From contig NZ_LITT01000002.1 of assembly GCF_001636845.1 (NCBI RefSeq), positions 62,001-126,000 on the forward strand: a DNA stretch of 64,000 bases, given 5' to 3'. The stretch is from Clostridium ljungdahlii. Lineage in GTDB: Bacteria > Bacillota > Clostridia > Clostridiales > Clostridiaceae. Position 1 is the stretch's first letter. Every line of letters begins with the position of its first letter. Below the pieces are notes generated by a model that saw only the letters and a program-made list of their open reading frames with translations, was not told where the DNA came from and made no database searches. This document shows, one piece after another, positions 1 through 64,000 of the stretch. The position numbers and the translations under genes are program-made.

Positions 1-726
1 ACAATGTTTACTTATATACAAAATAAGAAAGTATTATTTACCTGTGATTTTCTAGGATGTCACTATTGCCCTAAAGGTTCAATTACTGATAATTCAGCTG
101 ATTATGATCATGAGATGAAGTATTATTTTGATGTAATAATGGGACCATTTAAAAAATTTGTACTTATGGGACTTGATAAAATTAAGAATTTAGATTTTGA
201 TATGGTATGCCCAAGCCATGGACCTGTCCATATAGATGATATAAAGAAATCTATTGAATCCTATAGAAAGTGGGCTCTTACAGAATCTAAAGAAAAAAAT
301 GTTCAAATATTTTATATATCAGCTTATGGAAATACAGAAAAAGTTGCCAGATATATAGAAAATGTAATTAATTCAAGGGGAATAAAGGCTGAAGCACATG
401 AAATAACTTCTATTCCTATGGAACAGGCTATTTCTCTCATTGAAGGAGCTTCAGGTATATTAGTTGGATCACCTACTATAAATCAGGATGCAGTGAAACC
501 TGCATGGGATATGCTTTCACTTGTATGTGCTATAACAAATAGAGGAAAGGCAGCTGGTGCATTTGGTTCTTATGGATGGAGCGGTGAAGGTGTACCTATG
601 CTCACAGAGAGATTAAAGTCATTGAAATTTAAGGTAGCTAGTGGCTTTAGATTCAAATTTGTACCTAATGAGAAAAAGCTAAAAGAAGCAGACGAGTTTA
701 TAAATGAATTTTTAAATTTACTTTAA
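1..726 (+). CDS. Flavodiiron protein (FprA-type A-type flavoprotein), C-terminal part
   Basis: The open frame already runs at base 1, so the 5' part of the gene lies outside the window; the first ATG at base 4 is probably internal. About 240 residues remain of a family usually near 400. Residues 1-90 are the end of the metallo-beta-lactamase-like diiron domain, with the CPSHGP motif around residue 69. Residues 100-240 are a flavodoxin-like FMN domain ([12 protein letters not shown] phosphate loop, then [15 protein letters not shown] and GSYGWSGEG). Proteins of this family reduce O2 or NO to water or N2O in the cytoplasm of anaerobes, taking electrons from rubredoxin or F420H2. A hairpin terminator follows directly. 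The family call is firm; whether O2 or NO is the substrate cannot be told. Confidence 0.9.
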
Positions 727-760
727 AATAAGGAAGGGCATATGTCCCTTCCTTATTTTA
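725..760. terminator. Bidirectional intrinsic terminator
   Basis: A perfect stem (AAAATAAGGAAGGG paired with CCCTTCCTTATTTT, 7-base loop) with A and T runs on both sides sits between the convergent flavodiiron and arginase genes. It overlaps both stop codons, so it probably ends transcription from both directions. Confidence 0.85.
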
Positions 761-1652
761 AATGCTGAAAAGTCCAGGAAAGCAAGTCTATACATAAATC
801 AGAAGTCTTATCATTTTCATCTAACTTAGGATTTAATTCTACCATATCCATGGATTTTACTAGACCAGTTTCCATTAAATATTTCAATATATACTTAACT
901 TCTATAACATTTATGCCTTTTTTTACTGGGGTGCCTGTTCCAGGAACTAATTGAGGGCTTAAAACATCTATGTCGAAACTAAAATGAAGAGATTGTACGC
1001 CGTTTCTTTTTAGTTTTGAACCAATCTCTTCCATTACATTTTTTATGCTCATTGCATGTATATCACGAGTTGAGTATATGTTTATATTTTGTTCTTTTAA
1101 AAAATCCAGCTCTCCTTTATCTAACGACCTAGCACCTAGTATAAATACATTTTGTGGTTTTACTTTAGGACCTTTGTAATAAAGGTCAGAAAGCTTATCA
1201 TATCCAAAGCCCATAGCAGCTGAAAGGGGCATTCCATGAACATTACCTGATGGAGAAGTCTTATCTGTATTTATATCGCCGTGAGCATCTAACCATACAA
1301 CTGCAATATTTTTGTTATATTTGCTTGTACCTGAAAGACTTCCAAGTCCTATAGAATGATCACCTCCTATAGTTAAAGGAAAACTATGAGCACATAGTGA
1401 ACTGTAAACCTGATGAGCTAAATTTTTGTTTGCATTTAGTATAGGTTTTAAATATTTCATATGGGAATTATATGTGTATTTTTCGCTCTCAGGGATATCT
1501 AAAACGGGGATATCTCCCGTATCATAAATTGTATGACCACTTTTATTTAAAATATATATTAATTTTTTTTGCCTTAATTTTCTGGGACCGTATTCTGTAC
1601 CCTTTCTGTCAGAACCAAAAAAGATAGGTACACCTATTACACTAACGTCCAT
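753..1652 (-). CDS. rocF: Arginase family protein
   Basis: This 299-residue protein has the full ureohydrolase metal signature: GGDHS at residues 96-100, DAHGD at 122-126 and SFDIDVLSP near 224-232, giving the His and Asp ligands of a binuclear Mn centre. The length and the arginase-like spacing favour arginase (arginine to ornithine plus urea), but agmatinase or formiminoglutamase cannot be excluded by motif alone. The ATG start is preceded on the minus strand by GGGAGGT. It is a single gene convergent with the flavodiiron gene. Arginine biosynthesis genes lie at the other end of the window, so the cell could both make and degrade arginine. The symbol is given on family grounds only. Confidence 0.8.
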   Translation of the reverse strand: MDVSVIGVPIFFGSDRKGTEYGPRKLRQKKLIYILNKSGHTIYDTGDIPVLDIPESEKYTYNSHMKYLKPILNANKNLAHQVYSSLCAHSFPLTIGGDHSIGLGSLSGTSKYNKNIAVVWLDAHGDINTDKTSPSGNVHGMPLSAAMGFGYDKLSDLYYKGPKVKPQNVFILGARSLDKGELDFLKEQNINIYSTRDIHAMSIKNVMEEIGSKLKRNGVQSLHFSFDIDVLSPQLVPGTGTPVKKGINVIEVKYILKYLMETGLVKSMDMVELNPKLDENDKTSDLCIDLLSWTFQHLK

Positions 1653-1876
1653 TTAAGTTACCTCCCTAATTTAACTTTTGGTAAAATGAAAATTTAAGTT
1701 CAATGTTATTTTTAGAATTTATTTTAAGCATTATTCTATTTTAATTTTACATATATGGTTCAAATATCTATACTTTAAAATTCAAATGAAATGTAATGAT
1801 TTTAAGTCTATTGAGAAGAATAAATTTGAGAAGAAAAAACAAATAGAAAGAAAAAATAAAATTCAGTTAAAATAAA

Positions 1877-2041
1877 TTAACTAAATTTATTTTCCTTTTG
1901 GTATTGTAGAATTAGCTTGTCTAACTTTTCACTGCATTTGACAACAATTTCATCCGTAAGACTACTAGTTTTCATTAATAGATATAAAGTTTCCTTTAGA
2001 TTGTTTATTTCAACATCTAAAATTCTCAAATTCTCATTCAT
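1877..2041 (-). CDS. Spo0E-like aspartyl-phosphate phosphatase (54 aa)
   Basis: A small gene of 54 codons read on the minus strand. The protein starts MNENLRILDVEINNLK and contains SEKLDKLILQYQ near residues 37-48, matching the S-x-x-L-D-x-L-I signature of Spo0E-like proteins, which dephosphorylate Spo0A~P and delay sporulation. Two in-frame ATGs exist (2047 and 2041); the one at 2041 lies 7 bases from GGAGG (2049-2053) and is chosen. Both length and two-helix pattern fit the family. It stands alone between arginase and the DUF896 gene. The family call rests on the motif and length; the phosphatase target is inferred. Confidence 0.78.
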   Translation of the reverse strand: MNENLRILDVEINNLKETLYLLMKTSSLTDEIVVKCSEKLDKLILQYQKENKFS

Positions 2042-2364
2042 TATCATTCCTCCACAAGAAACTTTGTACTCTTATATTTTAACAGATAATAAGAAAATAA
2101 CCATATCTTTTATTAGTCACCAATTTGCAGTATATTACAAAAATAAACATAATTTCTGTAGATAAGGTGTGGATTATTCTGTGGAGAAAATGTGGAAAAA
2201 AGAAAAAAATGTCTTCATATACTGATATAAATCATCATGGATAAATTTTACAAATCAAAATAATGTCTAAAAGTTTTTATCATATTTGTAAACTTACTAT
2301 ATTAGCTATTATAAAAATAGTTGACAATATGGAGTGATTTGTGGAAAATAAAATTGAATAAGTG

Positions 2365-2495
2365 TATCAATGAATCTTACTTAGTGGGAATTTGGTTCTC
2401 CCACTAAGTTTAGATGAATTATCTAGGGGCGTAGCTACTGTTATCTCCCACTTTGATAGAAGTGGGAGTGTTACAGTAGGTAGCCATCAGACAAA
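2365..2495 (+). repeat. Structured repeat copy 1 (type A)
   Basis: It begins TATCAATGAATCTTAC as do the copies at 14283 and 16897. It holds one hairpin of CTTAGTGGGA with TCCCACTAAG (2379-2408) and a second long hairpin (2430-2484) in which GCTACTGT...CTCCCACTT pairs with AAGTGGGAG...ACAGTAGGTAGC. It ends with GCCATCAGACAAA, the family's right end. No transposase gene is nearby. It occupies most of the 2042-2523 gap; the rest of that gap (2042-2364) is AT-rich with nothing recognised. Confidence 0.8.
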
Positions 2496-2523
2496 TTATA
2501 AAGTTAGGAGCTGCAGCTATAAA

Positions 2524-2706
2524 ATGGACAAATTAACTGAAAGAATAAATTTTCTTTATAAAAAGAGTAAAACTTCACAACTTACAGAAGATGAAAAAGA
2601 GGAACAGAGAAGACTTAGAGAGAAATATATAAACAATATAAAGAAAAATTTAAAAGCTCAACTTGGAGCTATACAACCAAAATCTAATGAAGATGAACTC
2701 AATTAA
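2524..2706 (+). CDS. DUF896 family protein (YnzC-like)
   Basis: A 60-residue protein starting MDKLTERINFLYKK, with the DUF896 pattern of a short helix, an acidic turn, TEDEKEEQRRLREKYI and a basic C-terminal helix (NIKKNLKAQL). Family members are small cytosolic proteins of unknown biochemical role; one is YnzC of Bacillus. The reading frame is open 132 bases further upstream, but that extension is translated repeat DNA (2365-2495), so the ATG at 2524 is preferred. AGGAG lies about 13 bases upstream, a little far. The gene is followed at 11 bases by hprK, suggesting a joint transcript. Confidence 0.82.
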   Translation: MDKLTERINFLYKKSKTSQLTEDEKEEQRRLREKYINNIKKNLKAQLGAIQPKSNEDELN

Positions 2707-2717
2707 GAGGTGAGAAA

Positions 2718-3637
2718 ATGCCAGTAACAGTAGTAGATATTATAAATGATTTAAATTTGGAAGTTATAAATAGAGGAGAAAATATAAATGAAATAAAGGA
2801 AAGCGATATAAATAGACCTGGACTTCAATTTAGTGGGTTTTATAATTATTACGCTAATGAGAGAGTCCAGATAGTAGGTAAGGCGGAATGGAGTTTTTTA
2901 GATGCTATGCAGCCTGAACTTAGGAAAAAAGATTGGTAAAGTATTTTGAATTTGATAATCCATGTACCATAATAACTAGAAATTTAGTGCCTCATAAGGA
3001 GTTCTTAGAGAGTGCTATCTTGAATAAAAGGTGGATACTAAGAACTGATAGTATATCTACAAGATTTATAAATAAGGTTATGAATTATTTAGATGATAAA
3101 TTAGCACCTGAAACAAGGATACATGGTGTGCTTGTAGATGTTTATGGCATTGGAATACTTATAACCGGAGAAAGTGGTATAGGAAAAAGTGAAACTGCAC
3201 TTGAACTTATAAAAAGGGGACATCGTTTAGTGGCAGATGATGCGGTAGATATAAAGCAAATAGATGGGGTACTTCATGGAACATCGCCGTATATTACTTC
3301 AGGGATGATAGAAGTTAGAGGAATGGGGATAATTGATATACCTGCTCTTTATGGATTGAGTTCTGTACTTAAGGCAAAGGATGTTAACATGATAATATAT
3401 CTGGAGCAGTGGAAAGAAGATGAAAATTATGATAGACTTGGAATAGACAAGGAGTATTTAAATATATTAAATGTACCTGTAAGAAAATTAAAAATTCCAA
3501 TTAGACCAGGAAGAAATCTGGCAGTCATAATAGAGGCCGCTGCAGCAAATTACAGATACAGTCTTATATCAAATGTAACTCCTGTAGATGTAATAAGTGA
3601 AAGAATAAATGAGGTGGCGAGAAAGAAGAATGGATAA
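2718..3637 (+). pseudogene. hprK: HPr kinase/phosphorylase, one-base frameshift
   Basis: Two overlapping frames together make one HprK of about 306 residues, the normal size. The first part (2718-2939) is the N-terminal domain and stops after PELRKKDW. The second part (from about 2933) starts KYFEFDNPCTI and carries the P-loop GESGIGKSETALEL, the DDAVDI region and the K/P signature EVRGMGIIDIPALYG. One extra A in the A6 run at 2925-2930 would restore the frame as RKKRLVKYFEF. HprK phosphorylates and dephosphorylates Ser46 of HPr, the sensor step of carbon catabolite repression in Firmicutes. The break would remove the catalytic domain from the first product. A sequencing error, a real mutation or low-level slippage are all possible; I read it as one interrupted gene. 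Confidence 0.85.
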
Positions 3638-4175
3638 GAGTATTATAAGAAAGAAAATGAAAGAAGAGAGAAATAAATTATCTAATTTACAAAAAGAAAA
3701 ATTGGACAATAGTGTACTTCAAAAGGTTATAGAAAGTGAAGAATATAATAAGGCTAACAGTATATTTATATTTGTAAGTTATGGAAGTGAAGTGGACACT
3801 CATAGAATTATAAAAAAGGCACTTAAGCAGGGAAAAAATATTTATGTTCCTAAAGTTATATCCAAAGAGGATGGAATGATTGCAGTTAGAATACATGATT
3901 TTAGTGAATTAAAAAGTGGGGCATACGGTATATTGGAACCAGAAGATACAAAGTCTAAAGTAGAGGAATCCTCTATAGATTTGTGTTATATTCCAGGAGT
4001 AGCCTTTGATAAAAGAGGTGGGAGAGTTGGATATGGAGGGGGATATTACGATAGGTTCTTTAAAAAGCTTAGGGAGGATTCCCAAAAAATTGCCCTTGCA
4101 TATAGGTTTCAGGTACTAGATGAAGTCCCCATGGAAGAACATGATATGTTTATAGATGGTATCATTTCTGATTAA
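3630..4175 (+). CDS. 5-formyltetrahydrofolate cyclo-ligase
   Basis: This 181-residue protein converts 5-formyl-THF to 5,10-methenyl-THF with ATP. The diagnostic C-terminal motif GGRVGYGGGYYDRFF (near residues 130-144) is intact, and the basic N-terminal RKKMKEERNKLS helix is typical. The start at the ATG at 3630 overlaps the last 8 bases of hprK and has AGAAAGAAG just upstream, so the two are translationally coupled. A longer frame beginning at 3609 would have no family support. An intrinsic terminator follows, closing the DUF896-hprK-cyclo-ligase unit. Confidence 0.9.
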   Translation: MDKSIIRKKMKEERNKLSNLQKEKLDNSVLQKVIESEEYNKANSIFIFVSYGSEVDTHRIIKKALKQGKNIYVPKVISKEDGMIAVRIHDFSELKSGAYGILEPEDTKSKVEESSIDLCYIPGVAFDKRGGRVGYGGGYYDRFFKKLREDSQKIALAYRFQVLDEVPMEEHDMFIDGIISD

Positions 4176-4228
4176 AATATTTACAATTTTATTATATTAT
4201 CTATTTAAAATATTCATAGATAGATATT

Positions 4229-4282
4229 AAAAGTATTGCGTCCTTTATATTGCTAATAGGGTTTATGGACAATACTTTTTTT
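4229..4282 (+). terminator. Intrinsic terminator after the cyclo-ligase gene
   Basis: AAAAGTATTG (4229-4238) pairs with CAATACTTTT (4270-4279), extended by GTCC/GGAC inside, with a run of T directly after the stem. Confidence 0.7.
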
Positions 4283-4428
4283 ATTTTGTTTAATTCTGCT
4301 GCTATAGTATTTTTATACTATAGTTTTTGTCATAAAATTACATCTGTCAAGTAATGAATTATTTCTAGTTAAAATTAACACACTAATAAGAATGAACTTA
4401 TTTTTATGTTTACATTGGTGGTGTTTTT

Positions 4429-5367
4429 ATGAAAATACTTGATATAGATAATGGTTTTCAAGAAGTTACGGAAGAAATTGATTTTATAAGCAGCCATTAT
4501 TGGATATTACTTCATGCAGATGAAATTGAAAAGTTAAAGGATTTTGTAGACATAGATAGAGATAGTATGGAGGAATGTAAAAGTTTTTCACAAGTATCAA
4601 AAATAAACTTTTTCAATGGGTATCTCTTTATAATACTTAATGTACTCAATTATGTAGAAGAAATAGTAATTCCTAGAGAATTGAATGTATTTTTAAGTAG
4701 AAATTATATAATAACTGTATACAAAGATAAGATTGATATATTAGATGATCTAATACAAGATATATATGACTCCAAAAATTGCTTTTTACTAAAGGACAAT
4801 CCGAGGGCATCTATATTACTTTACTATATTTTAGACAGAATAGTTATAAAAAACTATGATATAATATCCGCACTAGAGGTTAAAGCAGATAAAATTGAAA
4901 TAGATGTTTTAAAAAATCCAAAACATGATCAGATAGATAGTCTTATAACCCTGAGAAGACAAGTTTATAAAATAAGAAAATATTTAAATCCACTTATATA
5001 CATAGGAGATAGCTTGGTTATGAATGACAATCTGGTAATAGAAAAAGATACCTTAGAATACTTTAGCAATTTAAATAGAAAAATAGAAAAACTTATGTTT
5101 TGTATTGAAAGTTTAGTTCAAGATCTAGCTTTAGTGAGGGAAGCTTTTGAATCTGAAACTGCGAATAAAACCAATGAACTCATGAAAGTTTTTACTGTAA
5201 TAGCTACTATATTTTTACCATTAGATCTCATAAGTAGTATCTATGGTATGAACCTAAAAGGAATACCATTTATGGAGATAGAAAATGGATGTCATTATGT
5301 AGTAATAATTATGTTTCTTGTGGCAGTTATTCTTATATGTATATTTAAGAGGAAAAAGTGGTTTTAA
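4429..5367 (+). CDS. CorA family divalent cation transporter
   Basis: This 312-residue protein has a long cytoplasmic helical N-terminal domain and two C-terminal membrane segments (about residues 252-272 and 287-307). The CorA signature YGMNLKG sits between them, followed by a basic tail RKKWF. Such proteins are pentameric channels for Mg2+, and some carry Co2+, Ni2+ or Zn2+. The gene starts at an ATG 6 bases after GGTGGTG. It stands alone behind a terminator and 30 bases ahead of the PucR regulator, so read-through into the regulator is possible. Substrate is not deducible from sequence. Confidence 0.88.
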   Translation: MKILDIDNGFQEVTEEIDFISSHYWILLHADEIEKLKDFVDIDRDSMEECKSFSQVSKINFFNGYLFIILNVLNYVEEIVIPRELNVFLSRNYIITVYKDKIDILDDLIQDIYDSKNCFLLKDNPRASILLYYILDRIVIKNYDIISALEVKADKIEIDVLKNPKHDQIDSLITLRRQVYKIRKYLNPLIYIGDSLVMNDNLVIEKDTLEYFSNLNRKIEKLMFCIESLVQDLALVREAFESETANKTNELMKVFTVIATIFLPLDLISSIYGMNLKGIPFMEIENGCHYVVIIMFLVAVILICIFKRKKWF

Positions 5368-5400
5368 TATAAATTTATAAGGTATAGGAGATGAATACTA

Positions 5401-7028
5401 ATGAAAGATGAGTCAAAATTGGATATAGATAAAGTAAATTTAAGAACTAGTTTATCAGTAAGGGAAGTATTGAAAATACCTATATTCAAGGGCAGTAAGG
5501 TTATAGCGGGGAAAATGAAACTTCAAAATGAGTGCAAACACATTACTATACTTGAAACTCCTGAGGGAATAGAATGGTTAGAAGGAGGAGAATTTCTGCT
5601 CAGTACAGGTTATGCATTTAAAGATGATAAAGGTGCTTTAGAAAATGTTATATACAGGGCATCTAAACAAAATGTTTCTGCAATTGCTATTAAGGAAAAA
5701 AGATATATAAACTATATACCACAGAGAATGATAGATCAGGCAAATGAACATGGGGTACCTCTTATAATGCTGCCTTATAATTTTATATATACTAAGGCAC
5801 TTACAAGTTTTTATAATGCACTAATGTATAAAAAAATAGTTACATTTATGAATCACAAAAAATGCATGATAAACTTTTAAGACTTATACTTGAAAATAAA
5901 AATGTGCCTGATACCGTAAATGCTTTATCAGAATTAACAAATTTTAGTATAATAATTATGGATACCATCTCAAATGTAATTTGTAAAAATATAATTAGTG
6001 GCCATAAAAATGTATGTAAAAAAATATTTGAAGGAAATAAGTTATTTCATAACATTGAATTATTTTTAAATGAGCCTTATGTCAATGAATATGGTGATTA
6101 TAAAATATATATGTACAAATTGAGCTGTAAAGATGACATAATTGGATACATGTATGTTATAAGTGAGTTACTATATAAAAGTTTATATACGGATGTTATT
6201 GAAAATGGTAAAAGAATTTTGGAATTAAAATTAGAAAAAGAAAAAAATGAACCATTAAATGCAGTTAACTTAAATAAGGTTATAACTAATATAATTTTAA
6301 ACAGTAAATCTTTGCCAGACAAGTTTTATTTAAATATAAGAAATAATTACAAATGGAATAATAAAAAAAGCTTTATTGGTGTTTGTATAGACATTTATAC
6401 GAAGAATCAGAAGCTCATTGAACAAATTTGTGGTTTAATTGGAAGAATTTTTAATGGACAAGGTTTTTTTATTACAGAAGATGCAAATAAGATATTTATA
6501 TTTTTTCCTATGGATGGAGATGTTAATTTAAAGGATATAGTAGATAAAGTGTGTATATTTCTTAATAAATATGATAAGAGTGTAAGTGCATCTTTTTCAG
6601 CATCGAGAATATATGATGATATAAAAGATATACCTAAAATGTACAATGAATGTTATATAACTTCCTTATTCAATAAAGAGAAAGAGACACTCTATTATGA
6701 TTCTTTAGATACTATAAAATTATTATATACATTAAAGGGAAATATGCAAACTTCAGAATATTGTAATAAAACATTAGGAAGTATTAAAAAATATGATAGT
6801 GAAAACAAGAGTGAACTTGTAAAAACATTAAATACATATTTTAAATTTAATATGAATAAAAAAGTAGTTTCTAAAGAATTACATATTCACCCTGAGACAT
6901 TGAGATATAGGTTAAGCAAAATAGAGGATTTAACGGGATATTCTCTACATAATTCTGAAGGGATTTTTGCTCTGCAAATGGGAATAAAACTTTACAAAAT
7001 GATAAATTACAACAATTCATCATTTTAA
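5401..7028 (+). pseudogene. PucR-type transcriptional regulator, one-base frameshift
   Basis: The first frame (5401-5880) is a PucR N-terminal domain (LSVREVLKIPIFKG, VIAGKMKLQN, WLEGGEFLLSTGY, IPQRMIDQANEHGVPLI). The second (5862-7028) is the rest of the family architecture: a variable middle, a GGDEF-like region around YNECYITSLFN and a C-terminal PucR helix-turn-helix (HIHPETLRYRLSKIEDLTGY). Joined they give about 542 residues, the normal length. The frames meet at an A6 run (5857-5862); one more A gives NHKKMHDKLLRLIL in a single frame. PucR proteins are ligand-responsive activators of nitrogen-compound catabolism. The neighbouring OPT-DUF917 operon begins downstream in the same direction, so this is its likely regulator. 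If the break is real the DNA-binding part might still be made from the second frame. Confidence 0.82.
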
Positions 7029-7071
7029 TTTGATTTTGAAATTATTAATTCATTCAAAATAGTGGATATGT

Positions 7072-7123
7072 AAATAAAAGTTGTATGTTTATGATTAGTC
7101 ATAAACATACAACTTTTATTTTA
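7072..7123 (+). terminator. Intrinsic terminator after the PucR gene
   Basis: A near-perfect 20-bp stem (AAATAAAAGTTGTATG... with its complement) and a 4-base loop, ending in TTTTATTTTA. It separates the regulator from the transport operon, which therefore needs its own promoter. Confidence 0.85.
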
Positions 7124-7211
7124 TGAAATTGCAGCATATCATATTTTCTGAAAAATATTTATAATTCATATTATACTATTTAATACTAAAAATGAAAGGA
7201 GAAATATGATT

Positions 7212-8810
7212 ATGATGAATGAGTTAGAAAATGAAAAAAGTCATCCTTCTATGTTTGAACCCGTTGCATTTATAGTTAATATTTTTTGTGCTGTACTTGG
7301 AGCCATAATAGGTATGCAACTTATAACTACACTAGGAGTTACTCCCAATACTTCTATAATAGGTGCACTCATTGCAATGCTTATATCAAGAATACCTTTA
7401 AGTATATTGCAAAAATTTAGATCTATACATAGACAAAATATTGTTCAAACGTCTATATCTTCTGCTACCTTTGGAGCAGCAAATAGTTTGATGATACCAA
7501 TTGGAATTCCATTTTTAATTGGAAGAAGTGATCTGGTATTACCAATGCTTATAGGAGTTAGTTTTGCTATGATCGTTGATGCCACTATCTTATATAATGT
7601 ATTTGATTCTGAAATTTTTCCAGGAACTGGGGCATGGCCTCCTGGAGTTGCTACAGCTCAGTCAATTTTGGCAGGGGATAAAGGTGGCAAAAGGGCAGGT
7701 ATTTTAGGTATAGGAACTACAGTTGGTGTAATTGGATCTTTCTTACATATTCCAATGTCCGCTTTTGGTATTGCATTTATAGGTAATATATGGGCTCTAT
7801 TTATGTTTGGAGTGGGGCTTTTAATTAATCAATACTCAATGAGTTTATTTGGAATAAATGTAAATAAACTTTATATACCACATGGTATCATGATAGGTGC
7901 AGGATTTGTTGCTATTTGTCAAATATTTAAGGTGATTTTCATTAAACAGAAAGAAACCAAGCTTGAAAATAAAGGTGCGGATGTAAAATATACGCGTTCT
8001 ACAGGTAGGGTAAAAAGAACTTTGCTTCTTGGATATGCAATTTATGTGTTTATTGCATCTGGTATTGCCATTGTCTGTGGACTTATTACAAAAATGTCTA
8101 CAGGAATGCTTATTGGCTTCGTTTTATATGCAGCAGTAGCAGCTTTCGTTCATGAGCTACTTGTAGGTATTGCAGCAATGCACTCTGGATGGTTTCCTGC
8201 TTTTGCTATTGCTTTTATTACATTAATAGTTGGAATGCTTATTGGATTTCCACCTATAGCACTTGCACTACTTGCAGGATTTAGTGCAGCTACAGGTCCT
8301 GCATTTGCAGATATGGGATATGACCTTAAATCAGGTTATATACTTCGAGGAAATGATAAAGATGATAAATTTGAATTGGAAGGAAGAAAACATCAATATA
8401 TTGCAGCTATAGTTGCCTTTGCAATTGCAATGATAATTGTATTTATAAGTTACAGGAGCTATTTTGGTCAAAGCCTTGTTCCTCCAATAGATAAAGTGTA
8501 TATTTCCACAATTAAAGCTGGTGCTTCTGCGGAAGTTGCAAAACAACTTCTCATATGGATGATTCCAGGAATTATACTTCAGTTCATTGGTGGTTCAAGT
8601 CGTCAGCTTGGTGTATTATTTGCAACAGGTCTTCTCATTACATCACCTAATGCTTGCTGGGCTGTTTTAGTGGGAATCCTAATTAGAGTTGTTTGTATAA
8701 AAATAAAAGGAAAAGAAGCAGAAACACCTATGAGTATTTTTGCAGGTGGTGTAATTGCAGGTGATGCACTGTTTAGTTTCTTTGGATCTATTTTTAAAGT
8801 AGGCAAATAA
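7212..8810 (+). CDS. OPT family (oligopeptide/metal-chelate) transporter-like membrane protein
   Basis: A protein of about 532 residues with a dozen or more hydrophobic segments and the OPT-type motif GTGAWPPGVATAQ near residue 137. OPT-superfamily proteins are proton-coupled importers of oligopeptides or metal chelates. ATGs at 7206, 7212 and 7215 are in frame; GGAG at 7198-7201 fits 7212 best (10-base gap). It is the first gene of a five-gene unit with DUF917, DUF1177, AroM-like and M29-like peptidase genes, separated by 9-40 bases. The peptidase neighbour suggests a peptide or peptide-like substrate, which is inference. Confidence 0.75.
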   Translation: MMNELENEKSHPSMFEPVAFIVNIFCAVLGAIIGMQLITTLGVTPNTSIIGALIAMLISRIPLSILQKFRSIHRQNIVQTSISSATFGAANSLMIPIGIPFLIGRSDLVLPMLIGVSFAMIVDATILYNVFDSEIFPGTGAWPPGVATAQSILAGDKGGKRAGILGIGTTVGVIGSFLHIPMSAFGIAFIGNIWALFMFGVGLLINQYSMSLFGINVNKLYIPHGIMIGAGFVAICQIFKVIFIKQKETKLENKGADVKYTRSTGRVKRTLLLGYAIYVFIASGIAIVCGLITKMSTGMLIGFVLYAAVAAFVHELLVGIAAMHSGWFPAFAIAFITLIVGMLIGFPPIALALLAGFSAATGPAFADMGYDLKSGYILRGNDKDDKFELEGRKHQYIAAIVAFAIAMIIVFISYRSYFGQSLVPPIDKVYISTIKAGASAEVAKQLLIWMIPGIILQFIGGSSRQLGVLFATGLLITSPNACWAVLVGILIRVVCIKIKGKEAETPMSIFAGGVIAGDALFSFFGSIFKVGK

Positions 8811-8833
8811 GGCTTAAATAGGGGGTATTTATT

Positions 8834-9908
8834 GTGGCTAGGAAGATAAAAATTGATGAAGAAATTTTAAATTATGCTGTTTTTGGAGGATGCATACTAG
8901 GAGGCGGCGGAGGAGGTTCTAGAAAATTAGGAATGGAGTCAGGAAAGGCAGCTTTAAAATATGGCAATCTCGAATTGATTGATATAAATGACATTACTGA
9001 AGATACAATTATAATTACAGCTTCAGCAGTTGGAGCTCCTGCTGCTAGTCTTCAATATGTACTGCCAGAATATCATATAAGAACTATAAAGTTATTTGAG
9101 GAAAATACAGGTATAAAAATAGGTGGAATAATAACAAATGAAAATGGCGGCGCTTCTACCATGAATGGATGGACAGAAGCTGCTGCTTTAGATATACCTT
9201 TTATTGATGCACCTTGTAATGGAAGAGCTCATCCTACAGGTGTTATGGGAAGTATGAATTTAAATAATGTGGAAGGATATGTTTCCTGTCAGGCTGCAGT
9301 GGGGGGGGAATCCTGAAATAAATAAGTATTTAGAAACATTTATCAGAGGATCTATAGGAAATGCTTCTAGTATGGTAAGGCAAGCTTCTATATTTGCAGG
9401 AGGTCTTGTTTGTGTAGCTAGAAATTCTGTAACAGCAGGTTATGTAAAAAAGAATGGAGCATTAGACGGAGTATCTCATGCTATTGAAACTGGTAGGGTA
9501 TTTTATAAAGGTTTAAAGCAAAATGTAGAAAGTGCTCCAGAGAGTGCTGCAGAATTTTTAAAAGGAGAAGTAGTTATAGAAGGAAAAGTGGATGAAATTA
9601 TCTTGAATACTACAGGTGGATTTGACGTTGGGGTAGTTAAAGTTAAAGATTATGAAATTACATTTTGGAATGAATACATGACTCTTGAGAAAAATGGTGA
9701 GAGACTTGCAACTTTTCCGGATCTTATAATGACTTTTGATAGTATAACTGGAATGCCTGTAACTAGTGTTGAAATTAAACAAAATCAGGTTGTTAAAATT
9801 ATGAAGACAAGTAAGAAAAACTTAAAGCTTGGAAGTGGAATGAAGGATAAAAGTCTACTTGAACAAGCAGGAAAAATTATAAATAAAGATATTTTAAATT
9901 ACATATAG
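8834..9908 (+). pseudogene. DUF917 family protein, one-base frameshift in a G8 run
   Basis: Two frames (8834-9316 and 9267-9908) join into one protein of about 357 residues, the usual DUF917 size. The N-terminal half has the glycine-rich FGGCILGGGGGGSRK loop and PTGVMGSMNL; the C-terminal half has AGGLVCVARN and ends GKIINKDILNYI. The break is at eight Gs (9301-9308); seven would read AAVGGNPEINKYL without interruption. DUF917 proteins are of unknown function and are often found near hydantoinase-like or racemase genes. The GTG start follows a GGGGG Shine-Dalgarno-like run. A G8 tract inside a coding region is a plausible slippage site, so on/off switching is possible, but an error in the read is equally possible. 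Confidence 0.82.
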
Positions 9909-9932
9909 TTTATATTCAGGGAGGAATAAATT

Positions 9933-10865
9933 ATGTTACTAAAACAAATTTTAGAAGTAAATGACATTGTAGATAGGGCAGATGTAAATGGCAATATGGT
10001 AAAAAAATATTTGGAATCTTATGGTGGAAAAGATATAACTGTTAAAAAAATTCAAGGAGATGAGGGATCTACTGATTTTATAAAAATTAGGATACCAGGT
10101 TTAAAAGGTAAATCAAAAGGGATGGATGCACCAACTATAGGTATTTTAGGTAGACTTGGAGGAATAGGTGCAAGACCTGAACTTACAGGAATGGTTTCTG
10201 ATGCAGATGGTGCCTTAACAGCTTTAGCTGCTGCAGCAAGAATTTTGGATATGCAAAATAAGGGAGATTACTTGGAAGGTGATGTAGTAGTATGTACACA
10301 TATTTGTCCAAACGCTCCTACACAGCCTCACAAGCCAGTTCCTTTTATGGGGTCTCCAGTGGAAATGTCTGTAGTAAATAAAGCTGAGGTAGATGATGAA
10401 TTAGATGCTATATTATCCATAGACACTACAAAGGGAAATAACATAATAAATACTAGAGGGTTTGCTATTTCACCAACAGTTAAGGAAGGATATATACTGA
10501 AAGTTAGCAGCGATATTATAAGTATTATGCAGATTACTACAGGAAAACTGCCTTATGTATTTGCACTGTCAACTCAAGATATTACGCCTTATGGAAATGG
10601 ATTATATCATTTAAATAGTATACTGCAGCCATCAACAGCTACCGATTCACCAGTAATTGGAGTAGCTATAACAACGGAGGTATCCATTCCGGGATGTGCA
10701 ACAGGAGCTAGTCACTTTCAAGATATGGAAGAGGCAGCTAGGTTTTCTATAGAAGTTGCAAAAGCTTATGGGAAAAAAGATTGTAGTTTCTATGATGAAG
10801 AGGAATTTGAATTGATAAAGAAAAAATACGGATCAATGAAACACATACAAACTCTTGGAAAGTAA
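9933..10865 (+). CDS. DUF1177 family protein
   Basis: A 310-residue soluble protein recognised as DUF1177 from its overall pattern: GGIGARPELTGMVSDADGAL, VVCTHICPNAPTQPHKPVPFMG, and IPGCATGASHFQDMEEAARF. Family function is unknown. The His/Cys-rich stretch HICPNAPTQPH and an acidic SIDTTKG stretch look like possible metal or active-site elements, but that is only a reading of conserved-looking residues. The gene has a GGGAGG Shine-Dalgarno site 8 bases before its ATG and sits between the DUF917 and AroM-like genes, a combination that suggests a shared catabolic role. Confidence 0.8.
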   Translation: MLLKQILEVNDIVDRADVNGNMVKKYLESYGGKDITVKKIQGDEGSTDFIKIRIPGLKGKSKGMDAPTIGILGRLGGIGARPELTGMVSDADGALTALAAAARILDMQNKGDYLEGDVVVCTHICPNAPTQPHKPVPFMGSPVEMSVVNKAEVDDELDAILSIDTTKGNNIINTRGFAISPTVKEGYILKVSSDIISIMQITTGKLPYVFALSTQDITPYGNGLYHLNSILQPSTATDSPVIGVAITTEVSIPGCATGASHFQDMEEAARFSIEVAKAYGKKDCSFYDEEEFELIKKKYGSMKHIQTLGK

Positions 10866-10881
10866 AAGGGGTGTTATATTT

Positions 10882-11556
10882 ATGAAGAAAAAAATTGGTA
10901 CTATAACTATAGGACAATCCCCTAGGGTAGACGTAGTTCCTGAAATAAAAAGTGTTCTTGGTGATAATATAGAAATAGTAGAGACAGGAGCTCTTGATGG
11001 TTTGACAAGGGGCGAAATAGAATCATTTAAAATAGAAGATAATGACTATATTTTAGTGTCAAGGCTGCAGGATGGAACTTCAGTTAAATTTGCAGAAAGA
11101 AATATATTGCTAAGACTTCAAAAATGTATTGAAAAATTAGAAAATAGCGGTGTAGAGATCATTGTATTTATATGTACAGGATGTTTTCCGCCTGTATTTA
11201 AATCAAATAGATTACTTATATATCCTCAAACCATTTTACACTCTGTAGTACCTAATCTTGCAAGCAGCAATAAGATAGGAGTATTTACTCCCCTTTGTAA
11301 TCAGATAAGGCAGACTTATGATAAATGGTCTGAAAGTGGGAAAGATATAGAAGTAATAGCTGCTTCTCCCTATGAAAGTATAGAAAAAATTAAAAAAGCA
11401 GCTCTTGATATGAAAGAAAAAAATGTGGATGTAATTGTTATGGATTGTATAGGATACAATTTAAAAATGAAAAATATGGTGAGAGATATAACTGGCAAAC
11501 CAGTTATACTACCAAGAACTCTTATTGGAAGAATCATAAAAGAAATGTTAGACTGA
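10882..11556 (+). CDS. AroM family protein
   Basis: A 224-residue protein starting MKKKIGTITIGQSPRVD, the typical AroM N-terminus, with TGALDGLTRGEI near residue 35. AroM has no assigned reaction. Its fold pattern resembles Asp/Glu/hydantoin racemases: a CTGC motif (Cys98, Cys101) in the first half and MDCIGYNLKMKNM (Cys189) in the second, in the places where those enzymes keep their two catalytic cysteines. I therefore infer a racemase- or isomerase-like role, not proven. The chosen ATG has AAAGGGGTG upstream; a longer frame from 10855 overlaps the DUF1177 gene and lacks family support. Confidence 0.8.
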   Translation: MKKKIGTITIGQSPRVDVVPEIKSVLGDNIEIVETGALDGLTRGEIESFKIEDNDYILVSRLQDGTSVKFAERNILLRLQKCIEKLENSGVEIIVFICTGCFPPVFKSNRLLIYPQTILHSVVPNLASSNKIGVFTPLCNQIRQTYDKWSESGKDIEVIAASPYESIEKIKKAALDMKEKNVDVIVMDCIGYNLKMKNMVRDITGKPVILPRTLIGRIIKEMLD

Positions 11557-11575
11557 CAGTTAGGAGAGATGTATT

Positions 11576-12517
11576 TTGGATTTAGAAAAGGGAAGTAAAA
11601 TAGTATTAGACAAATGCCTTGGTTTAAAAAAAGATGAGAATGTATTGATTGTTACGGATGAAACCAAGTTAAATATAGGACAGGCTTTATATAAGGAAGC
11701 GCAGAAAATGGGAGGAGAAGCTGTACTTGCACTTATGAAATCTGGAGAAGTAAGTGGACAAGAACCTCCTAAATGTATTTCTCAAGCTATGAAATCAGCT
11801 GATGTTGTAATATGTGCAACTAAAGCTTCTATAACTCATACCAATGCAAAGATCAATGCGGTTAAGAATGGTGCGAGAGTTGCAACCATGCCGGGGATAA
11901 CTGAAAATATGTTTTCCGAGGGACCTATAAAGGCAGATTATAATGAAGTGGAAAAACTCACAATAAAAATAACTGACTTACTAACTAAAGCTAAAACTGC
12001 CAAAATAATTAAAGATGGTCATGTGTTAACTATGAGTTTGAACAATAGGAATGGTGTACCGAGCACAGGAGTTTATAGGAAAAGAAGTACTTCTGGTAAC
12101 CTACCTTCAGGAGAAGCATATATAGCTCCTGTAGAGGAAACTGCAGAAGGCGAGATGATAGTTGATGGCAGTATGGTTGGAGTGGGAAAAGTTTCGGAAC
12201 CTCTTTATTTGAAAATTAAAGATGGAAAATTAAAAGAAATAAAAGGCAAAGATGCAGATAAGCTAAATATACTTCTTTATAATGAAAGAAATTCAAGTCT
12301 TTGTGAATTGGGAATTGGAACAAATCCTGAGGCTAAAGTTACAGGAGTTATATTAGAAGATGAAAAAATTTATGGAACAGTACATATTGCTTTTGGTACA
12401 AATATATCTTTTGGAGGAACAGTAAAAGCAGATTGTCATATTGATGGTGTTATTTTAAATCCGGATTTATATTTAGATAATGTCCATGTGATTGATAGGG
12501 GGAAATTCCTAGTATAA
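11576..12517 (+). CDS. M29-like aminopeptidase
   Basis: This 313-residue protein resembles the C-terminal catalytic half of M29 (aminopeptidase T-like) metallopeptidases. It shows GEAYIAPVEETAEG near residue 180, NSSLCELGIGTNP near 242, TVHIAFGTN near 268 and CHIDGVI near 285, which supply the Glu, Glu, His, and His/Asp positions expected for a two-metal site. The enzyme would remove N-terminal residues from short peptides in the cytoplasm. The TTG start has AGGAG 9 bases upstream. It is the last gene of the transporter operon and is followed by a strong terminator, so the system's final step is probably peptide-bond hydrolysis. Confidence 0.78.
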   Translation: MDLEKGSKIVLDKCLGLKKDENVLIVTDETKLNIGQALYKEAQKMGGEAVLALMKSGEVSGQEPPKCISQAMKSADVVICATKASITHTNAKINAVKNGARVATMPGITENMFSEGPIKADYNEVEKLTIKITDLLTKAKTAKIIKDGHVLTMSLNNRNGVPSTGVYRKRSTSGNLPSGEAYIAPVEETAEGEMIVDGSMVGVGKVSEPLYLKIKDGKLKEIKGKDADKLNILLYNERNSSLCELGIGTNPEAKVTGVILEDEKIYGTVHIAFGTNISFGGTVKADCHIDGVILNPDLYLDNVHVIDRGKFLV

Positions 12518-12535
12518 GTTAGAATATATAAAGAA

Positions 12536-12577
12536 AGATTTAGTACTAAAATTTATTTAGTGCTAAATCTTTTTTTA
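12536..12577 (+). terminator. Intrinsic terminator closing the OPT-DUF917 operon
   Basis: AGATTTAGTACTAAA pairs with TTTAGTGCTAAATCT (one mismatch) around a 5-base loop and is followed by seven Ts. Confidence 0.9.
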
Positions 12578-12720
12578 TAAATGAATTTTTATGGTGGAGA
12601 TAAGAAAATATAAATATTAATATATTGGTGTATTTTGTGATAAAATATAATTGTTAATAAAGTGAAGTATAACATTTATCTGTTAATATGATAACATTAA
12701 TATAGAAGAGGAGAGATAAA

Positions 12721-14121
12721 ATGTCAAAAAATTTAACTAAGGAATATAAATATGCATGGGACAAATATTCAAAAAAAGATTTTAAAATACTCTTTAAAAT
12801 TTCAGATGAGTATGAAAAATTTATGTCTAAATGCAAGACAGAGAGAGAATGTGTGAAAGAATTTATATTGAGAGCTGAAAAAAACGGATATAAAAATATA
12901 GAGGATATAATGAATGCAAAATCCACTTTAAAATCAGGAGATAAGGTTTATGCTAATAATAAGGATAAAAATTTAGCTCTTTTTGTACTAGGTACTGAAG
13001 ATATGGAAAAAGGTATGAGGATACTTGGAGCCCATATAGACTCCCCAAGGCTTGATTTGAAGCAAAATCCTCTTTATGAGGATACTGACCTTGCATTGTT
13101 TGACACCCATTATTATGGAGGTATAAAGAAATATCAGTGGGTTACCCTTCCACTTGCCATTCATGGTGTAGTTATAAAAAAAGACGGAACTAAGGTAGAA
13201 GTAGTAATAGGAGAAAAGGATGGAGATCCTGTAGTTGGAGTATCTGACTTACTTGTACATCTTGCAGGAGACCAGATGGATAAGAAAGGAAATAAAGTTG
13301 TAGAAGGAGAAGATTTAAATGTTCTAATTGGAAGTATTCCAATAGAGGACAAAGAAGCTAAAAATAGAGTAAAAAAGAATATATTAAGAATTTTAAACGA
13401 CAAATATGGAATAGAAGAAGAGGATTTTGTATCTGCAGAATTAGAAGTAGTTCCAGCAGGACCTGCTAGAGATTTTGGACTTGACAGTAGTATGGTTATG
13501 GCTTATGGCCATGATGATAAAATATGTTCCTATACTTCTTTTGATGCCATGATGAAAATAGAAAATCCAAACAAGACCTGTGTCACTCTTTTAGTAGATA
13601 AAGAAGAAATAGGAAGTGTAGGAGCTACAGGAATGCAATCAAGATTTTTTGAAAATATAGTAGCTGAAGTAATGTCACTATGCGAAGAATACAGTGATTT
13701 AAAACTTAGAAGAGCTTTAACGAATTCGAAAATGCTGTCTTCTGACGTAAGCGCTGCCTTTGATCCAAATTATCCTTCTGTAATGGATAAAAATAATGCA
13801 GCATATTTTGGAAAAGGAGTAGTATTTAACAAGTATACTGGTGCAAGAGGAAAATCAGGTTGTAATGATGCGAATCCAGAATATATAGCTGAAATAAGAA
13901 ATATAATGGATAAAAACGATGTATCCTGGCAAACCGCAGAACTTGGCAAGGTAGACCAGGGCGGTGGTGGAACTATAGCTTATATACTGGCGGAATACAA
14001 TATGCAAGTTATAGATTGTGGAATAGCACTTCACAATATGCATGCACCTTGGGAAGTAGCAAGTAAAGCAGATATATATGAAGCTGTAAAAGGATACGTT
14101 GCATTTCTAAAAGAGATATAA
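12721..14121 (+). CDS. M18 family aminopeptidase
   Basis: A 466-residue protein of the M18 family, cytosolic zinc aminopeptidases that are dodecameric in known cases. Motifs include GAHIDSPRLDLK (first metal His/Asp), LLVDKEEIGSVGATG (catalytic Glu pair), SSDVSAAFDPNYPS and the C-terminal DCGIALHNMHAPWE (metal His). All are intact. The length matches family members. GAGGAGAG precedes the ATG at a normal distance. It is monocistronic, with the preceding operon terminated upstream. Together with the M29-like enzyme next door, the region is rich in peptide degradation. Confidence 0.92.
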   Translation: MSKNLTKEYKYAWDKYSKKDFKILFKISDEYEKFMSKCKTERECVKEFILRAEKNGYKNIEDIMNAKSTLKSGDKVYANNKDKNLALFVLGTEDMEKGMRILGAHIDSPRLDLKQNPLYEDTDLALFDTHYYGGIKKYQWVTLPLAIHGVVIKKDGTKVEVVIGEKDGDPVVGVSDLLVHLAGDQMDKKGNKVVEGEDLNVLIGSIPIEDKEAKNRVKKNILRILNDKYGIEEEDFVSAELEVVPAGPARDFGLDSSMVMAYGHDDKICSYTSFDAMMKIENPNKTCVTLLVDKEEIGSVGATGMQSRFFENIVAEVMSLCEEYSDLKLRRALTNSKMLSSDVSAAFDPNYPSVMDKNNAAYFGKGVVFNKYTGARGKSGCNDANPEYIAEIRNIMDKNDVSWQTAELGKVDQGGGGTIAYILAEYNMQVIDCGIALHNMHAPWEVASKADIYEAVKGYVAFLKEI

Positions 14122-14216
14122 GAAATGACCTGTGGAGGAGTTGTGTTGTACTAATTAATTAGTATAGCAGCCATTTTAACATGTATACATGCTTTTAAGC
14201 ACATTTATCTATAGAA

Positions 14217-14276
14217 GGGGATGTTGTTAAGCAATCTAAAAATTACTATTACAACAGCCCCATTGTAGATTATTTT
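14217..14276 (+). terminator. Possible terminator after the M18 aminopeptidase gene
   Basis: GGGGATGTTGT (14217-14227) can pair with ACAACAGCCCC (14251-14261), and a TTATTTTTAAA stretch follows. The loop is large, so this is weak. The gap before it also holds the 16-bp palindrome TACTAATTAATTAGTA (14149-14164) and a 12-bp one, CATGTATACATG. Confidence 0.35.
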
Positions 14277-14282
14277 TAAAGC

Positions 14283-14493
14283 TATCAATGAATCTTACTT
14301 AGTGGGAAAAGCAGATATTCCAAATCTTTGATTTGGCATAGTCGCTTTCGCTGTGTGCAAGCAGATATTCCAAATCTTTGATTTGGCATAGTCGCTTTCG
14401 CTGTGTGCAAGCAGATATTCCAAATCTTTGATTTGGTGATAGTCGCTTTCGCTGTGTGTGTGGGAGTGTTACAGTAGGTAGCCATCAGATAAA
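14283..14493 (+). repeat. Structured repeat copy 2 (type A) with internal triplication
   Basis: Same left end as copies at 2365 and 16897 (TATCAATGAATCTTAC) and same right end (GGTAGCCATCAGATAAA). The central unit, about 50 bp and starting AAGCAGATAT, is present three times in tandem (14309-14358, 14359-14408, 14409-14459). Each unit has the mini-hairpins CCAAATC/GATTTGG and GCGAAAGC-type. The right end overlaps the 3' end of the PHP gene. Confidence 0.85.
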
Positions 14494-15335
14494 CTTTTAA
14501 GTTTGCTTAAGAAATCATTTATTTGATTTTCCTCTAAATAAACTTCACCTATAGTATGACCGTGCTTTAAACTTTTTTTGTTTGTAGAATGGAAATCAGA
14601 TCCTGCAGTTATGATTTTTTTATACTTTTTAGCATACTTTATGAATCTCTCTGTATCACGAACTTTATTAGCAGGATAAATAGCTTCTATACCATGAAAT
14701 GGAAGTTTAATTAAATCTTCTATATTTATATCTTTTACAAGTATAGGGTGGGCAAGTACAACCATAGCATTTAAAGATGTAAGCATTTTTATTCCTTCTG
14801 TTGTAGAAAGTTTTTTGTTTGGAACGTAGGCAGGACTAGAATCTCCTATAAAATTTGAAAATATGTAATCAAAACTGTAATTATAACCTGCATTTATTAT
14901 GGCTTTTGCTATATGGGGTCTTGCTACAACTCCATTAGCTATCTTTAATATGCTGTCAAAATCAAGTTTTATATTGAAAAATTTATATAAATTATTTACT
15001 ATTTTTTTTGCTCTGTTTATTCTGTATAAGTTCATTTCTTTTAGAAAGTCTTTAAACTTTGGAGATATATGAGAGATATCTTTAAAATACCCTAGTATGT
15101 GAACGCTTTTATTTTCATACAAGGTAGATAGTTCTATTCCAGGAATAACTTTGATACCTATTTTTTCTCCTTCTTTTAAAGCTTCATCTATACCAGATAA
15201 GGTGTCATGGTCTGTTATTGCAATAATATCAACACCTTCTCGTTTTGCCATGCATACTAGTTTTGACGGAAATAAGTTACCATCCGAGGCAGTAGTATGT
15301 AAGTGAAAGTCCCCTTTTTTATACAACAAAATCAC
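14469..15335 (-). CDS. PHP domain metal-dependent phosphoesterase
   Basis: A 288-residue PHP-family protein. The N-terminus has DFHLHTTASDGNL (His metal ligands), then ITDHDTLSGI, PGIELSTLYENKSVHILGY, and later VLAHPILV and AGSDFHSTNKK, the standard metal ligand set. Members hydrolyse phosphodiesters such as 3',5'-bisnucleotides or short oligonucleotides; substrate here is unknown. The last six residues (SDGYLL) and the stop codon are read from the right end of repeat copy 2, so the natural C-terminus was replaced by repeat insertion. The start has GTAGGTGAT upstream on the minus strand. Confidence 0.88.
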   Translation of the reverse strand: MILLYKKGDFHLHTTASDGNLFPSKLVCMAKREGVDIIAITDHDTLSGIDEALKEGEKIGIKVIPGIELSTLYENKSVHILGYFKDISHISPKFKDFLKEMNLYRINRAKKIVNNLYKFFNIKLDFDSILKIANGVVARPHIAKAIINAGYNYSFDYIFSNFIGDSSPAYVPNKKLSTTEGIKMLTSLNAMVVLAHPILVKDINIEDLIKLPFHGIEAIYPANKVRDTERFIKYAKKYKKIITAGSDFHSTNKKSLKHGHTIGEVYLEENQINDFLSKLKSLSDGYLL

Positions 15336-15572
15336 CTACTTTTAAAATTAACTTATATTTATTATACTACTTTAATCATGAAAAGTTTCAATAAGCTTTA
15401 AATTTAAGGCTTTTCATAGTATAGTAGAGAAAAATTTTCGCTTATAAAAGTTTCTAAATACCCTATAATATAGTATATTTTCATTTAATTTTATAGAGTA
15501 ATAATTTTTATATGGAGCAAACTGATAATGTAATACAAAACAAATAATTTAAAAATGAGGAGGGGAACAATT

Positions 15573-15773
15573 ATGGCAAACAGTAGAGGAAACAGAGTCT
15601 TAGTTCCACAAGCTAAAGATGCTTTAGATAAATTTAAAATGGAATCAGCTAGAGAAGTAGGAGTAGATTTAAAAGAAGGTTATAATGGAGATCTTACCTC
15701 TAGAGAAGCAGGTTCCGTAGGTGGAAACATGGTTAAAAAGATGATTCAGGCCTATGAACAGGGCTTAAAATAA
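15573..15773 (+). CDS. Alpha/beta-type small acid-soluble spore protein
   Basis: A 66-residue protein starting MANSRGNRVLVPQAKDALDKFK. It contains the SASP signatures KMESAREVGVDL (germination protease site near residue 24-30) and GYNGDLTSREAGSVGGNMVKKM. These proteins coat and protect spore DNA and are degraded at germination. The ATG at 15573 has GAGGAGGGG 7 bases upstream; an ATG 18 bases earlier is not needed. Single gene, probably forespore-specific, followed by a terminator shared with the convergent small gene. Confidence 0.95.
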   Translation: MANSRGNRVLVPQAKDALDKFKMESAREVGVDLKEGYNGDLTSREAGSVGGNMVKKMIQAYEQGLK

Positions 15774-15789
15774 GATATTGAGTATAGGT

Positions 15790-15820
15790 AAAAGCCAGAT
15801 GATAGTTCCATCTGGCTTTT
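15790..15820. terminator. Bidirectional intrinsic terminator
   Basis: AAAAGCCAGATG pairs with CATCTGGCTTTT around a short loop, between the spore protein gene and the convergent hypothetical gene at 15824. Confidence 0.85.
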
Positions 15821-15823
15821 GCA

Positions 15824-16150
15824 CTATTTTATTCCGGATATTTTACCTCTAAGTGCTTTTATACGACCATTTACATAGCTTAAAAGTTCCGACTTATTGT
15901 CTTTTATATTCACTGGTGCATTAATAACTATAGTTAAAATGTCCAGTTTACTGTATTTTATCTCATTTGCAATTTCATAAGCCAAATATTTATTTTTTAT
16001 TTTCCAGTATGTAGTGTTAAATTCATTTGACTGTCTTTGATTATAATATCCTTTTTCTATACCAAATTGAAATAGATCTGCAGCGGATTCTAACTCATCT
16101 AAATCTTTGGCTTGTAAAGTTTCATCAATAAGAGTTTGAAATGTTTTCAT
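15824..16150 (-). CDS. Hypothetical protein (108 aa)
   Basis: I do not recognise this protein. It starts MKTFQTLIDETLQAKDLDELESAADLF, is soluble, mostly helical in appearance and slightly basic towards the C-terminus (NGRIKALRGKISGIK). The ATG at 16150 has GGAGTG on the minus strand with normal spacing; the frame is open further upstream, but that extension has no Shine-Dalgarno site. It converges on a spore protein gene and is divergent from a small membrane protein gene. Regular codon use and a good ribosome site support it as real. Confidence 0.7.
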   Translation of the reverse strand: MKTFQTLIDETLQAKDLDELESAADLFQFGIEKGYYNQRQSNEFNTTYWKIKNKYLAYEIANEIKYSKLDILTIVINAPVNIKDNKSELLSYVNGRIKALRGKISGIK

Positions 16151-16370
16151 TGTTACACTCCTTTTTAGTAATTTATAAGTATTTACTATACAGACAATAT
16201 TACTTATACCTTTTTTCTTAAATTTTGTCAATATTCATTTTAAATTTAGTTTTAGCTAAAATAAAATAGTTATAACTTCTATTTAAAAAATTTTTTATTC
16301 TTAAATATTTTTTATGTTTTAGGTAAAAATATAAGTGAATAAATATTTTATTGAAAAAGGAGTGACTTCC

Positions 16371-16733
16371 ATGGGTGATACAAATAAACAACCTGAAAGA
16401 TCTACATTAGGAGGTTATATATTAAGATTTGTTTTAACGGTAGTTGTACTGGCAATAACTTCATTTTTAACACCTGGTTTCAAGATATCAGGATTATGGT
16501 CATATGTAGTTGCAGCAGTTGTAATAAGTTTAATAGATTATTTAGTGGAAAGATTTATGAATATAGATGCTTCTCCTTTTGGAAAGGGAGTAAAAGGTTT
16601 TGTAATTGCAGCTGTAATATTATATTTAACTCAATTTTTAGTTCCATATATGAGAGTTACCATAGTAGGAGCTATTTTGGCAGCAATAGTTATTGGAATA
16701 TTAGATGCCATAATTCCAGGAAGGGTTATGTAA
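16371..16733 (+). CDS. Phage holin family (4-TM) membrane protein
   Basis: A 120-residue protein with four hydrophobic segments (approximately residues 14-32, 40-57, 70-88 and 95-113), matching the small 'phage holin 4' family that is widespread in non-phage bacterial chromosomes. The cellular role is unknown and no phage genes surround it, so lysis function is unlikely. AAAGGAG lies 9 bases before the ATG. It is followed by a GC-rich terminator. Confidence 0.8.
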   Translation: MGDTNKQPERSTLGGYILRFVLTVVVLAITSFLTPGFKISGLWSYVVAAVVISLIDYLVERFMNIDASPFGKGVKGFVIAAVILYLTQFLVPYMRVTIVGAILAAIVIGILDAIIPGRVM

Positions 16734-16781
16734 AAATATTTCCTACAGATTCAATAAGTGAATAATCTTTTATTTTCTTTA

Positions 16782-16811
16782 CGCCGCCGGTGTTATTCCG
16801 GCGGTTTTTTA
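16782..16811 (+). terminator. GC-rich intrinsic terminator
   Basis: GCCGCCGG pairs with CCGGCGGT around TGTTATT, followed by a T run. Confidence 0.92.
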
Positions 16812-16896
16812 AATTAGTAGTAGTTTACTAATTTAAATTTTGTTATAATATGTACAGAAGCAGTGTAATTAGTAAGTTATAGAAATTAAACTTATT

Positions 16897-17007
16897 TATC
16901 AATGAATCTTACTTAGTGGGAAAAGCAGATATACCAAATCTTTGATTTGGTGATAGTCGCTTTCGCTGTGTGCGTGGGAGTGTTACAGTAGGCAGCCATT
17001 AGATAAA
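16897..17007 (+). repeat. Structured repeat copy 3 (type A)
   Basis: About 110 bp. It shares the left end TATCAATGAATCTTAC with copies 1 and 2, carries a single copy of the 50-bp central unit and ends GGCAGCCATTAGATAAA. It lies 36 bases upstream of the bacteriohemerythrin start, in the position of its promoter region. Confidence 0.82.
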
Positions 17008-17042
17008 ATTTTACAATAAAATATTTAGAAAGGAAGTATACT

Positions 17043-17474
17043 ATGTTTGAATGGAAAGATGAATATGCTTGTGGAATTAAGAGAATAGATGATGAGCATC
17101 AAAAGTTATTTGAAATAGGACAGTCTATATATGAGTTAGCTGTTAATGAAAATCACGTTGACTATTTTGGTGATATTTTGAATTTAATTGATGATCTAAA
17201 AGAGTATACTGTTTATCACTTTGAGGATGAAGAAAAGATTATGCAAATGTATGACTATCCAGGTTATTTGGAACAAAAACGAGTGCATGATAAGTTTATA
17301 GAAAAAATAGAGAGCTTGGATTTAGATGAAATAGATGAAGATACACAAAAATCAATTTTGGATATTTTGGATTTTGTGTACAATTGGATATCAAGTCATA
17401 TATTAGGCATGGATCTGAAGATAAAAGATTATTTTGATGAGCTAAAATTGAATAGACTGAAAAATAGGAAATAA
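17043..17474 (+). CDS. Bacteriohemerythrin
   Basis: A 143-residue hemerythrin starting MFEWKDEYACGIKRIDDEHQ. All expected diiron ligands are present: His19, His59 and Glu63 (HFEDEE), His82 (VHDKF), His119 and Asp124 (SHILGMD). Such proteins bind O2 (or NO) reversibly and serve as carriers or sensors in anaerobes and microaerophiles. AAAGGAAG precedes the ATG. The MutS-like gene follows after 36 bases and may be cotranscribed. Confidence 0.92.
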   Translation: MFEWKDEYACGIKRIDDEHQKLFEIGQSIYELAVNENHVDYFGDILNLIDDLKEYTVYHFEDEEKIMQMYDYPGYLEQKRVHDKFIEKIESLDLDEIDEDTQKSILDILDFVYNWISSHILGMDLKIKDYFDELKLNRLKNRK

Positions 17475-17510
17475 AAACATAGATGTAGTGAGAAAAGAGG
17501 AGAAATATAC

Positions 17511-19331
17511 TTGAAGGAAATTGAAAAAATCTACTGCAGAAGAAAAAAACATTACGACCATCTTGTGAAAAGGCAAAGTTTTACTGCAGTACGTATGAGT
17601 AGGTTACGTTTTTTAATATTTTTGCTAGGAATAATCTTTATAGTAGGTCTTTATATTAAAAACTATCACTATATGAGTTTAAGTATTTTCCTGGTTTCAG
17701 CTATATTGTTTGTACTTACTGTAAGAATCCATGAAAAGTTAAAACAAAATACAGATTTTACAAAAAAACTAGTAAAAATAAATTGTAATTCGCTAAAAAG
17801 AATAGTTGGTGATTGGAAAGAATTTAACGAAAAAGGAGAAAATTTTAAGGATGTAGAGCATAATTATTCCTGGGATCTTGATATATTTGGTGAAAACTCA
17901 TTATTTCAATGTATTAATTGCTGTAATACTTATCTTGGAAAGGAAAACTTAAAAAATGTGCTGTCATCACCTTTAGGAGATTCTAAAGATATAGAAAAAA
18001 GACAAAGTGCAGTTTTGGAATTGTCTCGCAAATTAAAGTGGAGACAGCATCTAGAAGCACAGAGTTCCTCCATAGAAGATGATGTAGAGAGTGTTTCAAA
18101 GCTTAAAGGAATAGTTTCAATTAAGCATTCAACGTACAGAAATAAATACATTATAGTTGTATTTAAAATAATTCCTATTGTAACTATAATGCTTTTGTTT
18201 ATGAGTTTTGTATTTCACTTTTTTAATAATTCTATAGGGTATGCAGCACTTGTAGTTCAAATAATTTTACTTTTACCAGGGGCTAAAAACAGATTTAGTA
18301 CTTTAAACACGGTTTTCAATTTAAAAAGTAATATAAGATCTTATGAAAAAACTATATCCTTAATATGCAAAGAAGAATTTCAGTGTGATTACTTAAATGA
18401 CTTAAAAAGTATGCTATTTAAAAAACAAAATGGAAAATTAAAAAATGCAGCAGAAGAAATATATAAGCTAAAAAAGATATCAGAGAGCATATCTCAGCGC
18501 CAGAACATTGCATATATAGTACTTAATATATTTTTCCTTTGGGATTATCAATGTATGTTTGCCTTTGAAAAGTGGAGGGAACAAAATGGCAGTGAGCTTT
18601 ATGGCTGGATTGAAACTGTTGGAAAATTTGAAATGTTGAGTAGTCTTGCAGTTATAGCATTCGACCATTCAAGTTGGACAATGCCTGAAATTTTGGATAA
18701 ATCCTTAGTTTTAAAAGCAGATTCCATGGCACATCCTCTTTTAGGTGATAAGGCGGTTTGTAATAATCTGAATTTGGACAAAAATTCCAAAGTAGCACTT
18801 ATTACAGGATCAAATATGTCGGGGAAAAGTACTTTTTTAAGAACAGCAGGTATAAATTTAGTACTCGCTTATTCGGGGGCACCGGTTCGTGCAAAATCAT
18901 TTTGTTGTTCTATAATGAGTATTTACACCTGTATGCGAATAAGTGACAATTTAGAAAAAAATATATCTTCTTTTTATGGAGAAATTTTGAGAATAAAATC
19001 TATTGTAGAAGCTGCTAATAGAGGAGAAAATATTTTTTTCTTATTAGATGAAATATTTAAAGGTACTAATTCTATAGATAGGCACACTGGAGCCAAGATA
19101 CTTATAAATGAATTGATGGATTCTAATACCTGTGGTATGGTATCAACTCATGATTTGGAATTATGTGATATAGAGAGTGAAAGCAATGAAAGAGTAAAAA
19201 ATTACCATTTCAGAGAATATTATAAAGATAATAAAATACAGTTTGATTATAAATTACATAGAGGTGCATCGAAAACAAGAAATGCTCTGTATCTTATGAA
19301 AATGGCAGGAATTAATGTACCGTATAATTAA
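17511..19331 (+). CDS. MutS family ATPase with membrane segments
   Basis: A 606-residue protein with two hydrophobic N-terminal segments (about residues 34-50 and 53-72), a second pair near 215-260, a helical clamp-like middle and a C-terminal MutS ATPase domain. The ATPase has Walker A ITGSNMSGKSTFLRT, Walker B FFLLDEIFKGTNSIDR and the switch VSTHDLEL. It lacks the mismatch-recognition domain of classical MutS, and a membrane-linked MutS homologue is unlikely to act in ordinary mismatch repair. The TTG start has AAGAGGAG 8 bases upstream. Function is unknown; nucleic-acid handling at the membrane is a guess. Confidence 0.85.
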   Translation: MKEIEKIYCRRKKHYDHLVKRQSFTAVRMSRLRFLIFLLGIIFIVGLYIKNYHYMSLSIFLVSAILFVLTVRIHEKLKQNTDFTKKLVKINCNSLKRIVGDWKEFNEKGENFKDVEHNYSWDLDIFGENSLFQCINCCNTYLGKENLKNVLSSPLGDSKDIEKRQSAVLELSRKLKWRQHLEAQSSSIEDDVESVSKLKGIVSIKHSTYRNKYIIVVFKIIPIVTIMLLFMSFVFHFFNNSIGYAALVVQIILLLPGAKNRFSTLNTVFNLKSNIRSYEKTISLICKEEFQCDYLNDLKSMLFKKQNGKLKNAAEEIYKLKKISESISQRQNIAYIVLNIFFLWDYQCMFAFEKWREQNGSELYGWIETVGKFEMLSSLAVIAFDHSSWTMPEILDKSLVLKADSMAHPLLGDKAVCNNLNLDKNSKVALITGSNMSGKSTFLRTAGINLVLAYSGAPVRAKSFCCSIMSIYTCMRISDNLEKNISSFYGEILRIKSIVEAANRGENIFFLLDEIFKGTNSIDRHTGAKILINELMDSNTCGMVSTHDLELCDIESESNERVKNYHFREYYKDNKIQFDYKLHRGASKTRNALYLMKMAGINVPYN

Positions 19332-19395
19332 TTTGATATATTTTTTGCATATTCAATAATATTTTTACAAAATATACTTTAGAGTGCAAAATCTA

Positions 19396-19426
19396 TTGAC
19401 TAACTTAAAATTTTAGTTCATAATAT
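19396..19426 (+). promoter_or_regulatory. Probable promoter for the lysine riboswitch transcript
   Basis: TTGACT at 19396-19401 and CATAAT at 19419-19424 with 17 bases between, ending about 15 bases before the riboswitch aptamer. Confidence 0.6.
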
Positions 19427-19436
19427 ATTAATATAA

Positions 19437-19640
19437 GTGAATAACTGAGGTAGAGGTGCAGAATTTAAGAGTAGAGTTGAGGAGTTAAGCACTGTGATAC
19501 AACTTGAAAGGAAATTTTGCCGAAGTTATTTAGCAGATGCTTTAATGTTAAGTAATTGGGTTTACATAAAATATATGTAAAACTGTCACAAGGTTAATTT
19601 GTGGAGAGCTATCATTCGTTATAGGATTAATATGTCTTTA
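19437..19640 (+). promoter_or_regulatory. Lysine riboswitch (L box)
   Basis: The conserved L-box elements occur in order: GAGGTAGAGGTGCA, AGAGTA and GAGG, GAAAGGAAATTTTGCCGAAG, AACTGTCACA and GTGGAGAGCTATC. This is the standard lysine aptamer, and the next gene is an amino-acid permease. Lysine binding would favour the downstream terminator and shut off lysine uptake. Confidence 0.93.
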
Positions 19641-19641
19641 T

Positions 19642-19673
19642 ATAACCTTGAGTGTACTCTCAAGGTTATTTTT
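19642..19673 (+). terminator. Riboswitch-controlled terminator
   Basis: ATAACCTTGAG pairs with CTCAAGGTTAT and is followed by TTTTA. It is the expression platform of the lysine riboswitch. A second hairpin, CTTATCGG with CCGATAAG (19706-19727), lies directly before the GGGGGG ribosome site. Confidence 0.88.
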
Positions 19674-19742
19674 ATGATCACCTTATGTCCGTCTTAGTTA
19701 TATCACTTATCGGAGATTAAAAACCGATAAGGGGGGAAAAAA

Positions 19743-21206
19743 ATGCAAAGTGTTGCAGAACAAAAACAAGAGGGGACCTATGAACTTAAAAGAGGTCTTA
19801 AAGCCAGGCATTTAAATATGATTGCTTTGGGCGGAGCTATAGGAACAGGGTTATTTTTAGCTCTAGGAGCTACGATTAAACAGGCGGGTCCTGGAGGCGC
19901 ACTTGTGGCTTATGGCTGTATAGGAGTTATGGTTTATTTTTTAATGACAAGTTTAGGAGAAATGGCAACGTACATGCCTGATTCAGGTTCCTTTAGTACA
20001 TATGCCACTAAGTTTGTAGATCCGGCACTGGGGTTTGCACTTGGATGGAACTATTGGTACAATTGGGCTATAACTGTTGCAACAGAAATGGTAGCAGGGG
20101 CCTTGATAATGAAATTTTGGTTTCCGAGTGTACCATCTATTATATGGAGCGTATGTTTTTTAGTACTTATAGTTGGACTTAATTTATTGTCTGCAAAAGC
20201 CTACGGAGAATCAGAATTTTGGTTTGCAGGTATTAAGGTTTTTACAGTTATCGTATTTTTAATTGTAGGTGTGGCAACTATTTGTGGAATATTTAATGGA
20301 AAACCTGTAGGATTTAAAAACTTTACAGTAGGAGATGCACCTTTTGTAGGTGGTTTTAAATCTATATTTTTAGTTTTCTTAATTGCAGGATTTTCTTTTC
20401 AAGGTACAGAGCTTATAGGTATAGCAGCAGGAGAAAGTGAAAATCCAGAAAAAACTATACCAAAGGCAATTAATGCTGTATTTTGGAGAATAATATTATT
20501 TTATATAGGTACAATATTTGTAGTAGGAGCTCTTATACCTTATATGAATGCAGGAGTTGATACAAGTCCTTTTACTCTGGTATTTCAAAAGGCAGGTATA
20601 GCAGGAGCAGCTTCTCTTATGAATGCGGTTGTTTTAACCTCAGTTCTATCTGCAGGGAATTCTGGAATGTATGCTTCAACAAGAATGTTATATTCTATGG
20701 CTAAAGCAAAAGATGCACCAGCATGTTTTGCAAAAGTTAATTCAAGGGGAGTACCAGTAAATTCACTTATACTTACTACTATAGTGGCATCTGCTTGTTT
20801 TTTAACTGGCTTTTATGCAGAAACTACAGTGTATGTATGGCTGGTAGCAGCTTCAGGACTAGCAGGATTTGTAGCCTGGGTTGGAATAGCACTTTGCCAT
20901 TACCGCTTTAGAAAGGCTTATGTTTTTCAAAAACGTGATTTTAGTAAATTAAAATATAAAGCTAAATTATTTCCACTGGGCCCGATTATAGCACTTGTAC
21001 TTTGCATTGTGGTTATCTTGGGTCAAGGTATTACTTATTTTGGAGAAGCTAAAATAGATTGGGGTGGAGTTATTTCTTCATATATAGGACTGCCTTTATT
21101 CTTAGGACTGTGGGTATGGTATAAAAAAAGGTACAGTACAAAAGTTATTAAATTAGAGGATGTAGATTTTAATAGTATTGAAAAAGAAGTAGAAAATATG
21201 AAGTAA
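19743..21206 (+). CDS. lysP: Lysine-specific amino-acid permease (APC family)
   Basis: A 487-residue protein with about 12 membrane segments. It opens with LKRGLKARHLNMIALGGAIGTGLFLALG, the APC-family signature, and contains SFQGTELIGIAAGESENPEKTIPKA. It is a cytoplasmic-membrane proton symporter of amino acids. The close match to LysP-type permeases and the lysine riboswitch in its leader make lysine the most likely substrate. AAGGGGGG precedes the ATG at 19743. It is monocistronic with a terminator after it. Confidence 0.88.
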   Translation: MQSVAEQKQEGTYELKRGLKARHLNMIALGGAIGTGLFLALGATIKQAGPGGALVAYGCIGVMVYFLMTSLGEMATYMPDSGSFSTYATKFVDPALGFALGWNYWYNWAITVATEMVAGALIMKFWFPSVPSIIWSVCFLVLIVGLNLLSAKAYGESEFWFAGIKVFTVIVFLIVGVATICGIFNGKPVGFKNFTVGDAPFVGGFKSIFLVFLIAGFSFQGTELIGIAAGESENPEKTIPKAINAVFWRIILFYIGTIFVVGALIPYMNAGVDTSPFTLVFQKAGIAGAASLMNAVVLTSVLSAGNSGMYASTRMLYSMAKAKDAPACFAKVNSRGVPVNSLILTTIVASACFLTGFYAETTVYVWLVAASGLAGFVAWVGIALCHYRFRKAYVFQKRDFSKLKYKAKLFPLGPIIALVLCIVVILGQGITYFGEAKIDWGGVISSYIGLPLFLGLWVWYKKRYSTKVIKLEDVDFNSIEKEVENMK

Positions 21207-21215
21207 TATTTTGAC

Positions 21216-21255
21216 AAAAAGTTTCTAGGAAGTTTACCTTTCTGGAAACTTTTTT
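21216..21255 (+). terminator. Intrinsic terminator after lysP
   Basis: AAGTTTCTAG pairs with CTGGAAACTT and is followed by a T run. Confidence 0.75.
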
Positions 21256-21259
21256 ATAT

Positions 21260-21491
21260 TTTATCCGATGACTATCTGATCTAATACTCCCACGCACATG
21301 GCGAAGGTGACTATCACCAAATCAAAGATTTGGGATATTTGCTTTCTCCAAGTGTACGTTACTAGCAGCTATGTCCCTGGATAACGATTTTTCCTAAAGG
21401 ATAACGCCTTCTAAGTGCTGAAGCACTTAGAAGGTTGTTAATAGGCATCAGGTGGAGTCAAAACTCCATCTGATGCCGAGAACTCTGTTTA
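21260..21491 (-). repeat. Structured repeat copy 4 (type B)
   Basis: Read on the minus strand it starts TAAACAGAGTTCTCGGCATC. It then has a hairpin around GGAGTTTTGACTCC, a hairpin of CTTCTAAGTGC with GCACTTAGAAG, GTTATCC boxes, the CCAAATC/GATTTGG unit and the right end GATAGTCATCGGATAAA. It follows the lysP terminator. The remaining gap to 21741 is AT-rich, with no other feature seen. Confidence 0.85.
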
Positions 21492-21741
21492 TATTAGTGT
21501 ATTTTTATGCAAAAGTTGAGGAAAATAATAAAGATGATATCTTTAATATACAAATTTGATGAGTTTATCTTATTATATATATTTTTTATAAATTAGACTA
21601 TTATGGATAATTTATGGTAGAATTAGAAGAGCAATGATGAAAAAATCATGTTCTTGTCTAGTATGGTATTTCTAAATTAAAATTAGATCTGCTAAAATAT
21701 TTAGTTAAGCTTAAAGCTTTATTAATAAGGGGGGTAATAGT

Positions 21742-22686
21742 ATTTATAAAAAGGTATTTACAAATGTTATCCTTATATTGTTTACTGTATTACTTTTAAA
21801 AGTTATGGCTGTAACTTTTTATTACAATACTAATTCTCTTTCTCTTAAATATTCGTATAATATAAAAATTAATAAATTAAGTAATATAAATTATAAAAGA
21901 AAGAACAAGACACCAAAAAAAGTTAATAATACTGTAATGCCAAGTGAACCTATAGTAATAGCTCATCGTGGAGCAAATAAATTTGCTCCTGAAAATTCCA
22001 TTCCTGCTATTGATACTGCAGGTAAAATGGGATATTGGGGAGTAGAATTAGATGTATGTTCTTCCTCCGATGGTGTTTTATATTTACTCCATGATCCTAC
22101 ACTTAATAGAACAACTAATGGAAGGGGACAAATAACAAAAAAGTCGTCAGACGAAATAGATGAGCTTAAGATTGATAAGGGGGCAAATATAGCTCAATAT
22201 CCTAATTTAAAAGTACCTCGATTTGAGGAAGCATTGACGGAATGTTCTAAATACAATCTTGTACCAATATTTGAAATTAAATTTCTAAGTAAAAGAAATA
22301 GAGATATTAATACATTTTTAGATATTATTCATGAATATGGTTACGAAAAAAAAGTTATTGTTCATTCATTTAATTATCCAGCTTTGGAATATTTAAAAAG
22401 TAGGGATAATGAAATTCGTATAATGCCCATTATAAATCCAAATAGCAGACTCCATGGTTATATGTATGCAAAATCTATAGGGGCTGTAGCTTTAGACTCC
22501 AGATATGATTTCCTTAATAAGAAAATTGTACAATTGGCTCATAAAGATGGATTAAAGGTATTTTGTTGGACAATTGACAGAAGACAAGATTTTAAAAGAG
22601 CTGCTAAAATGGGGGTAGATTATATATATTCTGATACCATTTATCCAAGTAAACAAGAGGTAAAGTTAAGAAAAAATCCTGTATAG
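21742..22686 (+). CDS. Glycerophosphodiester phosphodiesterase, membrane-anchored
   Basis: A GDPD-family enzyme that cleaves glycerophosphodiesters to glycerol-3-phosphate and an alcohol. The catalytic region is IVIAHRGANKFAPENS, then GVELDVCSSSDGVLYLLHDPTLNRTT (shown here in part: ELDV and LLHDPTLNRTT), with the C-terminal VFCWTIDR. The first canonical start (TTG at 21778) has no ribosome site and would cut into a hydrophobic segment. An ATT at 21742 lies 7 bases after AAGGGGGG and adds YKKVFTNVILIL, completing a positively charged N-terminus plus membrane anchor. I therefore choose the rare ATT start (314 residues). The domain would face outside. Confidence 0.8.
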   Translation: MYKKVFTNVILILFTVLLLKVMAVTFYYNTNSLSLKYSYNIKINKLSNINYKRKNKTPKKVNNTVMPSEPIVIAHRGANKFAPENSIPAIDTAGKMGYWGVELDVCSSSDGVLYLLHDPTLNRTTNGRGQITKKSSDEIDELKIDKGANIAQYPNLKVPRFEEALTECSKYNLVPIFEIKFLSKRNRDINTFLDIIHEYGYEKKVIVHSFNYPALEYLKSRDNEIRIMPIINPNSRLHGYMYAKSIGAVALDSRYDFLNKKIVQLAHKDGLKVFCWTIDRRQDFKRAAKMGVDYIYSDTIYPSKQEVKLRKNPV

Positions 22687-22847
22687 CTATTAAAGTACAA
22701 TTAAAAATTGAGAATTAAGAATTAATAGTTATGGATGATTTTCTTCCGTTAACACTATAGAAAATCTAAAATATAGTAGTGTTATTGCAGCTTTATTTCA
22801 ATAAGCTTTAAATTTAATATTTTTGAAATTACAATAATCTATCATAG

Positions 22848-22968
22848 TTTTCTAAACGAAAAATAAACTTATGCTCCAAATATTTTTACAAAAACAAGCA
22901 CCGTTAAATATGTTTATTTATTGTAAAGATATCTCTGGGCATAAGTTATTTTTTAGTTAGAAAAAAAA
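22848..22968. repeat. Imperfect palindrome, about 120 bp
   Basis: The left arm (TTTTCTAAACG...AACTTATGC, 22848-22873) is complementary to the right arm (GCATAAGTTATTTTTTAG...AAAA, 22939-22966), with an inner TTTTTACAA/TTGTAAAGA pair. It has no coding potential. The upstream part of this 557-bp gap (22687-22847) also holds AACACTATA/TATAGTAGTGTT (about 22750-22783) and otherwise nothing recognised. Confidence 0.6.
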
Positions 22969-22980
22969 TATATATATGGT

Positions 22981-23225
22981 TTTCAATTTAAAAGTTACTT
23001 ATACATAAAATATACTAACAAAATTGAAATCAAACTTAAAAACTTTTTTTATAAGTCTTAGTGAGGTATTTTAGAAAATCTTAGAAGCTTATATATGTCT
23101 GAGGTACGAGTTTATATAGGCTTCTTTAGATTTTCAAAATACCGAGCTTTAGACTTATAAAAAGTTTTTAGTGTGATGAAATTTGTTAGTATATGGCTGG
23201 TATAAGTTAACTTTCTACTTTGAAA
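22981..23225. repeat. Large imperfect palindrome, about 245 bp
   Basis: The two arms of roughly 115 bp match along nearly their whole length: TTTCAA at 22981 with TTTGAAA at 23219, ACTTATAC with GTATAAGT, TATACTAACAAA (23011) with TTTGTTAGTATA (23182), ACTTTTTTATAAGTC with GACTTATAAAAAGT, and GGTATTTT with AAAATACC. The centre is near 23103. It could be a MITE-like element or a long structured transcript. I found no clear target-site duplication. Confidence 0.75.
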
Positions 23226-23243
23226 CTCTATAGATCATTGAGA

Positions 23244-23522
23244 TTACTTAAACAAGACATGAATCAGATCAATAGCTGTTTTATTACAAACACTGTAATT
23301 AACTTCAAGTCCGTTTCTAGTTCCTTCTATAATTCCTGCTGTCCTTAATTTTTGTAAGTGCTGCGATAAAGTTGACTGAGGAATTTCAAGGCAATTTTGC
23401 ATGTGGGTAACATTACAACAACCTTTATCTAATAATCCTCTGACTATACATAGTCTAATAGGATGTGCCAGTACCTTAAGAAGTTCAGCAGTATCGGCAT
23501 ACTCTTTATAATTATTGTCCAT
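23244..23522 (-). CDS. ArsR/SmtB family repressor
   Basis: A 92-residue winged-helix protein of the ArsR family: LLKVLAHPIRLCIVRGLL, then the recognition helix region IPQSTLSQHLQKLRTAGII and the wing GTRNGLEVNYSV. It has five cysteines (25, 35, 36, 44, 79), including the pair Cys35-Cys36 just before the helix-turn-helix, so metal, arsenite or thiol/persulfide sensing is possible. Which cannot be told. GAGGTAG precedes the ATG. A perfect 13-bp inverted repeat in its leader suggests autorepression. No metal or sulfur gene is adjacent. Confidence 0.87.
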   Translation of the reverse strand: MDNNYKEYADTAELLKVLAHPIRLCIVRGLLDKGCCNVTHMQNCLEIPQSTLSQHLQKLRTAGIIEGTRNGLEVNYSVCNKTAIDLIHVLFK

Positions 23523-23535
23523 AGTTCTACCTCGC

Positions 23536-23587
23536 TATATTTCTATATTTGAATCTTTACATTTACATATTATGATATAGAAATATA
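23536..23587. promoter_or_regulatory. Candidate ArsR operator
   Basis: TATATTTCTATAT (23536-23548) and its exact complement ATATAGAAATATA (23575-23587) form a 13-bp inverted repeat 26 bases apart, directly upstream of the arsR-type gene. Confidence 0.55.
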
Positions 23588-23718
23588 AACGTCAATATAT
23601 AATAATTATAAAAGATTTATTAAATTTTAAAATATTAAATATAATTATGTAATATATAATATAGGCAAAACTAATTAGTGTACAAGCAAGTACACTAGAT
23701 ATGTAAAGGAGATTAACT

Positions 23719-24204
23719 ATGAATTATGATAAAATCCATAAAAGCGCTATAAAATCATGGATTATTGGAAGGACAGTAACTAGTGTTATATTTATAGCTT
23801 TATATGTGGTATGTGTAAATTTGTTCTTAATGCCAAGAATTGAAGATATGAAAGTACTAAAATGTATTTTAAATCTTTTAACTGGAATAATAATATTTGT
23901 TTCAATTTTGGATAGTTTTATATGGCCTTTTTTAGAGTATAAACAGTGGAAATATGGTATATTTGAAGATAAAATTGAACTTATAGAAGGCATAATCATA
24001 AGAAAAAGAACAATAATTCCAATTTCTAGAATTCAAAATTTAAAAATAGAACAGGGACCAATTGAAAGAATGTGCAAAATAGCTTCTATAAATATAATAA
24101 CGGCAGGAGGTACACATAAAATTCCTGCTGTAGCTGTGGAAGATGCTGAAAAAGTCGCAAATAATCTTAAAGATGTTATAGAATTGGGTGATAAAATTGG
24201 ATAG
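23719..24204 (+). CDS. PH-domain (bPH2) membrane protein, YdbS-like
   Basis: A 161-residue protein with two N-terminal membrane segments (about residues 17-35 and 48-70) followed by a bacterial PH2 domain (DKIELIEGIIIRKRTIIPISRIQNLKIEQGP, quoted here only as the IIPISRIQNL core). It matches the small partner of YdbS/YdbT pairs. In Bacillus these proteins have been linked to membrane stress and antimicrobial tolerance, but the mechanism is unclear. AAAGGAG precedes the ATG. The larger partner overlaps by 17 bases, so they are cotranslated. Confidence 0.8.
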   Translation: MNYDKIHKSAIKSWIIGRTVTSVIFIALYVVCVNLFLMPRIEDMKVLKCILNLLTGIIIFVSILDSFIWPFLEYKQWKYGIFEDKIELIEGIIIRKRTIIPISRIQNLKIEQGPIERMCKIASINIITAGGTHKIPAVAVEDAEKVANNLKDVIELGDKIG

Positions 24205-25600
24205 GATAGAGAGAAATCATTTCTTCAAATTATTTTATAGTTTAGGCACAATATTAAAAGAAATGATAGGAATTATTTTTGCATCAGGATTCTTAATTAA
24301 GTGGATTGGATTTAGATTAGAAATTTTAATTGCAGTAGTTCTATTAATACTACTTCTAGCATATGAGATTATAGAATGGAGAAAAAACATTTTTATAATA
24401 AGAGAAAAGTCTATTTATCACAAAGAAGGTGTTTTTAGCGTAAAAAAAGTAGAAGTCCCTTTAGAAAAAATCAATACGGTGGACATTTCAACAAATTTCT
24501 TTGAACAAATTTTTAATGTAGCAACTATAAAGATTGATACAGGAGATGCAAAGGATCATGGAAATGAATTGAAATTCACTTTAAATAGAAGAAGGGCTGA
24601 GAAGCTTAGAAATATACTGCTTAAGGAAAATAAGGATGTACTTAAAAATAAATATGAGGGATCTTATAGTTTAGGTTCAAAAGAATTATTTATATATTCT
24701 ATTATTTCTAATTCATTGTTTAAGGGACTAGCTATATTTCTTGCTATACAGCAATTTTTTGAGGAACGTGTTAAAAAATTACTTAAATTTAATATTGATA
24801 CATCTAAATATTTTAGAGGGTTTCATTATGTAACTTTTTATAAAAAAATTTATATAATAGTAATTATAGTTTGTATTATATTATTTGTAAGTTTATGTTT
24901 GTCTATTATATATAATTTTATAAAATATTATAATTTTAGGATGTGGGCTGATAATAATAAAATTTGCATAAATTATGGAGCTTTAAATAAGAAAAATTAT
25001 AGTTTTGATAGAGAAAAGATTAAAGGGATACATCTTAAACAGACCATTTTAATGCAGATTTTTGGCTATTTTACTATAGAAGTAGAGAGTATTGGATATG
25101 GAGATGAAAAAGGAGAAAAAGCTATACTATATCCTATATGTAATAGCCAATTGAAAGATAAAATATTAAAAGATTTACTTAATGAATTTTTGTATGAAGA
25201 TAATTTTAATAAACCTCTTAGTAATGTATATTTTGGTTTTTTTTATAAGAAAATTATTTTTTGGATAATTGTAACTTGGATAATTGCATTTATAAAACCA
25301 AGCTTTATTCTATTTAGCATAGCCATGTTTATAATATTATTTATTATAGGACATATGGAATTTAAAAATACTGCACTGGGAGTAAGTAGAAGTTTAGTTT
25401 GCGTATGTCATAATAGTTTTAATAAAACTCAATCTGTTTTAAAGATGTCGACTATACAATCTGTGACTTTATCATATAATTATTTTCAACACAATAATGG
25501 GGGTTGCAATTACAAATTTATTTTATATAGTTCTAATTATGGAAAAGAGTTAAAGGTCAAAAATTTAAAAGATAATATTATTGAAACTTTTTTTAAATAA
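24188..25600 (+). CDS. PH-domain (bPH2) membrane protein, YdbT-like
   Basis: A protein of about 470 residues with repeated units of paired membrane segments followed by PH2 domains; VPLEKINTVDISTNFFEQ and later RSLVCVCHNSFNKTQSVLKM are domain cores. It is the large partner of the preceding protein and overlaps it by 17 bases. Start is GTG at 24188 or TTG at 24197 (LDRIERN); a GGGTGAT Shine-Dalgarno-like site suits the TTG slightly better. The pair likely forms a membrane complex. No substrate or ligand can be named. Confidence 0.8.
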   Translation: MIKLDRIERNHFFKLFYSLGTILKEMIGIIFASGFLIKWIGFRLEILIAVVLLILLLAYEIIEWRKNIFIIREKSIYHKEGVFSVKKVEVPLEKINTVDISTNFFEQIFNVATIKIDTGDAKDHGNELKFTLNRRRAEKLRNILLKENKDVLKNKYEGSYSLGSKELFIYSIISNSLFKGLAIFLAIQQFFEERVKKLLKFNIDTSKYFRGFHYVTFYKKIYIIVIIVCIILFVSLCLSIIYNFIKYYNFRMWADNNKICINYGALNKKNYSFDREKIKGIHLKQTILMQIFGYFTIEVESIGYGDEKGEKAILYPICNSQLKDKILKDLLNEFLYEDNFNKPLSNVYFGFFYKKIIFWIIVTWIIAFIKPSFILFSIAMFIILFIIGHMEFKNTALGVSRSLVCVCHNSFNKTQSVLKMSTIQSVTLSYNYFQHNNGGCNYKFILYSSNYGKELKVKNLKDNIIETFFK

Positions 25601-25631
25601 CAATAGTTGGCAGTACAATAGTATAAAATAA

Positions 25632-25660
25632 TTGACTAAAATGTTTGAATATGCTATTAT
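25632..25660 (+). promoter_or_regulatory. Promoter of the pot-type operon
   Basis: TTGACT at 25632-25637 and TATTAT at 25655-25660 with an optimal 17-base spacer. The transcript would carry a leader of about 180 bases. Confidence 0.7.
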
Positions 25661-25679
25661 AACCATATAATTAAATGTG

Positions 25680-25822
25680 AGTAAAACAGTAGGAATTGAT
25701 ATTAAAAGCTGTAGTTACAAATTTTTTATTCTCTACAATACAGTATGGTAAAACAGTATGGCAGAGTGAATAAAGATCGCAGAAGTGGGCTTCTGTCTCT
25801 GTAAAGAGTCAGAAGCTTTTTA
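25680..25822 (+). promoter_or_regulatory. Attenuator-like leader ending in a terminator
   Basis: GCTTCTG at 25789-25795 can pair either with CAGAAG just upstream (25780-25785) or with CAGAAGC downstream (25810-25816), the latter followed by TTTTTAA. The two pairings exclude each other, as in terminator/antiterminator switches. Further upstream are a duplicated ACAGTATGG and an outer CTCT/AGAG pairing. It matches no riboswitch class I know. Confidence 0.6.
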
Positions 25823-25847
25823 ATACCATAATATGGAGGTGGAAACA

Positions 25848-26960
25848 TTGGAAAGTATTCTGAGACTTGTTAATTTGGCAAAAGTTTTTGATGAACAAAG
25901 GATAGTAAAAAATATTTCACTTGATATTAGAAGAGGTGAATTCTTAACTATTCTCGGACCAAGTGGCTGTGGAAAGACAACTACACTTAGAATGATTGCA
26001 GGTTTTGAAAAACTCACTGCTGGGAGTATTCTCTTAGATGGAGAGCCTATAGAAAATAGGCAACCTTATGAATTGGATATTAATACGGTATTTCAAAACT
26101 ATGCTCTTTTTCCGCATATGAATGTATTTGATAATGTAGCCTATGGTTTAAAAATTAAAAAAGTTAAGAAGTTAGAAATAAAAGAACGTGTTAATGAGAT
26201 GCTAGAGCTTGTACAGTTAAGTAATTATGAAAAAAGAATGCCTTCTCAGTTAAGCGGAGGTCAAAAACAAAGGGTAGCAATTGCAAGGGCACTTATTAAT
26301 AAACCTAAAATATTGCTTTTAGATGAACCTCTAGGTGCTCTAGATTTTAAATTAAGAAAACAAATGCAGATGGAATTAAAGATGCTTCAAAAAAAACTGG
26401 GGATAACATTTGTATATGTAACTCATGATCAGGAAGAGGCATTAAATATGTCTGACCGTATAGTTATAATGAATGAAGGATCTATAGAACAGGTAGGTGA
26501 CGCTAGAGATATATATGAAAATCCTAAAACCAGGTTCGTAGCAAGTTTTATAGGTGAATCCAACTTGTTTGAGTCAACTGTGGAAGATATTTTTCAAGAT
26601 AGGGTTATATTGAAAACTGGAGAGTTTAAAATTGCTGCTTTAAATAAAGCATTCAATTTAGGAGACAAGGTGTGTGTTTTAGTTAGACCTGAAAATGTTA
26701 AATATTCTTTAAATCAAGTTAAAAATTTTAGTATTGAGGCAATAGCCCAAGAAAATGCATACTTAGGTTCTAATATAAGAACCACTTTTATTTTAGAAGA
26801 TGGAAGAAAAATTGTATCCAATAATTATGATAAAAATTCAAGGATACCAGAAATTAATGAAACTTTATGGATATATTGGAACGTAAAGGATGCTATTATA
26901 ATAGATAATAAAGAGAATACTGATGAGATTAATCAAACAAGCAAGGTGATGGTAAGTTGA
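25848..26960 (+). CDS. potA: ABC transporter ATPase, PotA-like
   Basis: A 370-residue ATPase with Walker A LGPSGCGKTTTLRMIAG, Q-loop NTVFQNYALFPHM, signature LSGGQKQRVAIARAL, Walker B ILLLDEPLGALD and H-loop VTHDQEEAL, followed by a C-terminal TOBE-type regulatory domain (VCVLVRPENVKYS). It energises a spermidine/putrescine-type importer. The TTG at 25848 lies 8 bases from GGAGG (25835-25839); the ATG at 25833 would overlap that Shine-Dalgarno site and is rejected. The gene order A-B-C-D with overlaps fits a canonical pot operon. Confidence 0.88.
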   Translation: MESILRLVNLAKVFDEQRIVKNISLDIRRGEFLTILGPSGCGKTTTLRMIAGFEKLTAGSILLDGEPIENRQPYELDINTVFQNYALFPHMNVFDNVAYGLKIKKVKKLEIKERVNEMLELVQLSNYEKRMPSQLSGGQKQRVAIARALINKPKILLLDEPLGALDFKLRKQMQMELKMLQKKLGITFVYVTHDQEEALNMSDRIVIMNEGSIEQVGDARDIYENPKTRFVASFIGESNLFESTVEDIFQDRVILKTGEFKIAALNKAFNLGDKVCVLVRPENVKYSLNQVKNFSIEAIAQENAYLGSNIRTTFILEDGRKIVSNNYDKNSRIPEINETLWIYWNVKDAIIIDNKENTDEINQTSKVMVS

Positions 26961-27826
26961 AGACTGAAAAAAAGAGGCCGTTAAATTTTGAAAAAAGTTT
27001 TTTTATAGGGCCTGTATCTCTTTGGATGATAGTTTTAATGGGAGTACCAATTTGCTATGTTATATTTATAAGCTTTCTACAAAGGGGGATAAATGGTGGA
27101 ATTGATTTCGTATTTTCTCTGGATAACTATAAAAGAATTATATCACCACTGTATCTTAAGGTATTTATAGACTCCTTATTAATTGCACTTATAACTACTT
27201 TATTTACTTTAGTTGTAGGATATCCATTTGCATATCTTGTAGTAAAAATACCAAAAAAATTTCGTATATTTGTTGTAATGCTTATAATTGTCCCTTTTTG
27301 GACTAACTCTCTTATAAGATCCTATGCTTGGATGACACTTTTAAGTACAGAGGGACTTGTGAATAATTTACTTATTAAAGTGGGATTTATAAAAGAACCT
27401 CTTGAAATGTTGTATACTTATGGAGCTGTACTTATAGGAATGATATATACTCTTTTCCCATTTATGGTACTACCACTTTACACATCTATAGAAAAAGTTA
27501 ATAAAAATTACATTGAAGCAGCTAAAGATTTAGGTGCAACTTCTCTTAGAGCATTTTTAACAGTAACTTTACCGCTTACCAAGCCTGGAATTGTAGCTGG
27601 ATGTATTTTAGTCTTTATACCTTCCCTTGGATTATTTTATATATGTGATCTTATGGGAGGAAGCAAGGTAATGCTCATAGGCAATTTAATTAGAAACCAA
27701 TTTTTAATATCTCGTGATTGGCCTTTTGGTGCAGCACTATCTGTATTTATGATAATTATTACACTGATACTTTTGCATGTAAGTACTAAGCTAGTAGGTA
27801 AAAAAGTGGATTTGGAGGTTTTTTAG
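26957..27826 (+). CDS. potB: ABC transporter permease, PotB-like
   Basis: A 289-residue inner-membrane permease with six predicted segments and the EAA-loop IEAAKDLGATSLRAFLTVTLPLTKPGI near residue 190 (core EAAKDLGA). It overlaps the ATPase gene by four bases (TTGA), so translation is coupled. It starts at TTG 26957 with an AAGGTGATGG site upstream. It pairs with the PotC-like permease to form the translocation pore. Confidence 0.88.
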   Translation: MKTEKKRPLNFEKSFFIGPVSLWMIVLMGVPICYVIFISFLQRGINGGIDFVFSLDNYKRIISPLYLKVFIDSLLIALITTLFTLVVGYPFAYLVVKIPKKFRIFVVMLIIVPFWTNSLIRSYAWMTLLSTEGLVNNLLIKVGFIKEPLEMLYTYGAVLIGMIYTLFPFMVLPLYTSIEKVNKNYIEAAKDLGATSLRAFLTVTLPLTKPGIVAGCILVFIPSLGLFYICDLMGGSKVMLIGNLIRNQFLISRDWPFGAALSVFMIIITLILLHVSTKLVGKKVDLEVF

Positions 27827-27827
27827 C

Positions 27828-28616
27828 ATGATAAATAAAATTCTTAAGAGAACTTCTGTCTTGTATATAGTGCTTGTATTCATTTTTTTATATTTACCTA
27901 TAGCTGTAGTTGTAGTTTATTCTTTTAACAGTGCAAAAACAGGGGCAGCATGGAATGGAACTACTATTAACTGGTATAAGCAGTTGTTTGATGATTCAAA
28001 TGTTATAGTTGCATTTAAAAATAGCTTGACTATAGCAGTTATAAGTACCATAGTTTCTTCAATAATAGGTACAATAGGGGCTGTAGGATTGTATAAGTAT
28101 AAATTTAAGGGGAAAAGTGCAGTGGAAGGACTATTAAATATAACGATTGTTATACCTGAAATTATTATGGGAATTGCATTGCTTGTGTATTTTTCACAAA
28201 TTGGGCTAACCCTTGGTATAGGTACCTTAGTTCTAGCACATGCAACTTTTAGTATTCCTTTTGTGTTTATAATAGTTAGATCAAGACTTGCAGGATTCGA
28301 TTTGTCAATGGAGGATGCAGCTATGGATCTTGGAGCAAATAGGCTTAAGGTTTTTACCAGTATTACACTTCCACTCATATTACCGGGCATATTTTCAGGG
28401 GCAATGATTGCATTTGTTCTTTCCTTTGATGATGTAATTATAAACTTTTTTGTATCGGGAGCGGAAAGCACAACTCTTCCAATAAAGATATTTTCTATGC
28501 TTAAATTTGGGTTATCTCCAGAGATAAATGCCCTTTGTACCCTTATGCTTTTAGTTACATTTGTAATTTTAGCTTCTGCACAAATTATTAAACTAATAGG
28601 GATAAAAAAAGTATAG
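27828..28616 (+). CDS. potC: ABC transporter permease, PotC-like
   Basis: A 262-residue permease with six membrane segments. The EAA-type loop reads MEDAAMDLGANRLKVFTSITLP near residue 162. It begins two bases after the PotB-like gene, with TGGAGG just inside that gene's end. SFNSAKTGAAWNG near the start is the typical PotC periplasmic loop (YSFN). It forms the heterodimeric channel with the previous gene product. Confidence 0.88.
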   Translation: MINKILKRTSVLYIVLVFIFLYLPIAVVVVYSFNSAKTGAAWNGTTINWYKQLFDDSNVIVAFKNSLTIAVISTIVSSIIGTIGAVGLYKYKFKGKSAVEGLLNITIVIPEIIMGIALLVYFSQIGLTLGIGTLVLAHATFSIPFVFIIVRSRLAGFDLSMEDAAMDLGANRLKVFTSITLPLILPGIFSGAMIAFVLSFDDVIINFFVSGAESTTLPIKIFSMLKFGLSPEINALCTLMLLVTFVILASAQIIKLIGIKKV

Positions 28617-28667
28617 GTTGAAATCTCTATGAATATTAATTTTAATACAATGAGAGGGGAATATTAA

Positions 28668-29744
28668 ATGAAAAAGAAATTATTAAAACTATTGAGCTTA
28701 TCAGTAATAGTTGCATGTACGATTGCTACTTTGTCTGGCTGCGGAAGTCAAAAACAGGCTTCCGGAAATGATGAAAAAGTAGTAAATGTGTTTACCTGGG
28801 CTAATTATGTACCCGATTCTGTAGTAAAAGAATTTCAGAACAAAACAGGTATAAAGGTAAATTACAGTAACTTTTCAACTAACGAGGAAATGCTTACAAA
28901 ACTTCAGGCAGCAAAGGGATCTGAATATGATGTAGTAATATGCAGTGATTATATTATTGAAGTTATGGGAAAGCAAAAAAATATTTTAATGCAGCCTATA
29001 GACAAGTCAAAGATACCAAATTATAAAAATGTAGATCCTCGATTTTTAAATCAACTTTATGATAAAGGCAACAAATATTCTATTCCTTATACATTAGGAA
29101 GTCAGATAATAGTATATAATTCAGAAAAAGTTAAAATTCCTATAAAGGGATATAAAGATTTATGGAATTCTACACTTAAAAATTCTCTTGTACTTGTAGA
29201 CGATCCTAGAATAGTAATAGGCATGACTCTTAAAAAATTGGGATATTCCATGAATGAGACGGATTCTAAGAAATTGGCTCAGGCTAAGGAAGAACTTAAA
29301 AAATTAAAGCCAAATGTAAAAGTACTTAATGCAGATACACCTCATAATAGTCTTATTAATGGAGATGCAACAGTAGGATTTATGTATGGTTCTCAAGCAT
29401 CTACTGCAGTTAAGACAAATTCTAAGTTTAAAATAGTATATCCAGAAGAGGGCATGAATGCAGAAGAAGATAATTTTATTATACCAGTAAAAGCACCTCA
29501 CAAGGAAAATGCTGAAAAGTTCATAAACTTTATGCTGGATGGTAAAATAAGCAATGAAGCTACGACAATTAATCAATATGTAAATACAAATAAAGCTGCC
29601 AAGAAATTTATGTCGAGTAGTTATTTAAACGACAAGGCGGTATTTATTCCAGATTCAGAATTAAATAGGGCTGAAAGATTTAGAGATGTAGGTAATGCTG
29701 CAAAGACCTATGATTTAATATGGTCCGAATTCAAACAACAATAA
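28668..29744 (+). CDS. potD: Substrate-binding lipoprotein, PotD/PotF-like
   Basis: A 358-residue extracellular binding protein. The N-terminus KKKLLKLLSLSVIVACTI... ends in the lipobox LSGC (lipidated cysteine near residue 26). The mature part opens VVNVFTWANYVPDSVVKEF, the PotD family start, and has VICSDYIIEVM and YTLGSQIIVYN. Family members bind polyamines through acidic and aromatic residues, though several relatives bind other amines or acids. The downstream amidohydrolase hints that the ligand may be a modified amine or N-acyl amino acid. Confidence 0.86.
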   Translation: MKKKLLKLLSLSVIVACTIATLSGCGSQKQASGNDEKVVNVFTWANYVPDSVVKEFQNKTGIKVNYSNFSTNEEMLTKLQAAKGSEYDVVICSDYIIEVMGKQKNILMQPIDKSKIPNYKNVDPRFLNQLYDKGNKYSIPYTLGSQIIVYNSEKVKIPIKGYKDLWNSTLKNSLVLVDDPRIVIGMTLKKLGYSMNETDSKKLAQAKEELKKLKPNVKVLNADTPHNSLINGDATVGFMYGSQASTAVKTNSKFKIVYPEEGMNAEEDNFIIPVKAPHKENAEKFINFMLDGKISNEATTINQYVNTNKAAKKFMSSSYLNDKAVFIPDSELNRAERFRDVGNAAKTYDLIWSEFKQQ

Positions 29745-29798
29745 CATTGAAAACTTAAATATAGACCTTAAATGAAACTGTATGGGGGAGGCAAGTTT

Positions 29799-31169
29799 AT
29801 GAATATCTATGATTTAGTTATAAAAAACGCTCAAATAGCAGATCCAGAAAATGAAAAAATATTCCATGGCAATCTAGCAGTTCAAAATGGTAAGATAGCT
29901 TCAATTACTAGCGAAAATATAAGTGGTAAAAAGGAAATTGATGCTAAAAATTGTATAGTATGCCCGGGTTTTATAGATATTCATGCCCATATTGATGGAA
30001 ATATGAGCTGTGGAGAATTGTCTTTAGTTCAAGGAGTTACTACAACAGTAGGTGGAAATTGTGGTGGTGGTCCTACAAATTTGAACAAGTTTTTTGAAAC
30101 ACAAAATAAAAATGGCTTTCTCATAAATCAACTTCAATTTATAGGCCATTCCTTTAGCTTAAGACATAAAGTTGGAATTGATAATCCCTATATAAATGCG
30201 ACAAAAACTCAAATAGAGGAAATGAAAAAACTTTTGGAAAAAGAATTTGTAAATGGAGCTGTGGGGTTATCCTTTGGACTTGAATATGCTCCAGGATCTT
30301 CCTTTGAAGAAGTTATAGCTTTAAGCAAGCTTGCTTCACAGTATAAGAAGTTAATTTCTATTCACACAAGGCTTAAGGCTCCCGATGATTTAGAATCTCT
30401 TAAAGAAGCTGTTAAGATCTCAGAAATTACAGGTGCACTAGTTCAGGTATCTCATTTGGTATATCAATATGGAGAAGGAGTTATGACAGAGGCACTTGAT
30501 ATTTTAGATAAGGCAAGAAAAAATGGAGTAAATATATGGGCAGACAGCGGAATGTATACTTCTTTTGCAACAGGTATAAACACCAGTGTTTTTGATGAAG
30601 ACCATATTGAAAAATTTGGCTGGAAGTTCAGTGATCTATATATAGCTTCAGGAAAACTTAAAGGCAAGTGTCTTACAAAGAAATTGTATGACAAAATGAG
30701 ACAAAATGATGAGGACGCAGTTATAATTTGTTACACTGGAGTAGAAGAAGAGATTTATGAAGCACTATTAAAAGATTATGTAGTACTGTCTTCAGATACA
30801 GGTCCTTCTCCTACAGGAGACATAGGAGAAGGTCATCCTCAAAATTGTGGTACATTTCCACGCTTCTTTAAAAAGATGGTAAGAGAGAAAAAGTATATTT
30901 CTCTTATTGATGCTATAAAAAAATGTACTTTGATACCGGCAAATATACTTGGCCTCAAAAATAAGGGAAGGTTGTCTGTAGGATGTGATGGAGATCTAGT
31001 AATATTTGATATGGATACCATTGAAGATAAAGCCGACTTTTTGGGAAAAGGAAGACCAGATGCTTATCCAGATGGAGTTCATTATGTAATAGTTAATGGA
31101 CATGTAATAGTTAAGTATGGTAAAATTAAAAAAGATATTTTGCCTGGAAGGGCAATTAAAATGAATTAA
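29799..31169 (+). CDS. Amidohydrolase, N-acyl-D-amino-acid deacylase/D-aminoacylase-like
   Basis: A 456-residue amidohydrolase-superfamily enzyme: N-terminal beta-sandwich (DLVIKNAQIADPENEKIFHG), metal motif PGFIDIHAHIDG, VQGVTTTVGGNCGGGP, then ISIHTRLK, VQVSHLV and LSSDTGPSPTG with HPQNCGTFPRFF. The pattern is that of D-aminoacylases and related deacetylases. It starts at ATG 29799 after GGGGGAGG; a frame from 29772 lacks a site. It is 54 bases behind potD, so transporter and enzyme are probably one operon: import, then hydrolysis of the amide. Confidence 0.82.
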   Translation: MNIYDLVIKNAQIADPENEKIFHGNLAVQNGKIASITSENISGKKEIDAKNCIVCPGFIDIHAHIDGNMSCGELSLVQGVTTTVGGNCGGGPTNLNKFFETQNKNGFLINQLQFIGHSFSLRHKVGIDNPYINATKTQIEEMKKLLEKEFVNGAVGLSFGLEYAPGSSFEEVIALSKLASQYKKLISIHTRLKAPDDLESLKEAVKISEITGALVQVSHLVYQYGEGVMTEALDILDKARKNGVNIWADSGMYTSFATGINTSVFDEDHIEKFGWKFSDLYIASGKLKGKCLTKKLYDKMRQNDEDAVIICYTGVEEEIYEALLKDYVVLSSDTGPSPTGDIGEGHPQNCGTFPRFFKKMVREKKYISLIDAIKKCTLIPANILGLKNKGRLSVGCDGDLVIFDMDTIEDKADFLGKGRPDAYPDGVHYVIVNGHVIVKYGKIKKDILPGRAIKMN

Positions 31170-31222
31170 ATTAGGCATTTGAAAGAAAATAGGCTAGCAT
31201 ATTGATTAGTTATTTCTTTGAA

Positions 31223-31277
31223 AATGCCTTATAAAGAGCATACCGATTTTTAATTAAGTTATGCTCTTTATGGCATT
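31223..31277 (+). terminator. Hairpin after the amidohydrolase gene
   Basis: AATGCCTTATAAAGAGCATA pairs with TATGCTCTTTATGGCATT around a loop of about 17 bases. There is no T run directly after it, so it is a weaker terminator or an RNA-stabilising hairpin. Confidence 0.5.
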
Positions 31278-31388
31278 GTATAGAGTATAATTACAACCAT
31301 AGTAGACAAATAGGATGAAATAGATATAAAATATAAAATATAGTATTTAAATGACTATAAAGTTATAATTTATATTGGAGGTTTTATA

Positions 31389-32375
31389 ATGGCAATTTTA
31401 GTTTGCGGTGGAGCCGGATACATAGGCAGTCATATGGTTGCGGAGTTATTGGAAAATAAAAAAGAAGTTATCATATTAGATAATTTTGAAAAAGGGCATA
31501 GATCTGCAATTTTAGGTGGAAAGGTATATGAAGGAGATTTAAGAGACGATAATATACTTGACAGAGTATTTGGAGAAAATGAAATTGAAGCTGTAATAGA
31601 TTTTGCTGCTTATTCTCTTGTAGGGGAAAGTGTAGATGAACCTCTTAAATACTTTGATAATAATGTAGGTGGAACTTTAAATTTGCTTAAAGCAATGAGA
31701 AAGCATAATGTAAAGTATATTGTATTTTCATCAACCGCAGCTACTTATGGGGAACCAAAAAGTATACCAATTTTAGAAAATGCAGTTACATATCCTACCA
31801 ACCCCTATGGAGAGTCAAAGCTTACAGTGGAGAAAGTTTTGAAGTGGAGTGATAGGGCATATGGTATAAAGTATGCTGCACTGAGATATTTTAATGCAGC
31901 TGGAGCACATATAAATGGGGCTATAGGAGAAGATCACAGACCTGAAACTCATTTAATTCCAATAATACTTCAAGTAGCCTTAAAAAAGAGAGATAAAATA
32001 TTCATATTTGGGGATGATTACAATACAGAAGACGGTACCTGTGTTAGAGATTACGTTCATGTAACTGATTTAGCTAATGCTCATCTTTTAGCACTGGATA
32101 AAATTATGAAAGATAATGAAAGTAAGATTTATAATTTAGGAAATGGAAAAGGATTTTCTGTAAAAGAAGTAATTGAAGTTTCAAGGAAGGTAACAGGGGA
32201 AAAAATAGAGGCTGAAATTGCACCTAGGAGGCAAGGAGATCCAGCAGTGCTTGTGGCTTCTTCTAAGAAAGCCCAGGATGAACTTGGATGGAAGCCGAAG
32301 TATAATTCTCTGGAGAACATTATTGGGACTGCCTGGAATTGGCATAAAAATCATATAACTGGATATGAAAAATAA
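31389..32375 (+). CDS. galE: UDP-glucose 4-epimerase
   Basis: A 328-residue short-chain dehydrogenase/reductase. It has the NAD-binding GGAGYIGSHMV at residues 7-17, DNFEKGH, the catalytic region SSTAATYG and YGESK (Tyr/Lys), and RYFNAAGA. These are the GalE landmarks. It interconverts UDP-glucose and UDP-galactose in the cytosol, feeding polysaccharide synthesis. ATG with TTGGAGG upstream. It lies 65 bases upstream of argS, with no obvious functional link; no gal genes are adjacent. Confidence 0.9.
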   Translation: MAILVCGGAGYIGSHMVAELLENKKEVIILDNFEKGHRSAILGGKVYEGDLRDDNILDRVFGENEIEAVIDFAAYSLVGESVDEPLKYFDNNVGGTLNLLKAMRKHNVKYIVFSSTAATYGEPKSIPILENAVTYPTNPYGESKLTVEKVLKWSDRAYGIKYAALRYFNAAGAHINGAIGEDHRPETHLIPIILQVALKKRDKIFIFGDDYNTEDGTCVRDYVHVTDLANAHLLALDKIMKDNESKIYNLGNGKGFSVKEVIEVSRKVTGEKIEAEIAPRRQGDPAVLVASSKKAQDELGWKPKYNSLENIIGTAWNWHKNHITGYEK

Positions 32376-32401
32376 TAGAATGTAAACAGGAGAGGAGTTG
32401 A

Positions 32402-32431
32402 ATGTTGTTAAATAAATATAAATTTATTTAA
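32402..32431 (+). promoter_or_regulatory. Nine-codon upstream ORF with hairpin before argS
   Basis: An ATG at 32402 follows AGGAGAGGAG and encodes MLLNKYKFI before a TAA at 32429. The same bases contain TTAAATAAAT paired with ATTTATTTAA (32408-32431). argS starts 9 bases later with only a poor ribosome site of its own, so coupled or hairpin-controlled translation is possible. Confidence 0.4.
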
Positions 32432-32440
32432 CATAAAGTT

Positions 32441-34135
32441 ATGGACTATAAAGAAATAATAGCAGAAAGAATTAAAGAAAATGTAGATTTGGAATTGGAT
32501 TTTATAAAAGGTTTGATAGAGATACCTCCAAAGCCTGAGATGGGAGATTATGCCTTTCCATGTTTTCAATTGGCAAAGACATTAAGAAAATCTCCAAATA
32601 TGATTGCAGAAGAATTAAAAAGTAAATTAGACAAAGAATATTTTGAGAAAGTTGAAAATCTAGGACCTTATTTAAATTTTTTTGTAGATAAAGCAGCTTT
32701 TACAAAAGATACTTTAGAGAAGGTATTAAAAGAAGGAGAGAATTACGGAAAATCTGAACTAGGTAAAGGAAAAAATGTAGTTGTAGAGTTTTCGTCACCT
32801 AACATTGCAAAGCCATTTCATGTGGGACATCTTTTTAGTACATCTGTTGGAAATGCATTGTATAAAATAATAAGTTCTCAAGGATATAACTGCACCAGAA
32901 TAAATCATTTGGGAGATTGGGGAACTCAATTTGGAAAACTCATATCCGCTTATAAAAGATGGTGTGATGAAGATTCCCTACATAAAGATCCAATAAAAGA
33001 GCTTTTAAGAATATATGTTAAATTTCATGAAGAAGCTGAAAAAGATCCTTCACTCAATGAAGAAGGTAGAATGTATTTTAAAAAATTAGAAGATGGATGT
33101 GAGGAAGAAGTTACTCTCTGGAAAAAATTTAAAGATTTAAGCCTTAGAGAATTTAAAAAGATATACGATCTTTTAAATGTGGATTTTGATTTCTATACAG
33201 GAGAAAGTTTTTATTCAGATAAAATGGATGCTGTTGTAGAGGAAATAGACAAAAAAGGGCTTTTAGTAGAGAGTAATGGAGCAAGAGTTGTAATGCTTGA
33301 TGATTATAACATACCTCCTTGTATTGTAAAAAAATCTGATGGAGCTACTATATATGCAACACGTGATTTGGCTGCAGCTATATATAGAAAGAAAACTTAT
33401 GATTTTGATAAATGCATATATGTAGTAGGGCTTGACCAATCACTTCACTTTAAACAGGTATTTACTACACTTAAATTAATGGGAAATGATTGGGCAGATT
33501 CATGTACACATGTAGGTTTTGGTCTTGTAAGATTTGCAGATAAAAAACTTTCTACAAGAAAGGGAGATGTAATATTTTTAGAGGATTTATTAAATAGATC
33601 TATAGAGAGAACCCTTGAAATAATAAATGAAAAAAATCCTGAGCTTGAAAATAAGGAAGAAGTTGCAAAGAAGATAGGAATAGGTGCTGTTATATTTACT
33701 TATTTAAAAAACAACAGAGAAAGAGATATAGTATTTGACTGGAATGAAATGCTAAGCTTTGAAGGAGAAACTGGTCCTTATGTACAATATAGCTATGCTA
33801 GAGGAAAGAGCATATTAAGAAAAGCTCCTGCAGATGTAAGTGAAAATGTAGATTACAGCAAATTAAGTAGTAAAGAGGAATTTGAACTTGTAAAAATACT
33901 TCATGGTTTTAATAAGGCAGTATTAAGTGCTATAAATAAGTTGGAACCATTTATAGTAACTAGATATGTAATAGATGCAGCTAAAGCCTTTAATAAGTTC
34001 TACAATGCACACAGCATTATGAATGCTGAAGATGAAGGTGTAAAGGCAGCTAGGATTCAGCTTGTAAAGGCTTCCTGCCAGGTAATAAAAAATGGCCTGA
34101 ATTTACTGGGAATAGATGTAGTAGAAAAGATGTAA
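32441..34135 (+). CDS. argS: Arginyl-tRNA synthetase
   Basis: A 564-residue class I synthetase that charges tRNA-Arg. It has the N-terminal Add1-type domain ([15 protein letters not shown]), the HIGH-type motif [13 protein letters not shown] near residue 118, [13 protein letters not shown], and the KMSKS-equivalent [14 protein letters not shown] near residue 370. The C-terminal anticodon-binding DALR domain ends [13 protein letters not shown]. No T-box leader is seen; instead a short upstream ORF and hairpin lie directly before it. Essential housekeeping gene. Confidence 0.95.
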
Positions 34136-34206
34136 AAATAGCATTTGTATTTTGAATTCAATTCTACAGCAGAATGGAGATGGAGAAGTTACTTAGTAAC
34201 TAGGTT

Positions 34207-35004
34207 ATGGAAATCAAAGAGTATAAACAGCGTATAAATATTTCAGAAGATATATTTTCAAGTTGTAATATGGATGATATAGCATATTTTGATATAGAGA
34301 CAACAGGATTTGACAGGGAACATGACAACATAATACTTATATCTTTTGGGAGATTCTTAAGCAGGGATGACTTTGAAATGAAACAGTATTTTTCGGATGT
34401 TTTAGAAGATGAAAGGGAAGTTATATATAATTTTGGATTAGATGTAAAAAAATATAGCAGTTGGTGTTCCTATAATGGAATAGCATTTGATGAGCCCTTT
34501 ATAAAAGAGAGGGCTCATCAAAACAACATATGCTTTGAAACTCCTGAACATCACATAGATTTGTACAGGCTTATAAGACCTTACTATAAACAACTTGGAA
34601 TGGAAAGATGTAATTTAAAGACTGTAGAAAAATATGTGGGAATAGACCGAAAAGATAAAATAGATGGTGGAATTAGTGTAGATCTGTACAAAGAATTTCT
34701 AGAAAGTAAAAATGAAAATATAAAGAAAACTGTAATGCTGCACAATTATGAAGATGTTTTAAATTTACCTAAAATACATGAATTTGCTTGCAAAATTAAA
34801 AATAATAATTTGATTGTAAGGGAAAATTGTATTACAGAGAAACAGTTAAAATATTTAAAAATACTTTTGAAAAAGAATAATATACAACTAGATATTCAAT
34901 TAGAAAAAGTATCTAAAAGAGCCGCTTCTCACGTCATAGACCATCTCCTAAAAGGTGAAAGTGATTGTGATGAATTAGTAAATATAATAAATAATAGTTA
35001 CTAA
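34207..35004 (+). CDS. RNase H-like exonuclease domain protein (YprB-type)
   Basis: A 265-residue protein with an RNase H-like/DEDD fold: YFDIETTGFDREHDNIILISFG holds the first acidic motif (DIE), WCSYNGIAFDEPFI the second, and HNYEDVLNLPKIHEF the third. It resembles the YprB ribonuclease-H-like family, found alone or next to helicases. The C-terminal 60 residues are basic and helical. The start is an ATG after a region without a strong Shine-Dalgarno site. A shorter paralogue lies at 38637. The substrate is unknown. Confidence 0.78.
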   Translation: MEIKEYKQRINISEDIFSSCNMDDIAYFDIETTGFDREHDNIILISFGRFLSRDDFEMKQYFSDVLEDEREVIYNFGLDVKKYSSWCSYNGIAFDEPFIKERAHQNNICFETPEHHIDLYRLIRPYYKQLGMERCNLKTVEKYVGIDRKDKIDGGISVDLYKEFLESKNENIKKTVMLHNYEDVLNLPKIHEFACKIKNNNLIVRENCITEKQLKYLKILLKKNNIQLDIQLEKVSKRAASHVIDHLLKGESDCDELVNIINNSY

Positions 35005-35091
35005 TACTTTTAATATAAAATTAAATTTTTAAAATATTTGTACTTTATATTGAAAAATGATTGTATAATTGAAATAAGGAGGGATAATAGT

Positions 35092-35469
35092 ATGGTAGGA
35101 GAGATAATGCATTCTGATATTGTAAAATTAAAGAGAGAAGATAGTCTCCATAAAGCTCTAGAGATAATGTATGACCATAATATAAATGGAGCACCAGTAG
35201 TTGATGAAAACGGTAAACTAACAGGTATGATAGTAAAAGCAGATATATACAGGTTCTTAATGGAAGAAGGACATTATGATACATGTCCTGTTGACTGGGT
35301 TATGGCAAAGGATGTAGTTACAGCTAAAAGTGATGAAGATATTTTAGCTGTTGCAAAAAGACTGAGGGAAAAGAACATAGTATCTATTCCTGTAATTGAT
35401 GATGAAAATACAGTTAAGGGAATTATATCCATCGAAGATATATTGGATTATGTTATAAAAAAGTTCTGA
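35092..35469 (+). CDS. CBS domain pair protein
   Basis: A 125-residue protein consisting of two CBS domains (MHSDIVKLKREDSL to RFLMEEG, and MAKDVVTAKSDEDI to YVIKKF). Stand-alone CBS pairs bind adenine nucleotides and regulate partners. AAGGAGG lies 9 bases before the ATG at 35092. The frame continues 54 bases upstream but without a ribosome site. The downstream stem is shared with the convergent feo operon. Confidence 0.88.
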   Translation: MVGEIMHSDIVKLKREDSLHKALEIMYDHNINGAPVVDENGKLTGMIVKADIYRFLMEEGHYDTCPVDWVMAKDVVTAKSDEDILAVAKRLREKNIVSIPVIDDENTVKGIISIEDILDYVIKKF

Positions 35470-35490
35470 TATTTATATCAGAACTTTTTT
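35461..35490. terminator. Intrinsic terminator between CBS gene and feo operon
   Basis: AAGTTCTGATAT pairs with ATATCAGAACTT and is followed by six or more Ts. It overlaps the CBS stop codon and the end of the convergent small gene. Confidence 0.85.
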
Positions 35491-35639
35491 ATATTATTAC
35501 AATCTTTTGTATGATAGGGACATTTTGAACCAGCACAGGATCCGCAATCACATTTACCTTTGGCTTTATTTTTAATATTTCTATAAAGTATATACAAGGC
35601 TGTTCCTGCAATAATTATTGTTACTATAATCTCTAACAA
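35478..35639 (-). CDS. FeoB-associated Cys-rich membrane protein (53 aa)
   Basis: A 53-codon gene read on the minus strand. The product has one N-terminal membrane segment (LLEIIVTIIIAGTALYILYR) followed by a short basic stretch and a cysteine-rich tail CDCGSCAGSKCPYHTKDC. This is the hallmark of the FeoB-associated Cys-rich protein family. The TTG start lies 8 bases from GGAGG. It begins 14 bases after feoB ends, so it is the third gene of feoA-feoB-this. A role in ferrous iron uptake or channel assembly is inferred from association. Confidence 0.85.
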   Translation of the reverse strand: MLEIIVTIIIAGTALYILYRNIKNKAKGKCDCGSCAGSKCPYHTKDCNNIKKF

Positions 35640-35653
35640 TTAAAACGCCTCCA

Positions 35654-37420
35654 TTACTTAAATATCAGAGAAGCTATATTAAATACGGTAAAAGAAGATA
35701 TCCATGCTAGTAAAAGTTGATATGTTACTGAGAATACTGCCATTTTGCTTCCGTATTCCTTTTTCATGGTTGCTATTGCAGATATACAAGGGGTATATAG
35801 CAATACAAAAACTAAGAATGCATAAGCGGAAATAGGAGAAAATTGACTTTGAAGAGAGGTGACTAAATTTCCCCCATATACAATACTCATAGTACTTAAT
35901 ACAATTTCTTTTGCAGTGATACCTGTAATAAGTGATACTGAACTTTGCCAGGTGCCAAATCCCATTGGTGAAAATATAGGACTTATTAGTTTACCGATAG
36001 AAGATAGAATACTCTTATCCATGGATACCATACCAGATAAATTGAAGTTAGTCAAAAACCAGATTAAAACCGACATGGAAAATATTATGGTACCTGCTTT
36101 TTTTAAGAATCCCTTAGCTTTTTCCCAAGTGTGAAATAACAAGCTTTTTAATTCAGGAATATTGTATTCAGGAAGTTCTATTATAAAAGGTTCTTCGTCT
36201 TTTTTAAATAAGGTATTTTTAAAAATAAGGCCAATTAAAAAGGCTATAAAGATTCCAAGAATGTACAAAGAAAGTACTACAGTAGTTTTATTTTTAGTGA
36301 AAAAAGCTGATGCAAATAGTGCATATATAGGTAATCTGGCATTACATGACATTAAAGGTATAAGTAATGCTGTTAATTTTCTATCTTTTTCACTTTCAAG
36401 TGTCCTAGAAGTCATAATTGCAGGCACGGAACAACCAAAACCTACTATAAGTGGTATAAAAGCTTTTCCAGACAACCCCATTTTTCTCATAAGTTTGTCC
36501 ATTATAAAAGCCCCTCTTGCCATGTATCCACTGTCCTCCAGAAAAGATACTCCTAAAAATAAACAGAATATAACGGGGAAAAACACAACTACAGATCCTA
36601 CACCAGATAGAATACCATCTACTAAAAGAGAACTAAACCAGTTACTTGTTCCTGTTAAGAGCATCTTTAAATCCGGTTTTAAGAAGCTTTCTAAAAAATT
36701 GTCAAAAATATCTGCAGTAGGTTGACCTACCCAGCTAAAAGTAAATTTGAAAATCAATATTAAGCATATTAAAAATATTGGATAAGCTAAAAATCTATTT
36801 AAAACTACTTTATCTATTTTTTCAGTAGTTGAAGTAATATTTTTTTTCGTTTCCTTAACACATTTGTTTAAAGTATTATTTATATAGGAATAGGCCGCTT
36901 TTTCATTTTCAAAGATAAATTTGCTATTATCTGTTTCCTTTAAAAAGTTACCACTTTTAAGAATTTCAAGAAGGTTGTCTATACCTTTTCCTTTAGCTGC
37001 TACAATTGGAACCACTGTTACTCCTAGTTCTTTAGAAAGTGCTGAAAAATTTATTTTTAATCCTTTAGATTCTGCTGCATCCATCATATTCAAAACTAAT
37101 ATAATAGGTTTATTAAATTGTTTCAATTGAGTTGTAAGATATAGATTCCTATTTAGATTTGATGAATCTACAATATTTATTATTACGCTTGGATTTCCTG
37201 TAAGTAAAAATTCTTTGGATACTTTTTCTTCATTAGAATATGTATCCATGGCATATATTCCGGGCAAATCTACAATTTTTATAAAATTATCTACGTAACC
37301 TTCCTTTTTTTCAACGGTTACTCCAGCCCAGTTTCCAACATATTGATTTGAACCAGTTAGATGATTAAATAAAGAAGTTTTACCTACGTTTGGGTTGCCA
37401 AGTAAAGCTGCTACGATCAT
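35654..37420 (-). CDS. feoB: Ferrous iron transporter FeoB
   Basis: A 588-residue protein with an N-terminal G domain (G1 LLGNPNVGKTSLFN, G2 GVTVEKKEGYV, G3 VDLPGIYAM, G4 LNMMD) and a C-terminal membrane domain with Gate motifs (FGCSVPAIMTSRTL and CNARLPIYALFASAFF). It imports Fe2+. The ATG at 37420 has GGAGGAG directly upstream; an earlier in-frame ATG extends the protein by 17 residues without support. It is shorter than gammaproteobacterial FeoB (over 700) but normal for Firmicutes. Fur-regulated through the feoA promoter. Confidence 0.93.
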   Translation of the reverse strand: MIVAALLGNPNVGKTSLFNHLTGSNQYVGNWAGVTVEKKEGYVDNFIKIVDLPGIYAMDTYSNEEKVSKEFLLTGNPSVIINIVDSSNLNRNLYLTTQLKQFNKPIILVLNMMDAAESKGLKINFSALSKELGVTVVPIVAAKGKGIDNLLEILKSGNFLKETDNSKFIFENEKAAYSYINNTLNKCVKETKKNITSTTEKIDKVVLNRFLAYPIFLICLILIFKFTFSWVGQPTADIFDNFLESFLKPDLKMLLTGTSNWFSSLLVDGILSGVGSVVVFFPVIFCLFLGVSFLEDSGYMARGAFIMDKLMRKMGLSGKAFIPLIVGFGCSVPAIMTSRTLESEKDRKLTALLIPLMSCNARLPIYALFASAFFTKNKTTVVLSLYILGIFIAFLIGLIFKNTLFKKDEEPFIIELPEYNIPELKSLLFHTWEKAKGFLKKAGTIIFSMSVLIWFLTNFNLSGMVSMDKSILSSIGKLISPIFSPMGFGTWQSSVSLITGITAKEIVLSTMSIVYGGNLVTSLQSQFSPISAYAFLVFVLLYTPCISAIATMKKEYGSKMAVFSVTYQLLLAWISSFTVFNIASLIFK

Positions 37421-37457
37421 ATTACTCCTCCCGTCTATAACTTCATTATTAATAATT

Positions 37458-37685
37458 TTATGCAGGGACATTTACTGATATATTTTGTGCATCCTTTTTA
37501 CGTATAGCTAAATTGAAACCCCTTAAGTTTATAATTATAGGATCCCCTAAAGGAGCACAATTTTTTAATAATACTTCAGTCCCTTCTATGCATCCAAGAG
37601 CAAGAAGTCTTTTAACTAATTTTTCATTACCACTTATACTTTTTATCATTCCAATTTCACCTAGTTTTAAATCGCAAATACTCAT
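37458..37685 (-). CDS. feoA: FeoA SH3-like protein
   Basis: A 75-residue FeoA protein (MSICDLKLGEIGMIKSISGN to SVNVPA). It has the SH3-like beta-barrel pattern with LLALGCIEGTEV and APLGDPIIINLRGFNLAIRK. It binds FeoB and assists Fe2+ import. GGAGGTGG precedes the ATG. First gene of the operon. Confidence 0.92.
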   Translation of the reverse strand: MSICDLKLGEIGMIKSISGNEKLVKRLLALGCIEGTEVLLKNCAPLGDPIIINLRGFNLAIRKKDAQNISVNVPA

Positions 37686-37711
37686 ATAAAGCCACCTCCC
37701 AATTTGTTAAA

Positions 37712-37730
37712 TATAATGAAAATCATTATC
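37712..37730. promoter_or_regulatory. Fur box
   Basis: TATAATGAAAATCATTATC matches the classical 19-bp Fur consensus at 17 positions. It lies between the feo promoter and feoA, where bound Fe-Fur would block transcription. Confidence 0.88.
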
Positions 37731-37742
37731 ATTTCTGATATT

Positions 37743-37771
37743 ATAATATCATATTAAAAATATGCTGTCAA
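37743..37771 (-). promoter_or_regulatory. feo operon promoter
   Basis: On the minus strand, TTGACA (37771-37766) and TATTAT (37748-37743) are 17 bases apart, a consensus housekeeping promoter. The Fur box starts about 12 bases downstream of the -10. Confidence 0.85.
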
Positions 37772-37870
37772 CCGATTATTTTTTTCGAATATTGATATTA
37801 TAAGTATGTATGTTAAAATAATAAGATATATTTATTTTTTTTAAAATAATAGTTAAGGAGAATAAAGAGT

Positions 37871-38596
37871 ATGAGTATAGCAGCTTTTTTTGATATTGAT
37901 GGCACTTTATATAGAGAGGGTCTTATAACAGAGGTATTCAAAAAACTGGTAAAGTATGAAGTAATACCTGGAGAAAGATGGTATAAGGAAGTTAAACCAG
38001 AATATGAAAAGTGGGATAAAAGAGAGGGGAATTATGATAATTATCTTTTAAAGATTGCTGGTATATATATTGAAGCTATAAAAGGTCTCCACAGATCTCA
38101 AATAGAATTTATAGCCAAAAATGTAGTTTCACAAAAAGGTCATAGGGTGTATTCTTATACTAGGGATATGATAAAATGGCATAAGGAGCAGGGACACAAG
38201 GTTATAACTGTATCCGGAAGTCCAGTGGAGCTTGTAAGGGAAATGGCTGTTAGATACGGATTTGACGATTATGTAGGAGCTGTGTATATTATAGATAGTA
38301 GGGATATTTATACGGGAGAAGTTGTTCCTATGTGGGATAGCGTTAGCAAGAAAAAAGCCATAGAATTATTAGTTGAAAAATATGGTATAGATTTAGCAAA
38401 AAGCTATGCATATGGGGATACTTCAGGAGACTTTGCAATGCTCAATATGGTTGGAAATCCTGTCTGTGTAAATCCAACCCGGGAACTTTTGAAAAAAATA
38501 AAAGATAATAGTGTTTTAAGCAAAAAGGCAAAAGTAATAGTAGAAAGAAAAGATATGATATACAAACTAGAACCAAAGTGCATAAATGATATATAA
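37871..38596 (+). CDS. HAD-IB family hydrolase
   Basis: A 241-residue HAD phosphatase: motif I AAFFDIDGTLYREG, motif II ITVSGSP, motif III Lys in SKKKAIELLVEKYG and motif IV YGDTSGDFAML. The IB subfamily acts on phosphoserine, phosphorylated lipids or similar small substrates. AAGGAG precedes the ATG. The next gene, an RNase H-like protein, starts 40 bases later. Confidence 0.85.
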   Translation: MSIAAFFDIDGTLYREGLITEVFKKLVKYEVIPGERWYKEVKPEYEKWDKREGNYDNYLLKIAGIYIEAIKGLHRSQIEFIAKNVVSQKGHRVYSYTRDMIKWHKEQGHKVITVSGSPVELVREMAVRYGFDDYVGAVYIIDSRDIYTGEVVPMWDSVSKKKAIELLVEKYGIDLAKSYAYGDTSGDFAMLNMVGNPVCVNPTRELLKKIKDNSVLSKKAKVIVERKDMIYKLEPKCINDI

Positions 38597-38636
38597 ATTG
38601 TCTATGTTTTAAAATGAATTGGAGAAGAGTGATAAA

Positions 38637-39299
38637 GTGATAGAAAGACTTAATGATGTTGGTGTTGAAATGCCTATGACAGAAAGTTCACTAAAAGTAG
38701 AGAATAATAACTGTGTTTTTAAAGATTCCGTATTTTTTGATTTAGAGCATTATATATATAAGAAACCAATATGTATAGGAGTATTTGGATGCTGCTTTTA
38801 TGATTACAAAAATCAAATCTTAAAAGTAACTCAGTATATGATAGAAAACAGCAAAGATGTAAGAGATATACTTGATTTAGCAAGAAGTTACTTTGAAACT
38901 ATGATTGAAATGGGAAAAAAATATATAGTGACTTTTTCAGGCAACAATGATTTTACAGTAATAAACTATCTTTTTGAGAAATATGGTATAGAATTTAATA
39001 TAAAAGATTATTTTATAAGTATAGATTTGCAAAAAGAATATGAAAAAGAAATGCATAAATCCATAGGGCTAAAAGCGTTGGAAAAAGAATTTGGAATAAA
39101 TAGGGAAAACGAAGTAATAAGTGGTTCAAATTTGGCTAAAACCTTTAGTAAAATAGCAAAGGACAATGAATATATAAAGAGAATGCCTGAAATGAAAAAA
39201 CAAAAAATATTATTGTATAACGAGCAGGATGTGGTAAGCTTATTTGATATATATACAAAATGGAATGATGTTTTTGTAGGCTCTGCCCAAAATATATAG
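38637..39299 (+). CDS. RNase H-like domain protein (YprB-type)
   Basis: About 220 residues, paralogous in layout to the gene at 34207: first acidic motif FFDLEHYIYKKP, middle TFSGNNDFTVINYLFEKYG and last motif LLYNEQDVVSLFDIY. The GTG at 38637 follows GGAGAAGAG with good spacing and is preferred to a TTG at 38619 that would place the Shine-Dalgarno site inside the gene. Possible 3'-5' exonuclease or structural nuclease-like protein; activity unknown. Confidence 0.7.
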   Translation: MIERLNDVGVEMPMTESSLKVENNNCVFKDSVFFDLEHYIYKKPICIGVFGCCFYDYKNQILKVTQYMIENSKDVRDILDLARSYFETMIEMGKKYIVTFSGNNDFTVINYLFEKYGIEFNIKDYFISIDLQKEYEKEMHKSIGLKALEKEFGINRENEVISGSNLAKTFSKIAKDNEYIKRMPEMKKQKILLYNEQDVVSLFDIYTKWNDVFVGSAQNI

Positions 39300-39347
39300 A
39301 ATGATTTATGTAAATATAAGATAAAATGAATTGAGGTGGCTCATTTG

Positions 39348-40046
39348 ATGTTTACACCTATAAAGAGTACAAAGGTATATGAACATGTAATAGTACAAAT
39401 TGAAAATATGATTATGGATGGTACTTTAAAAAGGGGAGACAAACTTCCTTCTGAAAGAGAGTTAGTTGATAAGTTTGAAGTAAGTAGGACTTCTATAAGA
39501 GAGGCTTTAAGGGCACTTCAAGTTATAGGACTCATAGACAGCAGGCAGGGGGAAGGAAATTTTATAAAACAAAGCTTTGAGGATAGTTTGTTTGAACCAT
39601 TGTCCATAATATTTATGCTCCAAGGTGGGAAACCTGAAGAAATAATGGAAGTTAGAAAAGTTATAGAAGTTAGGACAGCAGCTATAGCTGCAGAAAAAAT
39701 AAATGATGAGCAGCTAAATAATCTGGAGAGATTAGCAAATGCTTTCAAAACTTCTAAAGATGAGAAAAATAATGTAGAACTTGATAAACAATTTCACTAT
39801 CAAATTGCCCAAGTTACTGAAAATTTTTTGATAAAAAATATTTTAAATTCAATGTCTTTTTTAATGGATTCCTTTTTAAAAGAGGCTAGAAGTAAGATAT
39901 TGGTAGATGAAGGAAATCTATCAGTACTTGCAGCACAGCATATTAAAATATGTGAAGCTATTAAAAATCATGATGCTAAAATGGCTTCAGAAGAAATGAA
40001 AAAACATTTAGATTTTACGGATAAGTATATTAGAAATAATATGTAG
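39348..40046 (+). CDS. GntR/FadR (FCD) family regulator of lactate use
   Basis: A 232-residue repressor or activator: an N-terminal GntR winged helix (GDKLPSERELVDKFEVSRTSIREALRALQVIGLI) of which DKLPSERELV is the signature, and a C-terminal all-helical FCD ligand domain (DKQFHYQIAQ, HIKICEAIKNHD with metal-type His residues). The ATG at 39348 follows GAGGTGG at 8 bases. It sits directly upstream of the lactate operon, in the position of lctA of Acetobacterium, so lactate-responsive control is inferred. Confidence 0.85.
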   Translation: MFTPIKSTKVYEHVIVQIENMIMDGTLKRGDKLPSERELVDKFEVSRTSIREALRALQVIGLIDSRQGEGNFIKQSFEDSLFEPLSIIFMLQGGKPEEIMEVRKVIEVRTAAIAAEKINDEQLNNLERLANAFKTSKDEKNNVELDKQFHYQIAQVTENFLIKNILNSMSFLMDSFLKEARSKILVDEGNLSVLAAQHIKICEAIKNHDAKMASEEMKKHLDFTDKYIRNNM

Positions 40047-40089
40047 TCATCTGGTAAATGTAAAAAAAGCCTTTTGCTTAAATAAAATA

Positions 40090-40117
40090 GTTAACTTATT
40101 AACGTTAATAAGTTAAC
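40090..40117. repeat. Perfect 28-bp palindrome
   Basis: GTTAACTTATTAAC followed by its exact complement GTTAATAAGTTAAC, between the regulator and the lactate permease. It could be an operator or part of the regulator's terminator. Confidence 0.7.
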
Positions 40118-40138
40118 GGCTAGTACACTATAATATGA

Positions 40139-40180
40139 AAATTAGGGTATAGATAAAAATTTTTATCTATACCCTAATTT
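40139..40180. terminator. Perfect 42-bp palindrome, probable bidirectional terminator
   Basis: The 21-bp arm AAATTAGGGTATAGATAAAAA is followed at once by its exact complement, with ATTT at the end. It probably ends the regulator transcript. Confidence 0.6.
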
Positions 40181-40283
40181 CATTGAAAACGTTATGACTA
40201 CAACATAATTTAATAAATTCAATGTATTATAAGTAATGTTAACAATATAACAATTGTAGAAAAATTGAAATGATTATGTTAAT

Positions 40284-40316
40284 ATAATGTCAAAAGTGGT
40301 ATTACCATAATACCAA
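40284..40316 (+). promoter_or_regulatory. lct promoter -10 and candidate GntR/FCD operator
   Basis: TATAAT at 40284-40289 is followed by TGGTATTACCATAATACCA (40298-40316). This contains the FCD-type TGGT-N3-ACCA box within a larger inverted repeat. A bound regulator would cover the transcription start. I could not find a convincing -35. Confidence 0.65.
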
Positions 40317-40340
40317 TAAGTTTTTTCAAGGGGGATTAAA

Positions 40341-41867
40341 ATGAACAATTATTTACTTTTTCTTATTGCACTTATACCAATTGTTTGGCTAATGGTATCA
40401 CTTGGGGCTCTAAAGATTCCAGGACAAAAGACATGCCCTTTCACATTAGTCATTACCATGATTTTAGCTATAATTATATGGAAAATGCCAGTTTTTAATG
40501 CAATTACGGCGGCACTTGAAGGTATAGCTCTTGCAGTATGGCCTATTATGATTGTCATTATAGCTGCTGTTTTCACCTATAATATTACAGTTTACACTAA
40601 AAGTATGGATGTAATAAAAAAGATGATGACAGGTATTACTACAGATAAAAGAATATTAGTTCTCATTTTAGCTTGGGCTTTTGGAGGATTTATGGAGGCT
40701 ATAGCAGGATTTGGAACTGCGGTTGCCATACCTGCAAGTATACTGGCAGGACTTGGATTTGATCCTGTATTTGCAGCTATCATATGTCTTATTGCAAATA
40801 CAACACCTACTGCTTTTGGAGCAATAGGAATCCCAGTAACAACTCTTGCAAAAGTTGCAAATATTAGTGTAACTCAGCTAAGTTATGCAGTAGGACTACA
40901 GCTTGTAATTTTAATTGTGATTGTTCCAGTTGTGCTTGTAATGCTTACAGGAAAAAGTGTGAAGGCTATAAAGGGATTTTGGGGAATTTCCCTTGCATCA
41001 GGAATTTCTTTCGCAGTTCCGCAGCTTCTAGCTGCAAAATATCTTGGAGCTGAACTTCCAGCTATACTTGGATCTGTTTGCTGTATGATAGTTACAATTG
41101 CCGTAGCCAAAATATTTTATAAAGATACTGCTGATAAGCAAGCTGAAAAGGTTCCCGCAAAAGAAGGAATACTTGCATGGATGCCTTTTATACTGGTATT
41201 TTTATTTGTAATATTAAGCAGTGCCCTGTTCCCACCAATAAATAAGGCATTGTCTTCCGTAAAAACTTCAGTACTTATTTATTCGGGAAAAGGAGGATCA
41301 CCTTATACATTTAATTGGTTGTCCAATCCAGGAACTTTAATTATAATAGCTACATTTATTGGTGGACTTATCCAAGGTGCTAAACTTAGGGAAATAATTG
41401 GAGTGCTTGGAAGTACCTTTAAGCAAATGTATAAGTCAGCTATTACTATAATTGCCATAGTAGCTCTTGCAAAGATAATGGGTTACAGTGGGATGATAAA
41501 GTCTATATCACTTGTTCTAGTAGCAGCCACTGGAAAATTTTATCCTCTTATTGCTCCTATAATTGGTGCACTTGGAACATTTGTAACAGGTAGTGATACT
41601 TCTGCAAATGTACTCTTTGGAGGACTTCAAGTTGAAGTTGCCAAATCTCTTGGATTAAATCCGTACTGGCTTGCAGCAGCGAATACTGGAGGAGCTACAG
41701 CAGGTAAAATGATATCACCTCAAAGTATAGCAGTTGCAACAGCAGCTACTGGACTTGCAGGTCAGGAAGGAAAAATACTAAATTCAACTTTAAAGTTTTG
41801 CATAGTTTATGTAATTATTTTAGGAATTATTGCTTACTTTGCAGGACCTATATTTGGATTTAATTAG
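40341..41867 (+). CDS. lctP: L-lactate permease (LctP family)
   Basis: A 508-residue membrane protein with about 12-14 segments and LctP family landmarks: ILAWAFGGFMEAIAGFGTAVAIPASIL, NTTPTAFGAIGIPVTTLAK and GTFVTGSDTSANVLFG. It is a proton symporter for lactate (and possibly glycolate). AAGGGGG precedes the ATG. It heads the operon permease, racemase, etfB, etfA, dehydrogenase. Confidence 0.92.
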   Translation: MNNYLLFLIALIPIVWLMVSLGALKIPGQKTCPFTLVITMILAIIIWKMPVFNAITAALEGIALAVWPIMIVIIAAVFTYNITVYTKSMDVIKKMMTGITTDKRILVLILAWAFGGFMEAIAGFGTAVAIPASILAGLGFDPVFAAIICLIANTTPTAFGAIGIPVTTLAKVANISVTQLSYAVGLQLVILIVIVPVVLVMLTGKSVKAIKGFWGISLASGISFAVPQLLAAKYLGAELPAILGSVCCMIVTIAVAKIFYKDTADKQAEKVPAKEGILAWMPFILVFLFVILSSALFPPINKALSSVKTSVLIYSGKGGSPYTFNWLSNPGTLIIIATFIGGLIQGAKLREIIGVLGSTFKQMYKSAITIIAIVALAKIMGYSGMIKSISLVLVAATGKFYPLIAPIIGALGTFVTGSDTSANVLFGGLQVEVAKSLGLNPYWLAAANTGGATAGKMISPQSIAVATAATGLAGQEGKILNSTLKFCIVYVIILGIIAYFAGPIFGFN

Positions 41868-41898
41868 AGCTTGATACTTACGAAAGGAGAATTTGATT

Positions 41899-43173
41899 AT
41901 GTCTAAAGTATGTTTACCTTATAGTAAAAAGGCAATTGAAATTGAAATTGATGATAAAAATTTGGTTGGAGTTTTAAGATCAAGGGCAGAAGATTACAAA
42001 CCTCAATTTGAAGAAGCTGAAATAGTTGAAAGGGCACTTGATAATCCGATTGCTTCACCTAAATTGGAGGATTTAGTAAAGGGTAAAAAGGATATGGTTA
42101 TAATAACCAGCGACCATACAAGACCTGTACCAAGTAAAATAATAACACCAATACTTTTAAAAAGAATACGAAAGATAAATCCAGATATTGACATAAAAAT
42201 TTTAATAGCAACGGGATTTCACAGGGCTACTACTAAAGAAGAACTTATAGCTAAATTTGGAAAAAGTATAGTTGAAAATGAAAATATAATAATACATGAT
42301 TCTAGAGATGAAAAGAATCTTATTAAAATTGGAACGCTTCCATCAGGTGGAGATCTTATAATAAACAAAATTGCTGCTGAAACTGAGCTTTTAATAGCAG
42401 AAGGTTTTATAGAATCTCACTTCTTTGCAGGATTTTCAGGAGGAAGAAAGAGTATTTTGCCTGGAATAGCTTCTGCGAAAACCATAATGGTAAACCATTG
42501 TTCTGAATTCATAGCAAGCCCTTATGCAAGGACAGGTAAGCTTAACAATAACCCTATACACAGGGACATGTTATATGCTGCAAAAAAAGCAAAGCTTGCA
42601 TTTATAATAAATGTAGTTATAGATGAAGATAAGAAGATAATAAATGCTTTTGCAGGAGACAGCAGGATTGCCCATGAAGAGGGGTGTAAATTTGTAGAGG
42701 ATTTATCTAAAGTTGACAAAGTCCAAGCTGATATTGCCATTTCGACAAATGGAGGATATCCACTGGATCAAAATATATATCAGTCAGTTAAAGGCATGAC
42801 TGCAGCTGAAGCTACTTGCAGAGAAGGAGGCGTAATAATAATGGTAGCTGCCTGCAATGACGGCCATGGCGGGGAAGGATTCTATAATAATTTGGCAAAT
42901 GTAAATTCTCCAAAGGAGTTTTTAGAGAAAGTTTCTAAAGTGCCTAGAGGAGAAACAGTACCTGACCAATGGGAATCTCAAATACTTGCCAGAATACTAA
43001 GTACACATACTGTAATAATGGTAACAGATATGTGTGATCCTGAAATTATAAAAAATATTCATATGCAGCATGCTTCAACTATTTCTGAAGCTTTAACCAG
43101 AGCATATGACATTATGGGAAAAGATGCTAAGGTAGCAGTTATTCCTGATGGAGTTTCAGTTATCGTAAGTTAA
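41899..43173 (+). CDS. larA: Lactate racemase family protein (LarA-like)
   Basis: A 424-residue LarA homologue: TSDHTRPVPSKIITPILL, IATGFHRATTKEEL, and ESHFFAGFSGGRKSILPGIAS, which carries His and Lys residues of the nickel-pincer cofactor site. LarA interconverts L- and D-lactate and needs LarB, LarC and LarE to build its cofactor; none are in this window. The ATG at 41899 follows AAAGGAG; an upstream TTG is less suitable. In the operon it would present the isomer the dehydrogenase prefers. Confidence 0.85.
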   Translation: MSKVCLPYSKKAIEIEIDDKNLVGVLRSRAEDYKPQFEEAEIVERALDNPIASPKLEDLVKGKKDMVIITSDHTRPVPSKIITPILLKRIRKINPDIDIKILIATGFHRATTKEELIAKFGKSIVENENIIIHDSRDEKNLIKIGTLPSGGDLIINKIAAETELLIAEGFIESHFFAGFSGGRKSILPGIASAKTIMVNHCSEFIASPYARTGKLNNNPIHRDMLYAAKKAKLAFIINVVIDEDKKIINAFAGDSRIAHEEGCKFVEDLSKVDKVQADIAISTNGGYPLDQNIYQSVKGMTAAEATCREGGVIIMVAACNDGHGGEGFYNNLANVNSPKEFLEKVSKVPRGETVPDQWESQILARILSTHTVIMVTDMCDPEIIKNIHMQHASTISEALTRAYDIMGKDAKVAVIPDGVSVIVS

Positions 43174-43210
43174 TTTATAAATTCATATAAAAATTTTGGA
43201 GGTAACTTAA

Positions 43211-44002
43211 ATGGATATATTAGTATGTATAAAACAGGTACCAGGAACTTCTAAAGTTGAAGTTGATCCTATAACTGGTGTTTTAAAAAGAGAAGGAATA
43301 GATTCCAAAATGAATCCTTATGATCTGTATGCACTTGAAACTGCACTTAGGATCAAAGAAGAAAAAGGAGGAACAGTAAAAGTTATAAGTATGGGACCTC
43401 CCCAAGCTGCTGAAGTTATAAAAGAAGCTTATATGATGGGTGCAGATGAAGGTGTGCTTCTTTCAGATAGAAAATTTGCAGGAGCGGATGTACTTGCAAC
43501 GTCCTATACTATTGCTCAGGGAATAAAGAAAATGGGACATATAGATTTAATATTATGTGGAAAGCAGACTACAGATGGAGATACTGCACAAGTTGGACCT
43601 GAAATGGCTGAATACTTGCAAATACCACATATAGCTAATGCACTTAGCATAGAAAAGGTTGAAGAAAAATCAATGGTAGTGAAAATGGATATGCCAAATA
43701 CAGTTGAAGTAGCTGAAATAAAATATCCCTGTCTTTTAACAGTGGAAAAAGATATATTTCAGCCTAGACTTCCATCATATAAAAAGAAACTTGAAACCAA
43801 AGATAGAGAAGTAAAAGTATTTGGGTACAAGGATTTTGAAGATAAGGATGAAAATAAATATGGACTAAATGGTTCTGCAACCCAGGTAGAAAGGATATTC
43901 CCACCAGAAGTGAATAATGATAAAGAAATGTGGAAGGGAAATGGAATTGAACTTGCAGACAGACTTTCAAAAAAACTTAAAGAACTTAAATTTATAGATT
44001 AA
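43211..44002 (+). CDS. etfB: Electron transfer flavoprotein beta subunit
   Basis: A 263-residue EtfB ([21 protein letters not shown] start, [36 protein letters not shown]). The [14 protein letters not shown] loop marks the bifurcating type that binds FAD in place of AMP. It forms the complex with EtfA and the lactate dehydrogenase: lactate is oxidised with NAD+ while reduced ferredoxin is consumed. TTGGAGG precedes the ATG. Equivalent to lctB of Acetobacterium woodii. Confidence 0.92.
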
Positions 44003-44020
44003 AGTCTAGGAGGAATTGAT

Positions 44021-45229
44021 ATGGGTAAATTAGTAATAAATGAAAATAAGCTTACTCCTTCAATTATAGAAGAATTGATTGGAATATGTCCATTTGGAGC
44101 AATGGAAAATAAAGATGGTAAATTGGAAATAAGTGCTGCTTGTAAAATGTGCAAGATGTGTGTGAAAAAAGGACCTTGTGGGGTAGTTGAATTTATAGAA
44201 GATGAAATTAAGCAAATAGATAAAAGTTTGTGGAAGGGAATAGCTGTATATGTAGACCATGTAGAAGGAAATATACATCCTGTAACCTATGAACTTATTG
44301 GAAAAGCAAGAGAACTTGCGGCTAAAATAAAACATCCTGTTTATGCAGTTTTTGTTGGATGCAATATAAAAGACAAAGCAGAAGAATTGCTGCATTATGG
44401 TGTAGATGAAGTATTTGTATATGATTATAATGAGCTTAAAGATTTTAGAATAGAGCCTTATACTGCAGCTCTTGAAGATTTTATAAACAAAGTAAAACCT
44501 TCTACATTTTTGGTTGGCGCAACTACAGTTGGAAGGTCACTGGCACCTAGAATAGCAGCTAGATTTAGAACTGGGCTTACAGCTGACTGTACTGTACTTG
44601 ACATGAAGGAAAATACAGATCTGGTTCAAATAAGACCTGCATTTGGAGGAAATATAATGGCTCAAATATTGAATCCAAATAACAGGCCACAACTTGCCAC
44701 TGTTAGATACAAGGTTATGAATGCACCAGATAGATCAGAGAAAATATCAGGTAAAATAACTGTAGAATCTATGGATAAAAATAAACTTAAATCAAATATA
44801 GAAGTATTAAAAATAATCAAGAAGAAAATTGAAGAGGAAATATCTGAAGCTGATGTAATAGTTGCAGCAGGAAGAGGAGTTAAATCCGAGAAGGATATGG
44901 AACTTATAAAAGAACTTGCTAGTTTAGTCGGAGGACAAGTTGCTTGTACAAGACCTCTTATAGAAGCAGGGTGGTTAGATGCAAAGAGACAGATTGGTCT
45001 TAGTGGAAGAACAGTTAAACCAAAACTTATAATAACTTGTGGTATATCCGGTGCTATACAGTTTGTAGCAGGAATGAACAATTCAGATTTGATTGTTGCA
45101 ATAAACAAAGATCCAAAAGCTCCTATATTTAATGTAGCAAACATAGGCATTGTAGGAGACATATATGAAATTATACCTAAACTTATAGAAAATATAAAGT
45201 CTGGTAAAAATTTGTGTGAAGCAATTTAA
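44021..45229 (+). CDS. etfA: Electron transfer flavoprotein alpha subunit with N-terminal Fe-S domain
   Basis: A 402-residue EtfA, longer than the usual 320 because residues 1-65 form a ferredoxin-like domain with CKMCKMCVKKGPC (cysteines near 40, 43, 46 and 52). The rest is standard: VFVGCNIKDKAEELLHYG, FLVGATTVGRSLAPRIAAR, and the FAD site GRGVKSEKDMEL, ACTRPLIEAGWL, QIGLSGRTVKPKL, CGISGAIQFVAGM. The Fe-S extension is characteristic of lactate-linked EtfA (LctC), supplying a ferredoxin contact. It follows etfB by 18 bases. Confidence 0.92.
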   Translation: MGKLVINENKLTPSIIEELIGICPFGAMENKDGKLEISAACKMCKMCVKKGPCGVVEFIEDEIKQIDKSLWKGIAVYVDHVEGNIHPVTYELIGKARELAAKIKHPVYAVFVGCNIKDKAEELLHYGVDEVFVYDYNELKDFRIEPYTAALEDFINKVKPSTFLVGATTVGRSLAPRIAARFRTGLTADCTVLDMKENTDLVQIRPAFGGNIMAQILNPNNRPQLATVRYKVMNAPDRSEKISGKITVESMDKNKLKSNIEVLKIIKKKIEEEISEADVIVAAGRGVKSEKDMELIKELASLVGGQVACTRPLIEAGWLDAKRQIGLSGRTVKPKLIITCGISGAIQFVAGMNNSDLIVAINKDPKAPIFNVANIGIVGDIYEIIPKLIENIKSGKNLCEAI

Positions 45230-45256
45230 GACATATTTTAGTTTGGAGGAAATGAT

Positions 45257-46669
45257 ATGGAAAAGTGTATTGAAAAGTATAAAAAATTGGACAATACTGA
45301 TATAGATTTTTTAATAGATTTACTTGGAAAAGATAGAGTTTTTGTGGGAGAAGATATAAACGCAGATTACAGCCATGATGAACTAGGCGGCGTAAGTAAA
45401 TATCCTGATGCAATGGTGGAAGTGCTGAGTGCACAAGAAGTATCAAAGATAATGGCCTATGCATATAAAAACAACATTCCAGTAGTGGCAAGAGGGTCAG
45501 GCACCGGTCTTGTTGGTTCATCTGTTCCAATAGAAGGCGGAATAATGATAAATTTAACAAAGATGAACAATATACTTGAATTGGATGAAGATAATCTTAC
45601 ATTGACATTAGAACCAGGAGTTCTTCTAATGGATATAGGTAAATTTGTAGAAAGTCATGATTTGTTTTACCCACCAGATCCTGGTGAGAAATCTGCAACA
45701 ATCGGTGGAAATGTAAGTACTAATGCAGGAGGAATGAGAGCTGTCAAATATGGAGTTACAAGGGATTATGTAAGAGGAGTTGAAGTAGTTCTTCCTAATG
45801 GTAAAATATTAGAATTTGGTGGAAAAATTGTAAAAAATAGCTCCGGTTATAGCATAAAGGATTTGATATGTGGTTCAGAAGGTACACTAGGAATAATTAC
45901 AAAAATAATATTGAAACTAGTTCCACTTCCTAAAAAATCAATAAGCCTTCTTATACCATTCCCTGACTTAAATAGGGCTATAAGCACGGTACCTAAAATA
46001 ATAAAGTCAAAATCTGTGCCTACTGCTATAGAATTTATGCAAAGAGAAGTAATACTTGCAGCAGAAGAGTTTTTAGGCAAGAAATTCCCAGATAACTCTT
46101 CGGATGCCTATTTACTACTTACATTTGATGGAAATAGCAAAGAGCAAATAGAAGCAGATTATGAAAAGGTAGCAGATATATGCTTAAAAGAAGGTGCGCT
46201 GGACGTATATATTACAGATACTGATGAAAGAAAGGAATCCGTTTGGTCTGCAAGAGGTGCTTTCCTTGAAGCCGTTAAGGCAACTACTACGGAAATGGAT
46301 GAATGTGATGTTGTAGTACCTAGAAATAGGGTAGCGGAATTTGTTAAATACACAAATGAAGTTCAAGATAAATTTAATATTAGAATAAGAAGCTTTGGAC
46401 ACGCAGGTGATGGAAATTTACACGTTTATATTTTAAGAGATGACTTGTCAGAGGATGAGTGGCATAAAAGATTAAGCGGCGTATTTGACTGCTTGTACAA
46501 AAAATCTGAAGAACTGGAAGGTGCAGTTTCAGGAGAACATGGAATAGGATATGCTAAAAAGAAATATATAAGAAGACAATATGGAGAAGATTATATTGAA
46601 CTTATGAGAAATATAAAACTTGCATTTGATCCTAAAAATATACTAAATCCAGATAAGGTATGTGAATAA
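45257..46669 (+). CDS. FAD-linked lactate dehydrogenase (GlcD/LctD-like)
   Basis: A 470-residue FAD_binding_4 flavoprotein. The FAD region has [16 protein letters not shown] and [28 protein letters not shown]; the C-terminal domain has [15 protein letters not shown] and [17 protein letters not shown]. Homologues are glycolate oxidase GlcD and D-lactate dehydrogenases. As the last gene after etfBA it should be LctD, oxidising lactate to pyruvate within the confurcating complex. TTGGAGG precedes the ATG. A long hairpin terminator follows. Confidence 0.9.
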
Positions 46670-46710
46670 TTATAGTAGATCTCTAAAGAAAATTTGACAC
46701 ATGCAGTGGG

Positions 46711-46788
46711 ATATACTGCCAATTTGAACACCGTTAAGACTTATGAAAAAGTTTTTAAATGTGTTTTCAATTTTGGCGGTATATTTTT
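46711..46788 (+). terminator. Long hairpin terminator after the lactate operon
   Basis: ATATACTGCCAATTTGAACAC (21 positions, 46711-46731, quoted as its two ends ATATACTGCC and TTGAACAC) pairs with 46761-46784, then ATTTTTG follows. Confidence 0.65.
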
Positions 46789-46829
46789 GTATAAGTTTAA
46801 ATTGCATTTAAAAGCTGCATACATGAGAG

Positions 46830-47807
46830 TTATTTTGCTAAATCAATAATAGATTTAAATACTTGTGCTAATTTTTCTGATTTGCCAACTGCCCAAAAAT
46901 GTATGAAGAATAGTCGAGGAACTTCTGTAAGCATATGATTGTGAATAGCAGTTATATAAATATTATTTTTTCTTAAAATACTTGTAACTGGATTAACTTC
47001 ATTTGCTAATAAAACAAAATCACCCGTTGTGGCAACGATCTGTCCTATTGATTGAAAATTAATGGCATGTGATATCCCCATGGCTGGAGATAACTGCTGA
47101 CCATTTTCTGAAATTATTATAGTTCTTGGAACTGATAACTGCAGCACTGTATCTTTATGGGAACCTTTGTGTCCTAAAATATTTTCAATTGCCTTCCAAT
47201 CAACTTGAGATGGAGGCTGTTGTTTTTTTATGTTAAAGGGAGTTGAGGTTAAAGAAAGTGCATTTCTTACACCTTGAGCAAGTTTAATTGGATCTCCTTC
47301 TCCTTTAATATGCAGGTACATAATTCGTGGTGATTCATACAGTAGATGGTTATGAAGCCCTGTTACTTCAATTCCATTTTCAATTAGGCTTGATATAACA
47401 GGACCTACTTCATTTTCCAATAAAACAAGATCTCCCATCATCATGCTGTGATTTTCTAATTGATTAAAGGCTACCCAGGAGGTCAGTGCTAGATCAGGTT
47501 CTATTATAATGCCATCTATTCTAACCTTCAAATCAAAACGTGGAAAAGTAAATTTAAAAACTCCTCCAGCAGTAGTACCTTCTTGAGAGAAAATTTTCTT
47601 TATGGTTTTTAAATCATATTGTTCTCTATGATTTCTAAAATTTAAGTCCTTATTTGATATTCCAATTGGAACTAATAATTCTTGTCCTTCAGATATTTGA
47701 TGTGGCTCAAATATATTATTAGACATTGCAAGCATTCCAGCACAAATTCCGAAATGATGTGCTATAGCATATAGTGTATCACCATGTTTAACTTTATAAG
47801 TTATCAT
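46830..47807 (-). CDS. LysM domain fused to two DUF1259 (LppY/LpqO-like) repeats
   Basis: A 325-residue protein. Residues 1-46 form a LysM peptidoglycan-binding domain (YKVKHGDTLYAIAHHFGI, QELLVP). The rest is two copies of a DUF1259-type domain, each ending alike: GLHNHLLYESPRIMYLHIKGEGDPIKLAQG and AIHNHMLTEVPRLFFIHFWAVGKSEKLAQV (core HNH-L-PR shown by residues LHNHLL and IHNHML). No signal peptide is visible, so it may be cytoplasmic or spore-associated despite LysM. The start ATG has GGAGAG upstream. DUF1259 function is unknown; the fusion with LysM is unusual. Confidence 0.8.
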   Translation of the reverse strand: MITYKVKHGDTLYAIAHHFGICAGMLAMSNNIFEPHQISEGQELLVPIGISNKDLNFRNHREQYDLKTIKKIFSQEGTTAGGVFKFTFPRFDLKVRIDGIIIEPDLALTSWVAFNQLENHSMMMGDLVLLENEVGPVISSLIENGIEVTGLHNHLLYESPRIMYLHIKGEGDPIKLAQGVRNALSLTSTPFNIKKQQPPSQVDWKAIENILGHKGSHKDTVLQLSVPRTIIISENGQQLSPAMGISHAINFQSIGQIVATTGDFVLLANEVNPVTSILRKNNIYITAIHNHMLTEVPRLFFIHFWAVGKSEKLAQVFKSIIDLAK

Positions 47808-48006
47808 GAAGCTTCTCTCCTACTGATTAATAAATCTTCTTTATTACTCTATTCGTTACTTTATTAAATAGTTACCAAGAAACACTGAAAAACGAATAAC
47901 TAAACATTTGAATATTAACTGATTTTTGTTTTTATATCTAAGGATACTTAATATAAAAAAGGCTAATCCTATAATAGTATAAGTATAACAAGAAAGGTAT
48001 GAGTTT

Positions 48007-48561
48007 ATGGATGGAATTGATTTAATGATTGAGGAACATAAAAACATAAAAAGAATGTTAGTGGTTATTAGAAAAGCATGTTTAGGTATTATGAATGGAA
48101 AAGAAATTGATTACGGGGATTTTGAAAAGATAATTGACTTTGTAAGAAATTATGCAGATAAAAATCATCATGAGAAGGAAGAAAAAATCTTATTCAATAG
48201 AATGATAGATGAGATTGGAGGAGCAGCTGAGAAATTAGTTAAGTTTGGAATGCTTGTTGAACATGACTTTGGAAGACTACATATTAAGGAGCTTGAGGAA
48301 GGAATTGCTAGGGTTAAGGCCGGTGACAATGAGGCCAAACTTGACGTAATTGCTAATGCTATATCTTATACACATTTATTGAGTAGGCATATAGATAGGG
48401 AAGATAATGTTGTTTATTCTTTTGCCAAGAGAGGACTTTGCGAAGAAACATTAAATAAAGTCAATATAGAATGTGATAAATTCGAAGAAAAAATGTATAG
48501 AGATGGTGTTCAGAATAAGTATATTCAGATATTAAAATTGCTTGAACAAAAGTACAAGTAA
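48007..48561 (+). CDS. Hemerythrin domain protein
   Basis: A 184-residue hemerythrin/HHE protein: MIEEHKNIKRML, KNHHEKEEKILF, LVEHDFGRLH, and HLLSRHIDREDNVVYSFA supply the His and Glu ligands of a diiron centre. Related clostridial proteins act in oxygen or nitric-oxide response or iron-sulfur repair. AAAGGTATGAG precedes the ATG. It is a second, different hemerythrin type from that at 17043. Promoter region lies in the 200 bases shared with the divergent LysM gene. Confidence 0.88.
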   Translation: MDGIDLMIEEHKNIKRMLVVIRKACLGIMNGKEIDYGDFEKIIDFVRNYADKNHHEKEEKILFNRMIDEIGGAAEKLVKFGMLVEHDFGRLHIKELEEGIARVKAGDNEAKLDVIANAISYTHLLSRHIDREDNVVYSFAKRGLCEETLNKVNIECDKFEEKMYRDGVQNKYIQILKLLEQKYK

Positions 48562-48705
48562 GATCTAATTACTTGTAAAAATTAACTGTAGTTTTATCAA
48601 CCATGTGCAAAAGACAAAAAATGGTTATTGAGGAGTTTTATGTTGAAGTACATGAATACATCTCACCTTTATTTACGATACTGAGAAAAATCTGTCCTAA
48701 GAATT

Positions 48706-49113
48706 TTATTTAATGTGAAATTTCTTTAAATACTCTCGTTGTCCACCCTTTTTAACCAATGCCCAGTCTGGTTCAAGAGAGGTCCGCATTTTTTTAAGCA
48801 AAGTTAGTAAGACTTTTTGATCTTCCCTGGATATATCTTGCAGTGATACTTTGCTTGAATATTTTTCTTCTTCATGCAAAATTTCATATACTTCCTGCCC
48901 TTTTTTGGTAGGGAATAGAAGCGAAATTTTTCTGTTATTTGGATCATTTTTCTTACTAATAAAACCAGATCGTTCTAGTTTTTGAATAGCTCTTGAGGCT
49001 GTTGCACGGTCTACTTTTAGTATTTCTGATACTCGTTCCTGTATAATTCCAGGATTTTTACAAATTCTGACTAAATATGCATAAAAGGCAAGTAAGTTGA
49101 TTAAACACCTCAC
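48706..49113 (-). CDS. MarR family regulator
   Basis: A winged-helix MarR protein of about 135 residues: NPGIIQERVSEILKVDRATASRAIQKLERSGFI is the DNA-binding core (signature VDRATASRAIQKLE), followed by the wing DPNNRKISLLFPTKKGQEVYE and a basic C-terminus. The start is uncertain: GTG at 49113 has no good ribosome site. An ATG at 49120 (MNSEVFNQLT) is in another frame and would need one base less to continue into the same protein. An inverted repeat upstream may be its operator. Confidence 0.78.
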   Translation of the reverse strand: MRCLINLLAFYAYLVRICKNPGIIQERVSEILKVDRATASRAIQKLERSGFISKKNDPNNRKISLLFPTKKGQEVYEILHEEEKYSSKVSLQDISREDQKVLLTLLKKMRTSLEPDWALVKKGGQREYLKKFHIK

Positions 49114-49190
49114 TATTCATAAATTGAATTTTGGGGTGTTTTTAATTATATTTTTACATTTATATAAAAATAAGCAGGTAGTTTCAAATT

Positions 49191-49209
49191 TAATTTGCAG
49201 TGCAAATTA
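49191..49209. promoter_or_regulatory. Candidate MarR operator
   Basis: TAATTTGCAGTGCAAATTA is a perfect 19-bp inverted repeat about one central base, between the marR-type gene and the divergent ywbE-rsuA pair. Confidence 0.55.
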
Positions 49210-49378
49210 TGAATTGAAGAACACACACATCTTTAATTGACATAAATCTTAATAAGCTATAACATATGTATTGGATTTCTATCAAATATACTTTGTATAA
49301 TATTTCCTTTCCTCAATAAACTGCCCATGTGAAGACAGTGGCAAAGCAATATAAAAAATAAAAAAGAGGAGTAATATT

Positions 49379-49582
49379 ATGGATGGAACAATACGAAAAA
49401 ATATAAAAGTAGGAACAAAAGTCTTAGTTGTACAAAAGCAAGATCAGCGTTCTGGAAAATTAACTGAGGGTGTAGTGCAAAGGATACTTACAAACTCAGA
49501 GGTTCATCCTCGAGGCATCAAAGTTATGCTTGAAGGTGGTATTGTAGGAAGGGTTAAAGAAATTAAATATGAGATTAGATAA
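49379..49582 (+). CDS. YwbE family protein
   Basis: A 67-residue YwbE protein (GTIRKNIKVGTKVLVVQKQDQRSGKLTEGVV, of which VGTKVLVVQKQDQRSGKLT is the signature, then SEVHPRGIKVMLEGGIVGRV). A small SH3-like beta protein of unknown function. GAGGAG precedes the ATG at normal distance. It overlaps the pseudouridine synthase gene by 14 bases, so a role with RNA modification is suggested by context only. Confidence 0.88.
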   Translation: MDGTIRKNIKVGTKVLVVQKQDQRSGKLTEGVVQRILTNSEVHPRGIKVMLEGGIVGRVKEIKYEIR

Positions 49583-50342
49583 ATTTTTAGCAGAATCATC
49601 CGTTGGAAGAAGGAAAAAGGTTAGGACTTATATCAAAGAAGGTATGGTTAAGGTAAATGGAGACGTGATAACAGAACCGGCAATAGAAATTAACGAAAGT
49701 TCTGATATTATTGAATATCTTGGTAAAGTAGTTACTTATACTGGAAAAGTATATTATATGTTTAATAAACCTGCTGGCTATATTACTGCAAGGAAAGATA
49801 AAGCTCATAAAACAGTATTTGATTTTTTTAACGATGTTAACATGAATGGAGTATTTCATGTTGGAAGATTAGACAAAGATACAGAAGGATTATTGCTTTT
49901 TACCAACGATGGTGAATTTGAACATCAATTAATGTATCCCCAAAAGCATGTTGAAAAAACTTATTTTTTTTGGGCTTTGGGTTCTTTAGATGAGGAAGAT
50001 AGGAAGCAATTAGAGCAAGGAATTTACATAGGAAAAGGTAAAATACTAACGAAGCCTGCAAAAATAGAAGTCCAAAAATGTGGAATGTATAAAGAGTTTA
50101 AACATGAAATGCCTGTCCCAAATTTACACAATATAGATTCAAAACATTATAATCAGTCCGTTGTTTCTGGATATCTTACTATTTCAGAGGGGCGTAAGCA
50201 CCAAGTGAAGCGTATGTTAAAGGCAGTAGGCTGTTATGTAGTGTATTTAAAAAGAGTTTCCATTGGAGGGTTAATGTTAGATGAATCATTGGAAAAGGGT
50301 CAGTATCGATTCTTGACAGAAGTGGAAATTCAAAAGTTATAG
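49569..50342 (+). CDS. RsuA/RluB-family pseudouridine synthase
   Basis: A 257-residue rRNA pseudouridine synthase with an N-terminal S4 RNA-binding domain (RLDKFLAESSVGRRKKVRTYIKEGMVKVNG in residues 2-31) and the catalytic domain: KPAGYITARKD, catalytic Asp in GRLDKDTEGLLLFTNDG, and SEGRKHQVKRML. It converts a uridine in rRNA. The ATG lies within the end of ywbE. It resembles RsuA (16S) more than RluB, but the exact target cannot be given. Confidence 0.88.
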   Translation: MRLDKFLAESSVGRRKKVRTYIKEGMVKVNGDVITEPAIEINESSDIIEYLGKVVTYTGKVYYMFNKPAGYITARKDKAHKTVFDFFNDVNMNGVFHVGRLDKDTEGLLLFTNDGEFEHQLMYPQKHVEKTYFFWALGSLDEEDRKQLEQGIYIGKGKILTKPAKIEVQKCGMYKEFKHEMPVPNLHNIDSKHYNQSVVSGYLTISEGRKHQVKRMLKAVGCYVVYLKRVSIGGLMLDESLEKGQYRFLTEVEIQKL

Positions 50343-50442
50343 GGAGAATATCACACTAATTTTTTGTAGGTAAAGTATAAAATAGGTTATAATAAATAAA
50401 AGATGCTCTAGATAATAATTTTTTGTAGAAGGATGAAATTTT

Positions 50443-53124
50443 ATGATATTACATAGTAAAGAAAAAACAGAAAATAAGAGATTAATTGTTTCTCTTAAAG
50501 AAAACGGATCTTTTGAACTTGATTTTGAGGTTACAAAAGCGCAGGTTGATGAAAGTGAGATTACATTATTTAAGAAAATATATAAGCAATTCATAGAAAA
50601 TGATATTAAATCACTTTTTTATATGGGATTTTTAAAAAAAACAGAGGCTGAATCTGAGTCTTTTAATTTTTTAAGGCTTATTGCAGCTAGCTTTGTAAAA
50701 AAATTATCTATGAATGTCGATATTGAAGCTTTGCGTGAAAAAATTGTAGTCCCTATAGAAGATGAAGAAATTAACCATATACTTGATATTGCACCATATT
50801 TAAATGGTTCTGAGTACCTAAGCTATAATTGGATCCAACAGGTATGGAAAAAACTTAATAAATGCTTTTGCCAAATGATTAGTGATTACAAAGGAACTGT
50901 TCAAGAATTTTTAACTTCTTTTAATCCTGATATACATGTTGCTGGAAAAGTTTTTTTTCACTTGGTTGAAAGTAAAAAGGAGGACTATCCTTTTGCTTTT
51001 TTAGCAACTTATTCTACATATGTTTCAAAGGATGGTACATCAAAACACCTGCCGCTTAAAAATGCACTTATTGAATATGGGGAAAATAGTGAAAAAATTT
51101 TAGAATTACTTTCTACAGTAAATAAGGCTTGCGAAAAAAGTTCTTTTATTTCAGAGCTTGTTGAGTCTGGTGAGATATTCCACCCACTTGGATTAAACGC
51201 TAATGAAGCCTATACTTTTTTAAAGGAAATACCTTTGTATGAAGAATCAGGTATTTTATGTCGTGTTCCTAAGTGGTGGAAAAACAAATCAGATTCATTA
51301 AAGATGTCTATAAGTGTTGGAGAGAAAAATCCATCAAGGGTAAATTTTGATGCTTTAGTAGATTTTAATGCCGAATTATTTCTTGGTGAAGAATCTATTG
51401 ATGCCGTTGAAATTAAAAAACTTCTTTCAGAAGCAGAAGGACTTGCTTTTATAAAGGGAAAATGGGTGGAAGTAAATCACGAAAAATTGAAAGAAATGCT
51501 TAAGGCTTATGAGAAAGCACAAAAACTCATGAGTAAAAAAGATGTAAATTTAATTGAAGCTATGCGTTTTGAGTTAAATGCTCCTAAAATATTAAATATG
51601 ACCGATGATACTTGTAAACTTGAAATAACTAATGGACAGTGGCTTAATTCAGTAGTTACAAGATTAACTCATCCAGATACAATTGAAACTATTCCAAGTG
51701 GAGCTGATTTTCATGCTAATTTAAGAGAATATCAAGCAAGAGGATTAAGCTGGCTCAATTTTATGAAAAAACTTGGACTTGGTGCATGTTTAGCAGATGA
51801 TATGGGGCTTGGAAAAACTATACAAGTTATTGCTTTACTTAATTATATCAGAACTAATGAGCATGAAAAAACACTGCTCATCGTTCCGGCATCGCTTATT
51901 GCGAATTGGATGAGTGAAATTGTAAAATTTGCACCTTCATTAAAGTATTATGTTATACATCCTTCAGAAAATAAAAGTTTAGAGGATGTAGATGAAAGTA
52001 TTGTAGAAAAATATGATATTTTTATAACTACCTATGGTATGCTTTCAAAGCATGAATGGTTAAAGAATGTAAACTGGGATTCATTAGTTCTAGATGAAGC
52101 TCAGGCAATTAAGAATCCAGGAACCAAACAGACAAGGCTTGTGAAGCAATTAAAAGCTTCTTATAGAATTGCTATGACAGGTACACCTATAGAAAACAGA
52201 CTTTCTGATCTGTGGTCATTGTTTGATTTTTTAAATAAAGGTCTCCTTGGCACAGCGAAAGAATTCTCTAATTTTGCGAAAAAGCTTAAGGAAAATGAAG
52301 AGAATTATGGTAGATTAAAAAAAGTAGTGAGTCCATTTATTCTTAGAAGATTGAAAACGGATAAGACAGTTATTTCGGATTTACCAGACAAAATTGAAAT
52401 GAAAACTTATGCAGAACTTACTAAAAAGCAGGTAGTTCTTTACAATAAACTTGTGAAGGATTTGAAAGTAAAACTTGAATCTACTGGAGAGGGTATAGAG
52501 CGTAAAGGACTTGTACTTTCATCTATTATGAAATTTAAACAAATATGCAATCATCCATCACAGTATATGGGTCAGGATTATTATAATGAAAAAGAAAGCG
52601 GTAAATTTGCAAGACTTCGTGAAATTTGTGAAACAATTTATGAAAAGAGAGAAAGAGTTCTTGTATTTACACAATTTAAAGAAATAACTGAACCACTAAG
52701 TCATTTTCTTGAAAATGTATTTCAGCATAAAGGACTTGTACTACATGGAGGAACTAGTGTTAAGAAGAGAAAGGAAATGGTAGAAAAATTTCAAGGAAGT
52801 GAATACGTACCTTTTATGGTGCTTTCTATTAAAGCAGGTGGTGTAGGATTAAATCTTACTTCAGCTAATCATGTTATTCATTTTGATAGATGGTGGAATC
52901 CGGCTGTTGAAAATCAAGCAACGGACAGAGCCTTTAGAATAGGTCAAATGAAAAATGTAATAGTTCATAAATTTATTACAAAAGGTACAATTGAAGAAAA
53001 AATTGATTTGATGATTGAGGATAAAACCAAATTAACTAAAGAAATTATGCCTGACACTAAGGAAAATTGGATTACTGAAATGGACAATAAACAGCTTATG
53101 GATTTGTTTAGATTGTCAATATGA
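50443..53124 (+). CDS. SNF2-family DEAD/DEAH helicase 1
   Basis: An 893-residue SNF2 ATPase. Residues 1-420 are a helical N-terminal region. The ATPase has LREYQARGLSWLNFMKKLGLGACLADDMGLGKT (Walker A DDMGLGKT near residue 453), ITTYGMLSKHEW, DEAQ near 549, TGTPIENRLSDLWSLFDFL, then the C-terminal helicase motifs SIKAGGVGLNLTSANHVIHFDRWWNPAVENQATDRAFRIGQ (core WWNPAVENQATDRAFRIGQ). It lacks a SWIM finger, but the next gene encodes one. SNF2 proteins move along or remodel DNA-protein complexes. AAGGATG precedes the ATG. Confidence 0.9.
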   Translation: MILHSKEKTENKRLIVSLKENGSFELDFEVTKAQVDESEITLFKKIYKQFIENDIKSLFYMGFLKKTEAESESFNFLRLIAASFVKKLSMNVDIEALREKIVVPIEDEEINHILDIAPYLNGSEYLSYNWIQQVWKKLNKCFCQMISDYKGTVQEFLTSFNPDIHVAGKVFFHLVESKKEDYPFAFLATYSTYVSKDGTSKHLPLKNALIEYGENSEKILELLSTVNKACEKSSFISELVESGEIFHPLGLNANEAYTFLKEIPLYEESGILCRVPKWWKNKSDSLKMSISVGEKNPSRVNFDALVDFNAELFLGEESIDAVEIKKLLSEAEGLAFIKGKWVEVNHEKLKEMLKAYEKAQKLMSKKDVNLIEAMRFELNAPKILNMTDDTCKLEITNGQWLNSVVTRLTHPDTIETIPSGADFHANLREYQARGLSWLNFMKKLGLGACLADDMGLGKTIQVIALLNYIRTNEHEKTLLIVPASLIANWMSEIVKFAPSLKYYVIHPSENKSLEDVDESIVEKYDIFITTYGMLSKHEWLKNVNWDSLVLDEAQAIKNPGTKQTRLVKQLKASYRIAMTGTPIENRLSDLWSLFDFLNKGLLGTAKEFSNFAKKLKENEENYGRLKKVVSPFILRRLKTDKTVISDLPDKIEMKTYAELTKKQVVLYNKLVKDLKVKLESTGEGIERKGLVLSSIMKFKQICNHPSQYMGQDYYNEKESGKFARLREICETIYEKRERVLVFTQFKEITEPLSHFLENVFQHKGLVLHGGTSVKKRKEMVEKFQGSEYVPFMVLSIKAGGVGLNLTSANHVIHFDRWWNPAVENQATDRAFRIGQMKNVIVHKFITKGTIEEKIDLMIEDKTKLTKEIMPDTKENWITEMDNKQLMDLFRLSI

Positions 53125-53142
53125 TGTATGGAGGTAGATTGA

Positions 53143-53919
53143 ATGTCGTATTATGGAGGTTTCCAGGAGTATGTTCCAGTATCAAAAAAAAGGGAAAGGG
53201 CACAGAAAGCTGTTGAAAAGTTAAGAAAAAAAGATCCTACTATTTCTCCAATTATAATTGAAGGAAGAAGTATATCTAAAACCTGGTGGGGAAAATCCTG
53301 GAATGATAATCTCGAAAGCTATGCTGATTATTCAAATCGTATTGGAAGAGGACGAAGCTATGTAAGACATGGAGCTGTTTTAGATTTAAAAATTAATGTG
53401 GGAAGTATCAGCGCCCTTGTGCAGGGAAGTGATAAAAAACCATATAAAGTTGAGATCAATATTAAACCTATTTCTAAAGAACTCTGGAAAACAATTGAGA
53501 AGGAATGCGTCGGCAAAATTCATTCTTTAGAGGAACTTACGCAGGGAAAGTTTCCTAAAGCATTATCGGATCTATTTACGGCCAAAGGCAAAGGATTATT
53601 TCCTACACCTAAGGAGATAACAATGGGATGCAGCTGTCCTGATTGGGCAGATATGTGTAAACATATAGCGGCAGTACTTTATGGAGTAGGAGCTAGACTT
53701 GATGATGATCCGTTACTATTTTTTAAATTGAGAGATGTAAATATTCAAGATTTAATTAAAGAAGCAGTAAATGAAAAATCGAAGGTGCTTCTTGAAAAAT
53801 CTGAAGTTAAAAGCCGTAGAATTCTTGATGACACTGATGTTTTTGATATGTTTGGAATTGATATGGATACTGATACTAAAGAAGTTAAAAGTAAAAAAAC
53901 AACTAAAAATAAAAAGTAA
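53143..53919 (+). CDS. SWIM zinc-finger protein
   Basis: A 258-residue protein with an SWIM finger MGCSCPDWADMCKHIAAVLYGVG near residues 160-182 (C-x-C-x(n)-C-x-H). The upstream part has ISKTWWGKSWNDNLESYADYSNRIGRGRSYVRHGAV (core WWGKSWNDNLE), the standard opening of this family. It begins 18 bases after helicase 1, with TGGAGG, so the two form an operon; the finger is supplied as a separate polypeptide here but fused in helicase 2. DNA or protein binding inferred. Confidence 0.88.
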   Translation: MSYYGGFQEYVPVSKKRERAQKAVEKLRKKDPTISPIIIEGRSISKTWWGKSWNDNLESYADYSNRIGRGRSYVRHGAVLDLKINVGSISALVQGSDKKPYKVEINIKPISKELWKTIEKECVGKIHSLEELTQGKFPKALSDLFTAKGKGLFPTPKEITMGCSCPDWADMCKHIAAVLYGVGARLDDDPLLFFKLRDVNIQDLIKEAVNEKSKVLLEKSEVKSRRILDDTDVFDMFGIDMDTDTKEVKSKKTTKNKK

Positions 53920-53951
53920 AAATTTAATGACAAGTAATTCTAGTTATAGTA

Positions 53952-53978
53952 TTGACATTAACCACTAATAGGTATAAA
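53952..53978 (+). promoter_or_regulatory. Promoter of the B12-riboswitch transcript
   Basis: TTGACA (53952-53957) and TATAAA (53973-53978) with a 15-base spacer, which is short but plausible. Confidence 0.5.
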
Positions 53979-54002
53979 TTAAAATTAAATTATATAAAGA
54001 TA

Positions 54003-54163
54003 AATATAGGTTTAATCAATTTTAATTAAAAGGGAATCAGGTGAAAGTCCTGAACTATCCCGTAGCTGTAATAGATGAGTTTTAGTGCATTTATGCCACT
54101 TAAATATTGGGAAGGCGTACTAAAATGAAGAATCTTGAGTCAGAAGACCTGCCTATATTATAC
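54003..54163 (+). promoter_or_regulatory. Cobalamin (B12) riboswitch
   Basis: The conserved landmarks are in order: an AATATAGG closing strand, GGGAATCAGGTG, AAAGTCCTGAACTATCCCGTAGCTGTAA (core CCCGTAGCTGT), GCCACT, GGGAAGGCG and the B12 box GAGTCAGAAGACCTGCC, then the closing strand CCTATATT. This is a standard AdoCbl-class aptamer. A perfect terminator lies about 90 bases downstream, before the next gene. Confidence 0.94.
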
Positions 54164-54249
54164 ACAAATATCTCTACGAGTGATAGGGGGCGTGTTATAA
54201 TGATAGTTTTGTTGGATTTCTTATGACTGAACAAACTTTATTATATTGT

Positions 54250-54282
54250 TTCCTTTTAACGCTTTCGTTAAAAGGAATTTTT
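54250..54282 (+). terminator. Riboswitch-controlled terminator
   Basis: TTCCTTTTAACG pairs exactly with CGTTAAAAGGAA around CTTT, followed by TTTTT. It is the likely expression platform of the B12 riboswitch. Confidence 0.88.
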
Positions 54283-54306
54283 ATGTTTATAAGGGAGGAT
54301 TTTTTT

Positions 54307-54804
54307 ATGAATCGTTATTTTTATCAGACGCAGTTTTCTGAATATAAACCGGGATTGATTACTTATTTAAATAGAAATAATGAAATAAAAGTGAAAATTA
54401 ATAATGTATATTTTTATGAGTATCTTAAAAAAGTAGTAGGATTTTATAAAGAACTTGAACATTATTATGAAACCTATTCGTCAAAAGTAAAAGAAATTGT
54501 GGAACAAGATGGAATAGACCTTGAAAATATTAATGAAATTCTAAAGCTTGATATGTATTTGTATAACATTGTAAGTATATACCAAGATGATACTATATTT
54601 GAAGAAGATCTTGAATTTAATGAAAACTTAGAGAACTGGATTCATCATATTGATGAAGATACTTTGCTTGCCTACTTTAATAGCAAGTATGACTTAGATA
54701 TTTTAAATGATAAAAAGATATTTTTTAATATTTTTTCAAATAAACCTAAGTTGCATAGTCATGATAAACAGGTTTGGGATTATAAAAAGGTTGATGTAAT
54801 TTAA
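54307..54804 (+). CDS. Unrecognised protein under B12 riboswitch control (165 aa)
   Basis: I do not recognise this protein. It starts MNRYFYQTQFSEYKPGLITY at the ATG at 54307, with AAGGGAGG 8 bases upstream. The open frame begins earlier, but that part is the riboswitch terminator. It is soluble, acidic and helical (YEYLKKVVGFYKELEHYYE, then the acidic runs EEDLEFNENLENW and HHIDEDTLL), has no signal peptide and no clear metal motif apart from scattered His (LHSHDKQVWDYKKV near the end). Being shut off by cobalamin suggests a role in cobalt or B12 supply or in a B12-independent substitute. No B12 gene is adjacent. Confidence 0.75.
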   Translation: MNRYFYQTQFSEYKPGLITYLNRNNEIKVKINNVYFYEYLKKVVGFYKELEHYYETYSSKVKEIVEQDGIDLENINEILKLDMYLYNIVSIYQDDTIFEEDLEFNENLENWIHHIDEDTLLAYFNSKYDLDILNDKKIFFNIFSNKPKLHSHDKQVWDYKKVDVI

Positions 54805-54835
54805 AAATATATATCAATTATTATTGTAAATAATA

Positions 54836-54877
54836 AAAGTCTCGTCCATTTCTATGATGGATGGGCTTTTATTTTTT
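54836..54877 (+). terminator. Intrinsic terminator
   Basis: AGTCTCGTCCAT pairs with ATGGATGGGCT (with G-U pairs), then TTTTATTTTTT. It ends the B12-controlled gene. Confidence 0.75.
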
Positions 54878-54935
54878 CCCATTGAAACTATGCAGTAAAT
54901 AAGATAAGAGGTTACTTTCAATCATTGATAACTTG

Positions 54936-55067
54936 TTTATCCGATGACTACCTGCTCTAATACTCCCACTTTTCCAAGTGGGAGTAAAGAGCAGCTACGT
55001 CCCTGGATAACGATTTCTAAGCATCAGGTGGAGTCAAAACTCCATCTGATGCCAAGAACTCTGTTTA
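54936..55067 (-). repeat. Structured repeat copy 5 (type B, short)
   Basis: On the minus strand it starts TAAACAGAGTTCTTGGCATC and has the GGAGTTTTGACTCC hairpin, GTTATCCAGGGACGTAGC, a hairpin of CTCCCACTT with AAGTGGGAG and ends GGTAGTCATCGGATAAA. The second hairpin matches copy 1. It lies immediately upstream of helicase 2. Confidence 0.85.
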
Positions 55068-55113
55068 TGATATAATAGAAGGATTGAAAAATTTAAATTT
55101 ATAGGGAGAAGTT

Positions 55114-58100
55114 ATGTTAACTGAAGATGCATTGTTACAAATATTTAATGAACAAACTACAGGCGAAAATTATTTAAAAGGTCAGAGAGTTCTAGACAAT
55201 GATCTGGTATCTTGCATAGATATAATAGATGAAGACAAATTAATTTGTATAGAGGGAAATGTGATCTCAGAAAATCTTTTTAATGAATACAATACTAAGA
55301 TTGAAATGGATACGGGTAAAAAAAGCATTTTTTCTACATATTGCAGCTGCCAGGATTATGAAAAAAATGAATTTAAAAAAACAAACTACTGCTGTAAACA
55401 TCTCACAGCGACTTTTTATAAGGCTCTAGGGGATTTAGTTCAGCATGAAGCTTTAAAAGATGATAATATAAATAGTATATTTAAAAATAAAAGTAATGTT
55501 TTATCCTTGCTTTTAGGAGATGAAAAAGATAAGGAAGAATTAAAAATAGAGGTTTATATAAATAAAAACCAATGGAATGGTAATATAACAGCTGAATTTA
55601 AAATAGGAGTGAAGTCCACAAGTTCAAGTAATCTTTATGTTTTAAAGGATATAAATAATTTTTTGACATGCTATTATAATCGTGTTCCTATAAAGTACAG
55701 TAAAAATTTTACTTTTGATATAAAAAAGCAAAAATTATCCACTAAGGATAAGAGACTTATTTCCTTTATAGAAACTTTGAAGGAAATGGAAAAAGATTAT
55801 AAATATTTTCGTAAAAAAGGTGACGAATGTGTGAGTGGAAAGTATATTATCATTCCTAAGTATTTAATTAGAGAATTTTTTGAAATTATAAAAAAGCATA
55901 GAACATATCTAAATGAAGGATTTTTTTCTAGACCTATAGAAACAGAAATCCTATTTGAAAATCCAGCTGTGGAGTTTGATTTGAAAACCATAAAAGATAA
56001 TTACGTTCTAAAATCTTTATCAGGTATGCCAGAGTCTCTTAGCTCTAAAAATGATGTCTTCTTATATGGTTCTACTATATATCTGCCAGGCTATGAATTC
56101 TGCTATAAAATAAGTCCTTATTTGAAGGTCTTTAATGAAGCTAGGGTAGTAACTATAGATAAAGCTCAGGAAGATACTGTATTAAAAAGGCTCATTCCCA
56201 ATCTCAATTTTTTATCAGATAGAGTTACTTTGTCAAAGGCTATAAGAAATAAGGTTGTAATTGATAAGTGTAAGTTTAACTTTTATTTTAACAAGGAAGG
56301 TAAGGATATCACACTTATTTTAAAAGTTAAGTATGGGCAATTTGAATTTAATATTTTTGAAGATTGTGATGAAAGGATTATATATAGAGAATCTAAAAGG
56401 GAATCTCAGGTTATTGGAATTCTCACGTCACTAGGATTTGAAGAGGTAAATGGAAAGTTTTACTTTTTTATGGGTGATGATTATATTTTCAATTTCTTTA
56501 AAAATGAAGTATTTAAACTTCAAGAAATAGGAGAAGTTTACTATTCAGAAAACTTTAAAGGCATAAAATCCATAGGGAGTAAAGGTATAAATGGAGATAT
56601 CAAAACGGGTAAATATAATTATTTTGAAATGGATTTCAAAATAGGAAATATAGATCCAAGGGAAACTACAGGTATATTAAAAGCCTTTAGAGATAACCTG
56701 AAATATTACAAGTTGAAAAGCGGAGAATATCTTGACCTTGAAGAATTAGAACTTAAAAAGTTTTTAAAACTTTTAGATGTGGTTTCCTATAATAATATAG
56801 AGGATAATAATATAACGATAGATACAAATAAGGCTATCTTCATTGATGGATATTTAGAAGATAACAATATTACATATATAAAGGGAAAAAAAGAGCTAAA
56901 TAAAATAAGAAATAAATTTAGAAATGTAGACAAATTGGAATTTGAAGTCCCAAAAGAGTTAAATGCTTCCCTGAGAGAATATCAAAAATCAGGGTATAAG
57001 TGGTTAAAAAATTTAGATTACTTTGGGTTTGGTGGAATCCTAGGAGATGAAATGGGACTTGGAAAAACACTTCAAACTATTACTTTTATACTTTCCAGCC
57101 AAGGAAGCAAATCTTTAATTATAGTCCCCACATCCTTGGTTTACAATTGGATGGACGAATTTGAAAAGTTTGCACCTACTTTAAAGATATTACCTGTTGT
57201 AGGAACAAAAGAAGAAAGAGAAACTGCTGCTTTTCATATGGAAAACTACGATGTTATTATAACTACATATAATCTTTTAAAAAGAGATTTGAAAATGTAC
57301 TCTGAAAGAGAATTTGATTACTGTATATTAGATGAAGCACAATATATAAAAAATCCAAATGCTCAAAATACAAAGGCAGCAAAACAAATAAAAGCAAAGA
57401 CACGATTTGCTCTATCTGGAACCCCTATGGAAAACTCTCTTATGGAACTTTGGTCTATATTTGATTTTATAATGCCAGGTTATCTATATGATAAAAATAG
57501 ATTTAGCGTAAGGTACTATAAAAAGCTTAAAGAGAGTCCTGAGGTAATTGAGGATTTAAATAGACTCATAGCTCCATTTATACTTAGACGGAAGAAAAAG
57601 GATGTTATAGTGGAATTACCTGATAAAATAGAAAAGACACTTATGGTTACTTTAGATGATAAGCAAAAAAAAGTTTATAAAACTTATGCAGATCATGCAG
57701 TTGACCTCATTGAAAAAAAAGTAAAAGAGGATGAATTTAAGAATAGCAAAATAGAGATACTTTCCTATATAACGAAACTTAGGCAGTTATGTTTAGATCC
57801 TAGTATATTAATAAATAATTACAGCGGCGGAAATGGAAAAATGGATGCACTAGTAGAGCTGATTCATAAAAGTATATCGCAGGGACATAGAATACTTGTT
57901 TTCTCCCAATTTACATCTGTGCTTAAAAATATAGGAGAAAAAATTTCTGAAGAGAAAATCTCCTTTAGTTATTTAGACGGTACTATAAAATTAGAAGAAA
58001 GAATAAATATAGTAAAAAAATTTAACAAAGGTAAAAATTCAGTGTTTTTAATAAGCTTAAAAGCTGGAGGAACAGGATTAAATTTAACTTCAGCAGATGT

Positions 58101-58356
58101 GGTAATTCATTTTGATCCCTGGTGGAATACAGCTGTAGAAGAACAGGCAGCAGACAGGACTCATAGAATAGGGCAAAAAAATGTAGTGGAAGTTATAAAA
58201 ATTATAGCTAAAGGTACAATTGAAGAGAAGATAGTACTTCTTCAAAAGGAGAAGAAAAAGCTTATAGAAAAATTAATGGAAAATAAATTGGTGTCAGGTG
58301 AAAATTTAAAAAGTTTTACTGAAGAGGATATACTTGGATTATTTCAAAATAGATAA
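55114..58356 (+). CDS. SNF2-family helicase 2 with N-terminal SWIM finger
   Basis: A 1080-residue SNF2 ATPase. A SWIM finger lies near residues 75-95 (YCSCQDYEKNEF, YCCKHLTATF). A large middle domain of SNF2_assoc type follows. The ATPase core has LREYQKSGYKWLKNLDYFGFGGILGDEMGLGKT (Walker A DEMGLGKT near residue 645), DEAQ near 739, SGTPMENSLMELWSIFDF and WWNTAVEEQAADRTHRIGQ. The stop codon TAA is at the first base of a repeat remnant (58354). GGGAGAAG precedes the ATG. It is a paralogue of helicase 1 and the two bracket the B12-controlled gene. Confidence 0.92.
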   Translation: MLTEDALLQIFNEQTTGENYLKGQRVLDNDLVSCIDIIDEDKLICIEGNVISENLFNEYNTKIEMDTGKKSIFSTYCSCQDYEKNEFKKTNYCCKHLTATFYKALGDLVQHEALKDDNINSIFKNKSNVLSLLLGDEKDKEELKIEVYINKNQWNGNITAEFKIGVKSTSSSNLYVLKDINNFLTCYYNRVPIKYSKNFTFDIKKQKLSTKDKRLISFIETLKEMEKDYKYFRKKGDECVSGKYIIIPKYLIREFFEIIKKHRTYLNEGFFSRPIETEILFENPAVEFDLKTIKDNYVLKSLSGMPESLSSKNDVFLYGSTIYLPGYEFCYKISPYLKVFNEARVVTIDKAQEDTVLKRLIPNLNFLSDRVTLSKAIRNKVVIDKCKFNFYFNKEGKDITLILKVKYGQFEFNIFEDCDERIIYRESKRESQVIGILTSLGFEEVNGKFYFFMGDDYIFNFFKNEVFKLQEIGEVYYSENFKGIKSIGSKGINGDIKTGKYNYFEMDFKIGNIDPRETTGILKAFRDNLKYYKLKSGEYLDLEELELKKFLKLLDVVSYNNIEDNNITIDTNKAIFIDGYLEDNNITYIKGKKELNKIRNKFRNVDKLEFEVPKELNASLREYQKSGYKWLKNLDYFGFGGILGDEMGLGKTLQTITFILSSQGSKSLIIVPTSLVYNWMDEFEKFAPTLKILPVVGTKEERETAAFHMENYDVIITTYNLLKRDLKMYSEREFDYCILDEAQYIKNPNAQNTKAAKQIKAKTRFALSGTPMENSLMELWSIFDFIMPGYLYDKNRFSVRYYKKLKESPEVIEDLNRLIAPFILRRKKKDVIVELPDKIEKTLMVTLDDKQKKVYKTYADHAVDLIEKKVKEDEFKNSKIEILSYITKLRQLCLDPSILINNYSGGNGKMDALVELIHKSISQGHRILVFSQFTSVLKNIGEKISEEKISFSYLDGTIKLEERINIVKKFNKGKNSVFLISLKAGGTGLNLTSADVVIHFDPWWNTAVEEQAADRTHRIGQKNVVEVIKIIAKGTIEEKIVLLQKEKKKLIEKLMENKLVSGENLKSFTEEDILGLFQNR

Positions 58357-58380
58357 ACAGAGTTCTTGGCATCAGATAAA
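58354..58380 (+). repeat. Repeat remnant (copy 7)
   Basis: A 27-bp piece starts TAAACAGAGTTCTTGGCATC, as the left end of type B copies, and runs straight into AGATAAA, as the right end of type A copies. It looks like a copy deleted between its two ends. Its first 24 bases are an exact inverse match of the outer end of copy 5. Confidence 0.7.
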
Positions 58381-58404
58381 TTTCTGTATAGTAATCTCGA
58401 AAAA

Positions 58405-58560
58405 TGCATATTTATAATTAAATAAAATTTAGAATAAAGTGCTTTACACATTGATAATGTTTACTTTATATGGAGTTTTCTAAAAAAAATATATTTATTT
58501 TTATAAAAAATATTGCATATTTATTTATAAAGTCATATAATAACTACATATTTATAAAGT
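58405..58560. promoter_or_regulatory. Candidate arg operon operator/promoter region
   Basis: Three near-copies of GCATATTTATAA occur at 58405-58420, 58514-58530 and 58546-58560. They resemble AT-rich ArgR boxes, and TTTACA (58443-58448) with TTATAT (58466-58471) could be a promoter between them. The ArgR reading is weak. Confidence 0.35.
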
Positions 58561-58601
58561 TATATTACTTTTCATATGGAATTAGAAGGAGGCAAATTAT
58601 A

Positions 58602-59636
58602 TTGGTACAAGTAGGAATTATTGGAGGGACTGGCTATGTAGGTGCAGAGCTATTGAGACTTTTATCAAGTCATAATAAAGTTAAAATATCAGCTGTATCT
58701 TCTACCAGTTATAGTGGAAAAGCTATTTCTAGTATATATCCCAATTTTTATGGACTAAATCAAATTATATATGGAAATGAAGATGAAGTTATAGAAAAAA
58801 GTGACCTGATTTTCTTAGGCCTTCCAAGTGGATTAAGTGAAAATATTGTGGAAAAGGCAGTGAAAAAAAATAAAATATGTATAGATATGGGAGCGGATTT
58901 TAGATTTAAAAGTGAAACCGCATATAAAAAATGGTATAAAAAAGATTTTAAAATAATGGATTTACACGAGAAGTCCGTATATGGGCTTCCTGAGTTAAAT
59001 AGAAAATATATAAAAGAAACAAAAATTATAGGTAATCCAGGGTGCTATGCTACATCTGTTGAACTTGCTCTTCTTCCACTTATTTCACGTGATTTCATAG
59101 AGGAAAAAGGAATAATTGCAGATTGTAAGTCAGGAGTAACAGGTTCAGGAAGATCGTTAAATGAAAGCAGCCATTTTGTAAATTGTAATGAAAGTTTTAG
59201 TGCTTATAAAGTAGCAAATCATAGGCATACTCCTGAAATAGAAGAAAACTTAAGCAGTGTATCGAAAAAAGATGTTAAATTAACTTTTATTCCTCATTTA
59301 ATTCCTATAAATAGAGGAATATTATCTACAGTATATACAACTCCTAGAGATAAAGTAGATATGGAAAAATTACATGAGGATTACTGTGAATTTTATAAGG
59401 CAGAGCCTTTTGTAAAAGTGCTTCCACTAGGAGAAGTAGCAAAAATAAATAATGTTAGACTTTCAAATTACTGTCACATTTCTCTTCATTATGATGAAGA
59501 AAACAATAAGCTTATAATAATATCATGTTTGGACAATATGGTAAAGGGTTCTGCAGGGCAGGGAATTCAAAATATGAATATTGTTCTGGGGTTTGACGAA
59601 AAAGAAGGACTTAATGCTGTTCCAGCTATTTTTTAA
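58602..59636 (+). CDS. argC: N-acetyl-gamma-glutamyl-phosphate reductase
   Basis: A 344-residue protein that reduces N-acetylglutamyl phosphate to the semialdehyde with NADPH. It has GIIGGTGYVGAELLRLLSSH at the N-terminus, the catalytic Cys in IIGNPGCYATSVELAL and HRHTPEIEENLS (GlcNAc-type His). The TTG at 58602 follows AAGGAGG at 9 bases and gives the normal length; the open frame extends to 58470, but that part is AT-rich leader. First gene of argCJBD, the acetyl cycle of ornithine synthesis. Confidence 0.92.
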   Translation: MVQVGIIGGTGYVGAELLRLLSSHNKVKISAVSSTSYSGKAISSIYPNFYGLNQIIYGNEDEVIEKSDLIFLGLPSGLSENIVEKAVKKNKICIDMGADFRFKSETAYKKWYKKDFKIMDLHEKSVYGLPELNRKYIKETKIIGNPGCYATSVELALLPLISRDFIEEKGIIADCKSGVTGSGRSLNESSHFVNCNESFSAYKVANHRHTPEIEENLSSVSKKDVKLTFIPHLIPINRGILSTVYTTPRDKVDMEKLHEDYCEFYKAEPFVKVLPLGEVAKINNVRLSNYCHISLHYDEENNKLIIISCLDNMVKGSAGQGIQNMNIVLGFDEKEGLNAVPAIF

Positions 59637-59660
59637 CTAAATTTTAAGGAGGATATTAGG

Positions 59661-60881
59661 ATGAATTTTGAAATTATAGAAGGAGGGGTTACTTCTCCAA
59701 AAGGATTTGTATCTGCAGGGATTAGCTGTGGTATTAAAAAAAGAAATTCAAAGGACTTGGCTCTTATAAAATCAATTAGTCCTTGTAATTCAGCAGGAGT
59801 TTATACAAAGAATATAGTTAAAGGAGCTCCACTTATAGTTACTAAAAAGCACATGGAAAACAAAAGAGCACAGGCTGTGATTGCAAATAGTGGAAATGCC
59901 AATACTTGTACTGGTGAAGAAGGATTAAAAAATGCAGAAGAGATGTGTGAATATGTAGCAAGAGAACTTAAGATTGAAAAAGAAGATGTACTTGTAGCAT
60001 CTACTGGCATTATAGGAGTTAAATTAAATATTGAAGCTATAAAAAATGCAGTACCGGATTTGGTTAAAAAATTAGATAAAGATGGATATAAAGATGCATC
60101 CAAAGCTATAATGACTACAGATACTTTTCAAAAAACTATAGCCATAAAATTAGAACTTGGAGGAAAGACAGTAACTATTGGTGTTATGGCCAAAGGATCA
60201 GGAATGATACATCCTAATATGGGAACCATGCTTTCTTTTATAACTACAGATGTAAATATAGATCCAGATCTTTTAGATAAGGCTTTGAAAGAGAGTGTAC
60301 GGATAAGTTATAACAGGGTTTCAGTAGATGGAGATACTTCAACCAACGATATGGTTGTTATACTTGCAAATGGATTGGCTGAAAATCCACTTATAAATGA
60401 AGAAAATGAGGATTACAAATTATTTTTACAGGCACTTAAAAAATTAAATGTTGAAGTAGCTAGAATGATTGCAAAAGATGGAGAGGGTGCTACTAAATTA
60501 ATAGAATGTAAAGTACTAAATGTTTCTAGCGAAGAAAAAGGTGAGATACTTGGTAAATCCGTAATATGCTCTAATTTAGTAAAAACAGCTTTATTTGGAT
60601 GCAATGCAAATTGGGGCAGAATACTTGATGCCATAGGATATTCAGGAGTTGAATTTGATATAAACAAGATTCAGGTAACAATGGAAAGTAAAAAAGGGAG
60701 CGTTTTAGTATTTGAAAAAGGAGAACCTGTTCCATTTTCAGTGAAAGAAGCAACTGATATATTATCAGAAGACGTAATAGATATAATTATAAACTTTAAT
60801 TCAGGTAATTATAATGTGTGTTGTTGGGGATGCGATCTAACCTATGATTATGTGAAAATTAATGGAGAGTATATGTCTTAA
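59661..60881 (+). CDS. argJ: Glutamate N-acetyltransferase / amino-acid acetyltransferase
   Basis: A 406-residue ArgJ that transfers acetyl from acetylornithine to glutamate (and possibly from acetyl-CoA). The self-cleavage site is intact: KGSGMIHPNMGTMLSFITTD, cutting before Thr near residue 190. ANSGNANTCTG and CNANWGRILDAIGYSG are other landmarks. The presence of ArgJ and absence of ArgA/ArgE nearby indicate the cyclic route. AAGGAGG precedes the ATG. Confidence 0.93.
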   Translation: MNFEIIEGGVTSPKGFVSAGISCGIKKRNSKDLALIKSISPCNSAGVYTKNIVKGAPLIVTKKHMENKRAQAVIANSGNANTCTGEEGLKNAEEMCEYVARELKIEKEDVLVASTGIIGVKLNIEAIKNAVPDLVKKLDKDGYKDASKAIMTTDTFQKTIAIKLELGGKTVTIGVMAKGSGMIHPNMGTMLSFITTDVNIDPDLLDKALKESVRISYNRVSVDGDTSTNDMVVILANGLAENPLINEENEDYKLFLQALKKLNVEVARMIAKDGEGATKLIECKVLNVSSEEKGEILGKSVICSNLVKTALFGCNANWGRILDAIGYSGVEFDINKIQVTMESKKGSVLVFEKGEPVPFSVKEATDILSEDVIDIIINFNSGNYNVCCWGCDLTYDYVKINGEYMS

Positions 60882-60918
60882 ATAATAAAATTATTATAAT
60901 GCACAGGGGGCACGGGAG

Positions 60919-61773
60919 TTGAATTATAATGAAGTGGCTAAAATTTTAGCAGAATCACTGCCATATATTCAAAAATATAGAGGAAAAACAATAGTTGTCA
61001 AATATGGCGGTAATGCAATGATAGATGAGGAACTTAAAAAATATGTTATAAATGACTTAGTACTTATGAAATGTGTGGGAATAAATTTAGTAGTAGTCCA
61101 TGGAGGAGGTCCTTTTATTTCATCTTATTTAAAGAAATTAAATAAGGAAAGTGTATTTATAGACGGACTTAGATATACAGATGATGAAACTATGGATATA
61201 GTACAGATGGTTTTAAGCGGAAAAATAAATAAAGACCTTGTTAAATTAATTCAAAGCTATGGTGGAAAAGCTATAGGTCTCTGTGGAATGGATGGGTCCA
61301 TGATAAAAGCTAAAAAACTTTGCCAAAAAGTAGACTTAGGAAGAGTTGGAGAAATAACTGAAATAAATACTGAAGTAATTAAAAACTCTATAGACAGCGG
61401 CTATATTCCTGTAATAAGCAGTGTAGCACTTGCAAATGATAATGAAGGTGTCTATAACATAAATGCAGATACCTGCAGCTATAAAATAGCTTCTGCACTA
61501 AAAGCACAAAATTTAATATTGCTTACGGATGTACCAGGAGTTATGACAGATATAAAGGATTCTTCTACACTTATTTCAGAACTTAAATTAAAAGATATTT
61601 CAAAACTATATGAAAATAATATTATAAAAGGTGGAATGCTTCCTAAGATAAACTGCTGTGTTGAAGCTATAAAATCAGGGGTTAAAAGTGCACATATTAT
61701 TGATGGTAGAGTACCTCACTGTCTTTTAGTAGAATTATTTTCTAAGCAAGGTATAGGAACTATGATTTATTAA
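60919..61773 (+). CDS. argB: Acetylglutamate kinase
   Basis: A 284-residue kinase with VKYGGNAMIDEEL, VVHGGGPFISSYL, GLCGMDGSMIKAKKL and IKGGMLPKINCCVEAIKSGV, the ArgB set. The TTG start at 60919 has GGGAG just upstream (GGGGGCACGGGAG). It phosphorylates N-acetylglutamate; the N-terminal helix seen here (NYNEVAKILAESLPYIQKYRG core EVAKILAESLPYI) suggests the arginine-sensitive type, which is inference. Third gene of the operon. Confidence 0.92.
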   Translation: MNYNEVAKILAESLPYIQKYRGKTIVVKYGGNAMIDEELKKYVINDLVLMKCVGINLVVVHGGGPFISSYLKKLNKESVFIDGLRYTDDETMDIVQMVLSGKINKDLVKLIQSYGGKAIGLCGMDGSMIKAKKLCQKVDLGRVGEITEINTEVIKNSIDSGYIPVISSVALANDNEGVYNINADTCSYKIASALKAQNLILLTDVPGVMTDIKDSSTLISELKLKDISKLYENNIIKGGMLPKINCCVEAIKSGVKSAHIIDGRVPHCLLVELFSKQGIGTMIY

Positions 61774-61785
61774 GGAGGAAAAAAT

Positions 61786-62958
61786 ATGAATTATTTAGAT
61801 TACGCAAAGGAATATCTTATGAATACCTATAATCATCTTCCTGTAGTATTTACTCATGGAAAAGGATGTAAGGTATATGATACTTCAGATAAGGAATACT
61901 TGGATTTTACATCAGGTATTGGAGTAATGTCACTAGGCTATGGAAATGAAAATTGGATAAAGGCTGTAGAGAACCAGCTTGAGAAAATACCACATACTTC
62001 TAATATATTTTTAAATATTCCTGTACTTGAACTTGCCAAGAAATTTACAGAGCTTTCAAAAATGAGCAAGGTATTTTTCTGCAATTCAGGAGCAGAAGCC
62101 AATGAAGGAGCTATAAAACTTGCGAGAAAATATAGCTTTGATAAATATGGGAAAGGTAGATCTACCATAATTACATTAAATAAGAGTTTTCATGGTAGAA
62201 CTATAACTACACTAGAAGCAACTGGACAAGAAAAATTTCATAATTATTTTTATCCTTTTACAGAAGGATTCAAGTATACTGACGTTGATGTTAAGTCACT
62301 AGAAGATACTATTGATTCTACTTGCTGTGCTATTATGATAGAAGCTGTTCAAGGTGAAGGTGGAGTAAATCCTCTAAGTAAGGAATTTGTAAGCAAAGTA
62401 TTTGAAATCAGCAAAAAGAATGATATTTTAGTTATATGTGATGAAGTACAGTGTGGTATAGGCAGAACTGGAAAAATGTATGGTTTTAATAATTATGATG
62501 TACATCCTGATATCGTATCTACAGCAAAAGCTCTTGGAGGAGGTCTTCCTATGGGTGCTGTACTCTGCAATGAAAAGCTAAAGGATACCTTTAAATATGG
62601 AGATCATGGATCTACGTTTGGAGGAAATCCAGTTTGTACAGCAGGTGCTATAGAAGTTTTAAATACAATTAGCAAAGAAGGTTTCTTGGATAAAGTAAGT
62701 GAGAAAGGACGATTTGTCAAGGAATACTTTAAAAATAAACCTTCTAAAAATGTAGTAGAAGTACGAGGAATAGGACTAATGATTGGAGTAGAAATTAAAG
62801 GAGAATCTTCAAAGGTACAGAAAAAGGTACTAGAAAAAGGACTTCTTGTTTTAACTGCAGGACCAAATGTAATAAGGCTTCTTCCTCCACTTGTGATATC
62901 AGAAGAAGAATTGGAAAAAGGACTTAATATACTTTATGAAGTTATAGAGAGTATGTAA
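61786..62958 (+). CDS. argD: Acetylornithine aminotransferase
   Basis: A 390-residue PLP-dependent class III aminotransferase: FTSGIGVMSLGYGNENW, FCNSGAEANEGAIKLARKYS, SFHGRTITTLEATGQ, the LVICDEVQCGIGRTGKMYGF motif and the PLP lysine in STAKALGGGLPMGA. It makes N-acetylornithine from the semialdehyde with glutamate. AAGGAGG precedes the ATG. Last gene of argCJBD; argE is not needed with ArgJ, and argF/argG/argH are not in the window. Confidence 0.92.
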   Translation: MNYLDYAKEYLMNTYNHLPVVFTHGKGCKVYDTSDKEYLDFTSGIGVMSLGYGNENWIKAVENQLEKIPHTSNIFLNIPVLELAKKFTELSKMSKVFFCNSGAEANEGAIKLARKYSFDKYGKGRSTIITLNKSFHGRTITTLEATGQEKFHNYFYPFTEGFKYTDVDVKSLEDTIDSTCCAIMIEAVQGEGGVNPLSKEFVSKVFEISKKNDILVICDEVQCGIGRTGKMYGFNNYDVHPDIVSTAKALGGGLPMGAVLCNEKLKDTFKYGDHGSTFGGNPVCTAGAIEVLNTISKEGFLDKVSEKGRFVKEYFKNKPSKNVVEVRGIGLMIGVEIKGESSKVQKKVLEKGLLVLTAGPNVIRLLPPLVISEEELEKGLNILYEVIESM

Positions 62959-62966
62959 TTTGTATT

Positions 62967-63204
62967 TTTATCCGATGGCTACCAGCCGTAATCCCCCCAT
63001 CGCACACAGCGAAAGCGACTATCACCAAATCAAAGATTTGGGATATCTGCTTTTCTTATAAAGTGGGGGGATAACGGCTGCTACGCCCCTGGATAACGAT
63101 TTTCCCTAAAGGATAACGCCTTCTAAGTGCTAAAGCACTAAGAATCCTGTTAATAAGTTTCAGATGGAGAAAAAAATTCCATCTGAAACCAAGAACTCTG
63201 TTTA
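62967..63204 (-). repeat. Structured repeat copy 6 (type B, full)
   Basis: The most complete copy, about 238 bp. On the minus strand: TAAACAGAGTTCTTGGTTTC, two hairpins, GTTATCC twice, GGGGCGTAGCAGCCGTTATCCCCCC, the CCAAATC/GATTTGG unit, and GGTAGCCATCGGATAAA at the end. Its long hairpin has compensated changes relative to copy 1 (CCCCCC/GGGGGG in place of CTCCCAC/GTGGGAG). It starts 9 bases after argD. Confidence 0.87.
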
Positions 63205-63241
63205 TGCTGCTGTAAAATTATTTTACAGCAGCATATTTTTT
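63205..63241 (+). terminator. Intrinsic terminator after the arg operon
   Basis: TGCTGCTGTAAAAT pairs perfectly with ATTTTACAGCAGCA, followed by TATTTTTTA. The stretch to 63396 that follows holds CGTCTA/TAGACG (63270-63322) and otherwise nothing I recognise. Confidence 0.9.
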
Positions 63242-63396
63242 ATACAGTAATATATAAAGAACTCTAATAGCGTCTAAAGAAATCTCTATAAATATTAAAT
63301 ATTAAATTGTTTGTAGACGTTTTAAAGATGTATTTAATTTATAATTACAAATATCAAATGAAAATAATCTACAGTAAATTTAAGGAGGCAATTGAT

Positions 63397-64000
63397 ATGT
63401 CAAAGTTGGTAGAATGTGTTCCAAATTTTAGTGAGGGAAGAAATAAAGAAATAATAGAAAGCATTGTAGATGAAGTTAGGAAAACTGAAGGTGTTAAACT
63501 TTTAGATTATTCATCAGATAAAGACCATAATAGATCTGTAGTAACTTTATTGGGCGGACCAGAAGAAGTAGAAGAAGCAGCATTTAAACTTATAAAAAAA
63601 GCTGCTGAGCTTATTGATATGAGAAATCATCAAGGTGCCCATCCTAGAATGGGAGCTACTGATGTAGTTCCATTTATACCTATTAAAGATGTCACTACAG
63701 AAGAATGTGTTGAAATTTCTAAAAAACTTGGAAAAAGAGTAGGGGAAGAATTGAAAATCCCAGTTTACTTATACGAAGATGCAGCTACATCTGAAGAGAG
63801 AAGAAATTTAGCTGCTATTAGAAAAGGACAATATGAGGGATTCTTTGAAAAAATAAAACAGCCTGAATGGAAACCAGATTTTGGCCCTTGTGAGATGAAT
63901 GTAAAAAGCGGAGCTACAGTTATAGGAGCTAGATTTCCACTTATAGCATATAATGTAAATTTAGGTACAGATAACATAGAAATAGCCAATGCTATTGCTA
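63397..64000 (+). CDS. Glutamate formiminotransferase, N-terminal part (runs off the window)
   Basis: About 201 codons are visible of a family of about 300 residues. The start MSKLVECVPNFSEGRNKEII is the FTCD N-terminal signature; HNRSVVTLLGGP, MRNHQGAHPRMGATDVVPFIP and EDAATSEERRNLAAIRKGQYEG follow, all intact. It moves the formimino group from formiminoglutamate to THF, ending histidine degradation. AAGGAGG lies 8 bases before the ATG at 63397. The stop is beyond base 64000. Confidence 0.92.
   Translation, partial: MSKLVECVPNFSEGRNKEIIESIVDEVRKTEGVKLLDYSSDKDHNRSVVTLLGGPEEVEEAAFKLIKKAAELIDMRNHQGAHPRMGATDVVPFIPIKDVTTEECVEISKKLGKRVGEELKIPVYLYEDAATSEERRNLAAIRKGQYEGFFEKIKQPEWKPDFGPCEMNVKSGATVIGARFPLIAYNVNLGTDNIEIANAIA

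Follow-up and report, generated by a model that had tools for sequence, protein, structure and literature searches.

A family of small proteins, 165 residues long in Clostridium ljungdahlii, lies behind cobalamin (B12) riboswitches in every genome in which we found it, and control of the family by B12 is well supported by the sequences compared here. The C. ljungdahlii gene was analyzed within a 64,000-nucleotide stretch of contig NZ_LITT01000002.1, here called the window. The family is without a relative among the known families searched, while the RNA switch itself is ordinary. We give roughly even odds to the reading that the product is a cytosolic accessory protein of corrinoid supply, with its gene repressed by adenosylcobalamin, in corrinoid-demanding clostridia.

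The cobalamin riboswitch aptamer occupies positions 53991 to 54170 of the forward strand (RF00174, 105.0 bits; E value, 3e-25). The match covers model positions 1 to 189 of 189, against a gathering score of 31.5 bits, and above that score there is 1 cobalamin match in the 64-kb window and 12 in the whole C. ljungdahlii genome. An earlier note on this DNA had called the aptamer complete, and the full-model match agrees, although the aptamer begins 12 nt farther upstream than the note had placed it. The window also carries a lysine riboswitch at 19443 to 19619 (RF00168, 118.6 bits). On the 5' side of the cobalamin aptamer is a promoter-like site on the same strand (TTGACA-17-TAAATT, 53952 to 53980, 10/12 matches) found by a consensus scan that is weak evidence alone, having returned 9 sites versus 7.8 in shuffles; the TTGACA of this site is present in all seven aligned leaders.

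Downstream of the aptamer, the forward-strand expression platform (54171 to 54249) contains the hairpin AUCUCUACGAGUGAUAGGGGG, probably P13, and a possible antiterminator strand at 54181 to 54190. An intrinsic terminator follows on that strand (54250 to 54282), with a 12-bp stem (54250 to 54277), a 4-nt loop, and a T tail; it stands directly before the gene, as had been proposed. It precedes the coding region in the manner of RF00174 expression platforms. The interval from 53900 to 55120 contains four terminator-like sites on the two strands together, two of them overlapping, compared with 0.4 ± 0.5 in shuffles, and a hairpin with a U-rich tail occurs in all seven homologue leaders tested, a set that excluded C. 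magnum. The open reading frame (ORF) of the 165-residue protein (54307 to 54804, forward strand) has an ATG start at 54307 after a ribosome binding site, AAGGGAGGA, read from the sequence at 54291 to 54299 of the same strand. A second forward-strand intrinsic terminator (54841 to 54875; stem, 54841 to 54865, with a T-rich tail) ends the unit; this gene is therefore most likely the only one that the riboswitch serves, and the aptamer, terminator, and ORF most likely make up one single-gene transcription unit. Compared with an ordinary RF00174 riboswitch with an intrinsic terminator, the full-length aptamer and the terminator are the same, and only the downstream gene is new.

When six leaders were folded to a consensus without the terminator 3' arm, the strand at 54181 to 54190 paired with the terminator 5' arm; in the full fold, it belongs to the P13-like hairpin. 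Shuffled arms gave a duplex as strong in 254, 426, 228, 333, 327, 266, and 587 of 1,000 cases for the seven leaders, respectively. Because the antiterminator pairing is not stronger than shuffled arms in any of the seven, we treat it as a model only.

The protein was described in the earlier note as belonging to no recognized family, and the searches agree: no Pfam or NCBIfam family matched the window protein at E values up to 10, and it likewise drew no PADLOC match. Among seven clostridial members of the family, Pfam returned six weak matches, each to one of the seven (best E value, 0.003) and none to a B12 family. PHROGs gave a best E value of 0.0048 in one of the seven members and one family shared by three of them (best E value, 0.075), and a search of solved structures gave a single match for the family (E value, 0.56); the weak matches in all three collections are at chance level. 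The protein matches no family model of the known B12 regulon (cbi/cob enzymes, BtuFCD, CbiMNQO, and isoenzymes), and two homologues matched none of the PADLOC anti-phage models at E values up to 0.1. Two fold predictions gave no usable fold (mean pLDDT, 41.9 and 41.5); both models place a hairpin near residues 17 to 31 and helices near 33 to 55, 59 to 67, and 72 to 91, at a confidence too low to use.

The homologues range from 153 to 167 amino acids. No hydrophobic stretch in the window protein is long enough to form a membrane helix, and the highest 19-residue hydropathy mean across the eight homologues is 0.71. The window protein is acidic, as previously stated (30 D+E, 19 K+R), but acidity is not a trait of the family, since acidic and basic residues are balanced in C. 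carboxidivorans (24 and 24) and C. drakei (23 and 23). Purifying selection acts on the gene: dN/dS lies between 0.15 and 0.50 in each of the 21 pairwise comparisons among the seven clostridial copies.

Eight homologues are known, counting the window copy: 7 among 225 genomes of the order and 1 in a genome of another order (G475), which turned up when 391 genomes of the class were sampled (E value, 4.5e-61). The other carriers are C. carboxidivorans, C. drakei, C. magnum, C. thailandense, C. ragsdalei, and genome G136; the named species are presumably acetogens. The seven relatives are 59 to 75% identical to the window protein, and 46 positions are invariant in all eight. A search of 338 sampled genomes of the phylum at E values up to 1e-8 returned only the window genome's own copy, and one of 58 genomes from the order to which G475 belongs, at E values up to 0.001, returned only G475. 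It is important to note that the homologue set is small, that the genomes searched represent about half of the known species, and that the class and phylum were sampled. No homologue was found in plasmids or phages, nor in viral contigs scanned with two peptide patterns. A scan of genome contigs with two narrow peptide patterns recovered five of the eight homologues and missed G475, so the absence of further matches in that scan says little.

One genome search also gave weak profile matches in 17 genomes. ORFs were inspected in five of these (G079, G202, G195, G169, and G115), and our count of homologues omits the other 12 as well as six weak genomes of the class search. A weak match in G114 was rejected as lying within a 1,055-residue coiled-coil ORF. 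Those in G079 (E value, 6.6e-6) and G202 (E value, 8.3e-4), which both appeared in the order search as well, with G079 also in the class search, were set aside by judgment because they align with the ATPase core of an XPB-like helicase; the alignments score 24.0 and 18.5 bits over that core, including the GSGKT motif in G079, with no separate domain, and the accompanying shuffles, made with the first 170 residues of the helicase, do not serve as a control for the ATPase-core region.

The note had proposed a survey of homologues for upstream B12 riboswitches, and all eight have one (RF00174). The homologue is the first gene behind the riboswitch in six genomes and the second in two, with an ORF of up to 86 amino acids intervening in C. 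thailandense and a Cys-rich PF04071 gene in C. magnum; no terminator-like site was found on the same strand between the intervening ORF and the homologue in either genome. A tree of 30 aptamers places three riboswitch lineages over this one protein family. Six aptamers, which we call H-type, are 88 to 94% identical in the printed pairs, and the window aptamer is 91 to 94% identical to those before five clostridial homologues. The aptamer before hemA in the window genome, at 79% identity, groups among them (support, 0.51); thus, the H-type group is not exclusive to the 165-residue gene. The C. magnum operon aptamer is 85% identical to a C. carboxidivorans aptamer (carb_b) and clusters with aptamers that, in the window genome, precede DUF3467, MCP, and CWB2 genes, and the G475 aptamer is 73 to 77% identical to aptamers before additional cbiJ genes (support, 0.96) versus 60 to 62% to the printed H-type aptamers.

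In C. magnum, the remnant of an H-type aptamer lies directly 5' of the homologue, and another B12 switch heads the operon. Local alignments of the remnant score 57 and 66, compared with maxima of 36 and 34 in 2,000 single-letter shuffles each. One riboswitch has thus degenerated at a locus whose operon is now headed by a different B12 riboswitch, which speaks strongly against a chance association. Further, the neighborhood of each of the seven relatives (17 to 18 kb) contains at least one further B12 riboswitch. The earlier suggestion that the protein is a candidate for a new part of cobalamin physiology is therefore supported for the B12 link, not for any particular role.

A role in corrinoid supply is suggested by the functions of neighboring genes. 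In G475, a precorrin-6A reductase gene lies 22 nt 3' of the homologue (TIGR00715, 229 bits; cutoff, 129.85). Near the homologue, C. drakei has a BtuF- or siderophore-type substrate-binding protein, C. carboxidivorans has both an ECF S component and a methyltransferase, and C. thailandense has CbiM and a methyltransferase. The window copy has no B12 gene adjacent to it; the observation that no B12 gene is beside the gene is thus correct for the window but does not extend to G475 and some other relatives. Signaling and surface-protein genes occur in the same neighborhoods, and gene position is thus not specific evidence for supply. A SWIM gene adjoining the window copy was rejected as a partner: it occurs in 34 of 200 genomes of the family (E values up to 1e-20), 3 of which have a homologue. 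These three are the window genome, C. drakei, and C. thailandense, and the two genes are on different contigs in the last two.

Separately, four clostridia have a further cbiJ (precorrin-6A reductase) behind a B12 riboswitch, 15 to 33 kb from the homologue and followed by apparent cobalt transport genes (L121:5356-6165, minus strand; L123:8266-9075; L124:2886-3683, minus strand; and L125:5800-6590). The cbiQ, cbiO, cbiM, and cbiN genes after it were assigned by reading the sequences, and the C. magnum copy of this cbiJ is broken.

The distribution of the gene can be compared with that of CdhD, the family of Wood-Ljungdahl corrinoid iron-sulfur proteins. CdhD was found in 15 of 200 family genomes (E values up to 1e-30), including all 7 that carry the 165-residue gene, and also in G475; the gene is absent from 8 of the 15 CdhD-bearing family genomes. 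The hypergeometric probability of this overlap is 2.8e-9, a value that assumes independent genomes, but the genomes are related (two genera plus G475).

A more specific version of the supply reading, which we hold only tentatively and think somewhat less probable than its negation, is that the family has a dedicated and new function in the corrinoid metabolism of clostridia with a Wood-Ljungdahl corrinoid protein, for instance as a chaperone or partner that handles the corrin ring or cobalt beside precorrin-6A reductase, and that evolution has placed it under three different B12 riboswitches. Some published systems offer comparisons. CbiR was likewise discovered from an unrecognized ORF linked to cobamide genes by position; it is a cobamide-remodeling TIM-barrel enzyme of the AP endonuclease 2 superfamily, whereas the 165-residue protein has no family (PMC7733943). 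BtuH, whose function was also once unknown, is a B12-binding protein from a B12 uptake locus of gut Bacteroidetes, another phylum (PMC8941943). Two C. ljungdahlii papers describe a B12 riboswitch antisense to a purH-like gene (PMC9943018, PMC5640608), likewise an unusual target, but one that acts antisense and on a different gene. The latter, a transcriptome study, mentions genes beside B12 riboswitches. Among the papers listed by our PubMed Central searches, we found no description of the 165-residue protein; the supplementary tables of PMC5640608, outside those searches, may list the gene. Passages of PMC9600662 and PMC12452182 were found to hold nothing bearing on it.

Other B12 riboswitches in these genomes have varied neighbors. 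Similar proteins occur near B12 riboswitches at L057:2944-3912, L024:6190-7173, L121:12763-13758 (minus strand), L123:6885-7865, and L124:9724-10722 (minus strand). The C. magnum member (L024) scores as AP_endonuc_2, and all five match endonuclease IV models weakly; these may be candidates for CbiR. In the window genome, a riboswitch at L057:5471-5647 (plus strand) faces the end of a purH-like ORF read from the sequence (5878-7053, minus strand), an arrangement that seems to be the published antisense case. Another, at L055:6647-6829 (minus strand), precedes an 85-residue DUF3467 protein (6039-6296, minus strand), which a C. thailandense gene (L124:10858-11109) resembles. Pieces of a CobN-like gene, apparently broken, lie behind a B12 riboswitch at L055:6824-7939 (minus strand), where only a 239-residue piece matches CobN in Pfam. 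A further riboswitch in the window genome (L060:3081-3260) precedes a chemotaxis receptor gene (4HB_MCP, 3570-5323) split over two frames. In C. magnum, one at L024:13087-13273 (minus strand) precedes a gene for a GGDEF/HD protein and then one for a chemotaxis receptor (8882-12936, minus strand), and in C. thailandense one at L124:4226-4413 precedes a GGDEF/HD gene (4593-6323). Control of chemotaxis or c-di-GMP by B12 would be unusual, and a PubMed Central search for such riboswitch control turned up only a paper on another riboswitch.

The switches before the MCP gene of the window genome and the GGDEF/HD genes of C. magnum and C. thailandense are among the observations that favor another reading, in which the protein would be a signaling adaptor of the B12-starvation response that acts on a response regulator or on chemotaxis or GGDEF/HD proteins and has no direct role in supply. 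Moreover, the gene after the C. carboxidivorans homologue encodes a response regulator that consists of a receiver domain only (PF00072); no terminator-like site separates the two on that strand, and C. drakei has a closely similar ORF in this position. However, the regulator adjoins the gene in only two of the eight genomes, both close relatives, and was rejected as a constant partner; a promoter-like site (11/12 matches) precedes the C. carboxidivorans regulator gene; and G475 ties the family to cbiJ instead. We consider an adaptor role unlikely.

The protein could also replace a corrinoid-dependent enzyme and be repressed by B12, or it could be an enzyme from some other part of metabolism that is required only when B12 is low. 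Isoenzymes are a known class of cobalamin riboswitch target; a regulon survey sorts the targets into biosynthesis, B12 transport, cobalt transport, isoenzymes, and other or unknown roles (PMC3766115). The small size of the homologues, the lack of any enzyme family match beyond chance, and the supply genes among the neighbors in G475 and several clostridia all argue against an enzyme of this kind, to which we assign a low probability.

Lower still is our estimate for a protein that assists the large surface proteins under B12 control (CWB2, DUF4430), or partners them in an immunity-like way; those surface proteins may bind corrinoids at the cell wall. A CWB2 protein stands behind a B12 riboswitch about 1 kb downstream of the C. 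carboxidivorans homologue, a DUF4430 protein lies about 0.5 kb upstream of the C. ragsdalei homologue, and large ORFs that look similar are near the homologue in C. drakei, G136, and C. thailandense. Nevertheless, no such gene is adjacent in the window or in G475, and neither the lack of a long hydrophobic segment nor the PADLOC result for two homologues fits such a partner.

The position of the window copy differs among close relatives. The SNF2 protein adjoining it is 96 to 97% identical to its C. ragsdalei and G136 counterparts, and yet the block from 50341 to 54911 is missing from the corresponding C. ragsdalei locus, where the flanking matches (to 50340 and from 54912) are 105 bases apart. 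In G136, the match begins at 55064, and the preceding ORF is the one found at window positions 48007 to 48561. The riboswitch-gene pair sits elsewhere in both genomes, 88 to 89% identical over 53951 to 54734. Because the block is missing in C. ragsdalei and the upstream sequence differs in G136, the unit must have moved, been inserted, or been lost there; loss of the block in both is possible. The dS values to C. ragsdalei and G136 are 0.27 to 0.29 for the 165-residue gene versus 0.16 to 0.18 for the SNF2 gene, a difference that may reflect either transfer from a relative or an old second copy. An element of about 123 bases (54941 to 55063), with internal inverted repeats and lying between TTTAT copies, is perhaps a small non-autonomous mobile element; G136 lacks it at this position, and C. 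ragsdalei has at least part of it.

The missing block and the different sequence upstream of 55064 could be taken to mean that, in the window genome, chance brought a riboswitch together with a gene unrelated to it, but the pair is intact elsewhere in C. ragsdalei and G136, and an accidental joining is highly improbable because all eight homologues lie behind B12 riboswitches of three lineages, in differing neighborhoods, with purifying selection on the seven clostridial genes. Of the two findings that the earlier note had said would refute its proposal, we saw neither: there is no sign of a recent deletion that produced the arrangement, nor, among the eight found, any homologue lacking a link to B12.

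Returning to the corrinoid supply reading, the leader RNA would be an adenosylcobalamin riboswitch of the OFF type in the B12 regulon of acetogen-like clostridia; we infer the direction of control from the known riboswitch class. With ample cofactor, the aptamer would bind its ligand and close, the terminator would form, and transcription would end before the gene. When the cofactor is scarce, RNA polymerase would read through and the protein, presumably cytosolic, would be made. It may then help to restore the cofactor pool through corrinoid uptake, salvage, or corrin-ring synthesis, and the cells that benefit would be those with a heavy corrinoid demand, having the Wood-Ljungdahl corrinoid iron-sulfur protein.

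Acetogens, some of which are used industrially for gas fermentation, fix carbon via a corrinoid protein, and their acquisition of corrinoids is only partly understood. The replacement of one B12 riboswitch by another over the same gene is a sign of selection on its regulation, and a family without a known relative that lies behind a B12 riboswitch in every genome found here offers a direct way into the corrinoid supply of acetogens.
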